From positions 1 to 41,273 of the forward strand of contig DUQB01000244.1 of NCBI GenBank assembly GCA_012838035.1: a stretch of 41,273 bases of DNA. Direction: 5' to 3'. This document shows positions 1-41,273 of the stretch, one piece after another. The notes under the pieces were generated by a model. It saw only the letters and a list, made by a program, of their open reading frames with translations, was not told the origin of the DNA and did no database searches. Position 1 is the stretch's first letter. Each line of letters starts with the position of its first letter. The translations under genes were made by a program, and so were the position numbers. Source of the stretch: Bacillota bacterium (GTDB lineage Bacteria; Bacillota; Limnochordia; DTU080).

Positions 1-2
1 GT

Positions 3-1004
3 CCGGACGTGTTGGTGATCGGCGGTAACTACCACGTTACGGAAGCTGTTATTTTGCAGCCCCTGGATAAATACGTAGCGCAGTGGCCTGATGCCGCTCG
101 CTTTCCGGAGCCCATTTGGGAAACCAAGCGGTATAAGGGGCAGCTGATGGGGGTTCCCTTGGGCGGCGGCATTCGCGGCATGGCGTACAACTCCCTGCAC
201 TTCGCGGAATCGGGTTTGCCTGATAAAGCGCCGGACAGCTGGGAGGAATGGCTCACCGTCGTGCGCAAAACCACCAGGGTCGACAATAACACGCTCACTC
301 GCGCCGGCTTTGAATGGCCCTGGAGTGAAATCGAGTACAACTGGTTGATCATGATGAATGGTTCCGACATCATTCACCCGGAGACCTTTGCCTCACAGAT
401 GCGCGATCCGCGGGCGATGGAAGCGTTGGAGTTTATGCGTGATTTGTACCAGGCGGCGCACCCCGACAACCTGCCGGCGTACAAATGGCGGGAGTATGCC
501 AACGGGAAAGCGTCTATGATGTATGCCCTGCCTACCACGCTCAAGTACGTCCAAGACAACAACCCGGACATTGCGGAGGTAACCCGCATCTATTCTCCCA
601 GACGCACTCCCCAACATGAGCCGGTCACCTTAGCCTTTATCGACGGCTACGGCATTCCCATCGGCGCTCAGGATCCGGACCTATCCTGGAAGTTTATCGA
701 GTTCATGAGCAGTAACGAGATTATGTTGGGTATGGTCGCCAATGGTCTGGATTATATGCCTTTGCGCAACGACGTCATCGGTTCGGCGGCCAGGTTTATG
801 GCGCCCTATCTACCCTTCTACGATCTGATGCCCAGCTCTAGACAGGGTATCCCCGGGCCGTTTGATTCCGTGGTTCGTTCGAATATCCTCAAGTTCATCA
901 CCCCGACGTTAAGAGGCACGATGTCGCCGGCTCAGGCGGTAGAAAATATCGATCAGGTGATCACCACCTTCATTAACGAGTTTAACCAACAGCAAGCGAA
1001 GTAG
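3..1004 (+). CDS. Extracellular sugar-binding protein, family 1 (5' end cut by window)
   Basis: The reading frame is already open at the left edge: in-frame Pro-Asp codons precede the first GTG at 9, and Pro-Asp-Val is common in the N-terminal lobe of family-1 solute-binding proteins. The first roughly 80-100 residues and the signal peptide therefore lie outside the window. The remaining 332 or so residues have the SBP_bac_1 (MalE/UgpB-like) layout: a Gly-Val-Pro-Leu hinge segment, 'MAYNSLHFAESGLPDKAPDSW' spread around residue 60, a 'TPTLRGTMSPAQAVENI' helix near the C-terminus and a polar tail. It should capture a sugar outside the cell for an ABC importer. It lies just upstream of a second family member and has its own terminator. 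The ligand is unknown. No permease gene is visible to its right; the left side is outside the window. Confidence 0.88.
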   Translation, partial: PDVLVIGGNYHVTEAVILQPLDKYVAQWPDAARFPEPIWETKRYKGQLMGVPLGGGIRGMAYNSLHFAESGLPDKAPDSWEEWLTVVRKTTRVDNNTLTRAGFEWPWSEIEYNWLIMMNGSDIIHPETFASQMRDPRAMEALEFMRDLYQAAHPDNLPAYKWREYANGKASMMYALPTTLKYVQDNNPDIAEVTRIYSPRRTPQHEPVTLAFIDGYGIPIGAQDPDLSWKFIEFMSSNEIMLGMVANGLDYMPLRNDVIGSAARFMAPYLPFYDLMPSSRQGIPGPFDSVVRSNILKFITPTLRGTMSPAQAVENIDQVITTFINEFNQQQAK

Positions 1005-1031
1005 GGTAACGTAGGGCTCACTAAGATCCAC

Positions 1032-1060
1032 AACTGCCCTTGTCGTCAAGGGCAGTTTTT
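1032..1060 (+). terminator. Intrinsic terminator after the first sugar-binding protein
   Basis: A perfect 10-bp stem (AACTGCCCTT at 1032-1041 with AAGGGCAGTT at 1048-1057) has a 6-nt loop and runs into five Ts. It starts 28 nt after the stop codon at 1004. Confidence 0.9.
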
Positions 1061-1148
1061 AGCTGCATAAGCGGCGGATCAGTCGGAGGAACGGCCGTAC
1101 CCGGCGAGAATGGTAGTTGTGTAGAGATAAAAGAGATGGAGGGGAACC

Positions 1149-2423
1149 ATGTTGAACAAGAGAAATGTCGGCTCCTTCGGTCGGATGCCGTGGTTGGTTT
1201 TGAGCCTTGTACTATGCCTTGCCATGATAGGTGAGGCCAAAACGGTCTTAACGGTTGCCGGACACCAAACCACTTGGAACGTGGTCGGGCCCATAGCCCG
1301 TGAGTACATGGCGCTGCATTCCGATGTAGAAATTGAGCATCTATACATTCGGACCGATAACTACGACGGCATGAACAAAATATTGGCCATGACGGCGGGA
1401 GGCGAACTGCCGGATATCATTCATGCCTCTTTGAGCCTTAGTCCTGAACTTTTGGCAGCGAACATCATTCTCCCCGTACCCGAAGACATTGCCGCGGATA
1501 TTCAACGTATCTTCCTGCCGCCTTTGATCCCCACGGTAACCTATCAGGGGAAAATCATGGGCATTCCTACCGAAAACCAAACATATGTGTTGGGTTACAA
1601 CCAGCGGCTATTTGAAGAGGTCGGGCTGGTCGGCGCGCCGCAAACCTGGGATGATTTGGCGGCCTACGCTAAGAAACTCACCCGTGCGGACGGTCAGGGG
1701 AATGTGATTCAGCGCGGCTTCGGCATATCGGGGGTCACCGACTACCTGCGTTTTTCTCATACCTTCATTAATTTACTGTGGTCGAACGGCGGCGTTTATA
1801 TTGACGATGACATGGTTGCGCATCTGACGGATCCGGCGGCACGCGAGACGGTGCAGTTTTTACGCGACATCTATGCGCCCGGGTATCTTAGTTTCTCGGA
1901 CTCCATGCGCAATGAGCGGGCTGCGATGGCCTCCACGCCCACGTATTATCGCGGTTCGCTTATGAATCTGCACGATTACGATCGCATGCGCACCACCGTG
2001 ATGCCTAACAACCGCGGTCCGAAGGTCGCCTATCAGTATGGTTGGGCGATGTTCGCATCCAACAACAATAACCCGCAAAAGCAGGCGATTGTCTGGGATT
2101 TCCTCCGGTACCTGACGATGGAGTTGCTGGATGACGGTACTACCCGGATGGGGAATCAGCTCATCGATCTGGTCGGTGCGCTCCCGGCGTCCAGGACGGA
2201 TCTTTCCCGCGCCATCTTCCGCACGGATCCCTTCTTTGGCGGTTTTATCGACAGTTTGGCGGTGTCGCGGGCCGAGCCTCTCATTCCGCAAGTGAACTTG
2301 CGGCTCGATGAGCTGTTTAAAGCAGTTAAACCGGCTATTGAGGGGAAGATATCCGTAGCGCAAGCCGTAGAGGACGCTCAAATGCGCATCACCAACAACC
2401 TAGCGAACTTCAAGAACAAATAA
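1149..2423 (+). CDS. Extracellular sugar-binding protein, family 1
   Basis: This 424-residue protein begins with a basic/hydrophobic signal peptide that ends near Gly-Glu-Ala (about residue 30). There is no convincing lipobox, so it may be released or held in another way. The mature part has the SBP_bac_1 layout: a beta-strand start, an 'LPDIIHASLS' segment near residue 90, a 'GIPTENQTYVLGYN' hinge near 135, 'APQTWDDLAAYAKKLTRADG', and a C-terminal Ala-Gln-Ala-Val-Glu-Asp helix. The start is supported by GGAGGGG about 8 nt upstream of ATG 1149. The predicted role is binding a sugar for ABC import. It stands alone between two hairpins, without permease genes on its right. The ligand is unknown. 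Confidence 0.9.
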   Translation: MLNKRNVGSFGRMPWLVLSLVLCLAMIGEAKTVLTVAGHQTTWNVVGPIAREYMALHSDVEIEHLYIRTDNYDGMNKILAMTAGGELPDIIHASLSLSPELLAANIILPVPEDIAADIQRIFLPPLIPTVTYQGKIMGIPTENQTYVLGYNQRLFEEVGLVGAPQTWDDLAAYAKKLTRADGQGNVIQRGFGISGVTDYLRFSHTFINLLWSNGGVYIDDDMVAHLTDPAARETVQFLRDIYAPGYLSFSDSMRNERAAMASTPTYYRGSLMNLHDYDRMRTTVMPNNRGPKVAYQYGWAMFASNNNNPQKQAIVWDFLRYLTMELLDDGTTRMGNQLIDLVGALPASRTDLSRAIFRTDPFFGGFIDSLAVSRAEPLIPQVNLRLDELFKAVKPAIEGKISVAQAVEDAQMRITNNLANFKNK

Positions 2424-2449
2424 CGCATATGATTAAAGATGTGAACAAT

Positions 2450-2493
2450 CGCGCCATAGTTGCCCCCTTGATCGGGAGAGCAACTATGGCGCG
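2450..2493 (+). terminator. Gene-end hairpin without U-tract
   Basis: A perfect 14-bp stem (CGCGCCATAGTTGC with GCAACTATGGCGCG) has a 16-nt loop and begins 27 nt after the stop codon at 2423. No T-run follows, so it is not a textbook intrinsic terminator. It may be a non-canonical terminator, a 3'-end stabiliser or a processing site. Confidence 0.6.
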
Positions 2494-2838
2494 GCCAGCT
2501 TCCTCATATTAACATACACGGACAGTTTCTCATCTTGTTGTAAACGACTTAAACTGTTAAACTATAGTGCGGCAGGAAGTACGTCTACGGTATCCTGACG
2601 ATGTGGCATTTGACCTTAGCGGCACTGGCATTTGCCTCTATAATTGCACAGCCGCTAAGCATACCATATCTATGGGGCTAACCAGCAAATTCAGCTCTAC
2701 TTCTTTAGTCGCGAGCTAATGGCAGCGCTTTTTGTATGTTAATTGCCAGGTTTGTATTAACAGCTCGGCGGCTAATTCAAGTTTGTTTAACAACCGGGAC
2801 GGGGCGGCCCGGCGTGTGGGTGTCTGCGCGCCGTGCTG
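2494..2838. other. Intergenic region without a recognised gene
   Basis: About 345 bp between the hairpin and the porG control region. I see no plausible ORF. It holds a 9-bp inverted repeat (CTTAGCGGC at 2615-2623 and GCCGCTAAG at 2651-2659) and two nearby copies of TGGCATTTG. Their meaning is unknown. Confidence 0.5.
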
Positions 2839-2854
2839 TGTGAAACATCTCACA
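2839..2854. promoter_or_regulatory. CRP/FNR-family-like palindrome upstream of por operon
   Basis: TGTGA at 2839-2843, six bases, then TCACA at 2850-2854 is an exact match to the core of the CRP consensus. Its centre is about 61 bp before the GTG of porG. No clear sigma-A -10/-35 pair can be placed next to it. Binding by a Crp/Fnr-type regulator is inferred from the palindrome only. Confidence 0.45.
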
Positions 2855-2907
2855 ATCCCTTAGCCTGGTTGGAATTGCAGGGTGATTCTTCCAGGAGGTG
2901 ACGTCCC

Positions 2908-3546
2908 GTGAGTGTACAAACATTGGCTGCTCAAGAAGCGCAAGTCGGCTTGAGTGGTGAAGCCGGCGAATTAATCGAAATTCGTTGGCACGGACGTGGT
3001 GGTCAAGGGGCCAAAACCGCAGCTCTATTAATGGGTGAAGCGGCGGCCGGCGCAGGTCGATACATCCAGGCCTTTCCCGAATACGGGCCTGAGCGAATGG
3101 GGGCGCCGGTAGTAGCCTACAATCGTATCAGCATGAAGCCCATCAGCTTGCATTGCAGTATTGAGAATCCCAGGTATGTGGCGGTTCTCGATACCACATT
3201 GGCTGGGCAGATCGATTTTACCGCAGGTATTCCGGATGGCGGCGTCCTTATTGTGAACACCGGTTGGACACCGGCTGAGGCGCGGGCCAATCTCGGCGTC
3301 AGCAATCCTACCATCCGCGTGTTTACCGTTAATGCCGGCGTTATTGCCCAAGAGACTATCGGCAGACCGATTCCAAACACGCCCATGCTTGGCGCGCTCA
3401 ACAGAGTTGCCGGGTTAATCGACCTCGACAGCCTTTTGACGAGCGTGCGGCACAAGCTGGAACTGAAATTCCGCGGCCGGCCGGAAATCGTCGACGGCAA
3501 CGTTGAGGCTGTTCGGCGGGCTTATCAGGAGGTGCAAGGGGAATGA
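2908..3546 (+). CDS. porG: Pyruvate:ferredoxin oxidoreductase, gamma subunit
   Basis: This 212-residue protein is the gamma (domain III) subunit of a four-subunit 2-oxoacid:ferredoxin oxidoreductase, which couples oxidative decarboxylation of pyruvate to acetyl-CoA with ferredoxin reduction in the cytoplasm. The diagnostic stretch near residues 26-65 reads 'EIRWHGRGGQGAKTAA' followed by 'FPEYGPERMGAPV', as in PorG/VorG proteins. About 22 extra residues precede it. GTG 2908 is chosen because AGGAGGTG lies 7 nt upstream. It is the first gene of an operon in the order gamma-delta-alpha-beta, and its stop overlaps the next start (ATGA). The subunit pattern favours pyruvate; another 2-oxoacid is possible. 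Confidence 0.93.
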   Translation: MSVQTLAAQEAQVGLSGEAGELIEIRWHGRGGQGAKTAALLMGEAAAGAGRYIQAFPEYGPERMGAPVVAYNRISMKPISLHCSIENPRYVAVLDTTLAGQIDFTAGIPDGGVLIVNTGWTPAEARANLGVSNPTIRVFTVNAGVIAQETIGRPIPNTPMLGALNRVAGLIDLDSLLTSVRHKLELKFRGRPEIVDGNVEAVRRAYQEVQGE

Positions 3547-3866
3547 GCGCGGGCGAAAAGGTTATAACCAATCCCGTTAAGGCTAATGCCGGTTGGAAAG
3601 AGCTGCCTATCGGCGGTATCATTCCGCAAGGCGGTACTGCGCGCGGCTTCTTTACAGGTGGTTGGCGTTCGCTGACACCGGTTTGGGATGCCGAAAAGTG
3701 CATCTCATGCCTGCAGTGCTGGATATTCTGTCCTGATATGGCTATTCAAGTGGAAGGCGGCAAAATGGTCGGCATCGATCTGGATTACTGTAAAGGTTGC
3801 GGCATCTGCGCCGCGGCATGCCCGCCGAGAACGGCGGCAATCAAAATGGTTAACGAGGGTGCTTAG
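3543..3866 (+). CDS. porD: Pyruvate:ferredoxin oxidoreductase, delta subunit (2x[4Fe-4S])
   Basis: This 107-residue ferredoxin-like subunit passes electrons from the catalytic subunits to external ferredoxin. It has two classical cluster motifs of the form C-x2-C-x2-C-x3-C-P: one starts at Cys-Ile-Ser-Cys near residue 53 and the other at Cys-Lys-Gly-Cys near residue 83. An N-terminal stretch of about 50 residues ending 'SLTPVWD' is typical of PorD. Its ATG overlaps the porG stop by four bases, which suggests translational coupling. Length and position match the usual delta subunit. Confidence 0.93.
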   Translation: MSAGEKVITNPVKANAGWKELPIGGIIPQGGTARGFFTGGWRSLTPVWDAEKCISCLQCWIFCPDMAIQVEGGKMVGIDLDYCKGCGICAAACPPRTAAIKMVNEGA

Positions 3867-3883
3867 AAAGGAGGTTCCGTCAA

Positions 3884-5086
3884 TTGGCTGTTAAACAAAA
3901 GACTGTTGCAGAATCCCATGCCATAACCGGTAATGAAGCCGTAGCATACGCAATGCGGCAAATTAACCCGGATGTTGTAGCGGCTTATCCCATTACGCCG
4001 GCTACGGAAATCGTACAGATATTCTCCAATTACCATGCCGACGGCCTGGTAGATACGGAAATGGTGCTTGTCGAAAGCGAGCACTCGGCTATGAGCGCAA
4101 CCATCGGAGCCTCCGCGGCAGGTTCGCGCGCCATGACGGCAACCTCGTCGCAAGGCCTTTTGCTTATGCACGAGATGCTCTATGTGGCGTCCGGTACCCG
4201 TACGCCCATCGTCATGCCTGTAGTGAACCGCGCCGTATCCGCTCCGTTGAACATCCACTGTGATCACTCCGATACCATGGGTTCGCGCGATTCCGGCTGG
4301 ATTCAACTCTATGGCGAAAACGCCCAAGAGGGTTACGACAATCTCATTCAGTCGATTCGCATCGCCGAGCATCCTGATGTGATGTTGCCGGTCATGACCA
4401 TGACCGACGGCTTCATCACCAGTCACGGCATGGAGAACGTATTCCTGCTGGAAGATGAAGAGGTGCAAGCATTCATCGGCGGGTTCAAAGCCGCATATCC
4501 CTTGCTCGACACCGACAACCCGGTCACATTCGGACCTGTAGACTTCACCGACTACTATTTTGAGCACAGAAGACAGGTCTTCGAGGCTATGGTGAACGCC
4601 AAGCAGGTCATCCTCGATGTGGCTAAAGAGTATGAGCGACTTACCGGTCGCAGCTACGGTTTCTTCGAGACTTATCGTCTGGATGACGCCGAGATGGCCA
4701 TCGTGGTTCTCAGCTCCGCGGCGGGTACTACCCGGTTTGTCGTCGATCAGCTCCGCAAGCAAGGCATGAAGGTCGGTATGCTGAAACTGCGTGTATTCCG
4801 TCCCTTCCCGGCAACCGAACTGGTTGAGGCGTTGAAGCATGTCGGCGCCATAGCCATTATGGACCGGGCCGACAGCCTGTCGGGCGAAGGCGGTCCCGTA
4901 GGCGCCGAACTGCGCGCAGCCTTCTATAATGAAGAGAAGCGGCCGAAGGCGGTCAATTACATCTATGGTCTAGGCGGCCGTGATGTAACCATTCATCATA
5001 TCGAGTCCGTATATAAAGATCTGGCAAATATTCTGGAAACCGGTGTGGTTGGACCTACAGTTCGCCACCTGGGCGTACGCGAGTAG
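3884..5086 (+). CDS. porA: Pyruvate:ferredoxin oxidoreductase, alpha subunit
   Basis: This 400-residue subunit carries the TPP pyrimidine-binding and transketolase C-terminal domains. The hallmark 'AAYPITPATEIV' lies near residues 33-44, followed by 'VESEHSAMSATIGASAAGSRAMTATSSQG' (residues about 63-91), typical of PorA. The start is TTG 3884, supported by AAAGGAGG nine bases upstream; the next in-frame ATG is too far inside. Length is normal for a split POR. It lies 17 nt after porD. Together with PorB it forms the active site that decarboxylates pyruvate. Confidence 0.94.
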   Translation: MAVKQKTVAESHAITGNEAVAYAMRQINPDVVAAYPITPATEIVQIFSNYHADGLVDTEMVLVESEHSAMSATIGASAAGSRAMTATSSQGLLLMHEMLYVASGTRTPIVMPVVNRAVSAPLNIHCDHSDTMGSRDSGWIQLYGENAQEGYDNLIQSIRIAEHPDVMLPVMTMTDGFITSHGMENVFLLEDEEVQAFIGGFKAAYPLLDTDNPVTFGPVDFTDYYFEHRRQVFEAMVNAKQVILDVAKEYERLTGRSYGFFETYRLDDAEMAIVVLSSAAGTTRFVVDQLRKQGMKVGMLKLRVFRPFPATELVEALKHVGAIAIMDRADSLSGEGGPVGAELRAAFYNEEKRPKAVNYIYGLGGRDVTIHHIESVYKDLANILETGVVGPTVRHLGVRE

Positions 5087-5099
5087 GAGGTGGCAGAAG

Positions 5100-6035
5100 A
5101 TGGTAGCACCGTTAAAGCAGCTTTCACTTCGGCCTGACCGCCTTACCAGCGGCCACAGGGCTTGTGCGGGTTGCGGCTTTCCAATTGCACTGAAAATGGT
5201 ATTGATGTCGACTGAAGATCCGGTCGTGGTGGCTAACGCCACGGGGTGCGCAGAGGTATGTACCAGCATCTTCCCCTACACGGCTTGGGATGTACCGTGG
5301 ATTCACTCAGCGTTTGAGAACGCTGCGGCTACCATAAGCGGCGTGGAGGCAGCCTATCAGTCCCTGAAGCGTCAGGGCAAAATCGCTTCCGATAAAACCA
5401 TTCGCTTCGTAGCCTTCGGCGGCGACGGCGGTACCTACGACATCGGCTTCCAGTCTCTGTCGGGAGCCATGGAGCGCGGCCATAATATGCTCTATGTTTG
5501 CTACGACAACGGCGCTTACATGAACACCGGCATTCAGCGTTCATCAGCTACGCCGTACGGCGCCAGCACCAGCACTTCACCGGCTGGTAAAGTGCGTCAA
5601 GGCAAAGTGCAGTATCGGAAGGATCTGGCTGCCATTATGGCGGCACACAACATTCCTTACGTAGCCCAAGCCTCGATTCATAATCACCGCGATCTCATGA
5701 ACAAAGCTCAGAAAGGCTTGGAAACCGACGGTCCGGCGTTCTTGAACGTTTTGGCGCCTTGCCGCTTGGGCTGGGGCTTTGATCCCAAGAATATCTTGGA
5801 TATCTGTAAGTTGGCGGTCGACTCCACGTTCTGGACCTTGTTTGAGGTTGAGGATGGTAAGTGGAAGCTGTCGTACAAACCGCGCAACAAGGTGCAGGTA
5901 ACCGAGTTCCTGAAAACGCAGAGCCGCTTCAAGCACCTCTTCAAGAAAGGTAACGAGGAGCTGCTGGAGCAGATTCAGGCGGATATCGACGCCAAGTGGG
6001 AAGAGCTGTTGGAGCGTTGCGGCGCAAACGCCTAA
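5100..6035 (+). CDS. porB: Pyruvate:ferredoxin oxidoreductase, beta subunit (TPP, [4Fe-4S])
   Basis: This 311-residue catalytic subunit binds TPP diphosphate/Mg and a proximal [4Fe-4S] cluster. Visible motifs are 'HRACAGCGFP' (first Cys pair) near residue 19, 'ANATGCAEVC' near 45, the TPP motif 'GGDGGTYDIG' followed by 'CYDNGAYMNTG' near 110-145, and a later 'APCRLGWGF' cysteine. ATG 5100 is preferred over an upstream in-frame GTG at 5043 because the latter lies inside porA, while AGGAGG at 5085-5090 (overlapping the porA stop) is nine bases before 5100. It is the last gene of the operon, followed by an intrinsic terminator. Confidence 0.94.
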   Translation: MVAPLKQLSLRPDRLTSGHRACAGCGFPIALKMVLMSTEDPVVVANATGCAEVCTSIFPYTAWDVPWIHSAFENAAATISGVEAAYQSLKRQGKIASDKTIRFVAFGGDGGTYDIGFQSLSGAMERGHNMLYVCYDNGAYMNTGIQRSSATPYGASTSTSPAGKVRQGKVQYRKDLAAIMAAHNIPYVAQASIHNHRDLMNKAQKGLETDGPAFLNVLAPCRLGWGFDPKNILDICKLAVDSTFWTLFEVEDGKWKLSYKPRNKVQVTEFLKTQSRFKHLFKKGNEELLEQIQADIDAKWEELLERCGANA

Positions 6036-6070
6036 CGCTTGAATAGATGTCGAAAAGCAGATAAACGTGG

Positions 6071-6104
6071 GGTGCCTCCGCTGAGGAAGCACCTCATATT
6101 TTTT
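6071..6104 (+). terminator. Intrinsic terminator of the por operon
   Basis: GGTGCCTCC and GGAAGCACC pair around a short loop with one mismatch, and seven Ts follow shortly after (6098-6104). It lies 35 nt after the porB stop. Confidence 0.82.
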
Positions 6105-6128
6105 GCCTCTTGGCGCCCGCAGGTGCGC

Positions 6129-6617
6129 TTAATCTACACGCATCACGTAATGGATCTGGCGTGCCATTTCTTTGAAACCGAACTGGGGATAGAGGGCTTG
6201 ACCGACCGCGTTGTTATCCAGGGTCTCAATTTTGGCAAACACCAAGCCTTGCTCCTTGATATATTCCAAGGCTTTGGCGATCAGGCGGCGCCCTAATCCC
6301 TGATTGCGCATTTGAGCATCGACCACGAGGTCGGTAATGCGACCTAGGGATTTATCCGGCGCACTGGCAACGATCACGTAGCCCACTACGCGGCCGGCGG
6401 CTTCGGCGACAAATACTCCTTGCGGTTCCACCTGGATCAGCTTGCGAATATCGCCGCATTTCCGCTCTTCCCAGCCGGGGGCCGCATAACCTAGCTTCAT
6501 CTCTATATGATAATCAATGCTTACGCCTGGAAAACCTTCTTTGGTCAATTCTAGAATGCGTTCCAGGTCCTTTGCTTCATATGGTCGGATCAATACATCG
6601 CTCATCTTACGTCCCAC
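6129..6617 (-). CDS. GNAT-family N-acetyltransferase
   Basis: This protein of up to 162 residues has the GNAT fold pattern. 'VAEAAGRVVGYVIV' forms strands 2-3, 'ITDLVVDAQMRNQGLGRRLIAKAL' contains the acetyl-CoA pyrophosphate loop (Arg-x-x-Gly-x-Gly/Arg), and 'LDNNAVGQALYPQFGFKEM' is the C-terminal motif. It probably transfers acetyl from acetyl-CoA to an amine. The substrate cannot be read from the sequence; RimI-like proteins look similar. The first codon is GTG at 6617; ATG at 6605 (Met5) is an equally plausible start, and neither has a strong ribosome binding site. It lies downstream of the hydrolase gene on the same strand. Confidence 0.85.
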   Translation of the reverse strand: MGRKMSDVLIRPYEAKDLERILELTKEGFPGVSIDYHIEMKLGYAAPGWEERKCGDIRKLIQVEPQGVFVAEAAGRVVGYVIVASAPDKSLGRITDLVVDAQMRNQGLGRRLIAKALEYIKEQGLVFAKIETLDNNAVGQALYPQFGFKEMARQIHYVMRVD

Positions 6618-6648
6618 TTTCTAAAGTTGTAGAGAAGGCTGTTCGGTT

Positions 6649-6687
6649 CAACGGGGCTCCGTATGCACATTACACCGAGCCCCGTTG
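6649..6687 (-). terminator. Gene-end hairpin without U-tract
   Basis: A perfect 11-bp stem (CAACGGGGCTC at 6649-6659 with GAGCCCCGTTG at 6677-6687) with a 17-nt loop lies 9 nt beyond the stop codon of the minus-strand hydrolase. No T-run follows on either strand. Confidence 0.55.
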
Positions 6688-6696
6688 AGCTGGTCG

Positions 6697-8010
6697 TTAC
6701 GGTTTACCAGCCGCGCTGATGGTATATACGGGCGTGTTTAGAACGACAGGTATATCGCCTATCGTGTAGACCAGTTCGCCGTAGAACGCTTTGTATCCTA
6801 CAAATGGTCGATCGATGGTGATCGTACGCGTCAGTCCGGATGCGGTTGTGCCTTCGGTCCAGACGGCGTTGCGGAAGTCCATGGTCAGGGAGTCCGCCCA
6901 CCACCAAGTGATTTTCGGCGCGGGGAGAGGCGCTTGCACGGTGAGCTGCACCGATGTATCGCCTTCTTGCACTTGCCACTTGATCGGCGCCAAAGGCAGT
7001 GCGCCGACGCTATGCAGGTAGAAGCCCGCTACCGTGGCCAGTACGCGTTTCAAATCGTTGGGCGCATGTCCGCCGTTGGGATCATAGTGGATCCAGGTGT
7101 TTCCGGGCAGGTCGTTTAAGTACAGATTTACCCCGTCATGGGGCCAGTAGGGATCGTTGGTGCCTCGCACGATCAGCTTAGGCATGGTAAAACGATCGAC
7201 ATATGCGTATGGGTCCACCAAGTCGGCCAGGAAGCGACCCTCTTCCGTAGCCAACAGCTGCGGCAGATCCAGAGTGGTGTATTCGCTGATCTCTTCGCTG
7301 AAGGTGCCGAAGACTTCCACCTGGCGCTGCATCTGCGCCGCCAAGTTCAAGTTGTCGTAGGCTACCGGGGCGATAGCTCTTACGCGTTTGTCGACCGCGG
7401 CGCTAAGCCAAGTGGTCCAACCGCGTTTAGAGCCGCCTGCCACGACGAAATCTTTGATGTTGATCTGCTTGCTTGCTGCGAATTCGATCACGGCGTCCAT
7501 AGCCTTTACGGCGCCTTTGGTCATGGGAAGCAGTACCGGCCAAGTGGGATCGCCGGTTTCCGCGAAGCGCACGAAAGTATAGGCGATGAGATGGTCCTCG
7601 TTTAGATTGTTAAACAGCGGTTGGTTGGGGATATCGAAGAGAATCGCCACCGGGGCCGCCAGTTGGTTGGCCAGGGCGCCCATAAAGGCAATCTCATCTT
7701 CGCCGGAGCCGCTGCCGGTGATGTATAGTACCGCTGTGGCGTACTTGGGTTGAGCGGGCATGACTACATATAACCGATGCCGCCAGGTGATGCCTTGCCA
7801 CACTTGTGAGGTAAGACCAAGTTGGTGGATGGTGGCTCCGTCAGGCGTGGGGATGCTTTGTACGACTTGCCAGGCATATACCTCTTCAGGTTTGGCCACA
7901 TAGTCGTCCAAAGGACCGGCCGACGCCGTGCCTGTGAAAACAGCCAAGACCACCAGCAAAACAAGTGACAACAGTGTTTGCCGCGATTGCATACGCTTTT
8001 CCATGAACAC
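6697..8010 (-). CDS. Secreted PhoPQ-activated pathogenicity-related (PqaA-like) alpha/beta-hydrolase
   Basis: This 437-residue protein starts with a signal peptide ending near Ala-Ser-Ala (about residue 31). The body matches the PhoPQ_related alpha/beta-hydrolase family: 'YITGSGSGEDEIAF' near residue 96, the nucleophile elbow 'VVAGGSKRGWTTWL' with Ser194, 'LIVRGTNDPYWPHDG' carrying a probable catalytic Asp, and 'YDPNGGHAPN' carrying the His. Family members are extracellular hydrolases of poorly known substrate. The GTG start at 8010 is supported by AGGAGGG about eight bases upstream. The C-terminal 100 residues form a beta-rich domain. Name-based links to virulence should not be carried over to this probably non-pathogenic organism. 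Confidence 0.85.
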   Translation of the reverse strand: MFMEKRMQSRQTLLSLVLLVVLAVFTGTASAGPLDDYVAKPEEVYAWQVVQSIPTPDGATIHQLGLTSQVWQGITWRHRLYVVMPAQPKYATAVLYITGSGSGEDEIAFMGALANQLAAPVAILFDIPNQPLFNNLNEDHLIAYTFVRFAETGDPTWPVLLPMTKGAVKAMDAVIEFAASKQINIKDFVVAGGSKRGWTTWLSAAVDKRVRAIAPVAYDNLNLAAQMQRQVEVFGTFSEEISEYTTLDLPQLLATEEGRFLADLVDPYAYVDRFTMPKLIVRGTNDPYWPHDGVNLYLNDLPGNTWIHYDPNGGHAPNDLKRVLATVAGFYLHSVGALPLAPIKWQVQEGDTSVQLTVQAPLPAPKITWWWADSLTMDFRNAVWTEGTTASGLTRTITIDRPFVGYKAFYGELVYTIGDIPVVLNTPVYTISAAGKP

Positions 8011-8862
8011 GCAAATCCCTCCTGATTAGTATGCTTTGCAACGTGTGCGGTAACCTTACGAAAAGCCTATTAGCCTGGGCATGCCGCAAAACCTGCCGGG
8101 GCTGGGATTTTTTCGGTGACCGACACGTAATAGCCGTTTTAATAAGGGCATAGTTGTGTTGTGCGGAAAATCAACGCTTGCCTTTTGCACGGGCCAAATA
8201 CTTCGTTAAGCTTTTGTTAATCCTGGATGGCACCAGCTTGAGATGCGTTAGGGGACGATATAAAATGTTATAGGGACGTCGCGATTGTAACAAGGACTCC
8301 ATAATGTAAGTCTTTAGCACCGCAAATATCCATACCTACGCAGATGTCCCCGTACGGTAGTAAGCGACGTTATACACAATGCAGCCCAGCGACACTACGC
8401 ATAACGACAAACCAAACCAGCCATGCTGCGGGGGATCGCCTTCTGGAACAGAGCGGTCCTTCGTCGCGTTTACTATATTCTACCATGTATACCGCCTTAT
8501 TGGGCATCAACCGGCAACTGCGATTATCATTCGCGGTTAGAATCAGTGCGTTATGCCCATCATCCGGCTAAAACGGACCTTTCTTCCTAACGATGAGATG
8601 AATGCCTGTATTTCCTACTTGCGCCCGGTTAAGCTACGTCTGAACTTCTCTTTTGTGATACCGTACCTATCGGCGGTCATAAGAATAATCGGACGGTCCG
8701 GCGGCAATTTCAACCGGTTCCAACGCCGTCCTGTCCGGCCGGGGACGAGGCGGCCGGCTGCATTTGAGATTGATATACTTTACCGACCGGCACCATTCAA
8801 CCGGTTCTGTAAAGCGATCGTTGTGGTATGATAATAATGATCGGAAAGTGGGGGATATCTTC
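8011..8862. other. Divergent intergenic region (about 850 bp)
   Basis: Between the minus-strand hydrolase and plus-strand htpX. The short ORFs inside show no coding character. It must contain the promoters of both flanking genes; only the extended -10 before htpX is annotated. CCGGCC/GGCCGG-type short palindromes are frequent at 8700-8760. Nothing else is recognised. Confidence 0.5.
8826..8834 (+). promoter_or_regulatory. Probable extended -10 promoter of htpX
   Basis: TGGTATGAT lies about 30 bp before the htpX start and resembles an extended -10 (TGnTATAAT). The -35 is weak (TTCTGT about 16 bp upstream). Confidence 0.4.
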
Positions 8863-9771
8863 ATGGCTTCTCGACGCAACCTGGGTGCGGACTTTGGGTT
8901 AAGCTTGCGTATGTTGTTTACCATGTTCCTCTTATTATTCCTATACTCTGCCTTCATGTGGGTACTGTGGCAGGCCGGCGTCGGTTTTTCCGCCATTGTG
9001 ATCGTCGTAGGCGTCATGTTGGCGATACAGTATTTCTACTCCGACAAGTTGGTACTGATGTCTACCCGAGCGAAGGTAGTTTCTCCTGCGGAAGAGCCGC
9101 AGTTACACGCTGTTGTTGAGCGATTGGCCGCCATGGCCGGTCTGCCTACGCCGCGCATTGCCGTCATGGATACCGATGTACCTAACGCCTATGCCACCGG
9201 CCGGAGTCCGCGGCATGCGGTAGTGGCGGTAACCCGCGGGCTGATGCAGCGGCTCGATTGGCCTGAAATTGAAGCGGTACTCGCCCATGAGCTGGCGCAT
9301 ATCAAGAACCGCGACATGTCGGTGCTTACGTTGGCCAGCTTCTTTGCGACGGTCGCTTCGGTGATTATGCAGAACTTTTATTACATGAGCCTTTACGGTC
9401 GAGCACGCAGCCGCAACGATCGGAATAATCAAGGAGCCGCCATTGTGCTTGTGTGGCTTGCGTCCGTCGCGGTCTACGTGATCAGTTACTTCTTGATCCG
9501 AGCATTGTCGCGTTATAGAGAGTATGCCGCCGATAGAGGTTCGGCCATTTTAACCGGGGCGCCGAGTCAGTTGATGTCGGCTCTAACTAAAATCAGCGGC
9601 GTAATGAGCCGCATTCCGGAAACGGACTTGCGGCAGGCTCAGGGCGTGAATGCCTTTTTCATCATTCCGGCCATTAGGGGTGAAGCTCTGATGGAGCTGT
9701 TTTCCACGCACCCTTCGTTGGAGCGGCGTCTGGCGCACTTGCGTAAAATAGAACAAGAGATGCGGGGGTAG
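8863..9771 (+). CDS. htpX: Membrane zinc metalloprotease HtpX
   Basis: This 302-residue integral membrane protease (family M48B) degrades misfolded membrane proteins. Two transmembrane helices (residues about 17-38 and 42-60) precede the cytosolic catalytic domain with the zinc motif HELAH (residues 142-146) and the third ligand in 'RYREYAADRGSA' (Glu220). A further hydrophobic pair lies at about 155-175 and 191-213. ATG 8863 is chosen over an in-frame start at 8764 because it follows AGTGGGGGA and gives the normal HtpX N-terminus. It lies three bases before pspAB, and the two probably form one transcript. Confidence 0.95.
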   Translation: MASRRNLGADFGLSLRMLFTMFLLLFLYSAFMWVLWQAGVGFSAIVIVVGVMLAIQYFYSDKLVLMSTRAKVVSPAEEPQLHAVVERLAAMAGLPTPRIAVMDTDVPNAYATGRSPRHAVVAVTRGLMQRLDWPEIEAVLAHELAHIKNRDMSVLTLASFFATVASVIMQNFYYMSLYGRARSRNDRNNQGAAIVLVWLASVAVYVISYFLIRALSRYREYAADRGSAILTGAPSQLMSALTKISGVMSRIPETDLRQAQGVNAFFIIPAIRGEALMELFSTHPSLERRLAHLRKIEQEMRG

Positions 9772-9774
9772 ACT

Positions 9775-10347
9775 ATGGGATTCTTAGATGCACTTTTTGG
9801 TCGTACGCGTGTAAAAAAGGCCAAGATGGGAGAGCTGTTCGCTTTAGTGACGGCTCAGGTGGACTTGGAGAGAGATTTGGGTTGGAAGCCGGGCGGCAGA
9901 GCCGGGTTATGCTTAAAGACGGTGCCCACTACCGACTTTAAGCAAGTCGAGGCCGATTTGGAAGCCTTGGTGAAACTCGCTGCCGAGGCCAGTAAAACGC
10001 AGGTGAAAATATCGCAAGATGAATTCAATTACCGCTGGTTGGTTTTTACCGATCCCGATTTCGAGGATTTGGTGGGAGTCATTCATATTGCCGCGAAGGA
10101 ATTGCAAGATCGAGGCTATGGTGAGCAACTTCTTGCGGCCATTTTCAGATTCTCGCAGACAACGTCGCCGGTGCCGTCTTATCTTGTTTATAACTATAAG
10201 GAGGGCGGCTTCTATCCGTTTATACCGGCTTCGGGCAAAAAGCGCGATAACGCGGGGGAAATGCGTGCCGGCGCATTGCTGGGCAAGCATCTGCCTGCCG
10301 TCCGCGATCAGGCCTCTTGGCATCCCTTATGGGGCCTACCGGTGTAG
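9775..10347 (+). CDS. pspAB: PspA-associated protein PspAB
   Basis: This 190-residue soluble protein starts 'MGFLDALFGRT' and has 'CLKTVPTTDFKQVEADL' near residue 45, 'DEFNYRWLVFTDPDFEDLV' near 80, and a C-terminal 'MRAGALLGKHLPAVRDQASWHPLWG'. This pattern matches the PspAB family that accompanies HtpX and PspA/PspAA in many Bacteria and Archaea. Its biochemical role is not established; association with membrane-stress response is inferred from gene context. Here it follows htpX by three bases and faces pspAA-pspA, which strengthens the call. Confidence 0.8.
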   Translation: MGFLDALFGRTRVKKAKMGELFALVTAQVDLERDLGWKPGGRAGLCLKTVPTTDFKQVEADLEALVKLAAEASKTQVKISQDEFNYRWLVFTDPDFEDLVGVIHIAAKELQDRGYGEQLLAAIFRFSQTTSPVPSYLVYNYKEGGFYPFIPASGKKRDNAGEMRAGALLGKHLPAVRDQASWHPLWGLPV

Positions 10348-10366
10348 TATCAAAACCGTGATGCGC

Positions 10367-10422
10367 AAATATAAGCGCCTGTGTGAATCGCAAAGCGGAT
10401 ACACGCAGGCGCTTATATTTTT
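10367..10422. terminator. Bidirectional intrinsic terminator between pspAB and pspAA
   Basis: A 15-bp perfect stem (AAATATAAGCGCCTG at 10367-10381 with CAGGCGCTTATATTT at 10406-10420), extended inwards by four more pairs including one wobble. It ends in T-rich sequence on both strands and serves both convergent units. Confidence 0.9.
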
Positions 10423-10458
10423 CGGGCGCCAAAATGCCCGGCATTGTGGCTTATCTTG

Positions 10459-10737
10459 TTACAAGAGGTCTTGGGGATAGTCGGTGAACATATCCCTCGC
10501 TTCGTTCAACGATACGTCGGGCGGCGGCAGGATCAAGTCGGATTCCTGTAAGCTGGCATCAGGCAAACGGGTACCTTTGGTACGGATTAGTTCAACCACT
10601 TTGGCCAGCGCATCTTGGAACTGGTCGGCTTGGTTTTGCTCGATGGCGGCCAAAATGGCGTCGTCCAGCTCGTCGAGTTCCGCCAATGCCGCGCCGCGTA
10701 GTTCATATTGTCCTTCAGTCGCTATCCTGATGATCAT
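10459..10737 (-). CDS. pspAA: PspA-associated protein PspAA
   Basis: This 92-residue protein has the PspAA pattern: 'MIIRIATEGQYEL' at the N-terminus, an acidic 'LDELDDAILAAIEQNQADQFQDALAKVVELIRTKG' helical centre, and a 'LPPPDVSLNEARDMF' tail. PspAA proteins are small partners of PspA/Vipp1-type ESCRT-III-like membrane remodellers. Its ATG overlaps the pspA stop by four bases (ATGA), indicating translational coupling. Confidence 0.85.
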   Translation of the reverse strand: MIIRIATEGQYELRGAALAELDELDDAILAAIEQNQADQFQDALAKVVELIRTKGTRLPDASLQESDLILPPPDVSLNEARDMFTDYPQDLL

Positions 10738-11441
10738 TGACCGCCGACCTCCTTCTTTAACCGCTCTAAGTCCGCTTCAACCGCTTGCTGGGCGGTCAGC
10801 TTGTTCAGTTCCCGCGCGATATCGTCTTTGGGTTCAATCGACAAGCTGTCGGTGAGATTGCCGGCCTCTACCAGTTCGTCAATTGCCGCAGCTCGAGCCT
10901 TCATTTGTTCGGTTTTATCCTGGGCACGCTCAATGGCTAAGTCCACATCCGCCAACTCCTCGGATAACCCGGTCGCGGCTTCACCGATTTTTACTTGTGC
11001 CTCAGCGGCGGAGTATTGCGCCTTGATCACTTCTTTCCGGGTGCGGAAAGCATCGACCTTGGTTTGTAAGCGCTGTTCGGTCGCGGCCAGCTTATCTTGC
11101 TCTTTTTGGAGGTCGGCAATTTGCTGTTTCAGGCTTTCGAGTTGCTGTAGGGTGACCGCCTTACGCTCTAAAGCCAAGCGGGCCAAGTCTTCCCTGTCTT
11201 GCGTCAGCGCCGTCCGAGCCTGTTCTTCCAGCTTGGTTACGCTTTCTTGCAGCCGGATCGCCTGTAGTTCCAAGCGCTTCTTGGAGGCTACCACGTCGGT
11301 TAAACCCCGCTTTACGTTGCGCAGCAGCTCCAGTTGTTTCTCATAGCTGTAGTCCAACGTCTCGTTAGGGTTTTCCAGTCGACTGATAATGCGACTCATT
11401 TTGGCCTTAAACACAGTGGACATACGTGACAATATTCCCAT
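10734..11441 (-). CDS. pspA: Phage shock protein A / IM30 (Vipp1) family
   Basis: This 235-residue, almost entirely helical protein begins 'MGILSRMSTVFKAKMSRIISRLENP', the amphipathic membrane-binding helix and first coiled coil typical of PspA/IM30. Long charged coiled-coil segments follow (residues about 30-190). Such proteins form ESCRT-III-like assemblies that stabilise damaged cytoplasmic membranes. ATG 11441 is chosen because AAGGAGG lies about eight bases upstream; the longer ORF start at 11489 would add 16 residues without family similarity. Transcription probably starts from the promoter at 11611-11638. Confidence 0.93.
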   Translation of the reverse strand: MGILSRMSTVFKAKMSRIISRLENPNETLDYSYEKQLELLRNVKRGLTDVVASKKRLELQAIRLQESVTKLEEQARTALTQDREDLARLALERKAVTLQQLESLKQQIADLQKEQDKLAATEQRLQTKVDAFRTRKEVIKAQYSAAEAQVKIGEAATGLSEELADVDLAIERAQDKTEQMKARAAAIDELVEAGNLTDSLSIEPKDDIARELNKLTAQQAVEADLERLKKEVGGQ

Positions 11442-11610
11442 TAACACAACCTCCTTAGCGTTTGATCCGCTACTTGCGTCATCCAACATGCTCGGCTAAG
11501 GCTGAAGCCTTGGCGGTACGTAAACGCTGAGTCGTCGGTTTGCGATGCGGCGTTTCGTTTAGGTTGTGAGCCTGAGCCCGCTTTAGTCCTGGAAGGATCA
11601 TCCATACTCT

Positions 11611-11638
11611 ATTATAGCCGTGTCAGCCCATAGATCAA
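11611..11638 (-). promoter_or_regulatory. Sigma-A-like promoter for pspA-pspAA
   Basis: On the minus strand TTGATC and TATAAT are separated by 16 bases (17 if the -35 is read as TTTGAT). The predicted leader before the pspA ATG is about 160 nt. Confidence 0.65.
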
Positions 11639-11784
11639 ACCATTTACAATTGTTGGGAGTGCTAAATATTAGAATATAGCCATTCCGAAGCAGGAGTATG
11701 ACCGTGTGAGGGTGTAAAATGCATTAGTGGGCGTACCTCGCCATGCCGGAGTAACTGCCGATAACAAATAAGGAGTTGACTGAA

Positions 11785-12588
11785 GTGTCTACGTATATCC
11801 CAACCGCAATCGATGAAAGGGCTTATGAGCAAGCCAAAAAGGATGCGCTTGGCGCCTACTCGCCGCAACATACCATCATGATCAGTGGTTTTCTGGCCGG
11901 AATACTGGCTACGTGGTTGCCGGGAATCATCGGCGCGCCGTTTTTCTACGGCTATGTCCGCCTGTTTCGAGTTCCCCGTTGGGAAGAAGCCGCGACGAAG
12001 GCGGAGTTAACGAAGGATTATTTCTTCGGCGGTCTTAACACTTATGCAAGCGTTGCGATTTGGCTCGGAATAATACTTGGGGCATACGGCATTCTTCAGG
12101 CGTTGTTGCGTCAGCGTTCGTGTAAAAACAACAAATACATCACCATGGAGTTTGCCAGATACGGTGAAGTGCGGCTCAGCATAGATGCGATTCTCACCAT
12201 CATCGGTATCCCTATTGCCACAATCATTTACCTTGGGGTAACAAACATGCTGAGCGTGTTGATTGTGGCCATCTTCATCGTCGTGCTTTCCGGTATGTTC
12301 TATAACGGGCTGTGGACGATGCTGTTCAACCTGATTATCCGGATATTGTACCGACCCGGGTTCGATCAGATCGCCGCCTTAGGCCTGCGCGTTCTCATTC
12401 CGCGCCACGTGGGCTGGAATCAGGTGTCCATCGATACCGTCGAAGTAAACCGGGCGGATAAGTCGGTGCGTATAGAAGGCAAATTCGACTCCGATTTCGC
12501 CGAAAAAGAGGCACGTAACGTAGTAGGTCACTTCTTACGCGGGTATCACCCCATTTATATCGTCAATAAAAACAAGCCGGCATCGTAG
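11785..12588 (+). CDS. Four-helix membrane protein of unknown function
   Basis: I do not recognise this 267-residue protein. It has about four hydrophobic segments (residues about 28-50, 88-107, 131-153 and 157-185) and a C-terminal soluble part of about 80 residues with 'VEVNRADKSVRIEGKFDSDFAEKEA'. GTG 11785 is chosen because AAGGAG ends nine bases upstream, whereas TTG 11776 directly abuts the ribosome binding site. It stands between the psp promoter and ddl. A link with the envelope-stress genes is possible but unproven. Confidence 0.75.
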   Translation: MSTYIPTAIDERAYEQAKKDALGAYSPQHTIMISGFLAGILATWLPGIIGAPFFYGYVRLFRVPRWEEAATKAELTKDYFFGGLNTYASVAIWLGIILGAYGILQALLRQRSCKNNKYITMEFARYGEVRLSIDAILTIIGIPIATIIYLGVTNMLSVLIVAIFIVVLSGMFYNGLWTMLFNLIIRILYRPGFDQIAALGLRVLIPRHVGWNQVSIDTVEVNRADKSVRIEGKFDSDFAEKEARNVVGHFLRGYHPIYIVNKNKPAS

Positions 12589-12632
12589 GCCGCCGTATTG
12601 CGTGAAGGAACCGATCCGGCTGATTAGAGCGA

Positions 12633-12770
12633 TGGTAGTACCAGGTGCATAAGCGCGCTGTAACGATGCATATGGATGCACGGATTGAATACCTTAGTTA
12701 TAGAGAGCGCACCGCTTGAGCGGCACACAGCCGTTATGCCGTAGGGAGACGGTGCGAACTCGTGCAGGGG
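12633..12770 (+). ncRNA. Candidate structured RNA / leader upstream of ddl
   Basis: The region before ddl holds nested complementary segments: TGCACG (12677-12682) with CGTGCA (12761-12766), and inside it GCACCG (12709-12714) with CGGTGC (12750-12755), plus a CCGC-TTGA-GCGG hairpin at 12712-12723. An intrinsic terminator follows at 12776. An 11-bp palindrome, TGGTAGTACCA, lies at 12633-12643. This is compatible with a regulatory leader or an independent small RNA. I could not match it to T-box, SAM, cobalamin, c-di-GMP or 6S consensus features with confidence. Confidence 0.35.
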
Positions 12771-12775
12771 ATTGC

Positions 12776-12805
12776 GGGAACCGGTGTTAGGTTCCCGTCT
12801 TTTTT
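12776..12805 (+). terminator. Intrinsic terminator upstream of ddl
   Basis: GGGAACC (12776-12782) pairs perfectly with GGTTCCC (12790-12796), followed by a six-T run at 12800-12805. It is 187 nt after the preceding gene and 115 nt before ddl. It may end the upstream transcript or act as an attenuator. Confidence 0.85.
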
Positions 12806-12919
12806 GGCAATGTAAATTGTCGTAGCATAGATTGCCGGGTTAAAGCTATGATGGATAATGTCAGGTGTGCGCCGCCGGCGTGCACTGATTCTTAGATTCA
12901 CCTAGGGTGGGACGATTTA

Positions 12920-14083
12920 ATGGAAGCACGTAACCGCACAACACCGCAGCCTCGGCGAAAACTACGGGTAGCCGTCCTATTCGGCGGTCGCTCGGGAGAG
13001 CATGAGGTCAGCCTGATGTCGGCGGCATCGGTTATTAAAGCTATGGACAAAACCAAGTATGATGTGATCCCCATCGGTATCACCAAGGAAGGGCGCTGGC
13101 TGGCCGGCGGAGACCCCTTGGCCGTTTTAACCGCTGGGCGAGAACGGCTCGATTTGCCGCACCAAACATCGCAAGTAATGCCAAGCGGTTTGCTTCCCGA
13201 ACCTGGGCGTAACGAACTGCTGATGATCGGCCGACAAGACTGCGTGACGATTGCTGAACTGGGAGCTATTGATGTGGTTTTCCCGGTGTTGCACGGTACG
13301 TATGGCGAGGACGGCGCCATTCAGGGTTTACTGGAATTAGCCGATATTCCCTATGTAGGCGCTGGTGTAGCCGGTTCGGCGGTGGGGATGGATAAAGCCT
13401 TGATGAAGGAGCTGTTTCGCGCCGCCGGTCTGCCGATTCTCGACTATGTGCTGGTCATGCGCTGGGAACTCGACCAAGACGTCCAAAGCTGCGTCGCCAA
13501 AGTGGAAGAACAGCTGCCGTATCCTTGTTTCGTCAAACCGGCCAACTTAGGTTCCAGCGTGGGTATAAGCAAGGTGCGCAACCGAAACGAACTATTAGCG
13601 GCCTTTGCGTTGGCAGCACGCTACGATCGCAAGCTGGTGGTGGAGAAAGGCGCTCGGAATGCGCGAGAAGTGGAGATCAGCGTACTAGGCAACAATCAGC
13701 CGACCGTATCGCAACTGGGCGAGATTGTTCCTGCAAACGAGTTTTACGATTACGACGCTAAGTACAACGATGATCGGTCGCAATTGATCATCCCCGCCCG
13801 GGTGTCGGATGCCTGCGCCGAACGTGTAGGCGAATTGGCCGTGCGAGCGTTCAAGGCCTGCGATTGCAGCGGATTGGCCCGGGTGGATTTCTTTGTCGCT
13901 AAGGAAAATGAAGAGATCTGGCTCAATGAAATCAACACGCTGCCGGGATTTACCAGAATCAGCATGTATCCCAAGTTGTGGGAAGCAAGCGGGATCCCAT
14001 ATTCTCAGCTGATTGACAGGCTGATTGAGTTGGCGTTGGAAAGGTATCAGGACAAGTTGCGCTCAAAGACCAGCTACGATTAG
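12920..14083 (+). CDS. ddl: D-alanine--D-alanine ligase
   Basis: This 387-residue ATP-grasp enzyme makes the D-Ala-D-Ala dipeptide for peptidoglycan. Motifs in order are 'VLFGGRSGEHEVSL' near residue 21, 'VFPVLHGTYGEDGAIQG' near 120, 'KPANLGSSVGISKV' near 205, the omega-loop 'EFYDYDAKY' near 275, 'GLARVDFF', and 'EINTLPGFTRISMYPK' near 345. The omega-loop ends in Tyr, as in D-Ala-D-Ala ligases; D-lactate-forming ligases have Phe there. About 15 basic residues precede the usual N-terminus. ATG 12920 has only a weak ribosome binding site (AGGGTGGGA). Confidence 0.95.
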   Translation: MEARNRTTPQPRRKLRVAVLFGGRSGEHEVSLMSAASVIKAMDKTKYDVIPIGITKEGRWLAGGDPLAVLTAGRERLDLPHQTSQVMPSGLLPEPGRNELLMIGRQDCVTIAELGAIDVVFPVLHGTYGEDGAIQGLLELADIPYVGAGVAGSAVGMDKALMKELFRAAGLPILDYVLVMRWELDQDVQSCVAKVEEQLPYPCFVKPANLGSSVGISKVRNRNELLAAFALAARYDRKLVVEKGARNAREVEISVLGNNQPTVSQLGEIVPANEFYDYDAKYNDDRSQLIIPARVSDACAERVGELAVRAFKACDCSGLARVDFFVAKENEEIWLNEINTLPGFTRISMYPKLWEASGIPYSQLIDRLIELALERYQDKLRSKTSYD

Positions 14084-14122
14084 GGCGCAGAGTGTCCGGA
14101 CATACGCTTGGGAGGGGTCAAA

Positions 14123-14401
14123 ATGCGGCGGGCGGCAGGTCTATCATACAAGGTGATGCTCGGCGGCGTTTCGGCAGCCACCATCATTTGGGCCGCGCTG
14201 TTCTATAAAAACTACGGACAGGCCGACATACCTGCATTTGGCGATGTCGCAAGACACTTGGGTTATCTACGTCTTATTTTGTTGCGCTATTTGTTGGTAG
14301 GCGGAGGTCTTTTGGCCGCTTGGGCGGCTATTTTGTACCGGAAGGCGCCGGCAGCCGTTCTCGATAAGCACAAGACGGTGCGGCAGGTACGAGGACATTA
14401 G
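14123..14401 (+). CDS. Small membrane protein of unknown function
   Basis: This is a 92-residue protein with two hydrophobic segments (residues about 11-28 and 50-72) and a basic C-terminal tail. ATG 14123 follows GGAGGGG by about six bases; an upstream in-frame TTG at 14108 overlaps that ribosome binding site and is less likely. It lies 40 nt after ddl and may be co-transcribed with it. I do not recognise a family. Confidence 0.6.
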   Translation: MRRAAGLSYKVMLGGVSAATIIWAALFYKNYGQADIPAFGDVARHLGYLRLILLRYLLVGGGLLAAWAAILYRKAPAAVLDKHKTVRQVRGH

Positions 14402-14465
14402 TTGTAGAACCACTAAAGACGCGGATGAAAAGAGGTCGACTTTGCACGGCTGCTGCAGCTTGAGG

Positions 14466-14590
14466 CCCTCTGCAACCTACCGAACAAGTTTCCCCGTAAT
14501 TTGATCCATTCTCACATAGCGACGCAAAGGATTCCTGATCGACCATCCCGAATAGATGGGTGTAGTAACTTCGAGGGAGGATGCAGAGGG
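14466..14590 (+). ncRNA. Candidate structured leader RNA upstream of dnaD-dnaB
   Basis: CCCTCTGCA (14466-14474) is perfectly complementary to TGCAGAGGG (14582-14590) across about 107 nt. Inside, AAGTT/AACTT and ATCC/GGAT segments and a CCAT-ATGG hairpin could extend a rod-like fold. The 3' arm overlaps the 5' side of the following terminator by three bases, so the two could compete. No known riboswitch family is recognised. Confidence 0.35.
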
Positions 14591-14625
14591 AGATTCCCTG
14601 CTAGAATAGGGTATCTTCCTTTTTT
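14588..14625 (+). terminator. Intrinsic terminator or attenuator before the dnaD-like gene
   Basis: GGGAGATTCCCT pairs with AGGGTATCTTCC (one wobble, one mismatch) around an 8-nt loop, followed by six Ts. It lies 54 nt before the GTG start at 14680, so it could be either a separator from the upstream genes or an attenuator. Confidence 0.75.
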
Positions 14626-14679
14626 CAACCGTATTTCCATAATTTGTCGGATCTACCACAGAAAAAGGGGGTGGCGCTC

Positions 14680-15777
14680 GTGCACGACGATAAGACCATT
14701 AGACTGGGGAGGAGGCACGTGCCGCCGGTTCCGATCCCCGGAGAGATTTTTACGGTCTATCAACCGGTTCTCGGACCTAAAGCCGTTTTGTTGTGGCTGA
14801 ACCTGCGCTGGTTGGCGCATACCGAGACCACTGAGAATATCGAGGAAGTATTACAAGAGCGCACGGGCTTTGATTTTAGAGAGCTTACCGAAGGGTTGAG
14901 CACCCTCTCTACTTACGGTTTGCTCGAGTTTGGGAAAAAAGGAGAGTATGTTCTCAACGAACCGTTGTCGGCGGAGGCTTTTGCGCTGAGTTACCAGGCA
15001 GGTGTGCAACAAGTCGCGGTAACCGCCGAAGCGGCAACCGATAGGTCGTCGGTGAAAACTGCGGAAAACACAGGTAAACATGCGGCAGCGGACGAAACCG
15101 CCCCGGTGGAGACGCAGTCGACGGTATCTGATGCAAAATTGCGGGAGTTAAAGAGCGCGCAGGTGAACGACAAGACCTCCGAGCTGCAGACGCCGGCGAA
15201 AGGACTGAAGCCGGGCGAGCCTGGTGGAAGCCCGGAAAAAACCACACCGCTGATCTCACCGTTATCTCGCAAAAACCGCGAGCAAACACCGGCGCGGGCG
15301 GCGGAAACCGCTCCTACCCCTGCGCCTACACCTGCTCGCACCGGTGATGTTAAGGCAACGCCGAAAGCAGGGCGCAAAGCGGAGAGCGATCGCAGCGCGG
15401 ACGTAGAGGCCGTAGTACAGTACTATCACAATAAAATTGGGATAATGGGGCCCAGTCAGTTCGAGAAACTGCGGTTTTGGGTTGAAGACATGGGTATGGA
15501 CGGCGAAGTAGTCGCCTTAGCCATCGAAGAGACCGTGAAGTCCGCCAAAAACCCGCGCATCCAGTACTTAGAGGGCATCTTGCGGAACTGGCATAATGAT
15601 CAAATCCGTACCCTGCAGGATCTACTGAAGCACAAGAATGCATCTACGGTTTTATCCGGCAACGAAGAGGCGTCGGCTTCTATGGAAGGCGTACCTAATG
15701 CATCCGCCTATCAGCGTGTGGATCCTGCGTTAGTGAAGAAGTGGAAGGAGCTCTACCCAGATGAGTATGACGGCTGA
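14680..15777 (+). CDS. DnaD-domain replication initiation / helicase loader protein
   Basis: This 365-residue protein has an N-terminal winged-helix-like part ('FTVYQPVLGPKAVLLWLNLRW', residues about 24-44, through about 105) and a long Ala/Thr/Pro/Lys-rich linker (about 110-235). A DnaD domain (about 240-315) follows, with 'VVQYYHNKIGIMGPSQFEKL' and the hallmark 'IQYLEGILRNWHNDQI'. DnaD/DnaB-type proteins remodel the origin and help load the replicative helicase in low-GC Gram-positives. GTG 14680 is chosen from AAAGGGGG eight bases upstream; the longest ORF begins at TTG 14644. It overlaps the helicase gene by 17 bases, consistent with a shared function. Confidence 0.88.
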   Translation: MHDDKTIRLGRRHVPPVPIPGEIFTVYQPVLGPKAVLLWLNLRWLAHTETTENIEEVLQERTGFDFRELTEGLSTLSTYGLLEFGKKGEYVLNEPLSAEAFALSYQAGVQQVAVTAEAATDRSSVKTAENTGKHAAADETAPVETQSTVSDAKLRELKSAQVNDKTSELQTPAKGLKPGEPGGSPEKTTPLISPLSRKNREQTPARAAETAPTPAPTPARTGDVKATPKAGRKAESDRSADVEAVVQYYHNKIGIMGPSQFEKLRFWVEDMGMDGEVVALAIEETVKSAKNPRIQYLEGILRNWHNDQIRTLQDLLKHKNASTVLSGNEEASASMEGVPNASAYQRVDPALVKKWKELYPDEYDG

Positions 15778-17143
15778 GTCTCTGCAATCCGGATTTATGG
15801 CGGTCGATGTAGAGGCCGAGCGGCGCGTACTGGGGATTCTGATTAAGCACCCCGAGACGATTGACGCGGCTATCGATCGCTTGCAGCCGGATCACTTTAC
15901 CGATCCCGTTTTTAGACGGATCTTTGAGATCATCAGCGATATTTACACCATGCGCGGCCGCATTTCGTATACGCAAGTATATAACCAGCTGCGGAAGGAT
16001 AAGAACATAGACTCCCCCGATCAGGTGCTGATCGGTCTAATGGAGAGCTTTGTCAGCCCGGTGGAATTGGTCCCCAGCATCGACACCTTGGTGGACAAAC
16101 ATGGGCGGCGCGCCATATTAAAGGCGACGCAGGATATTCAGAGTTTGGTCTATTCCGCAAAGGAAGATGACCTGCAAGCTCTGCAGGCTAAAGCCCAGGA
16201 CCTGATCTTCACCGCGACTCAGGCGGCTTCCGAAAATGAAGTGAAGAGCCTGATGGAAGTATTGAATCGCTGTTATGAGCGGATGATTGAGCGGCGCGAA
16301 GGCAAGAAGCCTTACGGTTTGGCCGTGCGTTTTCCGGAAATCGACATGCTCACCACCGGGTTTAAGAACAAAGACCTGATTATTTTAGCGGCCAGACCAA
16401 GTATGGGAAAAACCTCGCTGGCGCTTAATTTCGCCTCCAACGTGGCCAAGCGGGATATCCCGGTGTTGATCTTCAGCTTGGAAATGGATGACGAGCAAAT
16501 CGGCGATCGCTTGGTGCTGAGCGAGCTGTTTCGTTTTCGTCGGCCGGACGGATCCTATGAGATTCCCTCTGCGGATTTCGCCACGAAGCTGGACGATCAG
16601 CAGTTCGAAAAGGTACAATCGGTCTTTAGCGATCTGTACGAATTACCCATATATATGATAGATAAGCGCGGTCTTACGGTGAACGAAATCAGAGCCAAGG
16701 CCAGAAAGGTGAAAGCGGAGCAACCTCAACTGGGCTTGATCATCATCGACTATTTGCAGCTGATTAAGCCTCCGAGCGGTTCGAATAAGAACTGGGCCTT
16801 GGTGGTAGGCGATATCGTCCGCGAACTGCGCGATTTAGCCGGCGAACTCGACTTGCCGATCATATTGTTGTCGCAATTGAACCGCAGCGTGGAAACGCGC
16901 GATGTGAAGCGGCCGGTCATGAGCGATCTGCGCGACAGCGGAAACATCGAGGAATTTGCCGACGTGGTCATGTTCCTGTATCGGGACGACTACTACTATC
17001 CGGAAAAAGCTAAAGAAGAGGGTACCGAAGGTCAGGTGGAAGTGATTTTCGCGAAGCAGCGCAAAGGCCCCACCGGTAGTGCGCATTTGCGGTATGTGAA
17101 AGAGTTTACTCGCTTTATTGAAGAGACCGGCAGGACGGAGTAA
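15761..17143 (+). CDS. dnaB: Replicative DNA helicase (DnaB/DnaC family)
   Basis: This 460-residue hexameric 5'-3' helicase has an N-terminal primase-interaction domain (residues about 15-115) and a RecA-type ATPase domain. Walker A is 'ARPSMGKTS' (residues 211-219), a 'LIFSLEMDDEQIGDRL' motif follows, Walker B is 'LGLIIIDYLQLI' near 325, and the C-terminal 'LSQLNRSVETRDVKRPVMSDLRDSGNIEEFADVV' carries the arginine-finger region. Length is normal. ATG 15761 is preceded by AAGGAG and lies inside the end of the dnaD-like gene. This could be the main helicase or a paralogue; other dnaB genes outside the window cannot be excluded. Confidence 0.93.
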   Translation: MSMTAESLQSGFMAVDVEAERRVLGILIKHPETIDAAIDRLQPDHFTDPVFRRIFEIISDIYTMRGRISYTQVYNQLRKDKNIDSPDQVLIGLMESFVSPVELVPSIDTLVDKHGRRAILKATQDIQSLVYSAKEDDLQALQAKAQDLIFTATQAASENEVKSLMEVLNRCYERMIERREGKKPYGLAVRFPEIDMLTTGFKNKDLIILAARPSMGKTSLALNFASNVAKRDIPVLIFSLEMDDEQIGDRLVLSELFRFRRPDGSYEIPSADFATKLDDQQFEKVQSVFSDLYELPIYMIDKRGLTVNEIRAKARKVKAEQPQLGLIIIDYLQLIKPPSGSNKNWALVVGDIVRELRDLAGELDLPIILLSQLNRSVETRDVKRPVMSDLRDSGNIEEFADVVMFLYRDDYYYPEKAKEEGTEGQVEVIFAKQRKGPTGSAHLRYVKEFTRFIEETGRTE

Positions 17144-17173
17144 TAGGCGTCTTGCCCCCATCGTACAGCGGAC

Positions 17174-17201
17174 TTGCCCGCCGGCGGTATTTCGGTATAA
17201 T
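17174..17201 (+). promoter_or_regulatory. Sigma-A-like promoter upstream of 17376-18673
   Basis: TTGCCC (17174-17179) and TATAAT (17196-17201) are separated by 16 bases. The transcript would have a leader of about 170 nt containing a small GTTGC-CTTC-GCAAC hairpin near 17250. Confidence 0.6.
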
Positions 17202-17375
17202 GGAGGAGCGTTTTGGGTAGAGTGCCAATAATAGGGTAAACCGACCGGGTTGCCTTCGCAACAGACCCCGAAACGCCGTCGCTTTAGTGTTTTTGGTCGG
17301 CGCCGATGCGCATCAAAGGGCAAGGAGGCACTTAGGCCCGATCACGGCAGACTTATATGAGTATAGGAGAGACCC

Positions 17376-17594
17376 ATGGCGTTTGAAGAGTTGTTCGCTG
17401 ATGCGGAGCGGCTGAAATTACGGTTTGTTGCCGGGTTTCACGATCTCTTGGATCAAGGCTATATCACCGAAGCGCAGTTTGAGGAGATCGTCGATGTCAT
17501 CGATCGTTTGCATGAGCTCTCCGAAGAGGAATTGACTGAAACGATGCAGCAGTTAATTGAGCAAGTGAAACAAGTACAAAAAGATAAACGCTAA
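17376..17594 (+). CDS. Small acidic helical protein of unknown function
   Basis: This 72-residue protein, rich in Glu/Asp/Gln and predicted all-helical, starts 'MAFEELFADAERLKLRF' and ends in a Lys/Gln-rich tail. The ribosome binding site AGGAGAG lies about seven bases before ATG 17376. It lies 53 nt before the YabE-like gene and may be co-transcribed with it. No family is recognised. Confidence 0.65.
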   Translation: MAFEELFADAERLKLRFVAGFHDLLDQGYITEAQFEEIVDVIDRLHELSEEELTETMQQLIEQVKQVQKDKR

Positions 17595-17647
17595 GGGAGA
17601 CGAGCGAGATGCGCGGCAATGCATCAGAGTAAGGAAGGAGTGGGTTG

Positions 17648-18673
17648 ATGAGTTCACCCACGGAAGCATTTATCGGTTGGATAAGAAGGGATACAAAGCG
17701 TAGCAGGAGCATAACTCGGGCGGCATTCGTACTCTTGCTGGTATTTACAGTGGTTGTTTCGGTGCGTGCTTTTGCCATTAAGGAAGTCACCATTTATCCG
17801 GAGGATGGGCAGCCCGTCACCATTAAAACAGCCGCTCTGCGAGTGGGGAATGCTCTAGCGCATTCCGGTATTGAAATCCGGGAAGGCGATGTCGTTACTC
17901 CGGCTTTGGAAGCTCCCGTGCGCAATGGCGACGTCATTTCCATCCGCCGTGCGTTTCCTGTTACCATCCACGCCGATGGACGGCAAATTGAGGTGAAGAC
18001 GGTCGGCGATACGGTCGGGCAAATACTGGCTTTGGCCGGCGTTGCCTTGAACGAATTCGACCGCACCATACCGGCGGTTTTTGACCGCATTCAGGAGCCT
18101 GTAAGCATAGAGGTCGTCCGCGTTGAGCACAGCGCATTGAACGTGATCATGCCGGTTGCCTACAAAACTGAACGCCGGGCTGATCCTAATATGGACCAAG
18201 GCCAAAAACGCGTTGCTCAAACCGGCGTTGACGGTACTCAGGAGGTTAGTTACCGACTGACCTATGAGAACGGGAAGTTGACCGGTAAGGAAGAGATCGG
18301 ACGCAAGGTGCTTGTAGAACCGGTCAATCAGATTGTTTATGAAGGTTCCCGCGTGGTGCCCAACACGGTGAAAACCAGTTCCGGCACCTACCTTAAATAC
18401 AAAGAGGTAAGGACCATGGAGGCCACCGCCTATATCCCAGGCACTCCCGGTATTACCGCAACCGGTATTAAGGCTAAAAAAGGTATTATCGCCGTGGATC
18501 CCAGAGTCATTCCCTTAGGTACCAGAGTGTATATACCTGGCTACGGTGAGGCTTTAGCCGCCGATACGGGGCGGCTGATCAAGGGTAACATTATCGATCT
18601 GTGTATGCCCACCTTGAACGAAGCCATTCAGTTCGGGCGCAGGCAGGTCACAGTATACATTCTGGCAGATTAA
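17648..18673 (+). CDS. YabE-like cell-wall protein with DUF348, G5 and 3D domains
   Basis: This 341-residue protein has a membrane anchor or signal segment (residues about 24-44). Two DUF348 repeats follow: 'VTIYPEDGQPVTIKTAALRVGNAL...' and 'VTIHADGRQIEVKTVGDTVGQIL...', at about 46-155. A G5 domain follows (about 170-250, 'VAYKTERRADPNMDQGQKRV'), then a C-terminal 3D domain (about 258-341) with 'ATAYIPGTPGITATG', 'IAVDPRVIPLGTRVYIPGYG' and 'AADTGRLIKGNIIDLC', the latter carrying the characteristic Asp residues. Relatives of B. subtilis YabE act on peptidoglycan, possibly as lytic enzymes. ATG 17648 follows AAGGAAGGAG by seven bases. Confidence 0.9.
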   Translation: MSSPTEAFIGWIRRDTKRSRSITRAAFVLLLVFTVVVSVRAFAIKEVTIYPEDGQPVTIKTAALRVGNALAHSGIEIREGDVVTPALEAPVRNGDVISIRRAFPVTIHADGRQIEVKTVGDTVGQILALAGVALNEFDRTIPAVFDRIQEPVSIEVVRVEHSALNVIMPVAYKTERRADPNMDQGQKRVAQTGVDGTQEVSYRLTYENGKLTGKEEIGRKVLVEPVNQIVYEGSRVVPNTVKTSSGTYLKYKEVRTMEATAYIPGTPGITATGIKAKKGIIAVDPRVIPLGTRVYIPGYGEALAADTGRLIKGNIIDLCMPTLNEAIQFGRRQVTVYILAD

Positions 18674-18690
18674 CGGACGCATCAACCAGT

Positions 18691-18791
18691 AGATATGCAA
18701 CAAGCCGGGCCCCCGGTGACGTTCATTGACTGTCACGGGGGGCGCCGGCTTGCTGTGCTTCAGCGGTACTGTTTCCTGTCGCTCAGTACTC
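18691..18791 (-). pseudogene. Relic: 3' end and hairpin of a lost sialidase-like gene (copy A)
   Basis: This roughly 100-bp segment is about 80% identical by eye to 20462-20560, which holds the last codons and 3' hairpin of the sialidase-like gene at 20552-22816. Copy A contains the same hairpin (CAAGCCGG 18701-18708 with CCGGCTTG 18745-18752) and the same Glu-Tyr-stop codons on the minus strand (GAGTACTGA at 18783-18791). The rest of the coding sequence is missing. Inner stem bases differ compensatorily between the copies (GTGAC/GTCAC here, CTGAC/GTCAG in copy B). It may also end the YabE-like transcript. Confidence 0.65.
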
Positions 18792-19052
18792 GTTCGGCGA
18801 AGTCTATCTATCAAAACTGGGAGGATGTAGTCCCACCTTGCTCTTGCGGTCTACATACACGATCTGTATCTGATGCATGACATGACGGAGACGAGGTGCG
18901 GACAGGATATCAAACCATCACCGAGAACATTATTCAATAGGCCGCCATACCTCACTGCGGTCGTGGATGCCCGGACGCAGCAGGCAGTGTAGGTTGGAGA
19001 AGGATATAGCGCCGCCACAGCTTTTAAACCATCATATCCGAGGGGGAAGTTC
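18792..19052. other. Leader region before a sugar-binding protein gene
   Basis: About 260 bp without a plausible gene. Apart from the ribosome binding site (AGGGGGAAG) of the downstream gene nothing is recognised; no clear -35/-10 pair is seen. Confidence 0.4.
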
Positions 19053-20327
19053 ATGAGGCTACAACAACATCGAGTGTCAACGGTCTTGGTGTTTACCTTG
19101 GTATTTTTGTTGAGTACATCAGCATCAACCTTTGCAGCTCAACCTACCGTCAAAATTACCCTTTGGCATCACTGGGCTCCGGAACTGATTGGTGAAGTAA
19201 TCGCCGGATTTCAGTTACGGTACCCATGGATTGAGGTCGAGCATATTACTAGCGACTATAGTAAGGCGGTCGACCGCATGGCAGTCTTATTGGCTACAGG
19301 AGCTGCGCCGGAGGTGATGATGGTCAACAGCGCCTATGCTTATCAGTTCATGAGCTTAGGTAGTTTTCTATTACTTGATGATCTACTTACCCGGGACAAC
19401 ATCCAACTTTCTATGTTCAACCCTGGAGATCTGCGCGGTTTCCAAGTTAGGGATAAGACCTACGGCTTGCCGTGTATGAGCGGATCCGCCTGGACTAATC
19501 TTATGTTTTATAACAAGGACTTGATGAATAACGTTGGATTAGATGCTGATCGGCCTCCGAGAACTTGGAGCGAGTGGCAAACGGCAGCCCGACGCATTAT
19601 GCGTGTAGACGGCAGCGGCAAAGTGATCCAAGGTTCACAGATTCCAAGACTCAGCAATATCGCTGCTTGGAATGGCTCCCAATTTTGGGATGAACAGTGG
19701 CGCACGGCTACGGTATCTAATCCGCGTACCATGGAGGCTATCACTTTTACTAGCGAACTGATCAGCTCTACTTATGGTTCACTGACCGCTCACGATCAAT
19801 TCCATCGAGGCGGTTTAAGCTTTTGGGAAGGGACATCAGGAATCATCTTTCCTAACAACTCTGGTTTTGGCGCGGCACAGAAGGTTGAGTTCAGCTGGGG
19901 CGCAGCGCTGGCGCCTGTGAATGAAGAGAACCCTGACTCCAGACCTATCAATATCGTCACCAGTACTTGGGCTTATGGTATTCCGGCCACTATCGCCAAA
20001 GATAAGCAGGAGGCCGCCTGGTTGTTATTACTGTGGCTTACCACCCACGAGGATGGTGGAGGCTATTTTGCCCGTGCGCAAGGACGTCCTAGTCCAGTTA
20101 TTAGATTCAACGGCCACCCGGACTATAGGAAGAACCCATACTGGAACGTCGTGATCGACGCTCTGCAATATGACATGCCGACACCGCCAGTCGATCCTGT
20201 AACCATCATTAATGATGCAGGTATGCAGATTCTTAACAACAAAGTCCATCCGCAACAGGCATTAGCCACAGCTGATCAGAAGCTACAGTTTGCGTTAGAT
20301 GAGTATTGGAAGGTTTTAGACAGGTAA
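19053..20327 (+). CDS. Extracellular sugar-binding protein, family 1
   Basis: This 424-residue protein has a signal peptide (hydrophobic residues about 9-28, cleavage near Phe-Ala-Ala) without a lipobox. The N-lobe starts 'VKITLWHHWAPELIGEVIAGFQLRYPWIEVEHI', typical of SBP_bac_1, followed by 'LPCMSGSAWTNLMFYNKDLM' near residue 140 and 'GGGYFARAQGRPSPV' near 345. The predicted role is capture of an oligosaccharide or sialic-acid-type sugar for import. The ligand is inferred only from the neighbouring sialidase-like and acetylesterase genes. ATG 19053 has AGGGGGAAG about six bases upstream. No permease genes are adjacent. Confidence 0.9.
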   Translation: MRLQQHRVSTVLVFTLVFLLSTSASTFAAQPTVKITLWHHWAPELIGEVIAGFQLRYPWIEVEHITSDYSKAVDRMAVLLATGAAPEVMMVNSAYAYQFMSLGSFLLLDDLLTRDNIQLSMFNPGDLRGFQVRDKTYGLPCMSGSAWTNLMFYNKDLMNNVGLDADRPPRTWSEWQTAARRIMRVDGSGKVIQGSQIPRLSNIAAWNGSQFWDEQWRTATVSNPRTMEAITFTSELISSTYGSLTAHDQFHRGGLSFWEGTSGIIFPNNSGFGAAQKVEFSWGAALAPVNEENPDSRPINIVTSTWAYGIPATIAKDKQEAAWLLLLWLTTHEDGGGYFARAQGRPSPVIRFNGHPDYRKNPYWNVVIDALQYDMPTPPVDPVTIINDAGMQILNNKVHPQQALATADQKLQFALDEYWKVLDR

Positions 20328-20360
20328 TCGTTTAGGCTACAGTCAATGGCTACGGCGAGT

Positions 20361-20393
20361 AAGAGGCTGCTCACACATCAGAAGCAGCCTCTT
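20361..20393 (+). terminator. Gene-end hairpin without U-tract
   Basis: A perfect 10-bp stem (AAGAGGCTGC with GCAGCCTCTT) with a 13-nt loop lies 33 nt after the stop codon at 20327 and is followed by GC-rich, not T-rich, sequence. Confidence 0.55.
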
Positions 20394-20464
20394 GGCGCGC
20401 CCGGCACGTCCGGCGGATGCAGCCGTTGTAGTGATGAATCCTTAGGTACCAGATTGTACATCAT

Positions 20465-20524
20465 ACAACAAGCCGGTCCCCCGCTGACATTCGTCGACTG
20501 TCAGAAGAGGCGCCGGCTTGTTGT
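20465..20524 (-). terminator. 3' hairpin of the sialidase-like gene (copy B)
   Basis: ACAACAAGCCGG (20465-20476) is perfectly complementary to CCGGCTTGTTGT (20513-20524), with an inner CTGACA/TGTCAG stem. It lies 27 nt past the minus-strand stop codon. No U-tract follows on the minus strand. A diverged second copy is at 18697-18756. Confidence 0.6.
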
Positions 20525-20551
20525 GCTTCAGCAGCTATGTTTCGATGTTGC

Positions 20552-22816
20552 TCAGTACTCTTCAGCTATGAGCGCATCCAGCTCAGCTAAGGTGAACCGC
20601 ACGCTGACCACTGATGGTCTTTCTCCCGGGTATAAGGGTACGTAGGTCGTCGATACGAAAGTGCCGTCCGGCAGCAACTCCAAGCCTGCATAACCTGTAT
20701 CATGGAATAGCCTTTTGTTCTCCAGCAGTTTGACGCGATATTGGCCGGGGCGCAGGTTAACCAAGTCCTCCCAGGTGCCGACCCAAGCTACGAAGTCCGT
20801 GTAGCTCGGACTACCTTCGAACACGTCACGGAACGTGATCACCAGACGCCCGTCGGGAGCGTAAACCGGTTTATGCCGATCGCCGGTCAACGTATCGGGA
20901 AGCTCAACCGGCGCCGACCAAGTCTGTCCTTCATCTTTGCTGACAATCAGCATAGAGTTGTAGCGCCGCGAGTTCTCCCGGATCAACACGGCGATCTCCT
21001 TACCGTCGGGTGACTGAATGGCTGCCGGCTCGACCAAGGCGGCGTTCGGATAGGCGGCGATCATCCGCTGGTTCGACCAGGTGAGTCCGCCGTCTTCGCT
21101 GATCGCCATCTGAATGCGTGAGCCTTGTTGGAACACCGTTAAGTAGCGACCTCCGGATATGGGGATAACGGTGTTGGGGGCGACCGGACCGCGTAACCCG
21201 GTTTGGCGGAAAGGCGTCCAGGTGTTGCCGTTGTCTTCCGAAATGGCGATGGAGAGATAATCCTCGGCGTTATCTCGATGCACCTCTTCACCCGGGCGCG
21301 TCATATTTTGGAACGCCACGAGCCGCTCAACCCCATCAGGATCGGTAAGGCGGAATATGGTAGGCACATTGGCGGTACGGCTCCAGTTGTCAGGTACCGG
21401 CAGTCTTTCGCTCCAGGTTTTACCTCCATCGGTGCTCCGCCTTAAGACGGTCGCGCCGCCGTGTCCTAACGGATAAACGATGAGGATCGTTTGATCATCC
21501 GCGAGCAGGACGGAGTCGGGGTGACCCAAATACTCTCCCGGTATACGATCAATCACGGTCTGTCGCCATGTGTCGCCTGAAATGTCGATCTGCGGAATGC
21601 CTCCCATAAATCCCGCATCGCCCGCGGGAATAGACAGCTCGGTCTTCAGCGCCGATAAAGCGATATCCTTTTCGTCGACTAAAACAAAGGTCAATACTAG
21701 ATTGTGAGTGGCGTCTTTATCAAGTCGGTCGCCCAAGTTGAACGAGATTTCGTCCGGTTCAGCAGACACGTCAACAACCGTCTCGTAAAGGAGCGCTTGC
21801 TCTTCAATCAATTGCCATTCGCCGTCGGTCATGCGGTAGATGTCGGCGAAGAGCCGTAAATGAACGTCTGCTACCGGACCGTCGCCGTATAGATAGAATG
21901 CGCCTTCCACTTCCCCATGCCGGCGCTGTAGTTGCGCGATTTGAGCTGTGACTCTACCTGCAATAACCTTCATCTCATAGGTGAGTCCGGATGACCAGAC
22001 ATGTCCTTCCGGCGTTAATTCCAGGCAGATCTGCCATTGGCCGGGGCTCAGCATATCAACAGCGAGCGGTATGTTGTATTTTCCCGCAGCAAGAGAAGCT
22101 TGCGCCAGCTCAACGCGCGCATCTCCTTGTTGCGCGATAAGCCGAAAGCTCTCAAGAGGGCGCGGCGATGTGAGCGCCAGTTCGAGGACCGCTGTTTCAT
22201 AGAGGCTCAGCACGTCGGTCGGCGTAAGAGCGTCGTCAATACCTGCCAATACGCGCCATTCGGTTCCCACGGGGATGAACAAAGGCTCTGTTTGCACAAC
22301 GTATTCCGACATGCGGCCGATTATATCCGACGTACTTGTATTCAGCGTTGTTTGCAGCGTGTAGACGATGGACCGGTTGGTTAGATCAACAATGAGGAGG
22401 GAAACGGCTCCCGTAACTGCGTCATAAGACAAGCTCGCTCTGTATGTATGCTCATATTGCGGTAGGAAGCGATGCAGCTGTCTGATCGCACCCGGCTTTT
22501 GCGCCGTCTCCGGCAATAGATCGCCGCTTAAGGTAAATAGCCAAGAAGCGAAACCGAAAGGCGAGGATTCCTTTGCCAACTTTAATGAGAGCAGGTTTTT
22601 CTCCGGCTCTTGGGGCGAGGTTAAAGCCGCCAGCTCAATCTGGCTGGTTGCGTCGGCCGCCTCTTGCGTCAAAACAAATTCCGCCACGATCGTGACGGCT
22701 GATTGCGTCGGGCTTTCGTCTAAAGGTGCGGCAGCCATCACGGCTTCAGAGGCAGGCCGGAGAAGAACGATAGGCATCACCGCAACCAACAACCATGAGA
22801 GCAATCTACCGGACAT
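20552..22816 (-). CDS. Secreted sialidase-like Asp-box protein
   Basis: This 754-residue protein has a signal peptide (residues about 5-30). An N-terminal half (to about residue 400) of beta-sandwich-like repeats follows, then a sialidase-type six-bladed propeller. Four Asp-boxes are visible: 'STDGGKTW', 'SEDNGNTW', 'SEDGGLTW' and 'SKDEGQTW'. An Arg-Ile-Pro precedes 'YLGHPDSVLL', and further Arg candidates are in 'LIRENSRR' and 'TFRD'; 'DTGYAGLELLPDG' holds a candidate nucleophilic Tyr. The usual blade-1 Glu-Gly-Arg is replaced by 'YPLGHGGATVL', so substrate should be treated as open (sialic acid or another glycan terminus). ATG 22816 is supported by AAAGGA. A paralogue lies at 30237-32507. 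Confidence 0.82.
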   Translation of the reverse strand: MSGRLLSWLLVAVMPIVLLRPASEAVMAAAPLDESPTQSAVTIVAEFVLTQEAADATSQIELAALTSPQEPEKNLLSLKLAKESSPFGFASWLFTLSGDLLPETAQKPGAIRQLHRFLPQYEHTYRASLSYDAVTGAVSLLIVDLTNRSIVYTLQTTLNTSTSDIIGRMSEYVVQTEPLFIPVGTEWRVLAGIDDALTPTDVLSLYETAVLELALTSPRPLESFRLIAQQGDARVELAQASLAAGKYNIPLAVDMLSPGQWQICLELTPEGHVWSSGLTYEMKVIAGRVTAQIAQLQRRHGEVEGAFYLYGDGPVADVHLRLFADIYRMTDGEWQLIEEQALLYETVVDVSAEPDEISFNLGDRLDKDATHNLVLTFVLVDEKDIALSALKTELSIPAGDAGFMGGIPQIDISGDTWRQTVIDRIPGEYLGHPDSVLLADDQTILIVYPLGHGGATVLRRSTDGGKTWSERLPVPDNWSRTANVPTIFRLTDPDGVERLVAFQNMTRPGEEVHRDNAEDYLSIAISEDNGNTWTPFRQTGLRGPVAPNTVIPISGGRYLTVFQQGSRIQMAISEDGGLTWSNQRMIAAYPNAALVEPAAIQSPDGKEIAVLIRENSRRYNSMLIVSKDEGQTWSAPVELPDTLTGDRHKPVYAPDGRLVITFRDVFEGSPSYTDFVAWVGTWEDLVNLRPGQYRVKLLENKRLFHDTGYAGLELLPDGTFVSTTYVPLYPGERPSVVSVRFTLAELDALIAEEY

Positions 22817-23061
22817 GTACCATCATTCCTTTCCACGGTGAACTTAGAAAACATGCTGTTTCTGCAGCAGACTCGGCATGTGGACCGCAAGCGTCGGAAC
22901 CCGGCGCTACGCTGCGTACCTTGGTCTGACCTGGTTTGTCTGCAGGTCTATACGCAACATGGACAAAAAGCCGTTTATGCTGTGGGCGGCGCTTGAAAGA
23001 GCCGCCGGATTAATACCGTCACGTGCAGATATTACGTGCTGCCGCGCTGAAATCCTTATCC

Positions 23062-23328
23062 TTATAAATCAGGCATAGCGCGAGGCACACGTTTTTGCGA
23101 GCGTAATACACAGTGTATAGGCATCCGTTCCACAGTGCTGCCATCGGGCCTCATTTCACCCATCAACCATTGAAACATGTGATGTATATACGAGTAGCGG
23201 GGACGGATTCCTCCCTGGTTTTCGTCTTGGGCACAGAAGTGACGGCGACAAGCACGTAAAACCGGGAAGGGATCCAGTCGCTTGCGTAGAAAGATCAGAT
23301 GTCCAACATCTGGTAATTGGTTATTCAT
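23062..23328 (-). CDS. Small unknown ORF (copy X), related to 26205-26450
   Basis: This ORF of up to 88 residues begins 'MNNQLPDVGHLIF' and contains 'RPRYSYIHHMFQWLMGE'. It shares with the ORF at 26205-26450, which runs on the opposite strand, the blocks Asp-Val-Gly-His (residues 7-10) and Tyr-Ile-His-His (47-50) at the same 40-residue spacing, with 'KRL' and 'FC' residues between. The two therefore appear homologous. No strong ribosome binding site is present (GAGGA directly abuts the ATG). It may be a small gene or a truncated remnant, for example the N-terminal part of a regulator. The function is unknown. Confidence 0.4.
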   Translation of the reverse strand: MNNQLPDVGHLIFLRKRLDPFPVLRACRRHFCAQDENQGGIRPRYSYIHHMFQWLMGEMRPDGSTVERMPIHCVLRSQKRVPRAMPDL

Positions 23329-23401
23329 TCCTCATAATCGGACGCTCGGCGCGTTGGTCTCGGAATCTAGCTGATGGTACTAGTGCAAGGGAGTGTGCGG
23401 C

Positions 23402-26047
23402 ATGAAAAGAAAAAAGACGCAGCTGTTGTTCATCGCGATACTGATTATTCAGGGTTTGACGGTAGCGGCTTTTGGGGAGGCGGCTGTATTGAGCTTACCA
23501 ACCATCTTTTCCGACAACATGGTGATCCAACGAGATAAGCCCATCCACATTTGGGGCAAGGCTGATGCGCAAGAGCGGATCCGGGTGGAATTCGCCGGTA
23601 GCTCGGCCACCACGGTTGCGCAGAATGGTCATTGGGAAATTTGGTTGGATCCGGTTCCGGCAGGCGGTCCGTTTGAACTGGTAGTTTCCGGCGAGAATCA
23701 GGTAAAACGCTTCCGTAACGTGTTGGTAGGCGATGTATGGATCGCCAGTGGGCAGTCGAACATGGCGGCCAATTTGAGAAACGTGACGGAAGGCAGCGAT
23801 GCCGTCAGCTTGGCGCATAGGCAAGAAGCGACGAAACTGGCGAACTCACAAATACGGTTGTTCCAACCGACCATCGTTTCCAGCCGGGTTCCGCTCTCCG
23901 ACTATAGCGCAGGCGGGTGGCGTGTCGGCAATCTTGCGGAAGCATATTCATTCTCTGCCGTCGGTTTCTATTTTGCCGGCTATCTGCAGCAAGCACTGGA
24001 CATACCCATCGGCATCATTCAGTTGGCGAGAGGCGGATCGCCGGCGCAGGCATGGATGCCGTTGGAGGCATTCGAGACTTCACCGACCATGCGACAGATT
24101 AAGGGGATGACGGAAGAGCTCGAAACCAACGACTACAACCAACCGGCAGCTCTGTACAACGGCATGATTGCTCCTGCGCACAACTTCCCCGTGAAAGGGG
24201 TTATCTGGTATCAAGGTGAGCGCAACGCGAATTTATATCACACTACGGATTACGCCGCAGTGATGACGGCGCTAATCAACAGTTGGCGGCAGAAATGGCA
24301 AGAGCAGTTGCCTTTTCTAATTGTGCAACTGCCGGCATACAGCGCTAACAACACGTGGCCTCGTCTCAGAGATGCGCAGCGTAAAGTCGCTTTAACCAAC
24401 GAGAACGTGGGCCTGGCCGTTACTATCGATACGGGAGACAGGAACGACATCCATCCTAAAAACAAAATGCCGGTGGGCTATCGCTTGGCTCTGCAGGCCA
24501 GATGCCTCGTATATGGCGAGGACATCGTCTGTTCCGGACCAACCATTGAGCGGGCGGAGGGTTTGGAGTACGAAGTCCGCTTAACCTTCAACAATATTGG
24601 TAGTGGGTTAACATCTACAAGAGCAGAGTTGGCAGGTTTTCAATTGTGCGCGACCAACGGATCATGCGTTCCGGCGGAGGCGATTATTGAGGAACAACAG
24701 GTGATTGTGTGGAGCGATGAACTAGAGCGACCTGCGGCAGTGGCCTATGCCTGGAGTGATTTTCCCGAGGTGAGCCTGTTCAATAAGGAAGGTTTGCCTG
24801 CAGCGCCGTTTTATACCGAGATCGATTATGCGCTCGGTGCGGATGCGCCAGGCATCAAGGTGATGAACTATCCCATCGCCGCAGGAGGGCGTCCGTCCCT
24901 GTTTGTGTTGACCGGTACGGCCTCCATAGAGGCGAACAGTCTGCAACCAGGGGAGAAGTTAGTCGTGCGTCTGCAGGAAACGGGTAGCGCTACGACTTCC
25001 ACAACCAGGTTCAGTGTTGCCGAGACCGCTCCTCTGTCGCTGCCGTTCATTCTCACCTCCGATGACCACCTATTCCATTTGGATACTCAGCAGGTGGCCG
25101 ATGGCGTCTATAACTTAGTGTTCGAATGGCGCAGCGCTACTGAACCGCCGATTGTCACTAATGTTCCTGTCGTTATCTGCAACAATGCGGCACTGGAGCA
25201 GTACCTGGAGCGATTTCCCGAGTTAAGTGGGCCTACCGGTTTGTCAAGACTAGTCATCGATGGGCGACCACTGGGACGCGTCCGGCTCACCAAGCCGGTT
25301 ACGGGGGACATAGTCGCAGGTAAACTGTCGATTGAGTACGATGGTGTTCACCCATTGGTAATGAAACAAATGGAAGTAACGCTGCAACCTGCATACGGTC
25401 ATGACGGCTCCGGCGGCGCGATGTCTCCCATATGTATTTATTCGGGCGCCGCTTTGCCGGACAGCCTGATATATGACACGACGCAGGTGGCTGATGGGGC
25501 CTATGACCTCGTACTTAACGTAACGCTGATAGATGGCGAGACCACAACCGTGAAGCGCCGCATTGCCGTGGACAACTGGGTAATATTGGCAGATGAGGTG
25601 GAGCCGCCGCTCGACAGCTGGTTCGGCGAAATGAAACGCATGCAGACGGTAGCTGCCACCACGGGTTGGGAGTTTACGGGAGATGCACGGAACATCCTGT
25701 TTGGTGACGCAGACCGGATTAGACGTAAAGCTGCAACCGAAGAATCACTCACTTGGCAGTTGCCCAGACTGCATAGCTTCGCGTTTACCGTCTATACTCG
25801 CGATACCCGGCTTATGTCGACTGTTCAGGTGGCGCTATCTTCTGACGGGGGATCATGGACCCCTGTCTCTTATGCAACAAATGTGCTTGAGCAAGACGCC
25901 ACAGGCTGGTGGCAAGTGGAGGTGGAGGGAACGGTACCGGCAGGTGTAAATGTCGACCGCATTCGGTTTACCGTCAGTGGCAACGATATACCGCCGGCCG
26001 ACTTGGAGCTCGGGAAGGTTTTGTTGACTGGGACTTCGGACTTCTAA
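23402..26047 (+). CDS. Large secreted sialate O-acetylesterase-like protein
   Basis: This 881-residue secreted protein removes, by family inference, O-acetyl groups from sialic acids or other glycans. A signal peptide (about 1-26) is followed by 'LPTIFSDNMVIQRDKPIHIWG', the start of the SIAE-type domain. The SGNH nucleophile motif is 'IASGQSNM' (Ser119), with 'VKGVIWYQGERNAN' near 265-275 and the catalytic Asp/His in 'GDRNDIHPKNKMPVGYR' (Asp349, His351). Residues about 470-881 are a C-terminal extension of beta-rich repeats ('QQVADGVYNLVF', 'TQVADGAYDLVL') and a last carbohydrate-binding-like domain. ATG 23402 follows AAGGGAG by eight bases. Typical SIAE proteins are about 450-650 residues, so this one is unusually long. 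Confidence 0.88.
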   Translation: MKRKKTQLLFIAILIIQGLTVAAFGEAAVLSLPTIFSDNMVIQRDKPIHIWGKADAQERIRVEFAGSSATTVAQNGHWEIWLDPVPAGGPFELVVSGENQVKRFRNVLVGDVWIASGQSNMAANLRNVTEGSDAVSLAHRQEATKLANSQIRLFQPTIVSSRVPLSDYSAGGWRVGNLAEAYSFSAVGFYFAGYLQQALDIPIGIIQLARGGSPAQAWMPLEAFETSPTMRQIKGMTEELETNDYNQPAALYNGMIAPAHNFPVKGVIWYQGERNANLYHTTDYAAVMTALINSWRQKWQEQLPFLIVQLPAYSANNTWPRLRDAQRKVALTNENVGLAVTIDTGDRNDIHPKNKMPVGYRLALQARCLVYGEDIVCSGPTIERAEGLEYEVRLTFNNIGSGLTSTRAELAGFQLCATNGSCVPAEAIIEEQQVIVWSDELERPAAVAYAWSDFPEVSLFNKEGLPAAPFYTEIDYALGADAPGIKVMNYPIAAGGRPSLFVLTGTASIEANSLQPGEKLVVRLQETGSATTSTTRFSVAETAPLSLPFILTSDDHLFHLDTQQVADGVYNLVFEWRSATEPPIVTNVPVVICNNAALEQYLERFPELSGPTGLSRLVIDGRPLGRVRLTKPVTGDIVAGKLSIEYDGVHPLVMKQMEVTLQPAYGHDGSGGAMSPICIYSGAALPDSLIYDTTQVADGAYDLVLNVTLIDGETTTVKRRIAVDNWVILADEVEPPLDSWFGEMKRMQTVAATTGWEFTGDARNILFGDADRIRRKAATEESLTWQLPRLHSFAFTVYTRDTRLMSTVQVALSSDGGSWTPVSYATNVLEQDATGWWQVEVEGTVPAGVNVDRIRFTVSGNDIPPADLELGKVLLTGTSDF

Positions 26048-26204
26048 GCCGGATGAGCATTGCCGCGTAATAACTTGTACAAGGGGCTTGTGAGGGAGGT
26101 GCGGCAGTATCTCACACAAGCATTCCGGCATATGGATCATGGGGATCGATTTACTGACGTCTAGGCCTCGGCATACATGGGCGGCTGCATCCGGTTGCTG
26201 AACA

Positions 26205-26450
26205 TTGGATGTTGGACATATGATCATTACATGTGCTAAAAGGCTTTTCTGCATCGCTCAGCAACTTTTTTGCCACAAAATGACAACAAATTGTCCGGTA
26301 GGAAGGAAATGGCACATCGCTTTCGTATATATACATCATACCTTTAGTGGAGTACGCGCAAAGCCACTCAAACATATTACCGGTTATCCATACGAACCGG
26401 CCGATTGGAGAGTGACCTTGCGCAGGCTGGAACACGGTCAAATTAGCTAA
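26205..26450 (+). pseudogene. Small unknown ORF (copy Y), homologous to 23062-23328
   Basis: This reading frame opens directly after an in-frame TGA and has no ribosome binding site or good start (TTG). It still conserves the Asp-Val-Gly-His and Tyr-Ile-His-His blocks of copy X at identical spacing. It lies in the opposite orientation to X, and X and Y flank the acetylesterase gene. It is probably a decaying copy. Confidence 0.4.
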
Positions 26451-26476
26451 ATACTGTACATGAGGGGGTTTATTGT

Positions 26477-27733
26477 ATGCGTAGAGGATTTTGGTCAGCT
26501 CTCTTCTGTCTCGTCATTTTAATCGGGTGTTTGTCGGCATCCGCCGCACAGGTTGAATTAACCATATGGGCATGGCCGGCCGGAACGACCAACGGCGATA
26601 TTCTAGCCAGATATATCGCCATGTATGAAGAACAGAATCCGCATGTCACAATCAAAGTGGAAAAACAAGGTAACCAGGAAAAGCAGCTGCTGGTAGCCTT
26701 TGCCGCCGATGCCGCGCCGGATATCGTCCAAGGCGTGGGTACTTGGGCGAACACCTTGGGGCCAATGGGGGTTCTGCTGCCTCTGGACTCCTTTATTGAC
26801 GGACCAAACGGGTTCCCTCGCGATGACTTTATCGACGACCTGTGGTCCTTTTGTTCGGTCGACGGGGTAACCTATCAGTTGGCGGCGGACAGTAATGAAC
26901 GAGCCCTGTTTGTCGATGCCGATGCTGCGGAGAGTACGGGCATCGCGCTCAGTCAGCCTATACGCGATTGGAACGACTTGTTGCAGTGGGCTAGGAAACT
27001 TACCTATCGCGTTGGCGATAAGGTAGAGCGCTGGGGCTTCGATATGCACCAAGAGAATACGGGCAGCCGTTGGCACTGGATATGGCTGAACGAAGGTGAA
27101 ATTTTCTCTAAAGATAAGACCCAGTCGGTACTGGATCACCCCAACACCATAGAAGCCATCAAGTTTGCGGCCGATATGGTGAACTCCTATCATGTGTCGC
27201 CTAGACCGGGTGAAGTCACAGGTGGTTCCAAACAAAACTTTATGAACGGTAAGTATGGAATGATGATCACCGCATCGTCATTTGTGAAAACGCTGCAGGA
27301 GCGGAATGCGAATTTCATCACCGTCCCGGGTCCGCCGGGGCCGGGTAAAGGTGGTTACCGCTTCTCAGGCGCTTCCAACAGCGTCATGGGCGTGTTGAGC
27401 TCATCTAAGCATCCGGAGGAAGCTTGGGCGTTCTTGCGCTGGTTAATGTACGAGCAAGGCGTGGAATTCGCCAGGGAGTTGGGCGGCATACCCTATTTGA
27501 AGAACGCCTTGCGCGATCCCAAGTATACCAGGCAGCCCTACAACGCTTTTGCCGTCTCGATCACCACCTATCAACCTCGGAACAACTATATGGCAGGGGT
27601 ATCGACGTCCGACTGGATGCCTCAGTTTGACGCCGCGTGGGCAGCTGCGTTACGTCAAGAACAAGCGCCTGAGGTAGCGATTCAGCAGGCGATGGACGTT
27701 ATTAACGCTCGTATGGCGGAGTTACGCAAGTAG
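26477..27733 (+). CDS. Extracellular sugar-binding (lipo)protein, family 1
   Basis: This 418-residue protein starts with a signal peptide that contains a possible lipobox, Leu-Ile-Gly-Cys (Cys18); signal-peptidase-I cleavage after Ala-Ser-Ala is the alternative. The N-lobe reads 'VELTIWAWPAGTTNGDILARYIAMYEEQNPHVTIKVEKQG', typical of UgpB/MalE-like SBPs. 'AAPDIVQGVGTW' lies near residue 78 and 'NFMNGKYGMMITASSF' near 255. The predicted role is sugar capture for ABC import. AGGGGG lies eight bases before ATG 26477. It sits between the acetylesterase and a DUF4886 protein without permease genes. Confidence 0.92.
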   Translation: MRRGFWSALFCLVILIGCLSASAAQVELTIWAWPAGTTNGDILARYIAMYEEQNPHVTIKVEKQGNQEKQLLVAFAADAAPDIVQGVGTWANTLGPMGVLLPLDSFIDGPNGFPRDDFIDDLWSFCSVDGVTYQLAADSNERALFVDADAAESTGIALSQPIRDWNDLLQWARKLTYRVGDKVERWGFDMHQENTGSRWHWIWLNEGEIFSKDKTQSVLDHPNTIEAIKFAADMVNSYHVSPRPGEVTGGSKQNFMNGKYGMMITASSFVKTLQERNANFITVPGPPGPGKGGYRFSGASNSVMGVLSSSKHPEEAWAFLRWLMYEQGVEFARELGGIPYLKNALRDPKYTRQPYNAFAVSITTYQPRNNYMAGVSTSDWMPQFDAAWAAALRQEQAPEVAIQQAMDVINARMAELRK

Positions 27734-27768
27734 GCGTGTGTAATACCACAACCCGATAAGGTAGCGAC

Positions 27769-27791
27769 GATCCGCCCATTATGGGCGGATC
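27769..27791 (+). terminator. Gene-end hairpin without U-tract
   Basis: GATCCGCCC (27769-27777) pairs perfectly with GGGCGGATC (27783-27791) around a 5-nt loop, 36 nt after the stop codon at 27733. No T-run follows. Confidence 0.55.
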
Positions 27792-27855
27792 CATCTTAGG
27801 TAGGGGGTTGTTTGAGGATTGTCGGCCATATCGTTCGGAAAGAGGTGTAGTTTAG

Positions 27856-29199
27856 TTGTTGAGTCAACGATTTCGAGCAGGTAGGTTCTTGCTGTTTGTG
27901 ACAACTCTGGCGTTAATGAGCGCTTTAACGTGTATAGCTTCGGCTAATCCCCCGCTCAGTACCATGAAGTCCTTTAAGGTGCTGGCCATTGGCAACAGCT
28001 TCAGCACGGACGCCATGCAGCATCTGTATCAGATTGCCGCGGAGGCTGGAGCGGAGAACATTGTCATCGCCAACCTATACGTTGGGAGCGCCAGCTTAAC
28101 AGTGCATCGCACGAATGCTCAGGGCAACCTGGCCAATTACCGCTACGATAAAAACGACAACGGGACTTGGCGTTCAGAAAGCAACCGCACCTTGCTCTAC
28201 GGATTGCAGGACGAGGATTGGGATGTGATCACGCTGCAGCAGGTGAGCGGGCAAAGCGGCGTAGAAACCTCATATGCGGCTGCCGGCGATTTACAGTACT
28301 TAATCGACTATGTCAACAAGCACAAGACCAATTCGCAGGCCAAACTGGTTTGGCACATGACTTGGGCATACGAATTGACCAGTACTCACGGGGCGTTTTC
28401 CACCTACTACGGGCGAGATCAGCTGCTCATGTATAAGGCTATAGCCGCTGCCGTACAAAAGCACATCGTGCCCAACACAGCGTTTGCTATGGTTATCCCG
28501 TCCGGTACCGCCGTTCAGAACGTGCGTACCAGTTTTATCGGCGACACTCTTACCCGCGACGGATACCACCTCAGCAATAATCTGGGGCGCTATATCGCCG
28601 GGTTAACCTGGTTTTACGCTCTGACCGGACAGTCCATTGACGGTTTGACTTGGGTTCCGAGTAGCACGGAGATTCCCAGCCACTTTTTGCCCGTCATTAA
28701 AGAAGCAGTGAAGGCCGCCATAGAAACGCCTTTTGCTGTTACACCGTCTAGTTATGATGAGAATCCCGTATTACAAGCCGCCCTTACCATGGAAGGTTAT
28801 GAACTGCTGGACTGGCAACCGGTAGGGTGCTCGCATTGGAACGCAACCAGCGCCAACCCAACCAGGCTTAATACAAGGGAAAACAGCGATCTGACGAACC
28901 TGTGCTACTTCGTCAGTTCAGGCAAGATGTTCACCCGAGAGGATATCCCGATCGGCAGCATCATCGAGATCGATGAAGGGTATCAGTATCGGCCGGAAGG
29001 TTGGGTGACCCTGACAAGGCAACCGTCAGCGAACAGACCGACGCCGGTGAGAGAGAAAAAGGTCGTGGTGACTGAAGAGTGGTGGGGAGACTTCGTCTAC
29101 CGCTCGTTTAACGTCTCCTTTATTGGTAGCAAAACCGATGTTAGAGGTATTGAAGAAGAGACCGCATCTCATTTCCGCATTTGGGTGCCTAAGCAGTAG
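27856..29199 (+). CDS. Secreted DUF4886 (SGNH-like) hydrolase
   Basis: This 447-residue protein has a signal peptide (residues about 8-32) and a DUF4886 domain: 'FKVLAIGNSFSTDAM' (nucleophile Ser in Gly-Asn-Ser) near residue 40, 'DWDVITLQQVSGQSG' near 125, and 'TRDGYHLSNNLGRYIAGLTWF' near 235 with the Asp-x-x-His pair. These fit an SGNH-type esterase or acetylhydrolase acting outside the cell. The C-terminal 150 residues form an extra domain of unknown type. TTG 27856 follows AAAGAGGTG by about nine bases. Its position beside the acetylesterase and sialidase-like genes suggests glycan deacetylation; the substrate is unproven. Confidence 0.83.
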   Translation: MLSQRFRAGRFLLFVTTLALMSALTCIASANPPLSTMKSFKVLAIGNSFSTDAMQHLYQIAAEAGAENIVIANLYVGSASLTVHRTNAQGNLANYRYDKNDNGTWRSESNRTLLYGLQDEDWDVITLQQVSGQSGVETSYAAAGDLQYLIDYVNKHKTNSQAKLVWHMTWAYELTSTHGAFSTYYGRDQLLMYKAIAAAVQKHIVPNTAFAMVIPSGTAVQNVRTSFIGDTLTRDGYHLSNNLGRYIAGLTWFYALTGQSIDGLTWVPSSTEIPSHFLPVIKEAVKAAIETPFAVTPSSYDENPVLQAALTMEGYELLDWQPVGCSHWNATSANPTRLNTRENSDLTNLCYFVSSGKMFTREDIPIGSIIEIDEGYQYRPEGWVTLTRQPSANRPTPVREKKVVVTEEWWGDFVYRSFNVSFIGSKTDVRGIEEETASHFRIWVPKQ

Positions 29200-29245
29200 G
29201 CGCATAGTAAGAGTCGGCGGGCGGTTCAAATGGAAACTAAGGTCA

Positions 29246-29268
29246 GGGGCAGGCGCTCGTCCTGCCCC
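29246..29268 (+). terminator. Gene-end hairpin without U-tract
   Basis: GGGGCAGG (29246-29253) pairs with CCTGCCCC (29261-29268) around a 7-nt loop, 46 nt after the stop codon at 29199. No T-run follows. Confidence 0.55.
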
Positions 29269-29366
29269 GTCGACGAAGCCGCCGGCTGTCCGGCAGGAAA
29301 TGCGTCGCTATGTATGGAAAAGACCGCTTATCCGCTGTTTGATATTTTATTAGATGGAGCATTGTC

Positions 29367-30092
29367 TTGAGTCTGAAGCCGATTACGCGTCGTCATGCGA
29401 CATATCAGGAGATCATTGACCGTATTCGCAACTACATCATTGAATCGGAGCTTAAACCGGGAGATCGTCTGCCCTCGGAGCCGGTGATGGCAAAGACTCT
29501 GCAAGTCAACCGTTCTACGTTGCGAGAAGCTCTCAGAGCGCTACAATTGCTTGGCGTCATTGACGTAAAACACGGGCATGGTACTTTTGTCCGTGCTTTT
29601 AACCTTGATGCCGTATGGAGCAACTTAAACTACAACATGTTGCTCGATGCCACTGAGCTGAGAGAAGTGCTGGTAGTGCGCACGCGTTTGGAAGCAGCGT
29701 TTATTGCCGAAGTGGCGGAACAGGTTACTAAGGAACAGATAGCGGAGCTGTACGGCATCATAAACCGGATGCGAACTAGAGCAAGTTTGGATGAGCAGAT
29801 TATTAACGAAGATGAAGCTTTTCACATCGCCCTCTTCGCTCAGGTGGAAAACACCTTCCTCAAGCGGTTGTTAGCCATCTTTTGGCAAACCGTAAAGCAG
29901 ATGAAGCAACATGTAGAGCTGGTCAACGCCACCGATCTGCCCTCTGCCATTCACCGGCACGTTCTCCTCGTTGAGAGCCTGGAAAGAGGCGATGTCGCGG
30001 CTTTGCAGCACTACACGCTGCATCATAGCGATGGTTTCTTAGAAAGAGTAAACCGGGCGGTTGACAACTACAGGCAGATGCTAGGCGACTAA
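29367..30092 (+). CDS. FadR-subfamily GntR transcription regulator
   Basis: This 241-residue cytoplasmic regulator has an N-terminal winged helix ('YQEIIDRIRNYIIESELKPGDRLPSE', 'LQVNRSTLREALRALQLLGVIDVKHGHGTFV', residues about 13-75). A C-terminal FCD ligand domain (about 90-225) carries conserved Asp/His metal- or acid-binding residues ('EDEAFHIALF', 'HRHVLLVESLERGD', 'HHSDGFL'). FCD regulators usually sense organic acids or sugar acids. Its place within the glycan region makes it the likely local regulator. The TTG start 29367 has a modest TGGAG nine bases upstream. No matching operator repeats were found near the neighbouring genes. Confidence 0.9.
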   Translation: MSLKPITRRHATYQEIIDRIRNYIIESELKPGDRLPSEPVMAKTLQVNRSTLREALRALQLLGVIDVKHGHGTFVRAFNLDAVWSNLNYNMLLDATELREVLVVRTRLEAAFIAEVAEQVTKEQIAELYGIINRMRTRASLDEQIINEDEAFHIALFAQVENTFLKRLLAIFWQTVKQMKQHVELVNATDLPSAIHRHVLLVESLERGDVAALQHYTLHHSDGFLERVNRAVDNYRQMLGD

Positions 30093-30236
30093 GTGCTGAT
30101 GGGAAGGTTGTCGGCCGGCCGCGTGCATATCCTGTCGTCTGTAAATCACCTGGAGGTTCCGTGTTCAATGCACATAGCTGCCGCGCTTGGTGCGGGAGCC
30201 GTCAGTGAACCGGCGTACTTGAAGGAGCGGATCAGA

Positions 30237-32507
30237 TTGCGCAAGATCACCATTCCACTAATCCTACTCATTATCTGCGTATTCCAGTTTACGGCAGCGG
30301 CTACGGAGCAAGCTTTGACGGTAAGGACCAGTATAGACTTACGCGCAGTTAGTTTAGATGCAATCGAAGGTCTGCAACTGATCGGCATGACCACAGGCTC
30401 CGGGTCCGGTTGTCTTGAGCTGGTTTGGCAAAAAGATCAGAATGCATGGGGGTTTCCGCTATGGCGTCTGGTATTGCGGGGAGACGCCTCTCTGTTTCCT
30501 CAGGTAATGGCGGGAGCGCAACCCGATGCTAGCGATGCGAACAGCAAGTGGGTCAGTCTCGCTCTACTCACCCCCCAACCGGGTCGGAGTTACTCAGCCG
30601 CGCTGAGCTACGCCGCCACCAGCGGCATAGTGTCGCTTGCGTTGCTCGATGTGGAAGAACAAGTTGAGCTTTTTCAGCAGGAGTTGCAATTGCAGCCTCA
30701 GCTTGCCGCACAAGCGCTTCAGGTGATAAAGCCCGCGCACCAGGCAGTACGCCTTGACCAAGTAACGCCAGGGTATGTTCCGGTGGGTTTGGAGTGGCGC
30801 CTGGCGCTGCTGGATGATCCACTGGTCGGCATCAGTGCGCTATCCGGCGGTAGTCCCGCTGTGTTGCATTTTGCGCAGGCTTTGGGCGCAATCGATGGTC
30901 GCTTCAGATTGGTTGCTGAAACAGGCGCCGGGGAGCTGGTCCTCTGGGAAGGCGCAGGTGCTGATCCCATTACCTCTCAAGTTGTTGCGACATATGAGTT
31001 GCCTTATGGGAAGGCCCAGATAAGGCTGGAGTATCTTACCGGTAACCAGGTATGGATTATCGGTCGGCAACGCCTGGTTGACATCTATAGCGGTACGCTT
31101 GATGTAACCGTAAGCTCTGTTGGTTTTAGTGAGAACGCCATATCCGGTCAGATGGTAGTGGCAAGCGACGCTCCATTGGAGGAAATGGCTCTGACGTTGC
31201 TCGCGCGGGTTTATCGCTACGTGGCAGGTAGTTGGGTATTGAGCGGTGAAGAGCCGCTGCAGTTGCATACCCAGGTAACCATGGAGCAAGCCGGCGATGA
31301 AACAATACCTTTTACGCTGGATGTGCCGGGATTAGGCGATGGGCCGATACAAGTGGAGTTCACCTGGGTCACGGAAGAGAGACATGGCTGGCGCGTGCTG
31401 ACTTATAGCAGTACGATCGAGTTGACCAAGCCCGCTGAGCCGTGGCACAGCCCGATCCCCGTTTTGGATATTTCCGAGGAGCGCAGTAGGCTTACGATTG
31501 TCGACAGCATCATCGGCACTTATTTGGGGCATCCGGACACAGTACTCATGGGAGACGGACGTACCATGTTCGTCGTGTATCCCCTTGGTCATGGCGGAGC
31601 TACGGTGTTGAAGAGGAGCGATGACGGCGGTTTAAGCTGGAGTGACAGGTTACCGACGCCGGAGAATTGGCTGCAGACGGCCAATGTTCCCACCATTTTC
31701 CGCTTGACGGATTCCATAGGCACGGAACGATTGGTAGTCTTTAACAACATGACCTTGCCGTTCGATAGTCACTCGCCTGGTGGTCGAGGTAAGGATCTTC
31801 ACCAATCCGTCTCTATTGATGGGGGACAGACATGGACACCGTTGGAGCCTAATGGGATGTATACGCAAGTGGCGCCTAACACGGTGGTTCCCATTTCAGG
31901 CGGCAGATATCTCACTGTGTATCAAATAGACGGTCGCATCGCTCAGAGCATTACCGCAGACGGGGGTGTGACCTGGACGCATCAGGGTGTGATTGCCAGG
32001 CATCCGGTTGCCAGGCTTACTGAACCTGCTTTGATTACCTCGCCTGATGGAAAACAACTGGCCGTGTTGATCAGGGAGAATAGCCGTCAGTTTAACTCCA
32101 TGCTGATAGTGAGCAACGATGAAGGTGTTACCTGGAGCGCACCGGTTGAGTTACCCGATGTGCTTACCGGCGACCGGCATATGCCGAAGTATGCTGCAGA
32201 TGGGCGCCTGGTGATCACCTTCAGGGACCGATGCGTCGGCAGCTCGACATATGGTGACTTTGTCGCCTGGGTAGGCACTTACGACGACCTGGTGAACCTG
32301 CGTAATGGTTCGTATCGAGTGCGGCTGCTGCAAAGCTACGGCCAAGCCCGGGATATAGGGTATGCAGGGCTGGAGTTGCTGCCGGACGGTACTATGGTAT
32401 CTACCACCTATGCGCCTCTCTACGCCGGAGCTAGGCCTTCAGTGGTGAGTGTACGGTTCACTCTAGATGAATTCGACGCTATGCTGAAACAAATGGATGA
32501 GCAATGA
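30237..32507 (+). CDS. Secreted sialidase-like Asp-box protein, paralogue 2
   Basis: This is a 756-residue paralogue of the protein at 20552-22816 (754 residues). TTG 30237 is chosen because AAGGAG lies nine bases upstream and the protein then begins directly with a signal peptide; the open frame extends up to 30093, and ATG 30168 is an alternative. The C-terminal propeller is well conserved ('GHPDTVLM', 'YPLGHGGATVLKRS', 'LIRENSRQFNSM', 'DIGYAGLELLPDG') and has Asp-boxes 'SDDGGLSW', 'SIDGGQTW', 'TADGGVTW' and 'SNDEGVTW'. The N-terminal half is much more diverged, suggesting different binding specificity. It is followed by a strong intrinsic terminator. Confidence 0.82.
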   Translation: MRKITIPLILLIICVFQFTAAATEQALTVRTSIDLRAVSLDAIEGLQLIGMTTGSGSGCLELVWQKDQNAWGFPLWRLVLRGDASLFPQVMAGAQPDASDANSKWVSLALLTPQPGRSYSAALSYAATSGIVSLALLDVEEQVELFQQELQLQPQLAAQALQVIKPAHQAVRLDQVTPGYVPVGLEWRLALLDDPLVGISALSGGSPAVLHFAQALGAIDGRFRLVAETGAGELVLWEGAGADPITSQVVATYELPYGKAQIRLEYLTGNQVWIIGRQRLVDIYSGTLDVTVSSVGFSENAISGQMVVASDAPLEEMALTLLARVYRYVAGSWVLSGEEPLQLHTQVTMEQAGDETIPFTLDVPGLGDGPIQVEFTWVTEERHGWRVLTYSSTIELTKPAEPWHSPIPVLDISEERSRLTIVDSIIGTYLGHPDTVLMGDGRTMFVVYPLGHGGATVLKRSDDGGLSWSDRLPTPENWLQTANVPTIFRLTDSIGTERLVVFNNMTLPFDSHSPGGRGKDLHQSVSIDGGQTWTPLEPNGMYTQVAPNTVVPISGGRYLTVYQIDGRIAQSITADGGVTWTHQGVIARHPVARLTEPALITSPDGKQLAVLIRENSRQFNSMLIVSNDEGVTWSAPVELPDVLTGDRHMPKYAADGRLVITFRDRCVGSSTYGDFVAWVGTYDDLVNLRNGSYRVRLLQSYGQARDIGYAGLELLPDGTMVSTTYAPLYAGARPSVVSVRFTLDEFDAMLKQMDEQ

Positions 32508-32553
32508 GGTAAACCTGATAGTCGTTGAATCGTTATCGGTCATAACGCAGATG

Positions 32554-32597
32554 AACCAAGAACATTGCCGTAGTCGCTGTTCTTGGTTCTTTTTTTT
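32554..32597 (+). terminator. Intrinsic terminator of sialidase-like paralogue 2
   Basis: AACCAAGAAC (32554-32563) pairs perfectly with GTTCTTGGTT (32579-32588), followed by an eight-T run. Confidence 0.93.
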
Positions 32598-32604
32598 GGA
32601 TGAC

Positions 32605-33010
32605 TGGCAGTTACATAAGGTGCCTCGGCGAATCGCTAGAAAAGGTCATCTCTGATGGCGAGGCAGGTAAAACCGGCTAGGCAGCGGCTTTTCAGGCAAA
32701 CACCTACCAAAGGCCTTACAGGAACCCCCTGATACAGGGGTTCTTTTTGCGTCACTCCATTCTAAGCGATCCGTGGACCAACCCACCAGTTGGTAGTTAC
32801 ATAAGGTGGCTCGGCGAATCGCTAAAAAAGGTCACCACAGAGGCTGATGTAGGCAAAACCAGCTAGGCAGCGGCTTTTTAGGTAATCACCTACGAACGAT
32901 GCTATAGAAAAGGCCAGCTACAGACGTACTTCTAGTATCACTCCATTCTAAGCGATTCGTGGACCAAACCATCAGTTGGTAGTTACATAAGGTGGCCTCG
33001 GCGAATCGCC
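32605..33010. repeat. Tandem 186-bp non-coding repeat, about 2.2 copies
   Basis: Units begin at 32605, 32791 and 32977, exactly 186 bp apart; the third is cut after about 34 bp. The best conserved part spans each junction (about 75 bp: 32753-32825 and 32938-33010) and contains an imperfect inverted repeat, AGCGATCCG (32765-32773) with CGAATCGCT (32815-32823). A CAGCGGCTTTT-type block lies mid-unit. Unit 1 carries an intrinsic terminator that unit 2 has lost. No ORF spans a unit. The type of element is unknown; it may be a tandem structured RNA, a MITE-like repeat or an IS end. Confidence 0.8.
32722..32748 (+). terminator. Intrinsic terminator inside tandem repeat unit 1
   Basis: GAACCCC pairs with GGGGTTC around an 8-nt loop and is followed by five Ts. 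The corresponding part of unit 2 has no such hairpin. Confidence 0.75.
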
Positions 33011-33126
33011 AAATTTACAGTATTCATATACATCAAGCTATAGGTCATGTACAAGGCATTGATGAGGAGTATATCACCGCCAGGTTGAAGGAGCATCGTC
33101 ACCCGAATTCCTTTAGGTTAAAATAG
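32992..33126 (+). pseudogene. Possible C-terminal protein remnant after the tandem repeats
   Basis: An open frame ending at TAG 33124 reads like real protein ('HQAIGHVQGIDEEYITARLK', then 'EHRHPNSFRLK'), but it begins inside the truncated third repeat and has no convincing start. It could be the end of a transposase-like or other gene removed by rearrangement. I cannot assign a family. Confidence 0.3.
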
Positions 33127-33154
33127 ACTGACGGCAAACCGAGCAACCTGGCGG
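33077..33154. repeat. 11-bp perfect inverted repeat, 56-nt spacing
   Basis: CCGCCAGGTTG (33077-33087) and CAACCTGGCGG (33144-33154) are perfect inverted repeats. They span the end of the protein remnant and could be element ends or an RNA stem. The remaining sequence up to ksgA (33155-33456) shows nothing else recognised. Confidence 0.5.
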
Positions 33155-33456
33155 GAGCACTAGCCAGATACTGTTGCATATGAATGGCATCTTGTTAAAA
33201 TGGATTGGCCACGGCTTCATCACCCTGTGAACGAACAACGTGTTTTGCACCTCAAAATGAGTATGGGCGCTGTCGCGGCGAGGTCAGGCTCAGTCGCAGA
33301 TTGATGGGTGTTACTTCCGCAAAGGATGCTGTATGTGGGGAATACTGATGCCGGTCGGTAAGCTGATGTGCATTCCGGTTGGTCCGGATGGCGGTTCGCC
33401 TTGGGATTCGACCGGGTTGCCTAAACGAGAATAGGGTATCTTGGAGGAGCCTATCT

Positions 33457-34299
33457 TTGGATAATCTGGCTACGCCAAACGCTGTACGACGCATCATGGA
33501 GTCGCATGGGCTCCATTTTCGCAAGAGCCTGGGGCAAAACTTCCTGATTGACGGCAACATACGCGCCAAGATAGTGCAAGCTGCAGAAATTAAAACGGGG
33601 GAGCAGGTGCTCGAGATCGGTCCCGGCGTAGGGACTCTTACGCAGGCTTTAGCTGAAGCCGGCGCACGCGTGGTTGCTGTTGAAATCGATAAACAGCTTG
33701 TGGAAGTGTTGCATCATACCATGCGTGCATATCCGCAGGTGCAGGTGGTGCAGGGTGACGCTTTACACTTGGATCTCAACGCCTTCCTACCTGAGCAAAC
33801 CGGCTACAAGGTGGTTGCTAATCTGCCTTACTACATCACTTCGCCGCTCCTGATGAGACTGTACGAGGAGCTGCGACAACCTGAAATAGCGGTGGTAATG
33901 GTACAGAAAGAGGTTGCTCAGCGATTGACGGCACAACCCGGGAGCAAAGACTACGGCGCCTTATCAATCAACATCGCCTACTATGCTGATGCGACGGTGG
34001 TCGCAAATGCTCCAAAGACGGTGTTTATGCCGGCACCGAACGTCGATTCCAGTGTTGTGAAGTTGACCAGCCGACCATTCCCCTATCCGGCCGCTGATGC
34101 TCGGACCTTCTCCGCTACGGTACGTGCGGCTTTTGGGCAGCGAAGGAAAACATTGCGCAATACATTGCGCACCTTGGTCAATGATCCCACTGCTGTGCTG
34201 AATGCGGCAGGGATCGATGGCTCGCGCCGGGGCGAAACGCTCTCTATTGAGGAGTATGGGCGCTTATCTTTAGCGGTTCAGCAGGCGCTCGACAGTTAG
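33457..34299 (+). CDS. ksgA: 16S rRNA (adenine1518/1519-N6,N6)-dimethyltransferase
   Basis: This 280-residue SAM-dependent enzyme dimethylates two adjacent adenines in the 3' hairpin of 16S rRNA, a late step of 30S maturation. The N-terminal 'FRKSLGQNFLID' is diagnostic, followed by the SAM motif 'VLEIGPGVGTLT' near residue 50, the acidic 'AVEID', and the catalytic 'VVANLPYYITSPLL' near 125. TTG 33457 is preferred because GGAGGAG lies eight bases upstream; the frame stays open to 33379. Length is normal. In Bacillota ksgA is often near veg, as here. Confidence 0.96.
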   Translation: MDNLATPNAVRRIMESHGLHFRKSLGQNFLIDGNIRAKIVQAAEIKTGEQVLEIGPGVGTLTQALAEAGARVVAVEIDKQLVEVLHHTMRAYPQVQVVQGDALHLDLNAFLPEQTGYKVVANLPYYITSPLLMRLYEELRQPEIAVVMVQKEVAQRLTAQPGSKDYGALSINIAYYADATVVANAPKTVFMPAPNVDSSVVKLTSRPFPYPAADARTFSATVRAAFGQRRKTLRNTLRTLVNDPTAVLNAAGIDGSRRGETLSIEEYGRLSLAVQQALDS

Positions 34300-34334
34300 C
34301 CGGACAACATATCCAAGATAAAAACGCAAAGGAT

Positions 34335-34356
34335 CAGGCTGCTAAGCCTGTTTTTT
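34335..34356 (+). terminator. Intrinsic terminator of ksgA
   Basis: CAGGCT and AGCCTG form a 6-bp stem with a 4-nt loop, followed by six Ts, 36 nt after the stop codon. Confidence 0.85.
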
Positions 34357-34774
34357 ATGCCCTGTGACGGATTCATCCGGTGATGGAGCCGGCATACGAC
34401 GCGGTAGAGAAGCTCTGTTGCAGTGGAGCGGCGCATATATGTATCGCATCCACAATGTACACGGGCATTTTCCCACAAAGTGCGGCTGGAGTTGTGGGTT
34501 AACGCCCTCCTCGGCAACAAACCGCTAAGTTTCATTTCACTGGGAATAGCTGGGAACTAGCGCAAAATTCAATGACATGATAAAATAAAGAGCGTTGGGT
34601 ACCGGCCTTGCTTTGGTTTGCGGGAATTGACAGAATGTTCCACTACCTAACTGTATTCCACTGCAACAGGTCATAGGTCGAACCGATTCATACTCGTCGC
34701 GTTACAAGGGGATGGTCATTTTCAAAAGTGCAGCTCGAAAAAGTAAGAAGCCTGCTTCCAATAGGTGGGACACC
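34357..34774. other. Intergenic region before the YkuK-family gene
   Basis: About 400 bp, AT-richer than average in the middle. No credible ORF. TTGACA occurs at about 34627-34632 but without a well-spaced -10. The downstream gene's ribosome binding site (AGGTGG) is at its end. Confidence 0.4.
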
Positions 34775-35245
34775 ATGCGCTACATCAGTCCGACACGTGG
34801 CCCCATGGATTTTCAGACCATGTTTCTCGACATCATGGAGTACGTTCAGGACGCGCCGGCAGCCCGTCATAGACTAATTATCGGCACAGACTCACAACTC
34901 GGTGCGGACACTTGTTTCGTCACGGCAGTCGTGGTCCATCGCATAGGCAAGGGCGGACGCTATTACTATGCCCGCACTTGGGAAAAAACCAATCGTTCCT
35001 TGCGCCAGCGCATTTTCTATGAAACGTCACGCTCGCTGGAAGTGGCTAGTCATATTGCCGCCCAACTGGCGGAAAACGGGTTTGCCGATTTAAACGTAGA
35101 GATCCACTGTGATATAGGTACCCATGGAGAAACCAAGGATCTCATTCGCGAGGTCGTAGGCATGGTAGTAGGCTCTGGTTTTGACGCCCGCATCAAGCCG
35201 GACTCCTACGGCGCGTCCACCGTCGCCGACAAATACACGAAGTAG
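34775..35245 (+). CDS. RNase H-fold protein of the YkuK (DUF458) family
   Basis: This 156-residue protein begins 'MRYISPTRGPMDFQTMFLDI' and shows 'LIIGTDSQLGADTCFVTAVVVHRIGKGGRYYY' near residue 32, 'RQRIFYETSRSLEVASHIA' near 80, and 'EIHCDIGTHGETKDLIREVVGMV' near 107. These acidic residues fit an RNase H-like active site, as in B. subtilis YkuK. Its substrate is unknown; a link with sporulation or ribosome biology is only suggested by context. ATG 34775 (AGGTGG eight bases upstream) is preferred to ATG 34712, whose ribosome binding site would abut the start. Confidence 0.82.
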   Translation: MRYISPTRGPMDFQTMFLDIMEYVQDAPAARHRLIIGTDSQLGADTCFVTAVVVHRIGKGGRYYYARTWEKTNRSLRQRIFYETSRSLEVASHIAAQLAENGFADLNVEIHCDIGTHGETKDLIREVVGMVVGSGFDARIKPDSYGASTVADKYTK

Positions 35246-35677
35246 CGTCCTCAACAGATCATCTCCGTACGCACTGCACCCATACGCACAACATTCGTCC
35301 AGACAGCTCGTCCCGGTTACCCTCGACGGATATACTAACACTATCCTTGATATGACGGACCTACCAATCCGCCCGGCGCCATGCATCTATTAGCCTATGG
35401 TGTAACGTTCAAACCGTTCGGTCTCTGCAAATTTTCATCAGGAAAATGTTCCCTCCGCATCCTAATCGCCATATAGCCGCACGGGCGGAAAACCGCAGTA
35501 TATGCCGCACTTGCGCTTCTGCAGCGGCAATGGCGCTTTACGGAAATTGTTACGGCTAGGTTAATTTTTGGCTCTTAAGGTGATACTACGTTACAAGCAT
35601 CAGTGCCGGGCAGGAGTATTCTGCGCCTATTTGCAGAAGACGGAGCAGGATACTTTACATTTTCTTTACTTTTATGA
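35246..35677. other. Intergenic region upstream of veg promoters
   Basis: About 430 bp without a plausible gene. It has a small ATTTTC/GAAAAT inverted repeat near 35430-35450. Nothing else is recognised. Confidence 0.45.
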
Positions 35678-35707
35678 TTGACACTGCCGCGCCGAGGCTG
35701 GTATAAT
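35678..35707 (+). promoter_or_regulatory. Promoter P1 of veg
   Basis: TTGACA (35678-35683) and TATAAT (35702-35707), both perfect, are separated by 18 bases. Confidence 0.85.
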
Positions 35708-35718
35708 ATCTATTTTCG

Positions 35719-35747
35719 TTGACAAATGGTATAGATCCAGCTATACT
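35719..35747 (+). promoter_or_regulatory. Promoter P2 of veg
   Basis: TTGACA (35719-35724) and TATACT (35742-35747) are separated by 17 bases. It lies directly downstream of P1, about 37 bp before the GTG start. Confidence 0.85.
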
Positions 35748-35783
35748 TATAGAAGCAGTTAATGTGCAGGAAGGGTGATCCAT

Positions 35784-36053
35784 GTGACGGTAAAGAGAAG
35801 CGCCCTCGACCTGATCAAAAGCGACTTGGAGTCATGCGTTGGCAAGCATGTAAAGCTCAAGGCCAACCGAGGTCGGCGAAAAGTAGTGGAAGCGGAAGGT
35901 ATACTGGAACAAACGTATCCGAAGGTGTTCCTCATACGTCTTGATGCTGAATCTAGTCCTGTAAAACGTCTGTCGTACTCCTATGCCGATGTACTTACGG
36001 AAACCGTAGAGCTGATTATTGATGACACCCGCATCGGCGTGGCCAACCTATAG
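35784..36053 (+). CDS. veg: Veg family protein
   Basis: This 89-residue protein has the Veg signature: 'KHVKLKANRGRRKVVEAEGILEQTYPKVFLIRLD' followed by 'RLSYSYADVLTETVEL'. Veg is a small, highly expressed protein of Bacillota; in B. subtilis it stimulates biofilm formation and its gene lies near ksgA. GTG 35784 is chosen because AGGAAGGG lies eight bases upstream; the open frame begins at 35775. Two tandem consensus promoters precede it, in keeping with strong expression known for veg, and an intrinsic terminator follows. Confidence 0.93.
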   Translation: MTVKRSALDLIKSDLESCVGKHVKLKANRGRRKVVEAEGILEQTYPKVFLIRLDAESSPVKRLSYSYADVLTETVELIIDDTRIGVANL

Positions 36054-36096
36054 CTGCCGCTACATCACATAGTCTTTAGCGCCACAGGCACGAATA

Positions 36097-36126
36097 GCCG
36101 CCCAAGTACAACGGGGCGGCTTTTTT
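36097..36126 (+). terminator. Intrinsic terminator of veg
   Basis: GCCGCCC (36097-36103) pairs with GGGCGGC (36114-36120), followed by six Ts. Confidence 0.93.
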
Positions 36127-36422
36127 CGTTCAAGGCTCATGTACCGGCTGTTCTGCCGCATAAGACGCTCTTTCTTCCACAGGCACGGTGTCCGCCGCAC
36201 ATACGGAAATATCTTCACCCGTACAGCCATACGCTTCTATATGGCCGAAGCTGATCATATCCATACATGAAATGGACAGGAAGCGTACCGGGAAATTATT
36301 TGCGCCAAACCAATGTTCAGGACTTTTACCAGACGCCGTAGCCCGTGATTGGGCGATGACATCGCTATGGTCCGCCTGTCGCCGGCAAGCGTCGACAAAT
36401 GTCTTCAGACAGGAGGGGCGCT
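36127..36422. other. Leader region before the LysM/GH18-like gene
   Basis: About 295 bp. Overlapping ORFs on both strands here have no family character and are probably spurious. Only the ribosome binding site AGGAGGGG at 36411-36418 is recognised. Confidence 0.45.
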
Positions 36423-37835
36423 TTGCGATTGAAATCTGCAACCTCTCTGTCACTAGGTGCTCAGGGAGATGAGGTTGCGCATCTGCAAAAAAGGCTGAAA
36501 CAGTTGGGCTATGATCCGGGAGAGAGTGACGGTTATTTCGGTTACCTCACCCATGCCGCTGTGAAAACGCTGCAGCGCGACTTCCGCTTACGTGTGGACG
36601 GAGTGATCGGACCACAGGTTAAAGCGCTGGTTAGGCAAGATGGTTTGCCCGATCGACGCCGTCTGTATAAGCTGCGAGTCGGGGAAACACTGGCCGATGC
36701 AGCTCGCTTCTTCGGCGTATCGTTAGAGGCGCTCCGGCTGATGAACCGACTCTCCGCCAAGGCACGCGGTTATCCGGGGCAACGGCTTATCTGCCGTACC
36801 CACTATGTTTTGGCTTACTTATCGCCTGCGGCATTAGAAGCCAGGTCCACATACAACTCCTTATCCCAATGGTCTGCCATCGCCATCCCTCTGGTCGCCG
36901 TGACGGAAGGTAGATTGCAGATCGCTGCACTCTCTCCAAATACTGCCGACCGGCTTGCTGAAAGCGGACTACCTTTGTGGTTGGCGGTACGACCAGCACA
37001 TTTCCAGCCGAACAGCATGCGCATTTACGACATAGCCCCGTTGCTGCACCGGCGCAAAGCACGCAAAACGGCGGCGTTGGAACTAGCAGAAGCGGCTGAG
37101 CTGTACCAGTCGGGTATCTGGCTCGACTTCCCCTGCTTAGGGTGGGGTGATGGCACAGGTTACCTGGATTTGGTCAGGCAATTGCGCGCAGCGCTCTCTA
37201 CCCGGCAGTTGCCCCTCATGGTGACCTTACCTTTGCCCGACGGGAGACATCACCGCCGTTGGTGGCTCACAGATATTGATTATAGGAAGCTCAGTGCATT
37301 GGCGGACAAGGTGGTCCTCGGCAGCCATGCGGCTCATACCTGTGAGTCCTTTGCTCTCTATGGGCGGCGCATCGAGTCTGTTCTGAACATGATACCTGGT
37401 TGGAAGGCCTTGTTAGGCATCGGCTTGAGGGCCGAAGAGCGCGATGAACATGGCGCGCTCATTGGTGAAATGAGCTACGCTAAGGCTCTGGCCGCAGCCT
37501 ATTTGGCAGGGGAGAAACCGCGCTGGGATCCGGAGCACAAGCTGCTGCAGGTTCACATTAAACCTAAAGCGCCAAAATCCGTGCGGTCGGCTGTATCTAA
37601 TCAATCTCCTGATCATCAGGCGCTTTCCGGCGAAAACGACAGCGCCGGTATGGTGCGCACGCTTTGGTTACCTGGTCGCGAGGCGATTGCGGCGCGATTG
37701 CGATTGGCACATCGTTGGTGCGTTGATGGCGTCGCCTTGTGGCCGGTGGGCGAGGAAGACACGCGCCTTTGGACCGTCATGCCCAATTTGCTGGTTCCGG
37801 TACGCAATACGGAATCAAATACATCTAAAAAGTGA
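36423..37835 (+). CDS. Spore-type LysM protein with degenerate GH18-like domain
   Basis: This 470-residue protein has a peptidoglycan-binding helical domain (residues about 12-70, 'LGAQGDEVAHLQKRLKQLGY'), a LysM domain (about 81-124, 'YKLRVGETLADAARFFGVS'), and a TIM-barrel region like YaaH/YdhD/SleL spore enzymes (about 128-430). In those glycoside hydrolase 18 proteins the strand-4 motif ends Asp-x-Asp-x-Glu; here it reads 'GIWLDFPCLGW' with Pro237 where the catalytic Glu is expected. It is therefore probably non-catalytic, or acts by another residue. No signal peptide, as usual for mother-cell spore proteins. TTG 36423 follows AGGAGG by six bases; TTG 36429 is possible. Confidence 0.8.
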   Translation: MRLKSATSLSLGAQGDEVAHLQKRLKQLGYDPGESDGYFGYLTHAAVKTLQRDFRLRVDGVIGPQVKALVRQDGLPDRRRLYKLRVGETLADAARFFGVSLEALRLMNRLSAKARGYPGQRLICRTHYVLAYLSPAALEARSTYNSLSQWSAIAIPLVAVTEGRLQIAALSPNTADRLAESGLPLWLAVRPAHFQPNSMRIYDIAPLLHRRKARKTAALELAEAAELYQSGIWLDFPCLGWGDGTGYLDLVRQLRAALSTRQLPLMVTLPLPDGRHHRRWWLTDIDYRKLSALADKVVLGSHAAHTCESFALYGRRIESVLNMIPGWKALLGIGLRAEERDEHGALIGEMSYAKALAAAYLAGEKPRWDPEHKLLQVHIKPKAPKSVRSAVSNQSPDHQALSGENDSAGMVRTLWLPGREAIAARLRLAHRWCVDGVALWPVGEEDTRLWTVMPNLLVPVRNTESNTSKK

Positions 37836-37919
37836 CACTCATGCATATTCATGGGAATGACCTCGCATGGCTTGGCATATAGATCTCTTGATGAAGCACA
37901 TAGGCGGGAGGGAGTCACT

Positions 37920-39551
37920 TTGAGTCTCCGGTTGGAGAAGCAGTCACTTCGTGTAGAAACAGTAGTGGGAGATAACACTGCGCAGAGCGTTCTGGAATGT
38001 ACCGTAGTTATTCCCAGCGATAAGCCGGAGATCGGGCGTGCCCTACGGGTATCGGCGCTGCCGACTATCAGTTCTTACGATATCAGCGAAGGACAGATAT
38101 CCATTGAAGGTTACGCGGATATCGATGTCCTTTATGCGAGCTTCACAGAGGTAGAGTCGGTGCATGAAGGCGACGCGGAACCGGAATTGGTGATGGAGGA
38201 ACGTTTGGAAAAGGCATCGTTCGCCAATGCCGTACCTTTCGCCTCTGTGCTGAACATTCCCGGAGCAGGCCCCGATATGAAGGCGCAGGTGCGTGTAGAT
38301 GTCGCCGGCGTTGGTTTCGATGTGCAGGAAGATCAACGCACGGTGGATGTCGATCTGATTCTGGAGTTCAGTGGTGTCGTCAAGGAAGAATGCGATCTGC
38401 AGTTAGTCTCAAGAGTCATTTCCTCAGGTGCTGTGCAAGTAGAGCAAGAATCGGTGCGGGTACGGGCGGTACCGGTTGTCGGAAAAGGACAGGAACATGT
38501 CCAGACGCTGTTGGCGTTTGGGGGCAGGGATCTTCCCGATCAGATTCTTCACCTAACCCTGCAACCGGCAGGTTCACTAGTAGTGAGGCTAAGCGAAGGC
38601 GCGGCCGAGGTCAGTGGAAATTTGGACTGTACTATTCTGTACACGGGAAAAGAGGTCGGCGCGGCGAGAGCGGAGTTCACCGAAGTGATCCCGTTAAGCA
38701 TACAGGTGCATCTGCCCGGCGTTGGGACGCAGGATAGGGCAACGGCGCAGATGGAGATCGATGATATCAGCTGGCAGGTAGTAGATAACGACACGGCGCG
38801 CGGAGTGGCGCTTGAGGCGGTGGTATTAACTACGGTGACCGTTGATTCGCCACAGATGATTGATGTTGTTACGGCTATGGAATCGGCGGATGAGACCACG
38901 GTGGTCGCCAGAACGGCGCCGGTCTGGATCCAAGAGGCTGTCGGCGAAGCGCAAACGCATTACACCGCGACGACTACGCTGGAACTTCCTGACGGGGCAA
39001 TACCGATTGAACGTGTGCTGTTGGCTGATGCACGCGCCCGAGTAGAGGATGTGCATGTGCTTGGCGACAAGGTGGCTGTTGAAGGCGCCGCTACGCTCAA
39101 CCTGATGTATGTAGGGCGCAACGAGGACACGACAAGTCTCACGTCCACAGCCTGGCCGGCTGGAGTACCATTTGAACTGGAAATAGCTGTTCCCGGCGCG
39201 GAACCTGGGTTGGAACGGCGGGCCCAGGTGCAGGTAGACAAGGTGGAGGTAGATCTAATTAACAGGGAGACGATCGATGTCTCCATCGATTTGACGATAC
39301 AGGTTGATCTAACCAGAGAAGTCGAGTTGGATGGGGTTCTTGAAGCGGTTGAGGTGCCGGCGCCTGATCCTAATCCGCCTACCTACACCTTCGTGGTACT
39401 ACAACCTGGCGATACGCTCTGGCAGTTGGCGCAGAAGTACCATACCGATGTGCCGGCGATCATTCAAGCAAACCAGTGGCTCGAAAGCGAAGATACAGAG
39501 CTGACGCCGGGCAGAAAGTTGTGTATACCGCGTTTTACCGGAGCAGCCTGA
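37920..39551 (+). CDS. SPOCS (DUF3794) and LysM domain spore protein
   Basis: This 543-residue protein has several SPOCS/DUF3794 units, seen as recurring beta patterns ('ISSYDISEGQISIEGYADIDVLYAS' near residue 63; 'SLVVRLSEGAAEVSGNLDCTILYTG' near 220; 'VHVLGDKVAVEGAATLNLMYVG' near 375). It ends in a LysM domain (about 490-540, 'YTFVVLQPGDTLWQLAQKYHTDVPAI'). SPOCS proteins are spore coat or forespore-associated and typical of endospore formers. TTG 37920 is supported by GGGAGGGAG about five bases upstream; the frame is open to 37851. It follows the LysM/GH18-like gene and ends with a strong terminator that is interrupted downstream by an intron fragment. Confidence 0.9.
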   Translation: MSLRLEKQSLRVETVVGDNTAQSVLECTVVIPSDKPEIGRALRVSALPTISSYDISEGQISIEGYADIDVLYASFTEVESVHEGDAEPELVMEERLEKASFANAVPFASVLNIPGAGPDMKAQVRVDVAGVGFDVQEDQRTVDVDLILEFSGVVKEECDLQLVSRVISSGAVQVEQESVRVRAVPVVGKGQEHVQTLLAFGGRDLPDQILHLTLQPAGSLVVRLSEGAAEVSGNLDCTILYTGKEVGAARAEFTEVIPLSIQVHLPGVGTQDRATAQMEIDDISWQVVDNDTARGVALEAVVLTTVTVDSPQMIDVVTAMESADETTVVARTAPVWIQEAVGEAQTHYTATTTLELPDGAIPIERVLLADARARVEDVHVLGDKVAVEGAATLNLMYVGRNEDTTSLTSTAWPAGVPFELEIAVPGAEPGLERRAQVQVDKVEVDLINRETIDVSIDLTIQVDLTREVELDGVLEAVEVPAPDPNPPTYTFVVLQPGDTLWQLAQKYHTDVPAIIQANQWLESEDTELTPGRKLCIPRFTGAA

Positions 39552-39605
39552 AGGTGAGGGCATAGACACCACCTGGCGGACGCTCTGTTAAGGCATAAAG
39601 GATGA

Positions 39606-39630
39606 GGGGGGCGAATTCGCCCCCCTTTTT
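39606..39630 (+). terminator. Intrinsic terminator of the SPOCS/LysM gene
   Basis: GGGGGGCG (39606-39613) pairs with CGCCCCCC (39618-39625) around AATT and is followed by TTTTT. The intron-like sequence begins at the next base. Confidence 0.95.
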
Positions 39631-39915
39631 GTGCGCTCGGCATGTCCGCGAGGCCGGAGGGTTGAGAGGAGCCCTCGTCGCCCAACCAGCGGGAAAACAA
39701 CTCGTAGGCTAGGGCGCCATCAGTAATGATGGGCCTGGAGGAAGCCCAAGGGGGAGTACGGGACCTAACGTAAGTGAACCGAGGTTGGCTTGACAGGTGG
39801 GTAACCTTGCGGAATATGAGAAAGCCCGATAGCTGGATAACCTGGCAAGTTAGGACGGAGGGACTCGTACGCAGGCAGGTGGACTTACCCGGGGATGCAA
39901 AGACTGGGTATGACA
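39631..39915 (+). mobile_element. Truncated group II intron (class C-like), 5' part
   Basis: It begins with GTGCG followed by 'CTCGGCATG', as bacterial group II introns begin. Further landmarks resemble class C intron domain I: 'AGGGTTGAGAGGAGCCCT', 'CCTGGAGGAAGCCC', 'GGGACCTAACGTAAGTGAACC', and near the end 'CTTACCCGGGGA' (39884-39895), which I recall from the Oceanobacillus iheyensis intron just before domain IV. No reverse transcriptase frame and no domain V (34-nt hairpin) follow, so this is a remnant. It starts directly after the stem and T-run of an intrinsic terminator, the known insertion preference of class C introns. The match is from memory, not an alignment. Confidence 0.72.
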
Positions 39916-40204
39916 CTCACCAGACACTGCGACCATCCCAAAATACGACCTGAACATCCGCTATGCCCTCATGTGTTGTATAGGATCCGGAAGAGCGAGT
40001 ATCGACAGTAATCAATTCCGTTGAACCAAAATGCACAGTTCGTAACACTTCTCACACTCAGATGGCTGCTATATGTACCACCTCGTATTAAGGTGGAGGA
40101 TTTGTCTGTTGCAGTCGTTCACAATGTTCCAGCTTGGCGCAGTTCGCGCTTAAGGTTGCTCCAAATACGATGATCAAAGTGGTCCTGATGCTATTGACAC
40201 ATAC
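39916..40204. other. Low-GC region without a recognised gene
   Basis: It follows the intron remnant. There is a small CCACC/GGTGG hairpin near 40078-40096. No ORF with coding character is seen. Confidence 0.4.
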
Positions 40205-40231
40205 AAAAAGCCCTTGCCGGAAGGCAAGAGC
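40205..40231 (-). terminator. Intrinsic terminator of the minus-strand membrane protein gene
   Basis: On the minus strand GCTCTTGCC pairs with GGCAAGGGC (one wobble) around a TTCC loop and is followed by TTTTT. It lies 53 nt past the stop codon at 40284. Confidence 0.85.
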
Positions 40232-40283
40232 GGAGGTGTCCCAAAGTTCTTAAGGTCTAACATCGAAGTAGGCGATCCGCTGG

Positions 40284-40679
40284 CTACAGTGGTTCCACAA
40301 GGACAGCCGTACCTGCGGTAGTATGTACACCATAGATATAATTGCGGTTAACCAGACTTTGAACCGATCGCCTTGTTACTCTCAGGCTTATTACGGCATT
40401 ACCGCCCATTTGTTTAGCTAGGTAACGTACTTCATCCACAGCATCCTCCGAGTTCCTATACTCTTGTGAACGAACAGATCCTAGGATTTTAAGAATACGG
40501 TAACCACCAATGTGGTCTGACTTAACAGCGATGAGGTTACTGGCTGAGGAGAAGTCAGTGGTGGGCAAGAATCGCTTCTTTTCAACTATAACATTGCGGA
40601 TCGATATAACAATACTAATAAGAATGAATAAGATTATAGCAATTGGAAAAATGAAGTCAGTCCAATTGACCGGGTACAT
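40284..40679 (-). CDS. Small membrane-anchored protein with a YbjQ-like C-terminal domain
   Basis: This 131-residue protein has one N-terminal transmembrane segment ('FIFPIAIILFILISIVISI', residues about 9-28) and a basic linker. The soluble C-terminal domain (about 50-131) contains 'KQMGGNAVISLRVTRRS' and ends 'TAGTAVLVEPL'. The Gly-Asn-Ala-Val and Gly-Thr-Ala-Val blocks recall YbjQ/UPF0145-type small domains; the similarity is weak and the function unknown. ATG 40679 is preferred; TTG 40688 nearly abuts the AAAGGA. Its base composition is clearly lower in GC than the rest of the window. Confidence 0.6.
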   Translation of the reverse strand: MYPVNWTDFIFPIAIILFILISIVISIRNVIVEKKRFLPTTDFSSASNLIAVKSDHIGGYRILKILGSVRSQEYRNSEDAVDEVRYLAKQMGGNAVISLRVTRRSVQSLVNRNYIYGVHTTAGTAVLVEPL

Positions 40680-40715
40680 GCTCGGCAATCGTCCTTTCTT
40701 TAGGCTATGATTATC

Positions 40716-41273
40716 GCTGTATGAAGGAAATTTGAATTTAACTTCATCGGGTACATAGCATTGTTAGGCTGGCGTTTGATGCCAAGCAGCGCATTTGTTT
40801 TACTTGGCTAGGTATCCGAGATTCTTTCCGGTTTATTAGTGTTCACTAATCACGATTCACATTCGATCGATGAGATTGGATAGCTGGCCGCCTGACTAAC
40901 ACCTCCCGAATTTCGACCGAGCTCGACGGAGTTGACAGGCACTATACGCCTATACTTCTTCGTTTAGGTTGATTGAGAAGTGCACTTCATAGAGATAGTC
41001 ATATATTACTACATTACGACGAAGATGCCTATATCATTTTTGTATCGTGTGTGACCAATATGTGACCGTATGCGATACAATTAAGAAGCCCTGCGTTGCT
41101 TGCCTGGTGATGCCGTCTGCGGCGCGCTCTTCCGGTGTCATGTGATAAGTAGTTATTCGGAAACGCTAGTCTCCGATGTAAAGCCACTTCCTAGATGCAG
41201 GTGGATTTTTTCCTCCACCTTTCTAGGTTCTCTTTCCTGACAACTCCACACAAAGATCGAGCACCAAAATCAC
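40716..41273. other. Low-GC non-coding right end
   Basis: About 560 bp with no credible gene. At 41040-41080 an 8-bp inverted repeat (TTGTATCG with CGATACAA) encloses two direct copies of TGTGACC (41050-41056 and 41061-41067). This could be a regulatory or recombination site, but no integrase or matching copy is seen. Confidence 0.4.

Follow-up and report, generated by a model that had tools for sequence, protein, structure and literature searches.

In a Bacillota bacterium of the class Limnochordia (GenBank assembly GCA_012838035.1), a 14.7-kb block (18674–33378) is inserted between the housekeeping genes yabE and ksgA. Positions refer to contig DUQB01000244.1, of which nucleotides 1–41,273 (forward strand) are hereafter called the window. 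The block encodes two orphan sugar-binding proteins (SBPs), two sialidase-like BNR proteins, two esterase-type enzymes and a regulator, and it belongs to a genome that carries about 135 sugar-type SBPs versus one recognized CUT1 permease locus. At roughly even confidence, we propose that the block is a self-contained glycan-scavenging cassette, one of dozens alike in the genome, a figure that does not represent a locus-by-locus count. A preliminary description of the window had outlined a little-described secreted locus for glycan deacylation with sialidase-like and orphan binding proteins, and the present analysis supports that outline.

The inserted block and its genes

The left flank of the block is a yabE-like gene on the forward strand (17645–18673), whose product matched the Pfam models G5, DUF348 and 3D, and the right flank is ksgA/rsmA (33379–34299, forward strand; NCBIfam ksgA, 279 bits against a cut-off of 171). 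In at least 14 of the 20 relatives examined, including both family-mates (G001 and G002), yabE is directly followed by ksgA, thereby indicating that the block is a discrete insertion, beyond chance juxtaposition. An 81-nt hairpin repeat (RNA fold z −3.9) begins 22 bp past yabE (18695–18775, forward strand), and a second copy, 81% identical to the first, lies at 20463–20543 on the same strand. This repeat was considered as the end of a mobile element and rejected, because the fetched regions of the genome contained no further copies. A 186-nt non-coding repeat is present near the right end in two tandem copies (79% identity; 32605–32976, forward strand), with a third, partial copy extending to about 33009.

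Profile searches recovered all seven genes of the preliminary description where it had placed them, and its view that every product except the regulator is secreted agrees with the signal peptides, which were seen by inspection only. As it had also stated, the block contains no permease, lyase, epimerase or kinase gene. The layout is not that of a single operon, since P0002 lies on the opposite strand and a gap of about 430 bp separates P0003 from P0004. The proposed co-occurrence of these genes in relatives held in part: the BNR gene is often accompanied by SBP genes, but SASA and DUF4886 genes are absent from this company, and thus the full seven-gene set is not conserved. The divergent P0002, the large gaps and the separate occurrence of the SASA and DUF4886 genes would fit a loose genomic island in which unrelated secreted proteins landed together by chance. 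We consider such an island very unlikely, because two full-length BNR paralogs flank most of the block, the pairing of an SBP with a module-bearing enzyme recurs across genera, and in a planctomycete (L046) the gene directly next to the BNR gene is of the SIAE type.

P0003 (23402–26047, forward strand) is predicted to be a secreted SASA-domain carbohydrate esterase of the SIAE type (Pfam SASA, E = 8e-19; SIAE-type esterases in the PDB, E values down to 4e-86) with the SGNH motifs GQSN, QGE and DIHP, identified by inspection. Its likely start is the ATG at 23402, giving the 881 aa reported previously, rather than the start of the open reading frame at 23393. Residues 38–476 aligned across the whole catalytic part of SIAE/SASA structures (PDB 9h4u, 7kmm and 8f9o), to which P0003 adds a C-terminal region of about 400 aa without an assigned family. 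The known range of SASA proteins covers many different O-acetylated glycans, and sialate is only a putative substrate of P0003. P0005 (27856–29199, forward strand) is a secreted DUF4886 SGNH hydrolase (Pfam, E = 1.5e-76; motifs GNSFS and DGYH), one of four DUF4886 genes in the genome. The regulator P0006 (29367–30092, forward strand) contains Pfam GntR and FCD domains; its best NCBIfam model is NanR, at 86.5 bits far below the cut-off of 260, and the protein is not assigned to NanR.

Sialidase-like propellers and the N-terminal module

P0002 (20552–22816, reverse strand; Pfam BNR_2, E = 3e-14) and P0007 (30237–32507, forward strand; BNR_2, E = 2e-11) are near full-length paralogs with 44% identity over 733 aa. 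P0002 consists of a signal peptide, an all-beta module at about aa 31–360 and a BNR propeller at about aa 400–754. The open reading frame of P0007 spans 30093–32507, and by inspection its likely start is the TTG at 30237 behind GAAGGAG, which gives a protein of about 755 aa and exposes a clean signal peptide. The AF2 model of the BNR domain (pLDDT 93.6) is a sialidase-type propeller with Asp boxes. Its top PDB matches in Foldseek were an uncharacterized propeller and sialidases, and comparison to GH33 structures gave E values of 4e-13 and above with TM scores of about 0.56–0.68.

GH33 exo-sialidases and the P0002/P0007 family share the six-bladed type of propeller and the Asp boxes, and profile alignment suggests that they may also have a Glu, one Arg and a Tyr in common. 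The alignment positions E197, R214 and Y310, candidates for the Glu, the second Arg of the triad and the nucleophile Tyr, are invariant and matched E180, R196 and Y288 in hhalign; a local HMMER alignment registered a different blade, and no clear counterpart of the third Arg was seen. In contrast to GH33 enzymes, the family lacks the Arg of the RIP motif, the first of the Arg triad, which is replaced by YxGH(P/V) throughout a 38-member alignment. The acid/base Asp and EGR are likewise absent from these 38 sequences, in which the loop leading into the first Asp box reads YPxGHG or WTxGHG without an Asp; the canonical enzymes of the same genome contain the RIP Arg and a loop of the form EGR...GDID. 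The substitution of YPLGHGG for EGR, previously described as an altered first blade, was seen again, but it is no local change: the YPxGHG motif characterizes a whole family that is conserved in different phyla. Judged by their sequences, the BNR domains are not canonical sialidases, and the family spans several phyla. With the RIP Arg, the acid/base Asp and EGR missing, P0002 and P0007 do not fit the role of ordinary sialidases attacking O-acetylated terminal sialic acid. Annotations of sialic acid use that rely on this sialidase-like family, from which key sialidase residues are missing, may be wrong.

NanA-like aldolases were found near genes of the non-canonical BNR family in 9 of about 40 loci. 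In two class-mates the neighbors of the BNR gene include a NanA above cut-off, and in the class-mate G007 they include NAL-like, NanE and GlcNAc-kinase-like genes. Because relatives of these BNR proteins stand beside NanA or NanE in some genomes, a nonulosonic-acid substrate remains plausible for the family. The same neighbors lend some support to a sialic acid utilization locus, in which the BNR proteins would be real exo-sialidases and the esterases would de-O-acetylate sialic acid, as do the SIAE-type esterase beside sialidase-fold proteins, the NanE gene (C158) and three RIP/EGR sialidases elsewhere in the genome, and the proximity of P0006 to NanR. This alternative is nevertheless unlikely, considering the loss of the key residues in the aligned family, the absence of Nan genes from the block and the breadth of SASA substrates; moreover, another locus of the genome (C199), with a canonical sialidase, a NAL-like gene and a NanR-like regulator, is a better candidate for sialate use. 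Equally improbable in our estimation is that the target is an acidic plant or algal polysaccharide, such as pectin-type chains with Dha, Kdo or O-acetylated uronate, and that the BNR proteins act on a non-sialic keto-deoxy sugar. The altered active site with its putatively retained Glu, one Arg and Tyr would suit such a substrate, as would the NAL-like aldolases beside BNR genes, since that family handles keto-deoxy acids in general, and the heparinase II/III, DUF4962, GH43 and GH78 neighbors of SBPs elsewhere in the genome. However, the block contains neither a pectin lyase nor a uronate pathway, and the argument is purely inferential.

The N-terminal half of P0002 and P0007 is predicted from modeling to be an undescribed all-beta module. 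Fusions connect it to BNR, metallophosphatase, PHP, GHL10, GH123 or EEP domains, with 20 copies in this genome (G000) and 24 in G003, and it is present in 7 of 8 SBP-skewed genomes versus 3 of 53 others (raw genome counts that ignore phylogeny). Assignment of a function by fold was attempted and abandoned: Foldseek returned generic beta-sandwich proteins with TM scores of about 0.3 or less for a model with pLDDT 81, and hence only the all-beta nature of the module is usable.

Sugar-binding proteins in the genome and its relatives

The two SBPs of the block are P0001 (19053–20327, forward strand; SBP_bac_1, E = 4e-21), which has a signal peptide and permease-free surroundings and matched ABC sugar-binding proteins in the PDB, and P0004 (26477–27733, forward strand; SBP_bac_1, E = 5e-27, and SBP_bac_8), which also matched sugar SBPs in the PDB. 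A homolog of P0004 (42% identity) adjoins a gene for a module–BNR protein in G003, a member of a related family. No cognate CUT1 permease pair was detected within the window, in agreement with the earlier view of these SBPs as orphans, and the condition proved far more general. Genome-wide, 139 SBP_bac_1 matches stand against 20 matches to the ABC-permease model BPD_transp_1, and only three SBPs (C206, C139 and C218) lie within about 2 kb of a permease. The sole recognized CUT1-type permeases are two pairs at C139 (CUT1 motifs; GlcU, UgpE and UgpA matches), and the remaining classified permeases belong to the Pst and Opp/Dpp types or, judged by motif, are Pot-like. The C139 locus has its own 1029-aa SBP protein, which its permeases could serve exclusively.

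Several alternative readings were rejected. The shortage of permeases is not an assembly artifact, because 56 of the 109 SBP genes in the fetched regions are flanked on each side by 3 kb or more and the same skew is found in relatives. A divergent permease family beside the SBPs was not seen, and multi-TM proteins are depleted there (6/164 versus 18/183 in the control, nominal p 0.03). Nor is a single recent radiation apparent, since the best within-genome identity has a median of 34% and several clades are common to relatives. Identification of the SBPs as lipoproteins is opposed by the occurrence of a lipobox-like motif in just 2 of 109, although P0004 (LIGC) could be one.

In counts of first-look candidates, with scoring limited to 31 (SBP) and 45 (permease) per genome, SBP and permease candidates numbered 195 and 20 in G001, 145 and 21 in G002, 124 and 38 in G003, 62 and 15 in G007, 82 and 19 in G016, 80 and 23 in G028, and 60 and 31 in G034, while the median ratio among the other 53 genomes was 0.32. 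The excess of SBPs over permeases is therefore common to several related genera, unlike typical class-mates. Distant genes of the same fetched regions served as the neighbor control, and the comparison covered the top 25 Pfam families per set. LacI, AraC, ROK, BNR_2, heparinase II/III, DUF4962, sulfatase, SASA, GH43 and GH78 models occur beside SBPs, and all are missing from the leading families of the control. Proteins of at least 600 aa are also enriched beside SBPs (35/154 versus 15/163).

The numerical excess of about 135 SBPs over a single CUT1 locus and the frequency of regulators among their neighbors might also mean that the orphan SBPs have no transport role and are periplasmic sensors or capture proteins, signaling each glycan to regulators or chemoreceptors; a sensing role has already been suggested for the orphan SBPs of the TTT family (PMC5994714). 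We regard this as possible but doubtful. Most of the neighboring regulators are DNA-binding proteins of the cytosol (LacI, GntR, ROK and AraC), which need their ligand inside the cell and thus count against SBPs that only sense, and no sensor kinase family is prominent among SBP neighbors.

Proposed function and comparison to known systems

The proposed cassette would comprise one or two orphan periplasmic sugar SBPs, at least one secreted glycan-active enzyme and a local regulator, without a dedicated permease. The host is a Bacillota bacterium with sporulation genes and, as Omp85 was found, an outer membrane. In such a cell the esterases P0003 and P0005 would strip acyl groups off the glycan, and P0002 and P0007 would bind it through the N-terminal module and either liberate or alter an acidic sugar at its end, perhaps of the ulosonic type, through the putatively retained Tyr/Glu/Arg set. 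P0001 and P0004 would capture the product in the periplasm, and P0006 may sense it and control the cassette genes. Import would proceed through shared carriers, such as the single CUT1 locus C139 or non-ABC transporters, in which case the SBPs would be an exchangeable recognition layer.

More tentatively, this diderm Bacillota lineage may have replaced dedicated sugar ABC importers by a many-to-one design, and the YPxGHG BNR proteins may be a new reduced-site family active on glycosides. In this design more than 100 exchangeable SBPs, many of them in small enzyme and regulator cassettes, would feed one or a few shared permeases or act in sensing, and some of the secreted enzymes would bear the lineage-typical module. 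Such a system would be, in function, the ABC-binding-protein counterpart of Bacteroidetes PULs.

ABC sugar import is usually pictured as one SBP serving its own permease, a picture from which the numbers reported here depart. The genome thus offers a concrete system for asking whether SBPs are shared or act as sensors, and the analysis singles out an uncharacterized sialidase-like propeller family that is conserved in several phyla. In the open-access literature, where absence is weak evidence, we found no report of orphan ABC sugar SBP expansions, including in Limnochordia. Bacillota CUT1 operons share with the present loci the SBP family, neighboring carbohydrate enzymes and LacI/GntR regulators, but here virtually every SBP locus lacks permease genes. 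Bacteroidetes PULs are likewise numerous modular loci, each of which combines secreted enzymes for glycans with its own regulator and a protein that binds the glycan; in the locus studied here, however, SusC/SusD were not seen, the binding proteins are periplasmic-type ABC SBPs and there is no dedicated importer. In Bordetella, Cupriavidus and Rhodoplanes, expansions of TTT SBPs comprise dozens to hundreds of genes with very few membrane components, and most of these SBPs are orphaned and linked to other functions, including regulators (PMC5994714). An excess of SBPs over cognate membrane components is common to those genomes and the present one, but those expansions are proteobacterial, whereas the present proteins are ABC-type SBP_bac_1 sugar proteins of Bacillota that are often encoded beside glycan enzymes.

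An insertion between yabE and ksgA

Open reading frames and Pfam matches confirmed every gene listed in the preliminary description: two SBP_bac_1 solute-binding proteins (SBPs; P0001, 19053–20327, and P0004, 26477–27733), two BNR_2 proteins (P0002, 20552–22816, minus strand, and P0007, 30093–32507), a SASA/SIAE-type esterase (P0003, 23393–26047), a DUF4886 SGNH hydrolase (P0005, 27856–29199) and a GntR/FCD regulator (P0006, 29367–30092). Starts slightly further downstream are the likelier ones for P0003 (ATG, 23402) and P0007 (TTG, 30237); the latter has GAAGGAG just 5′ and gives a clean N-terminal signal peptide, signal peptides being assigned by eye. P0002 and P0007 are paralogues sharing 44% identity across 733 residues.

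Twenty relatives in which ksgA was located were compared by tblastn. yabE lay immediately 5′ of ksgA, with dnaB just upstream, in 14 of the 20, including the family-mates G001 and G002, and in a fifteenth the arrangement was interrupted by a contig end. Because the two genes are adjacent in relatives but 14.7 kb apart in the host genome, the block (18674–33378) is a discrete insertion. A strongly hairpin-forming 81-nt repeat occurs at its left junction (18695–18775) and behind the first SBP gene (20463–20543), thus flanking P0001; no further copies were detected in the fetched regions of the same genome. A non-coding repeat of 186 nt, present as two tandem copies plus part of a third (32605–33009), lies upstream of ksgA.

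The host genome comprises 3.72 Mb in 253 contigs, the window being C195. The genes surrounding the block, encoding DnaD-type, DnaB helicase, YabE (G5/DUF348/3D), KsgA, VEG, SleB-like and SipL/LysM proteins, are a set of the Bacillota spore-former type. Since the genome also encodes Omp85, an outer membrane is probable; the host may belong to the class Limnochordia, of which cultured members are diderm (PMC11456536). Elsewhere in the window, a PhoPQ_related (PqaA-like) protein is encoded at 6697–8010 of this Bacillota genome, and the Rfam model group-II-D1D4-3 matched 39717–39884 (68 bits, cut-off 32), a group II intron or remnant close to the contig end.

The BNR propellers and their possible substrate

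The C-terminal 350 residues of P0002 and P0007 belong to a family whose members are 41–67% identical to P0002 and occur in Planctomycetota, Verrucomicrobiota, Lentisphaerae, Candidatus Zipacnadia and class-mates, as well as in one cultured Bacteroidota strain and one Spirochaetaceae MAG. The propeller model was confident (pLDDT 93.6), and its closest solved structure was an uncharacterised Dyadobacter propeller, with sialidases next. Comparison with the RIP/EGR sialidases of the host genome showed that the RIP arginine, the acid/base aspartate and EGR, residues generally assigned to the GH33 active site, are all missing from the family. Tentatively, the invariant E197, R214 and Y310 correspond to the catalytic Glu, the second Arg and the Tyr, respectively: hhalign aligned them so, but a local HMMER alignment differed by one blade. 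Of about 40 loci, 9 had a DHDPS/NAL-family gene near the BNR gene; a NanA match above cut-off was near it in two class-mates, and the BNR locus of relative G007 contained NAL-like, NanE and GlcNAc-kinase-like genes with two orphan SBPs. These neighbours offer a hint of the family's substrate.

Most likely, P0003 and P0005 would deacylate a glycan, P0002 and P0007 would act on an exposed acidic sugar, P0001 and P0004 would capture the product, and P0006 would regulate its own cassette. In this scheme the gene content, the insertion, the orphan SBPs and the altered active site are observed, whereas substrate, sequence of steps and import are inferred. A better sialate candidate than the block exists in the same genome, on contig C199 (about 29813–35182; L079:4813–10182), where an orphan SBP, a RIP/EGR sialidase, a NAL-like aldolase, a second RIP-bearing BNR protein and a NanR-like GntR regulator are encoded, a permease being again absent.

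Orphan binding proteins across the genome

In the host genome, SBP_bac_1 was matched 139 times and the permease family BPD_transp_1 20 times. Judged by coordinates, a permease was within about 2 kb of only three SBPs (on C139, C218 and C206); a second SBP on C206 lay 4.9 kb from a permease. Among the permeases classified, several single ones being outside the classification, CUT1-type pairs were found on C139 only: two pairs in one cluster, with EAARxDG motifs and NCBIfam matches to GlcU, UgpE and UgpA, adjoining an SBP-domain protein of 1029 aa. On C218, the pair has EAAxDLG motifs suggestive of a polyamine type, and the other classified permeases were Pst or Opp/Dpp. The window begins with two further orphan SBP_bac_1 genes (3–2423), which lie 5′ of a POR oxidoreductase operon.

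In first-look candidate counts for 60 relatives, used because at most 31 SBP and 45 permease candidates per genome were scored, SBPs exceeded permeases about 2- to 10-fold in G001, G002, G003, G007, G016, G028 and G034, whereas the remaining 53 genomes had a median SBP/permease ratio of 0.32. A tree of 138 SBPs contained several clades common to host and relatives, and within-genome identity was low (median 34%), so the expansion is old and diverse and did not arise by a wave of recent duplication. The preliminary description's observation of secreted enzymes with orphan SBPs stands, and its interpretation is supported in part. The block alone is a fresh example of a familiar kind of locus, and it is the genome-wide orphan sugar-SBP pattern that represents a novel form of a known phenomenon.

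P0002 and P0007 share an undescribed N-terminal module of about 330 aa (P0002 residues about 31–360, window 21734–22702; P0007 copy, 30309–31322). Residues 31–360 of P0002 matched no Pfam family, and the module recurs at 20 places in the host genome and in nine other genomes, fused in secreted proteins to BNR, metallophosphatase, PHP, GHL10, GH123 and EEP domains. Loci with copies include L138, L097, L137, L111, L088, L141, L078 and L104. The model (pLDDT 81) predicts an all-beta fold, a jelly-roll-like part followed by Ig-like domains, with generic PDB matches. In counts uncorrected for phylogeny, the module was present in 7 of 8 SBP-skewed genomes vs 3 of 53 others. An SBP gene lay within two genes of the module protein in most loci examined in relatives and, in the fetched regions of the host's own genome, for 9 of 14.

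Gene calling covered about 1 Mb of sequence surrounding SBP genes; the simple hexamer model used for it recovers the genes of the window. Large proteins were enriched and multi-TM proteins depleted beside SBPs, which argues that no other type of permease replaces the missing ones there. Import may rely on few permeases shared among many SBPs, or else the SBPs may be chiefly sensors; in this the system is like the TTT SBPs of Bordetella and Rhodoplanes, for which the same two ideas were put forward (PMC5994714). Adjacent regulators matched LacI, AraC and ROK models, and other neighbours matched BNR_2, URO-D-like, FAD_oxidored, heparinase II/III, DUF4962, sulfatase, SASA, GH43 and GH78 families; none of these, the regulators included, was among the leading families of a control of distant genes from the same regions. 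URO-D-like (7/153 SBP neighbours) and FAD_oxidored (5/153) genes were recurrent next to orphan SBPs in the host genome.
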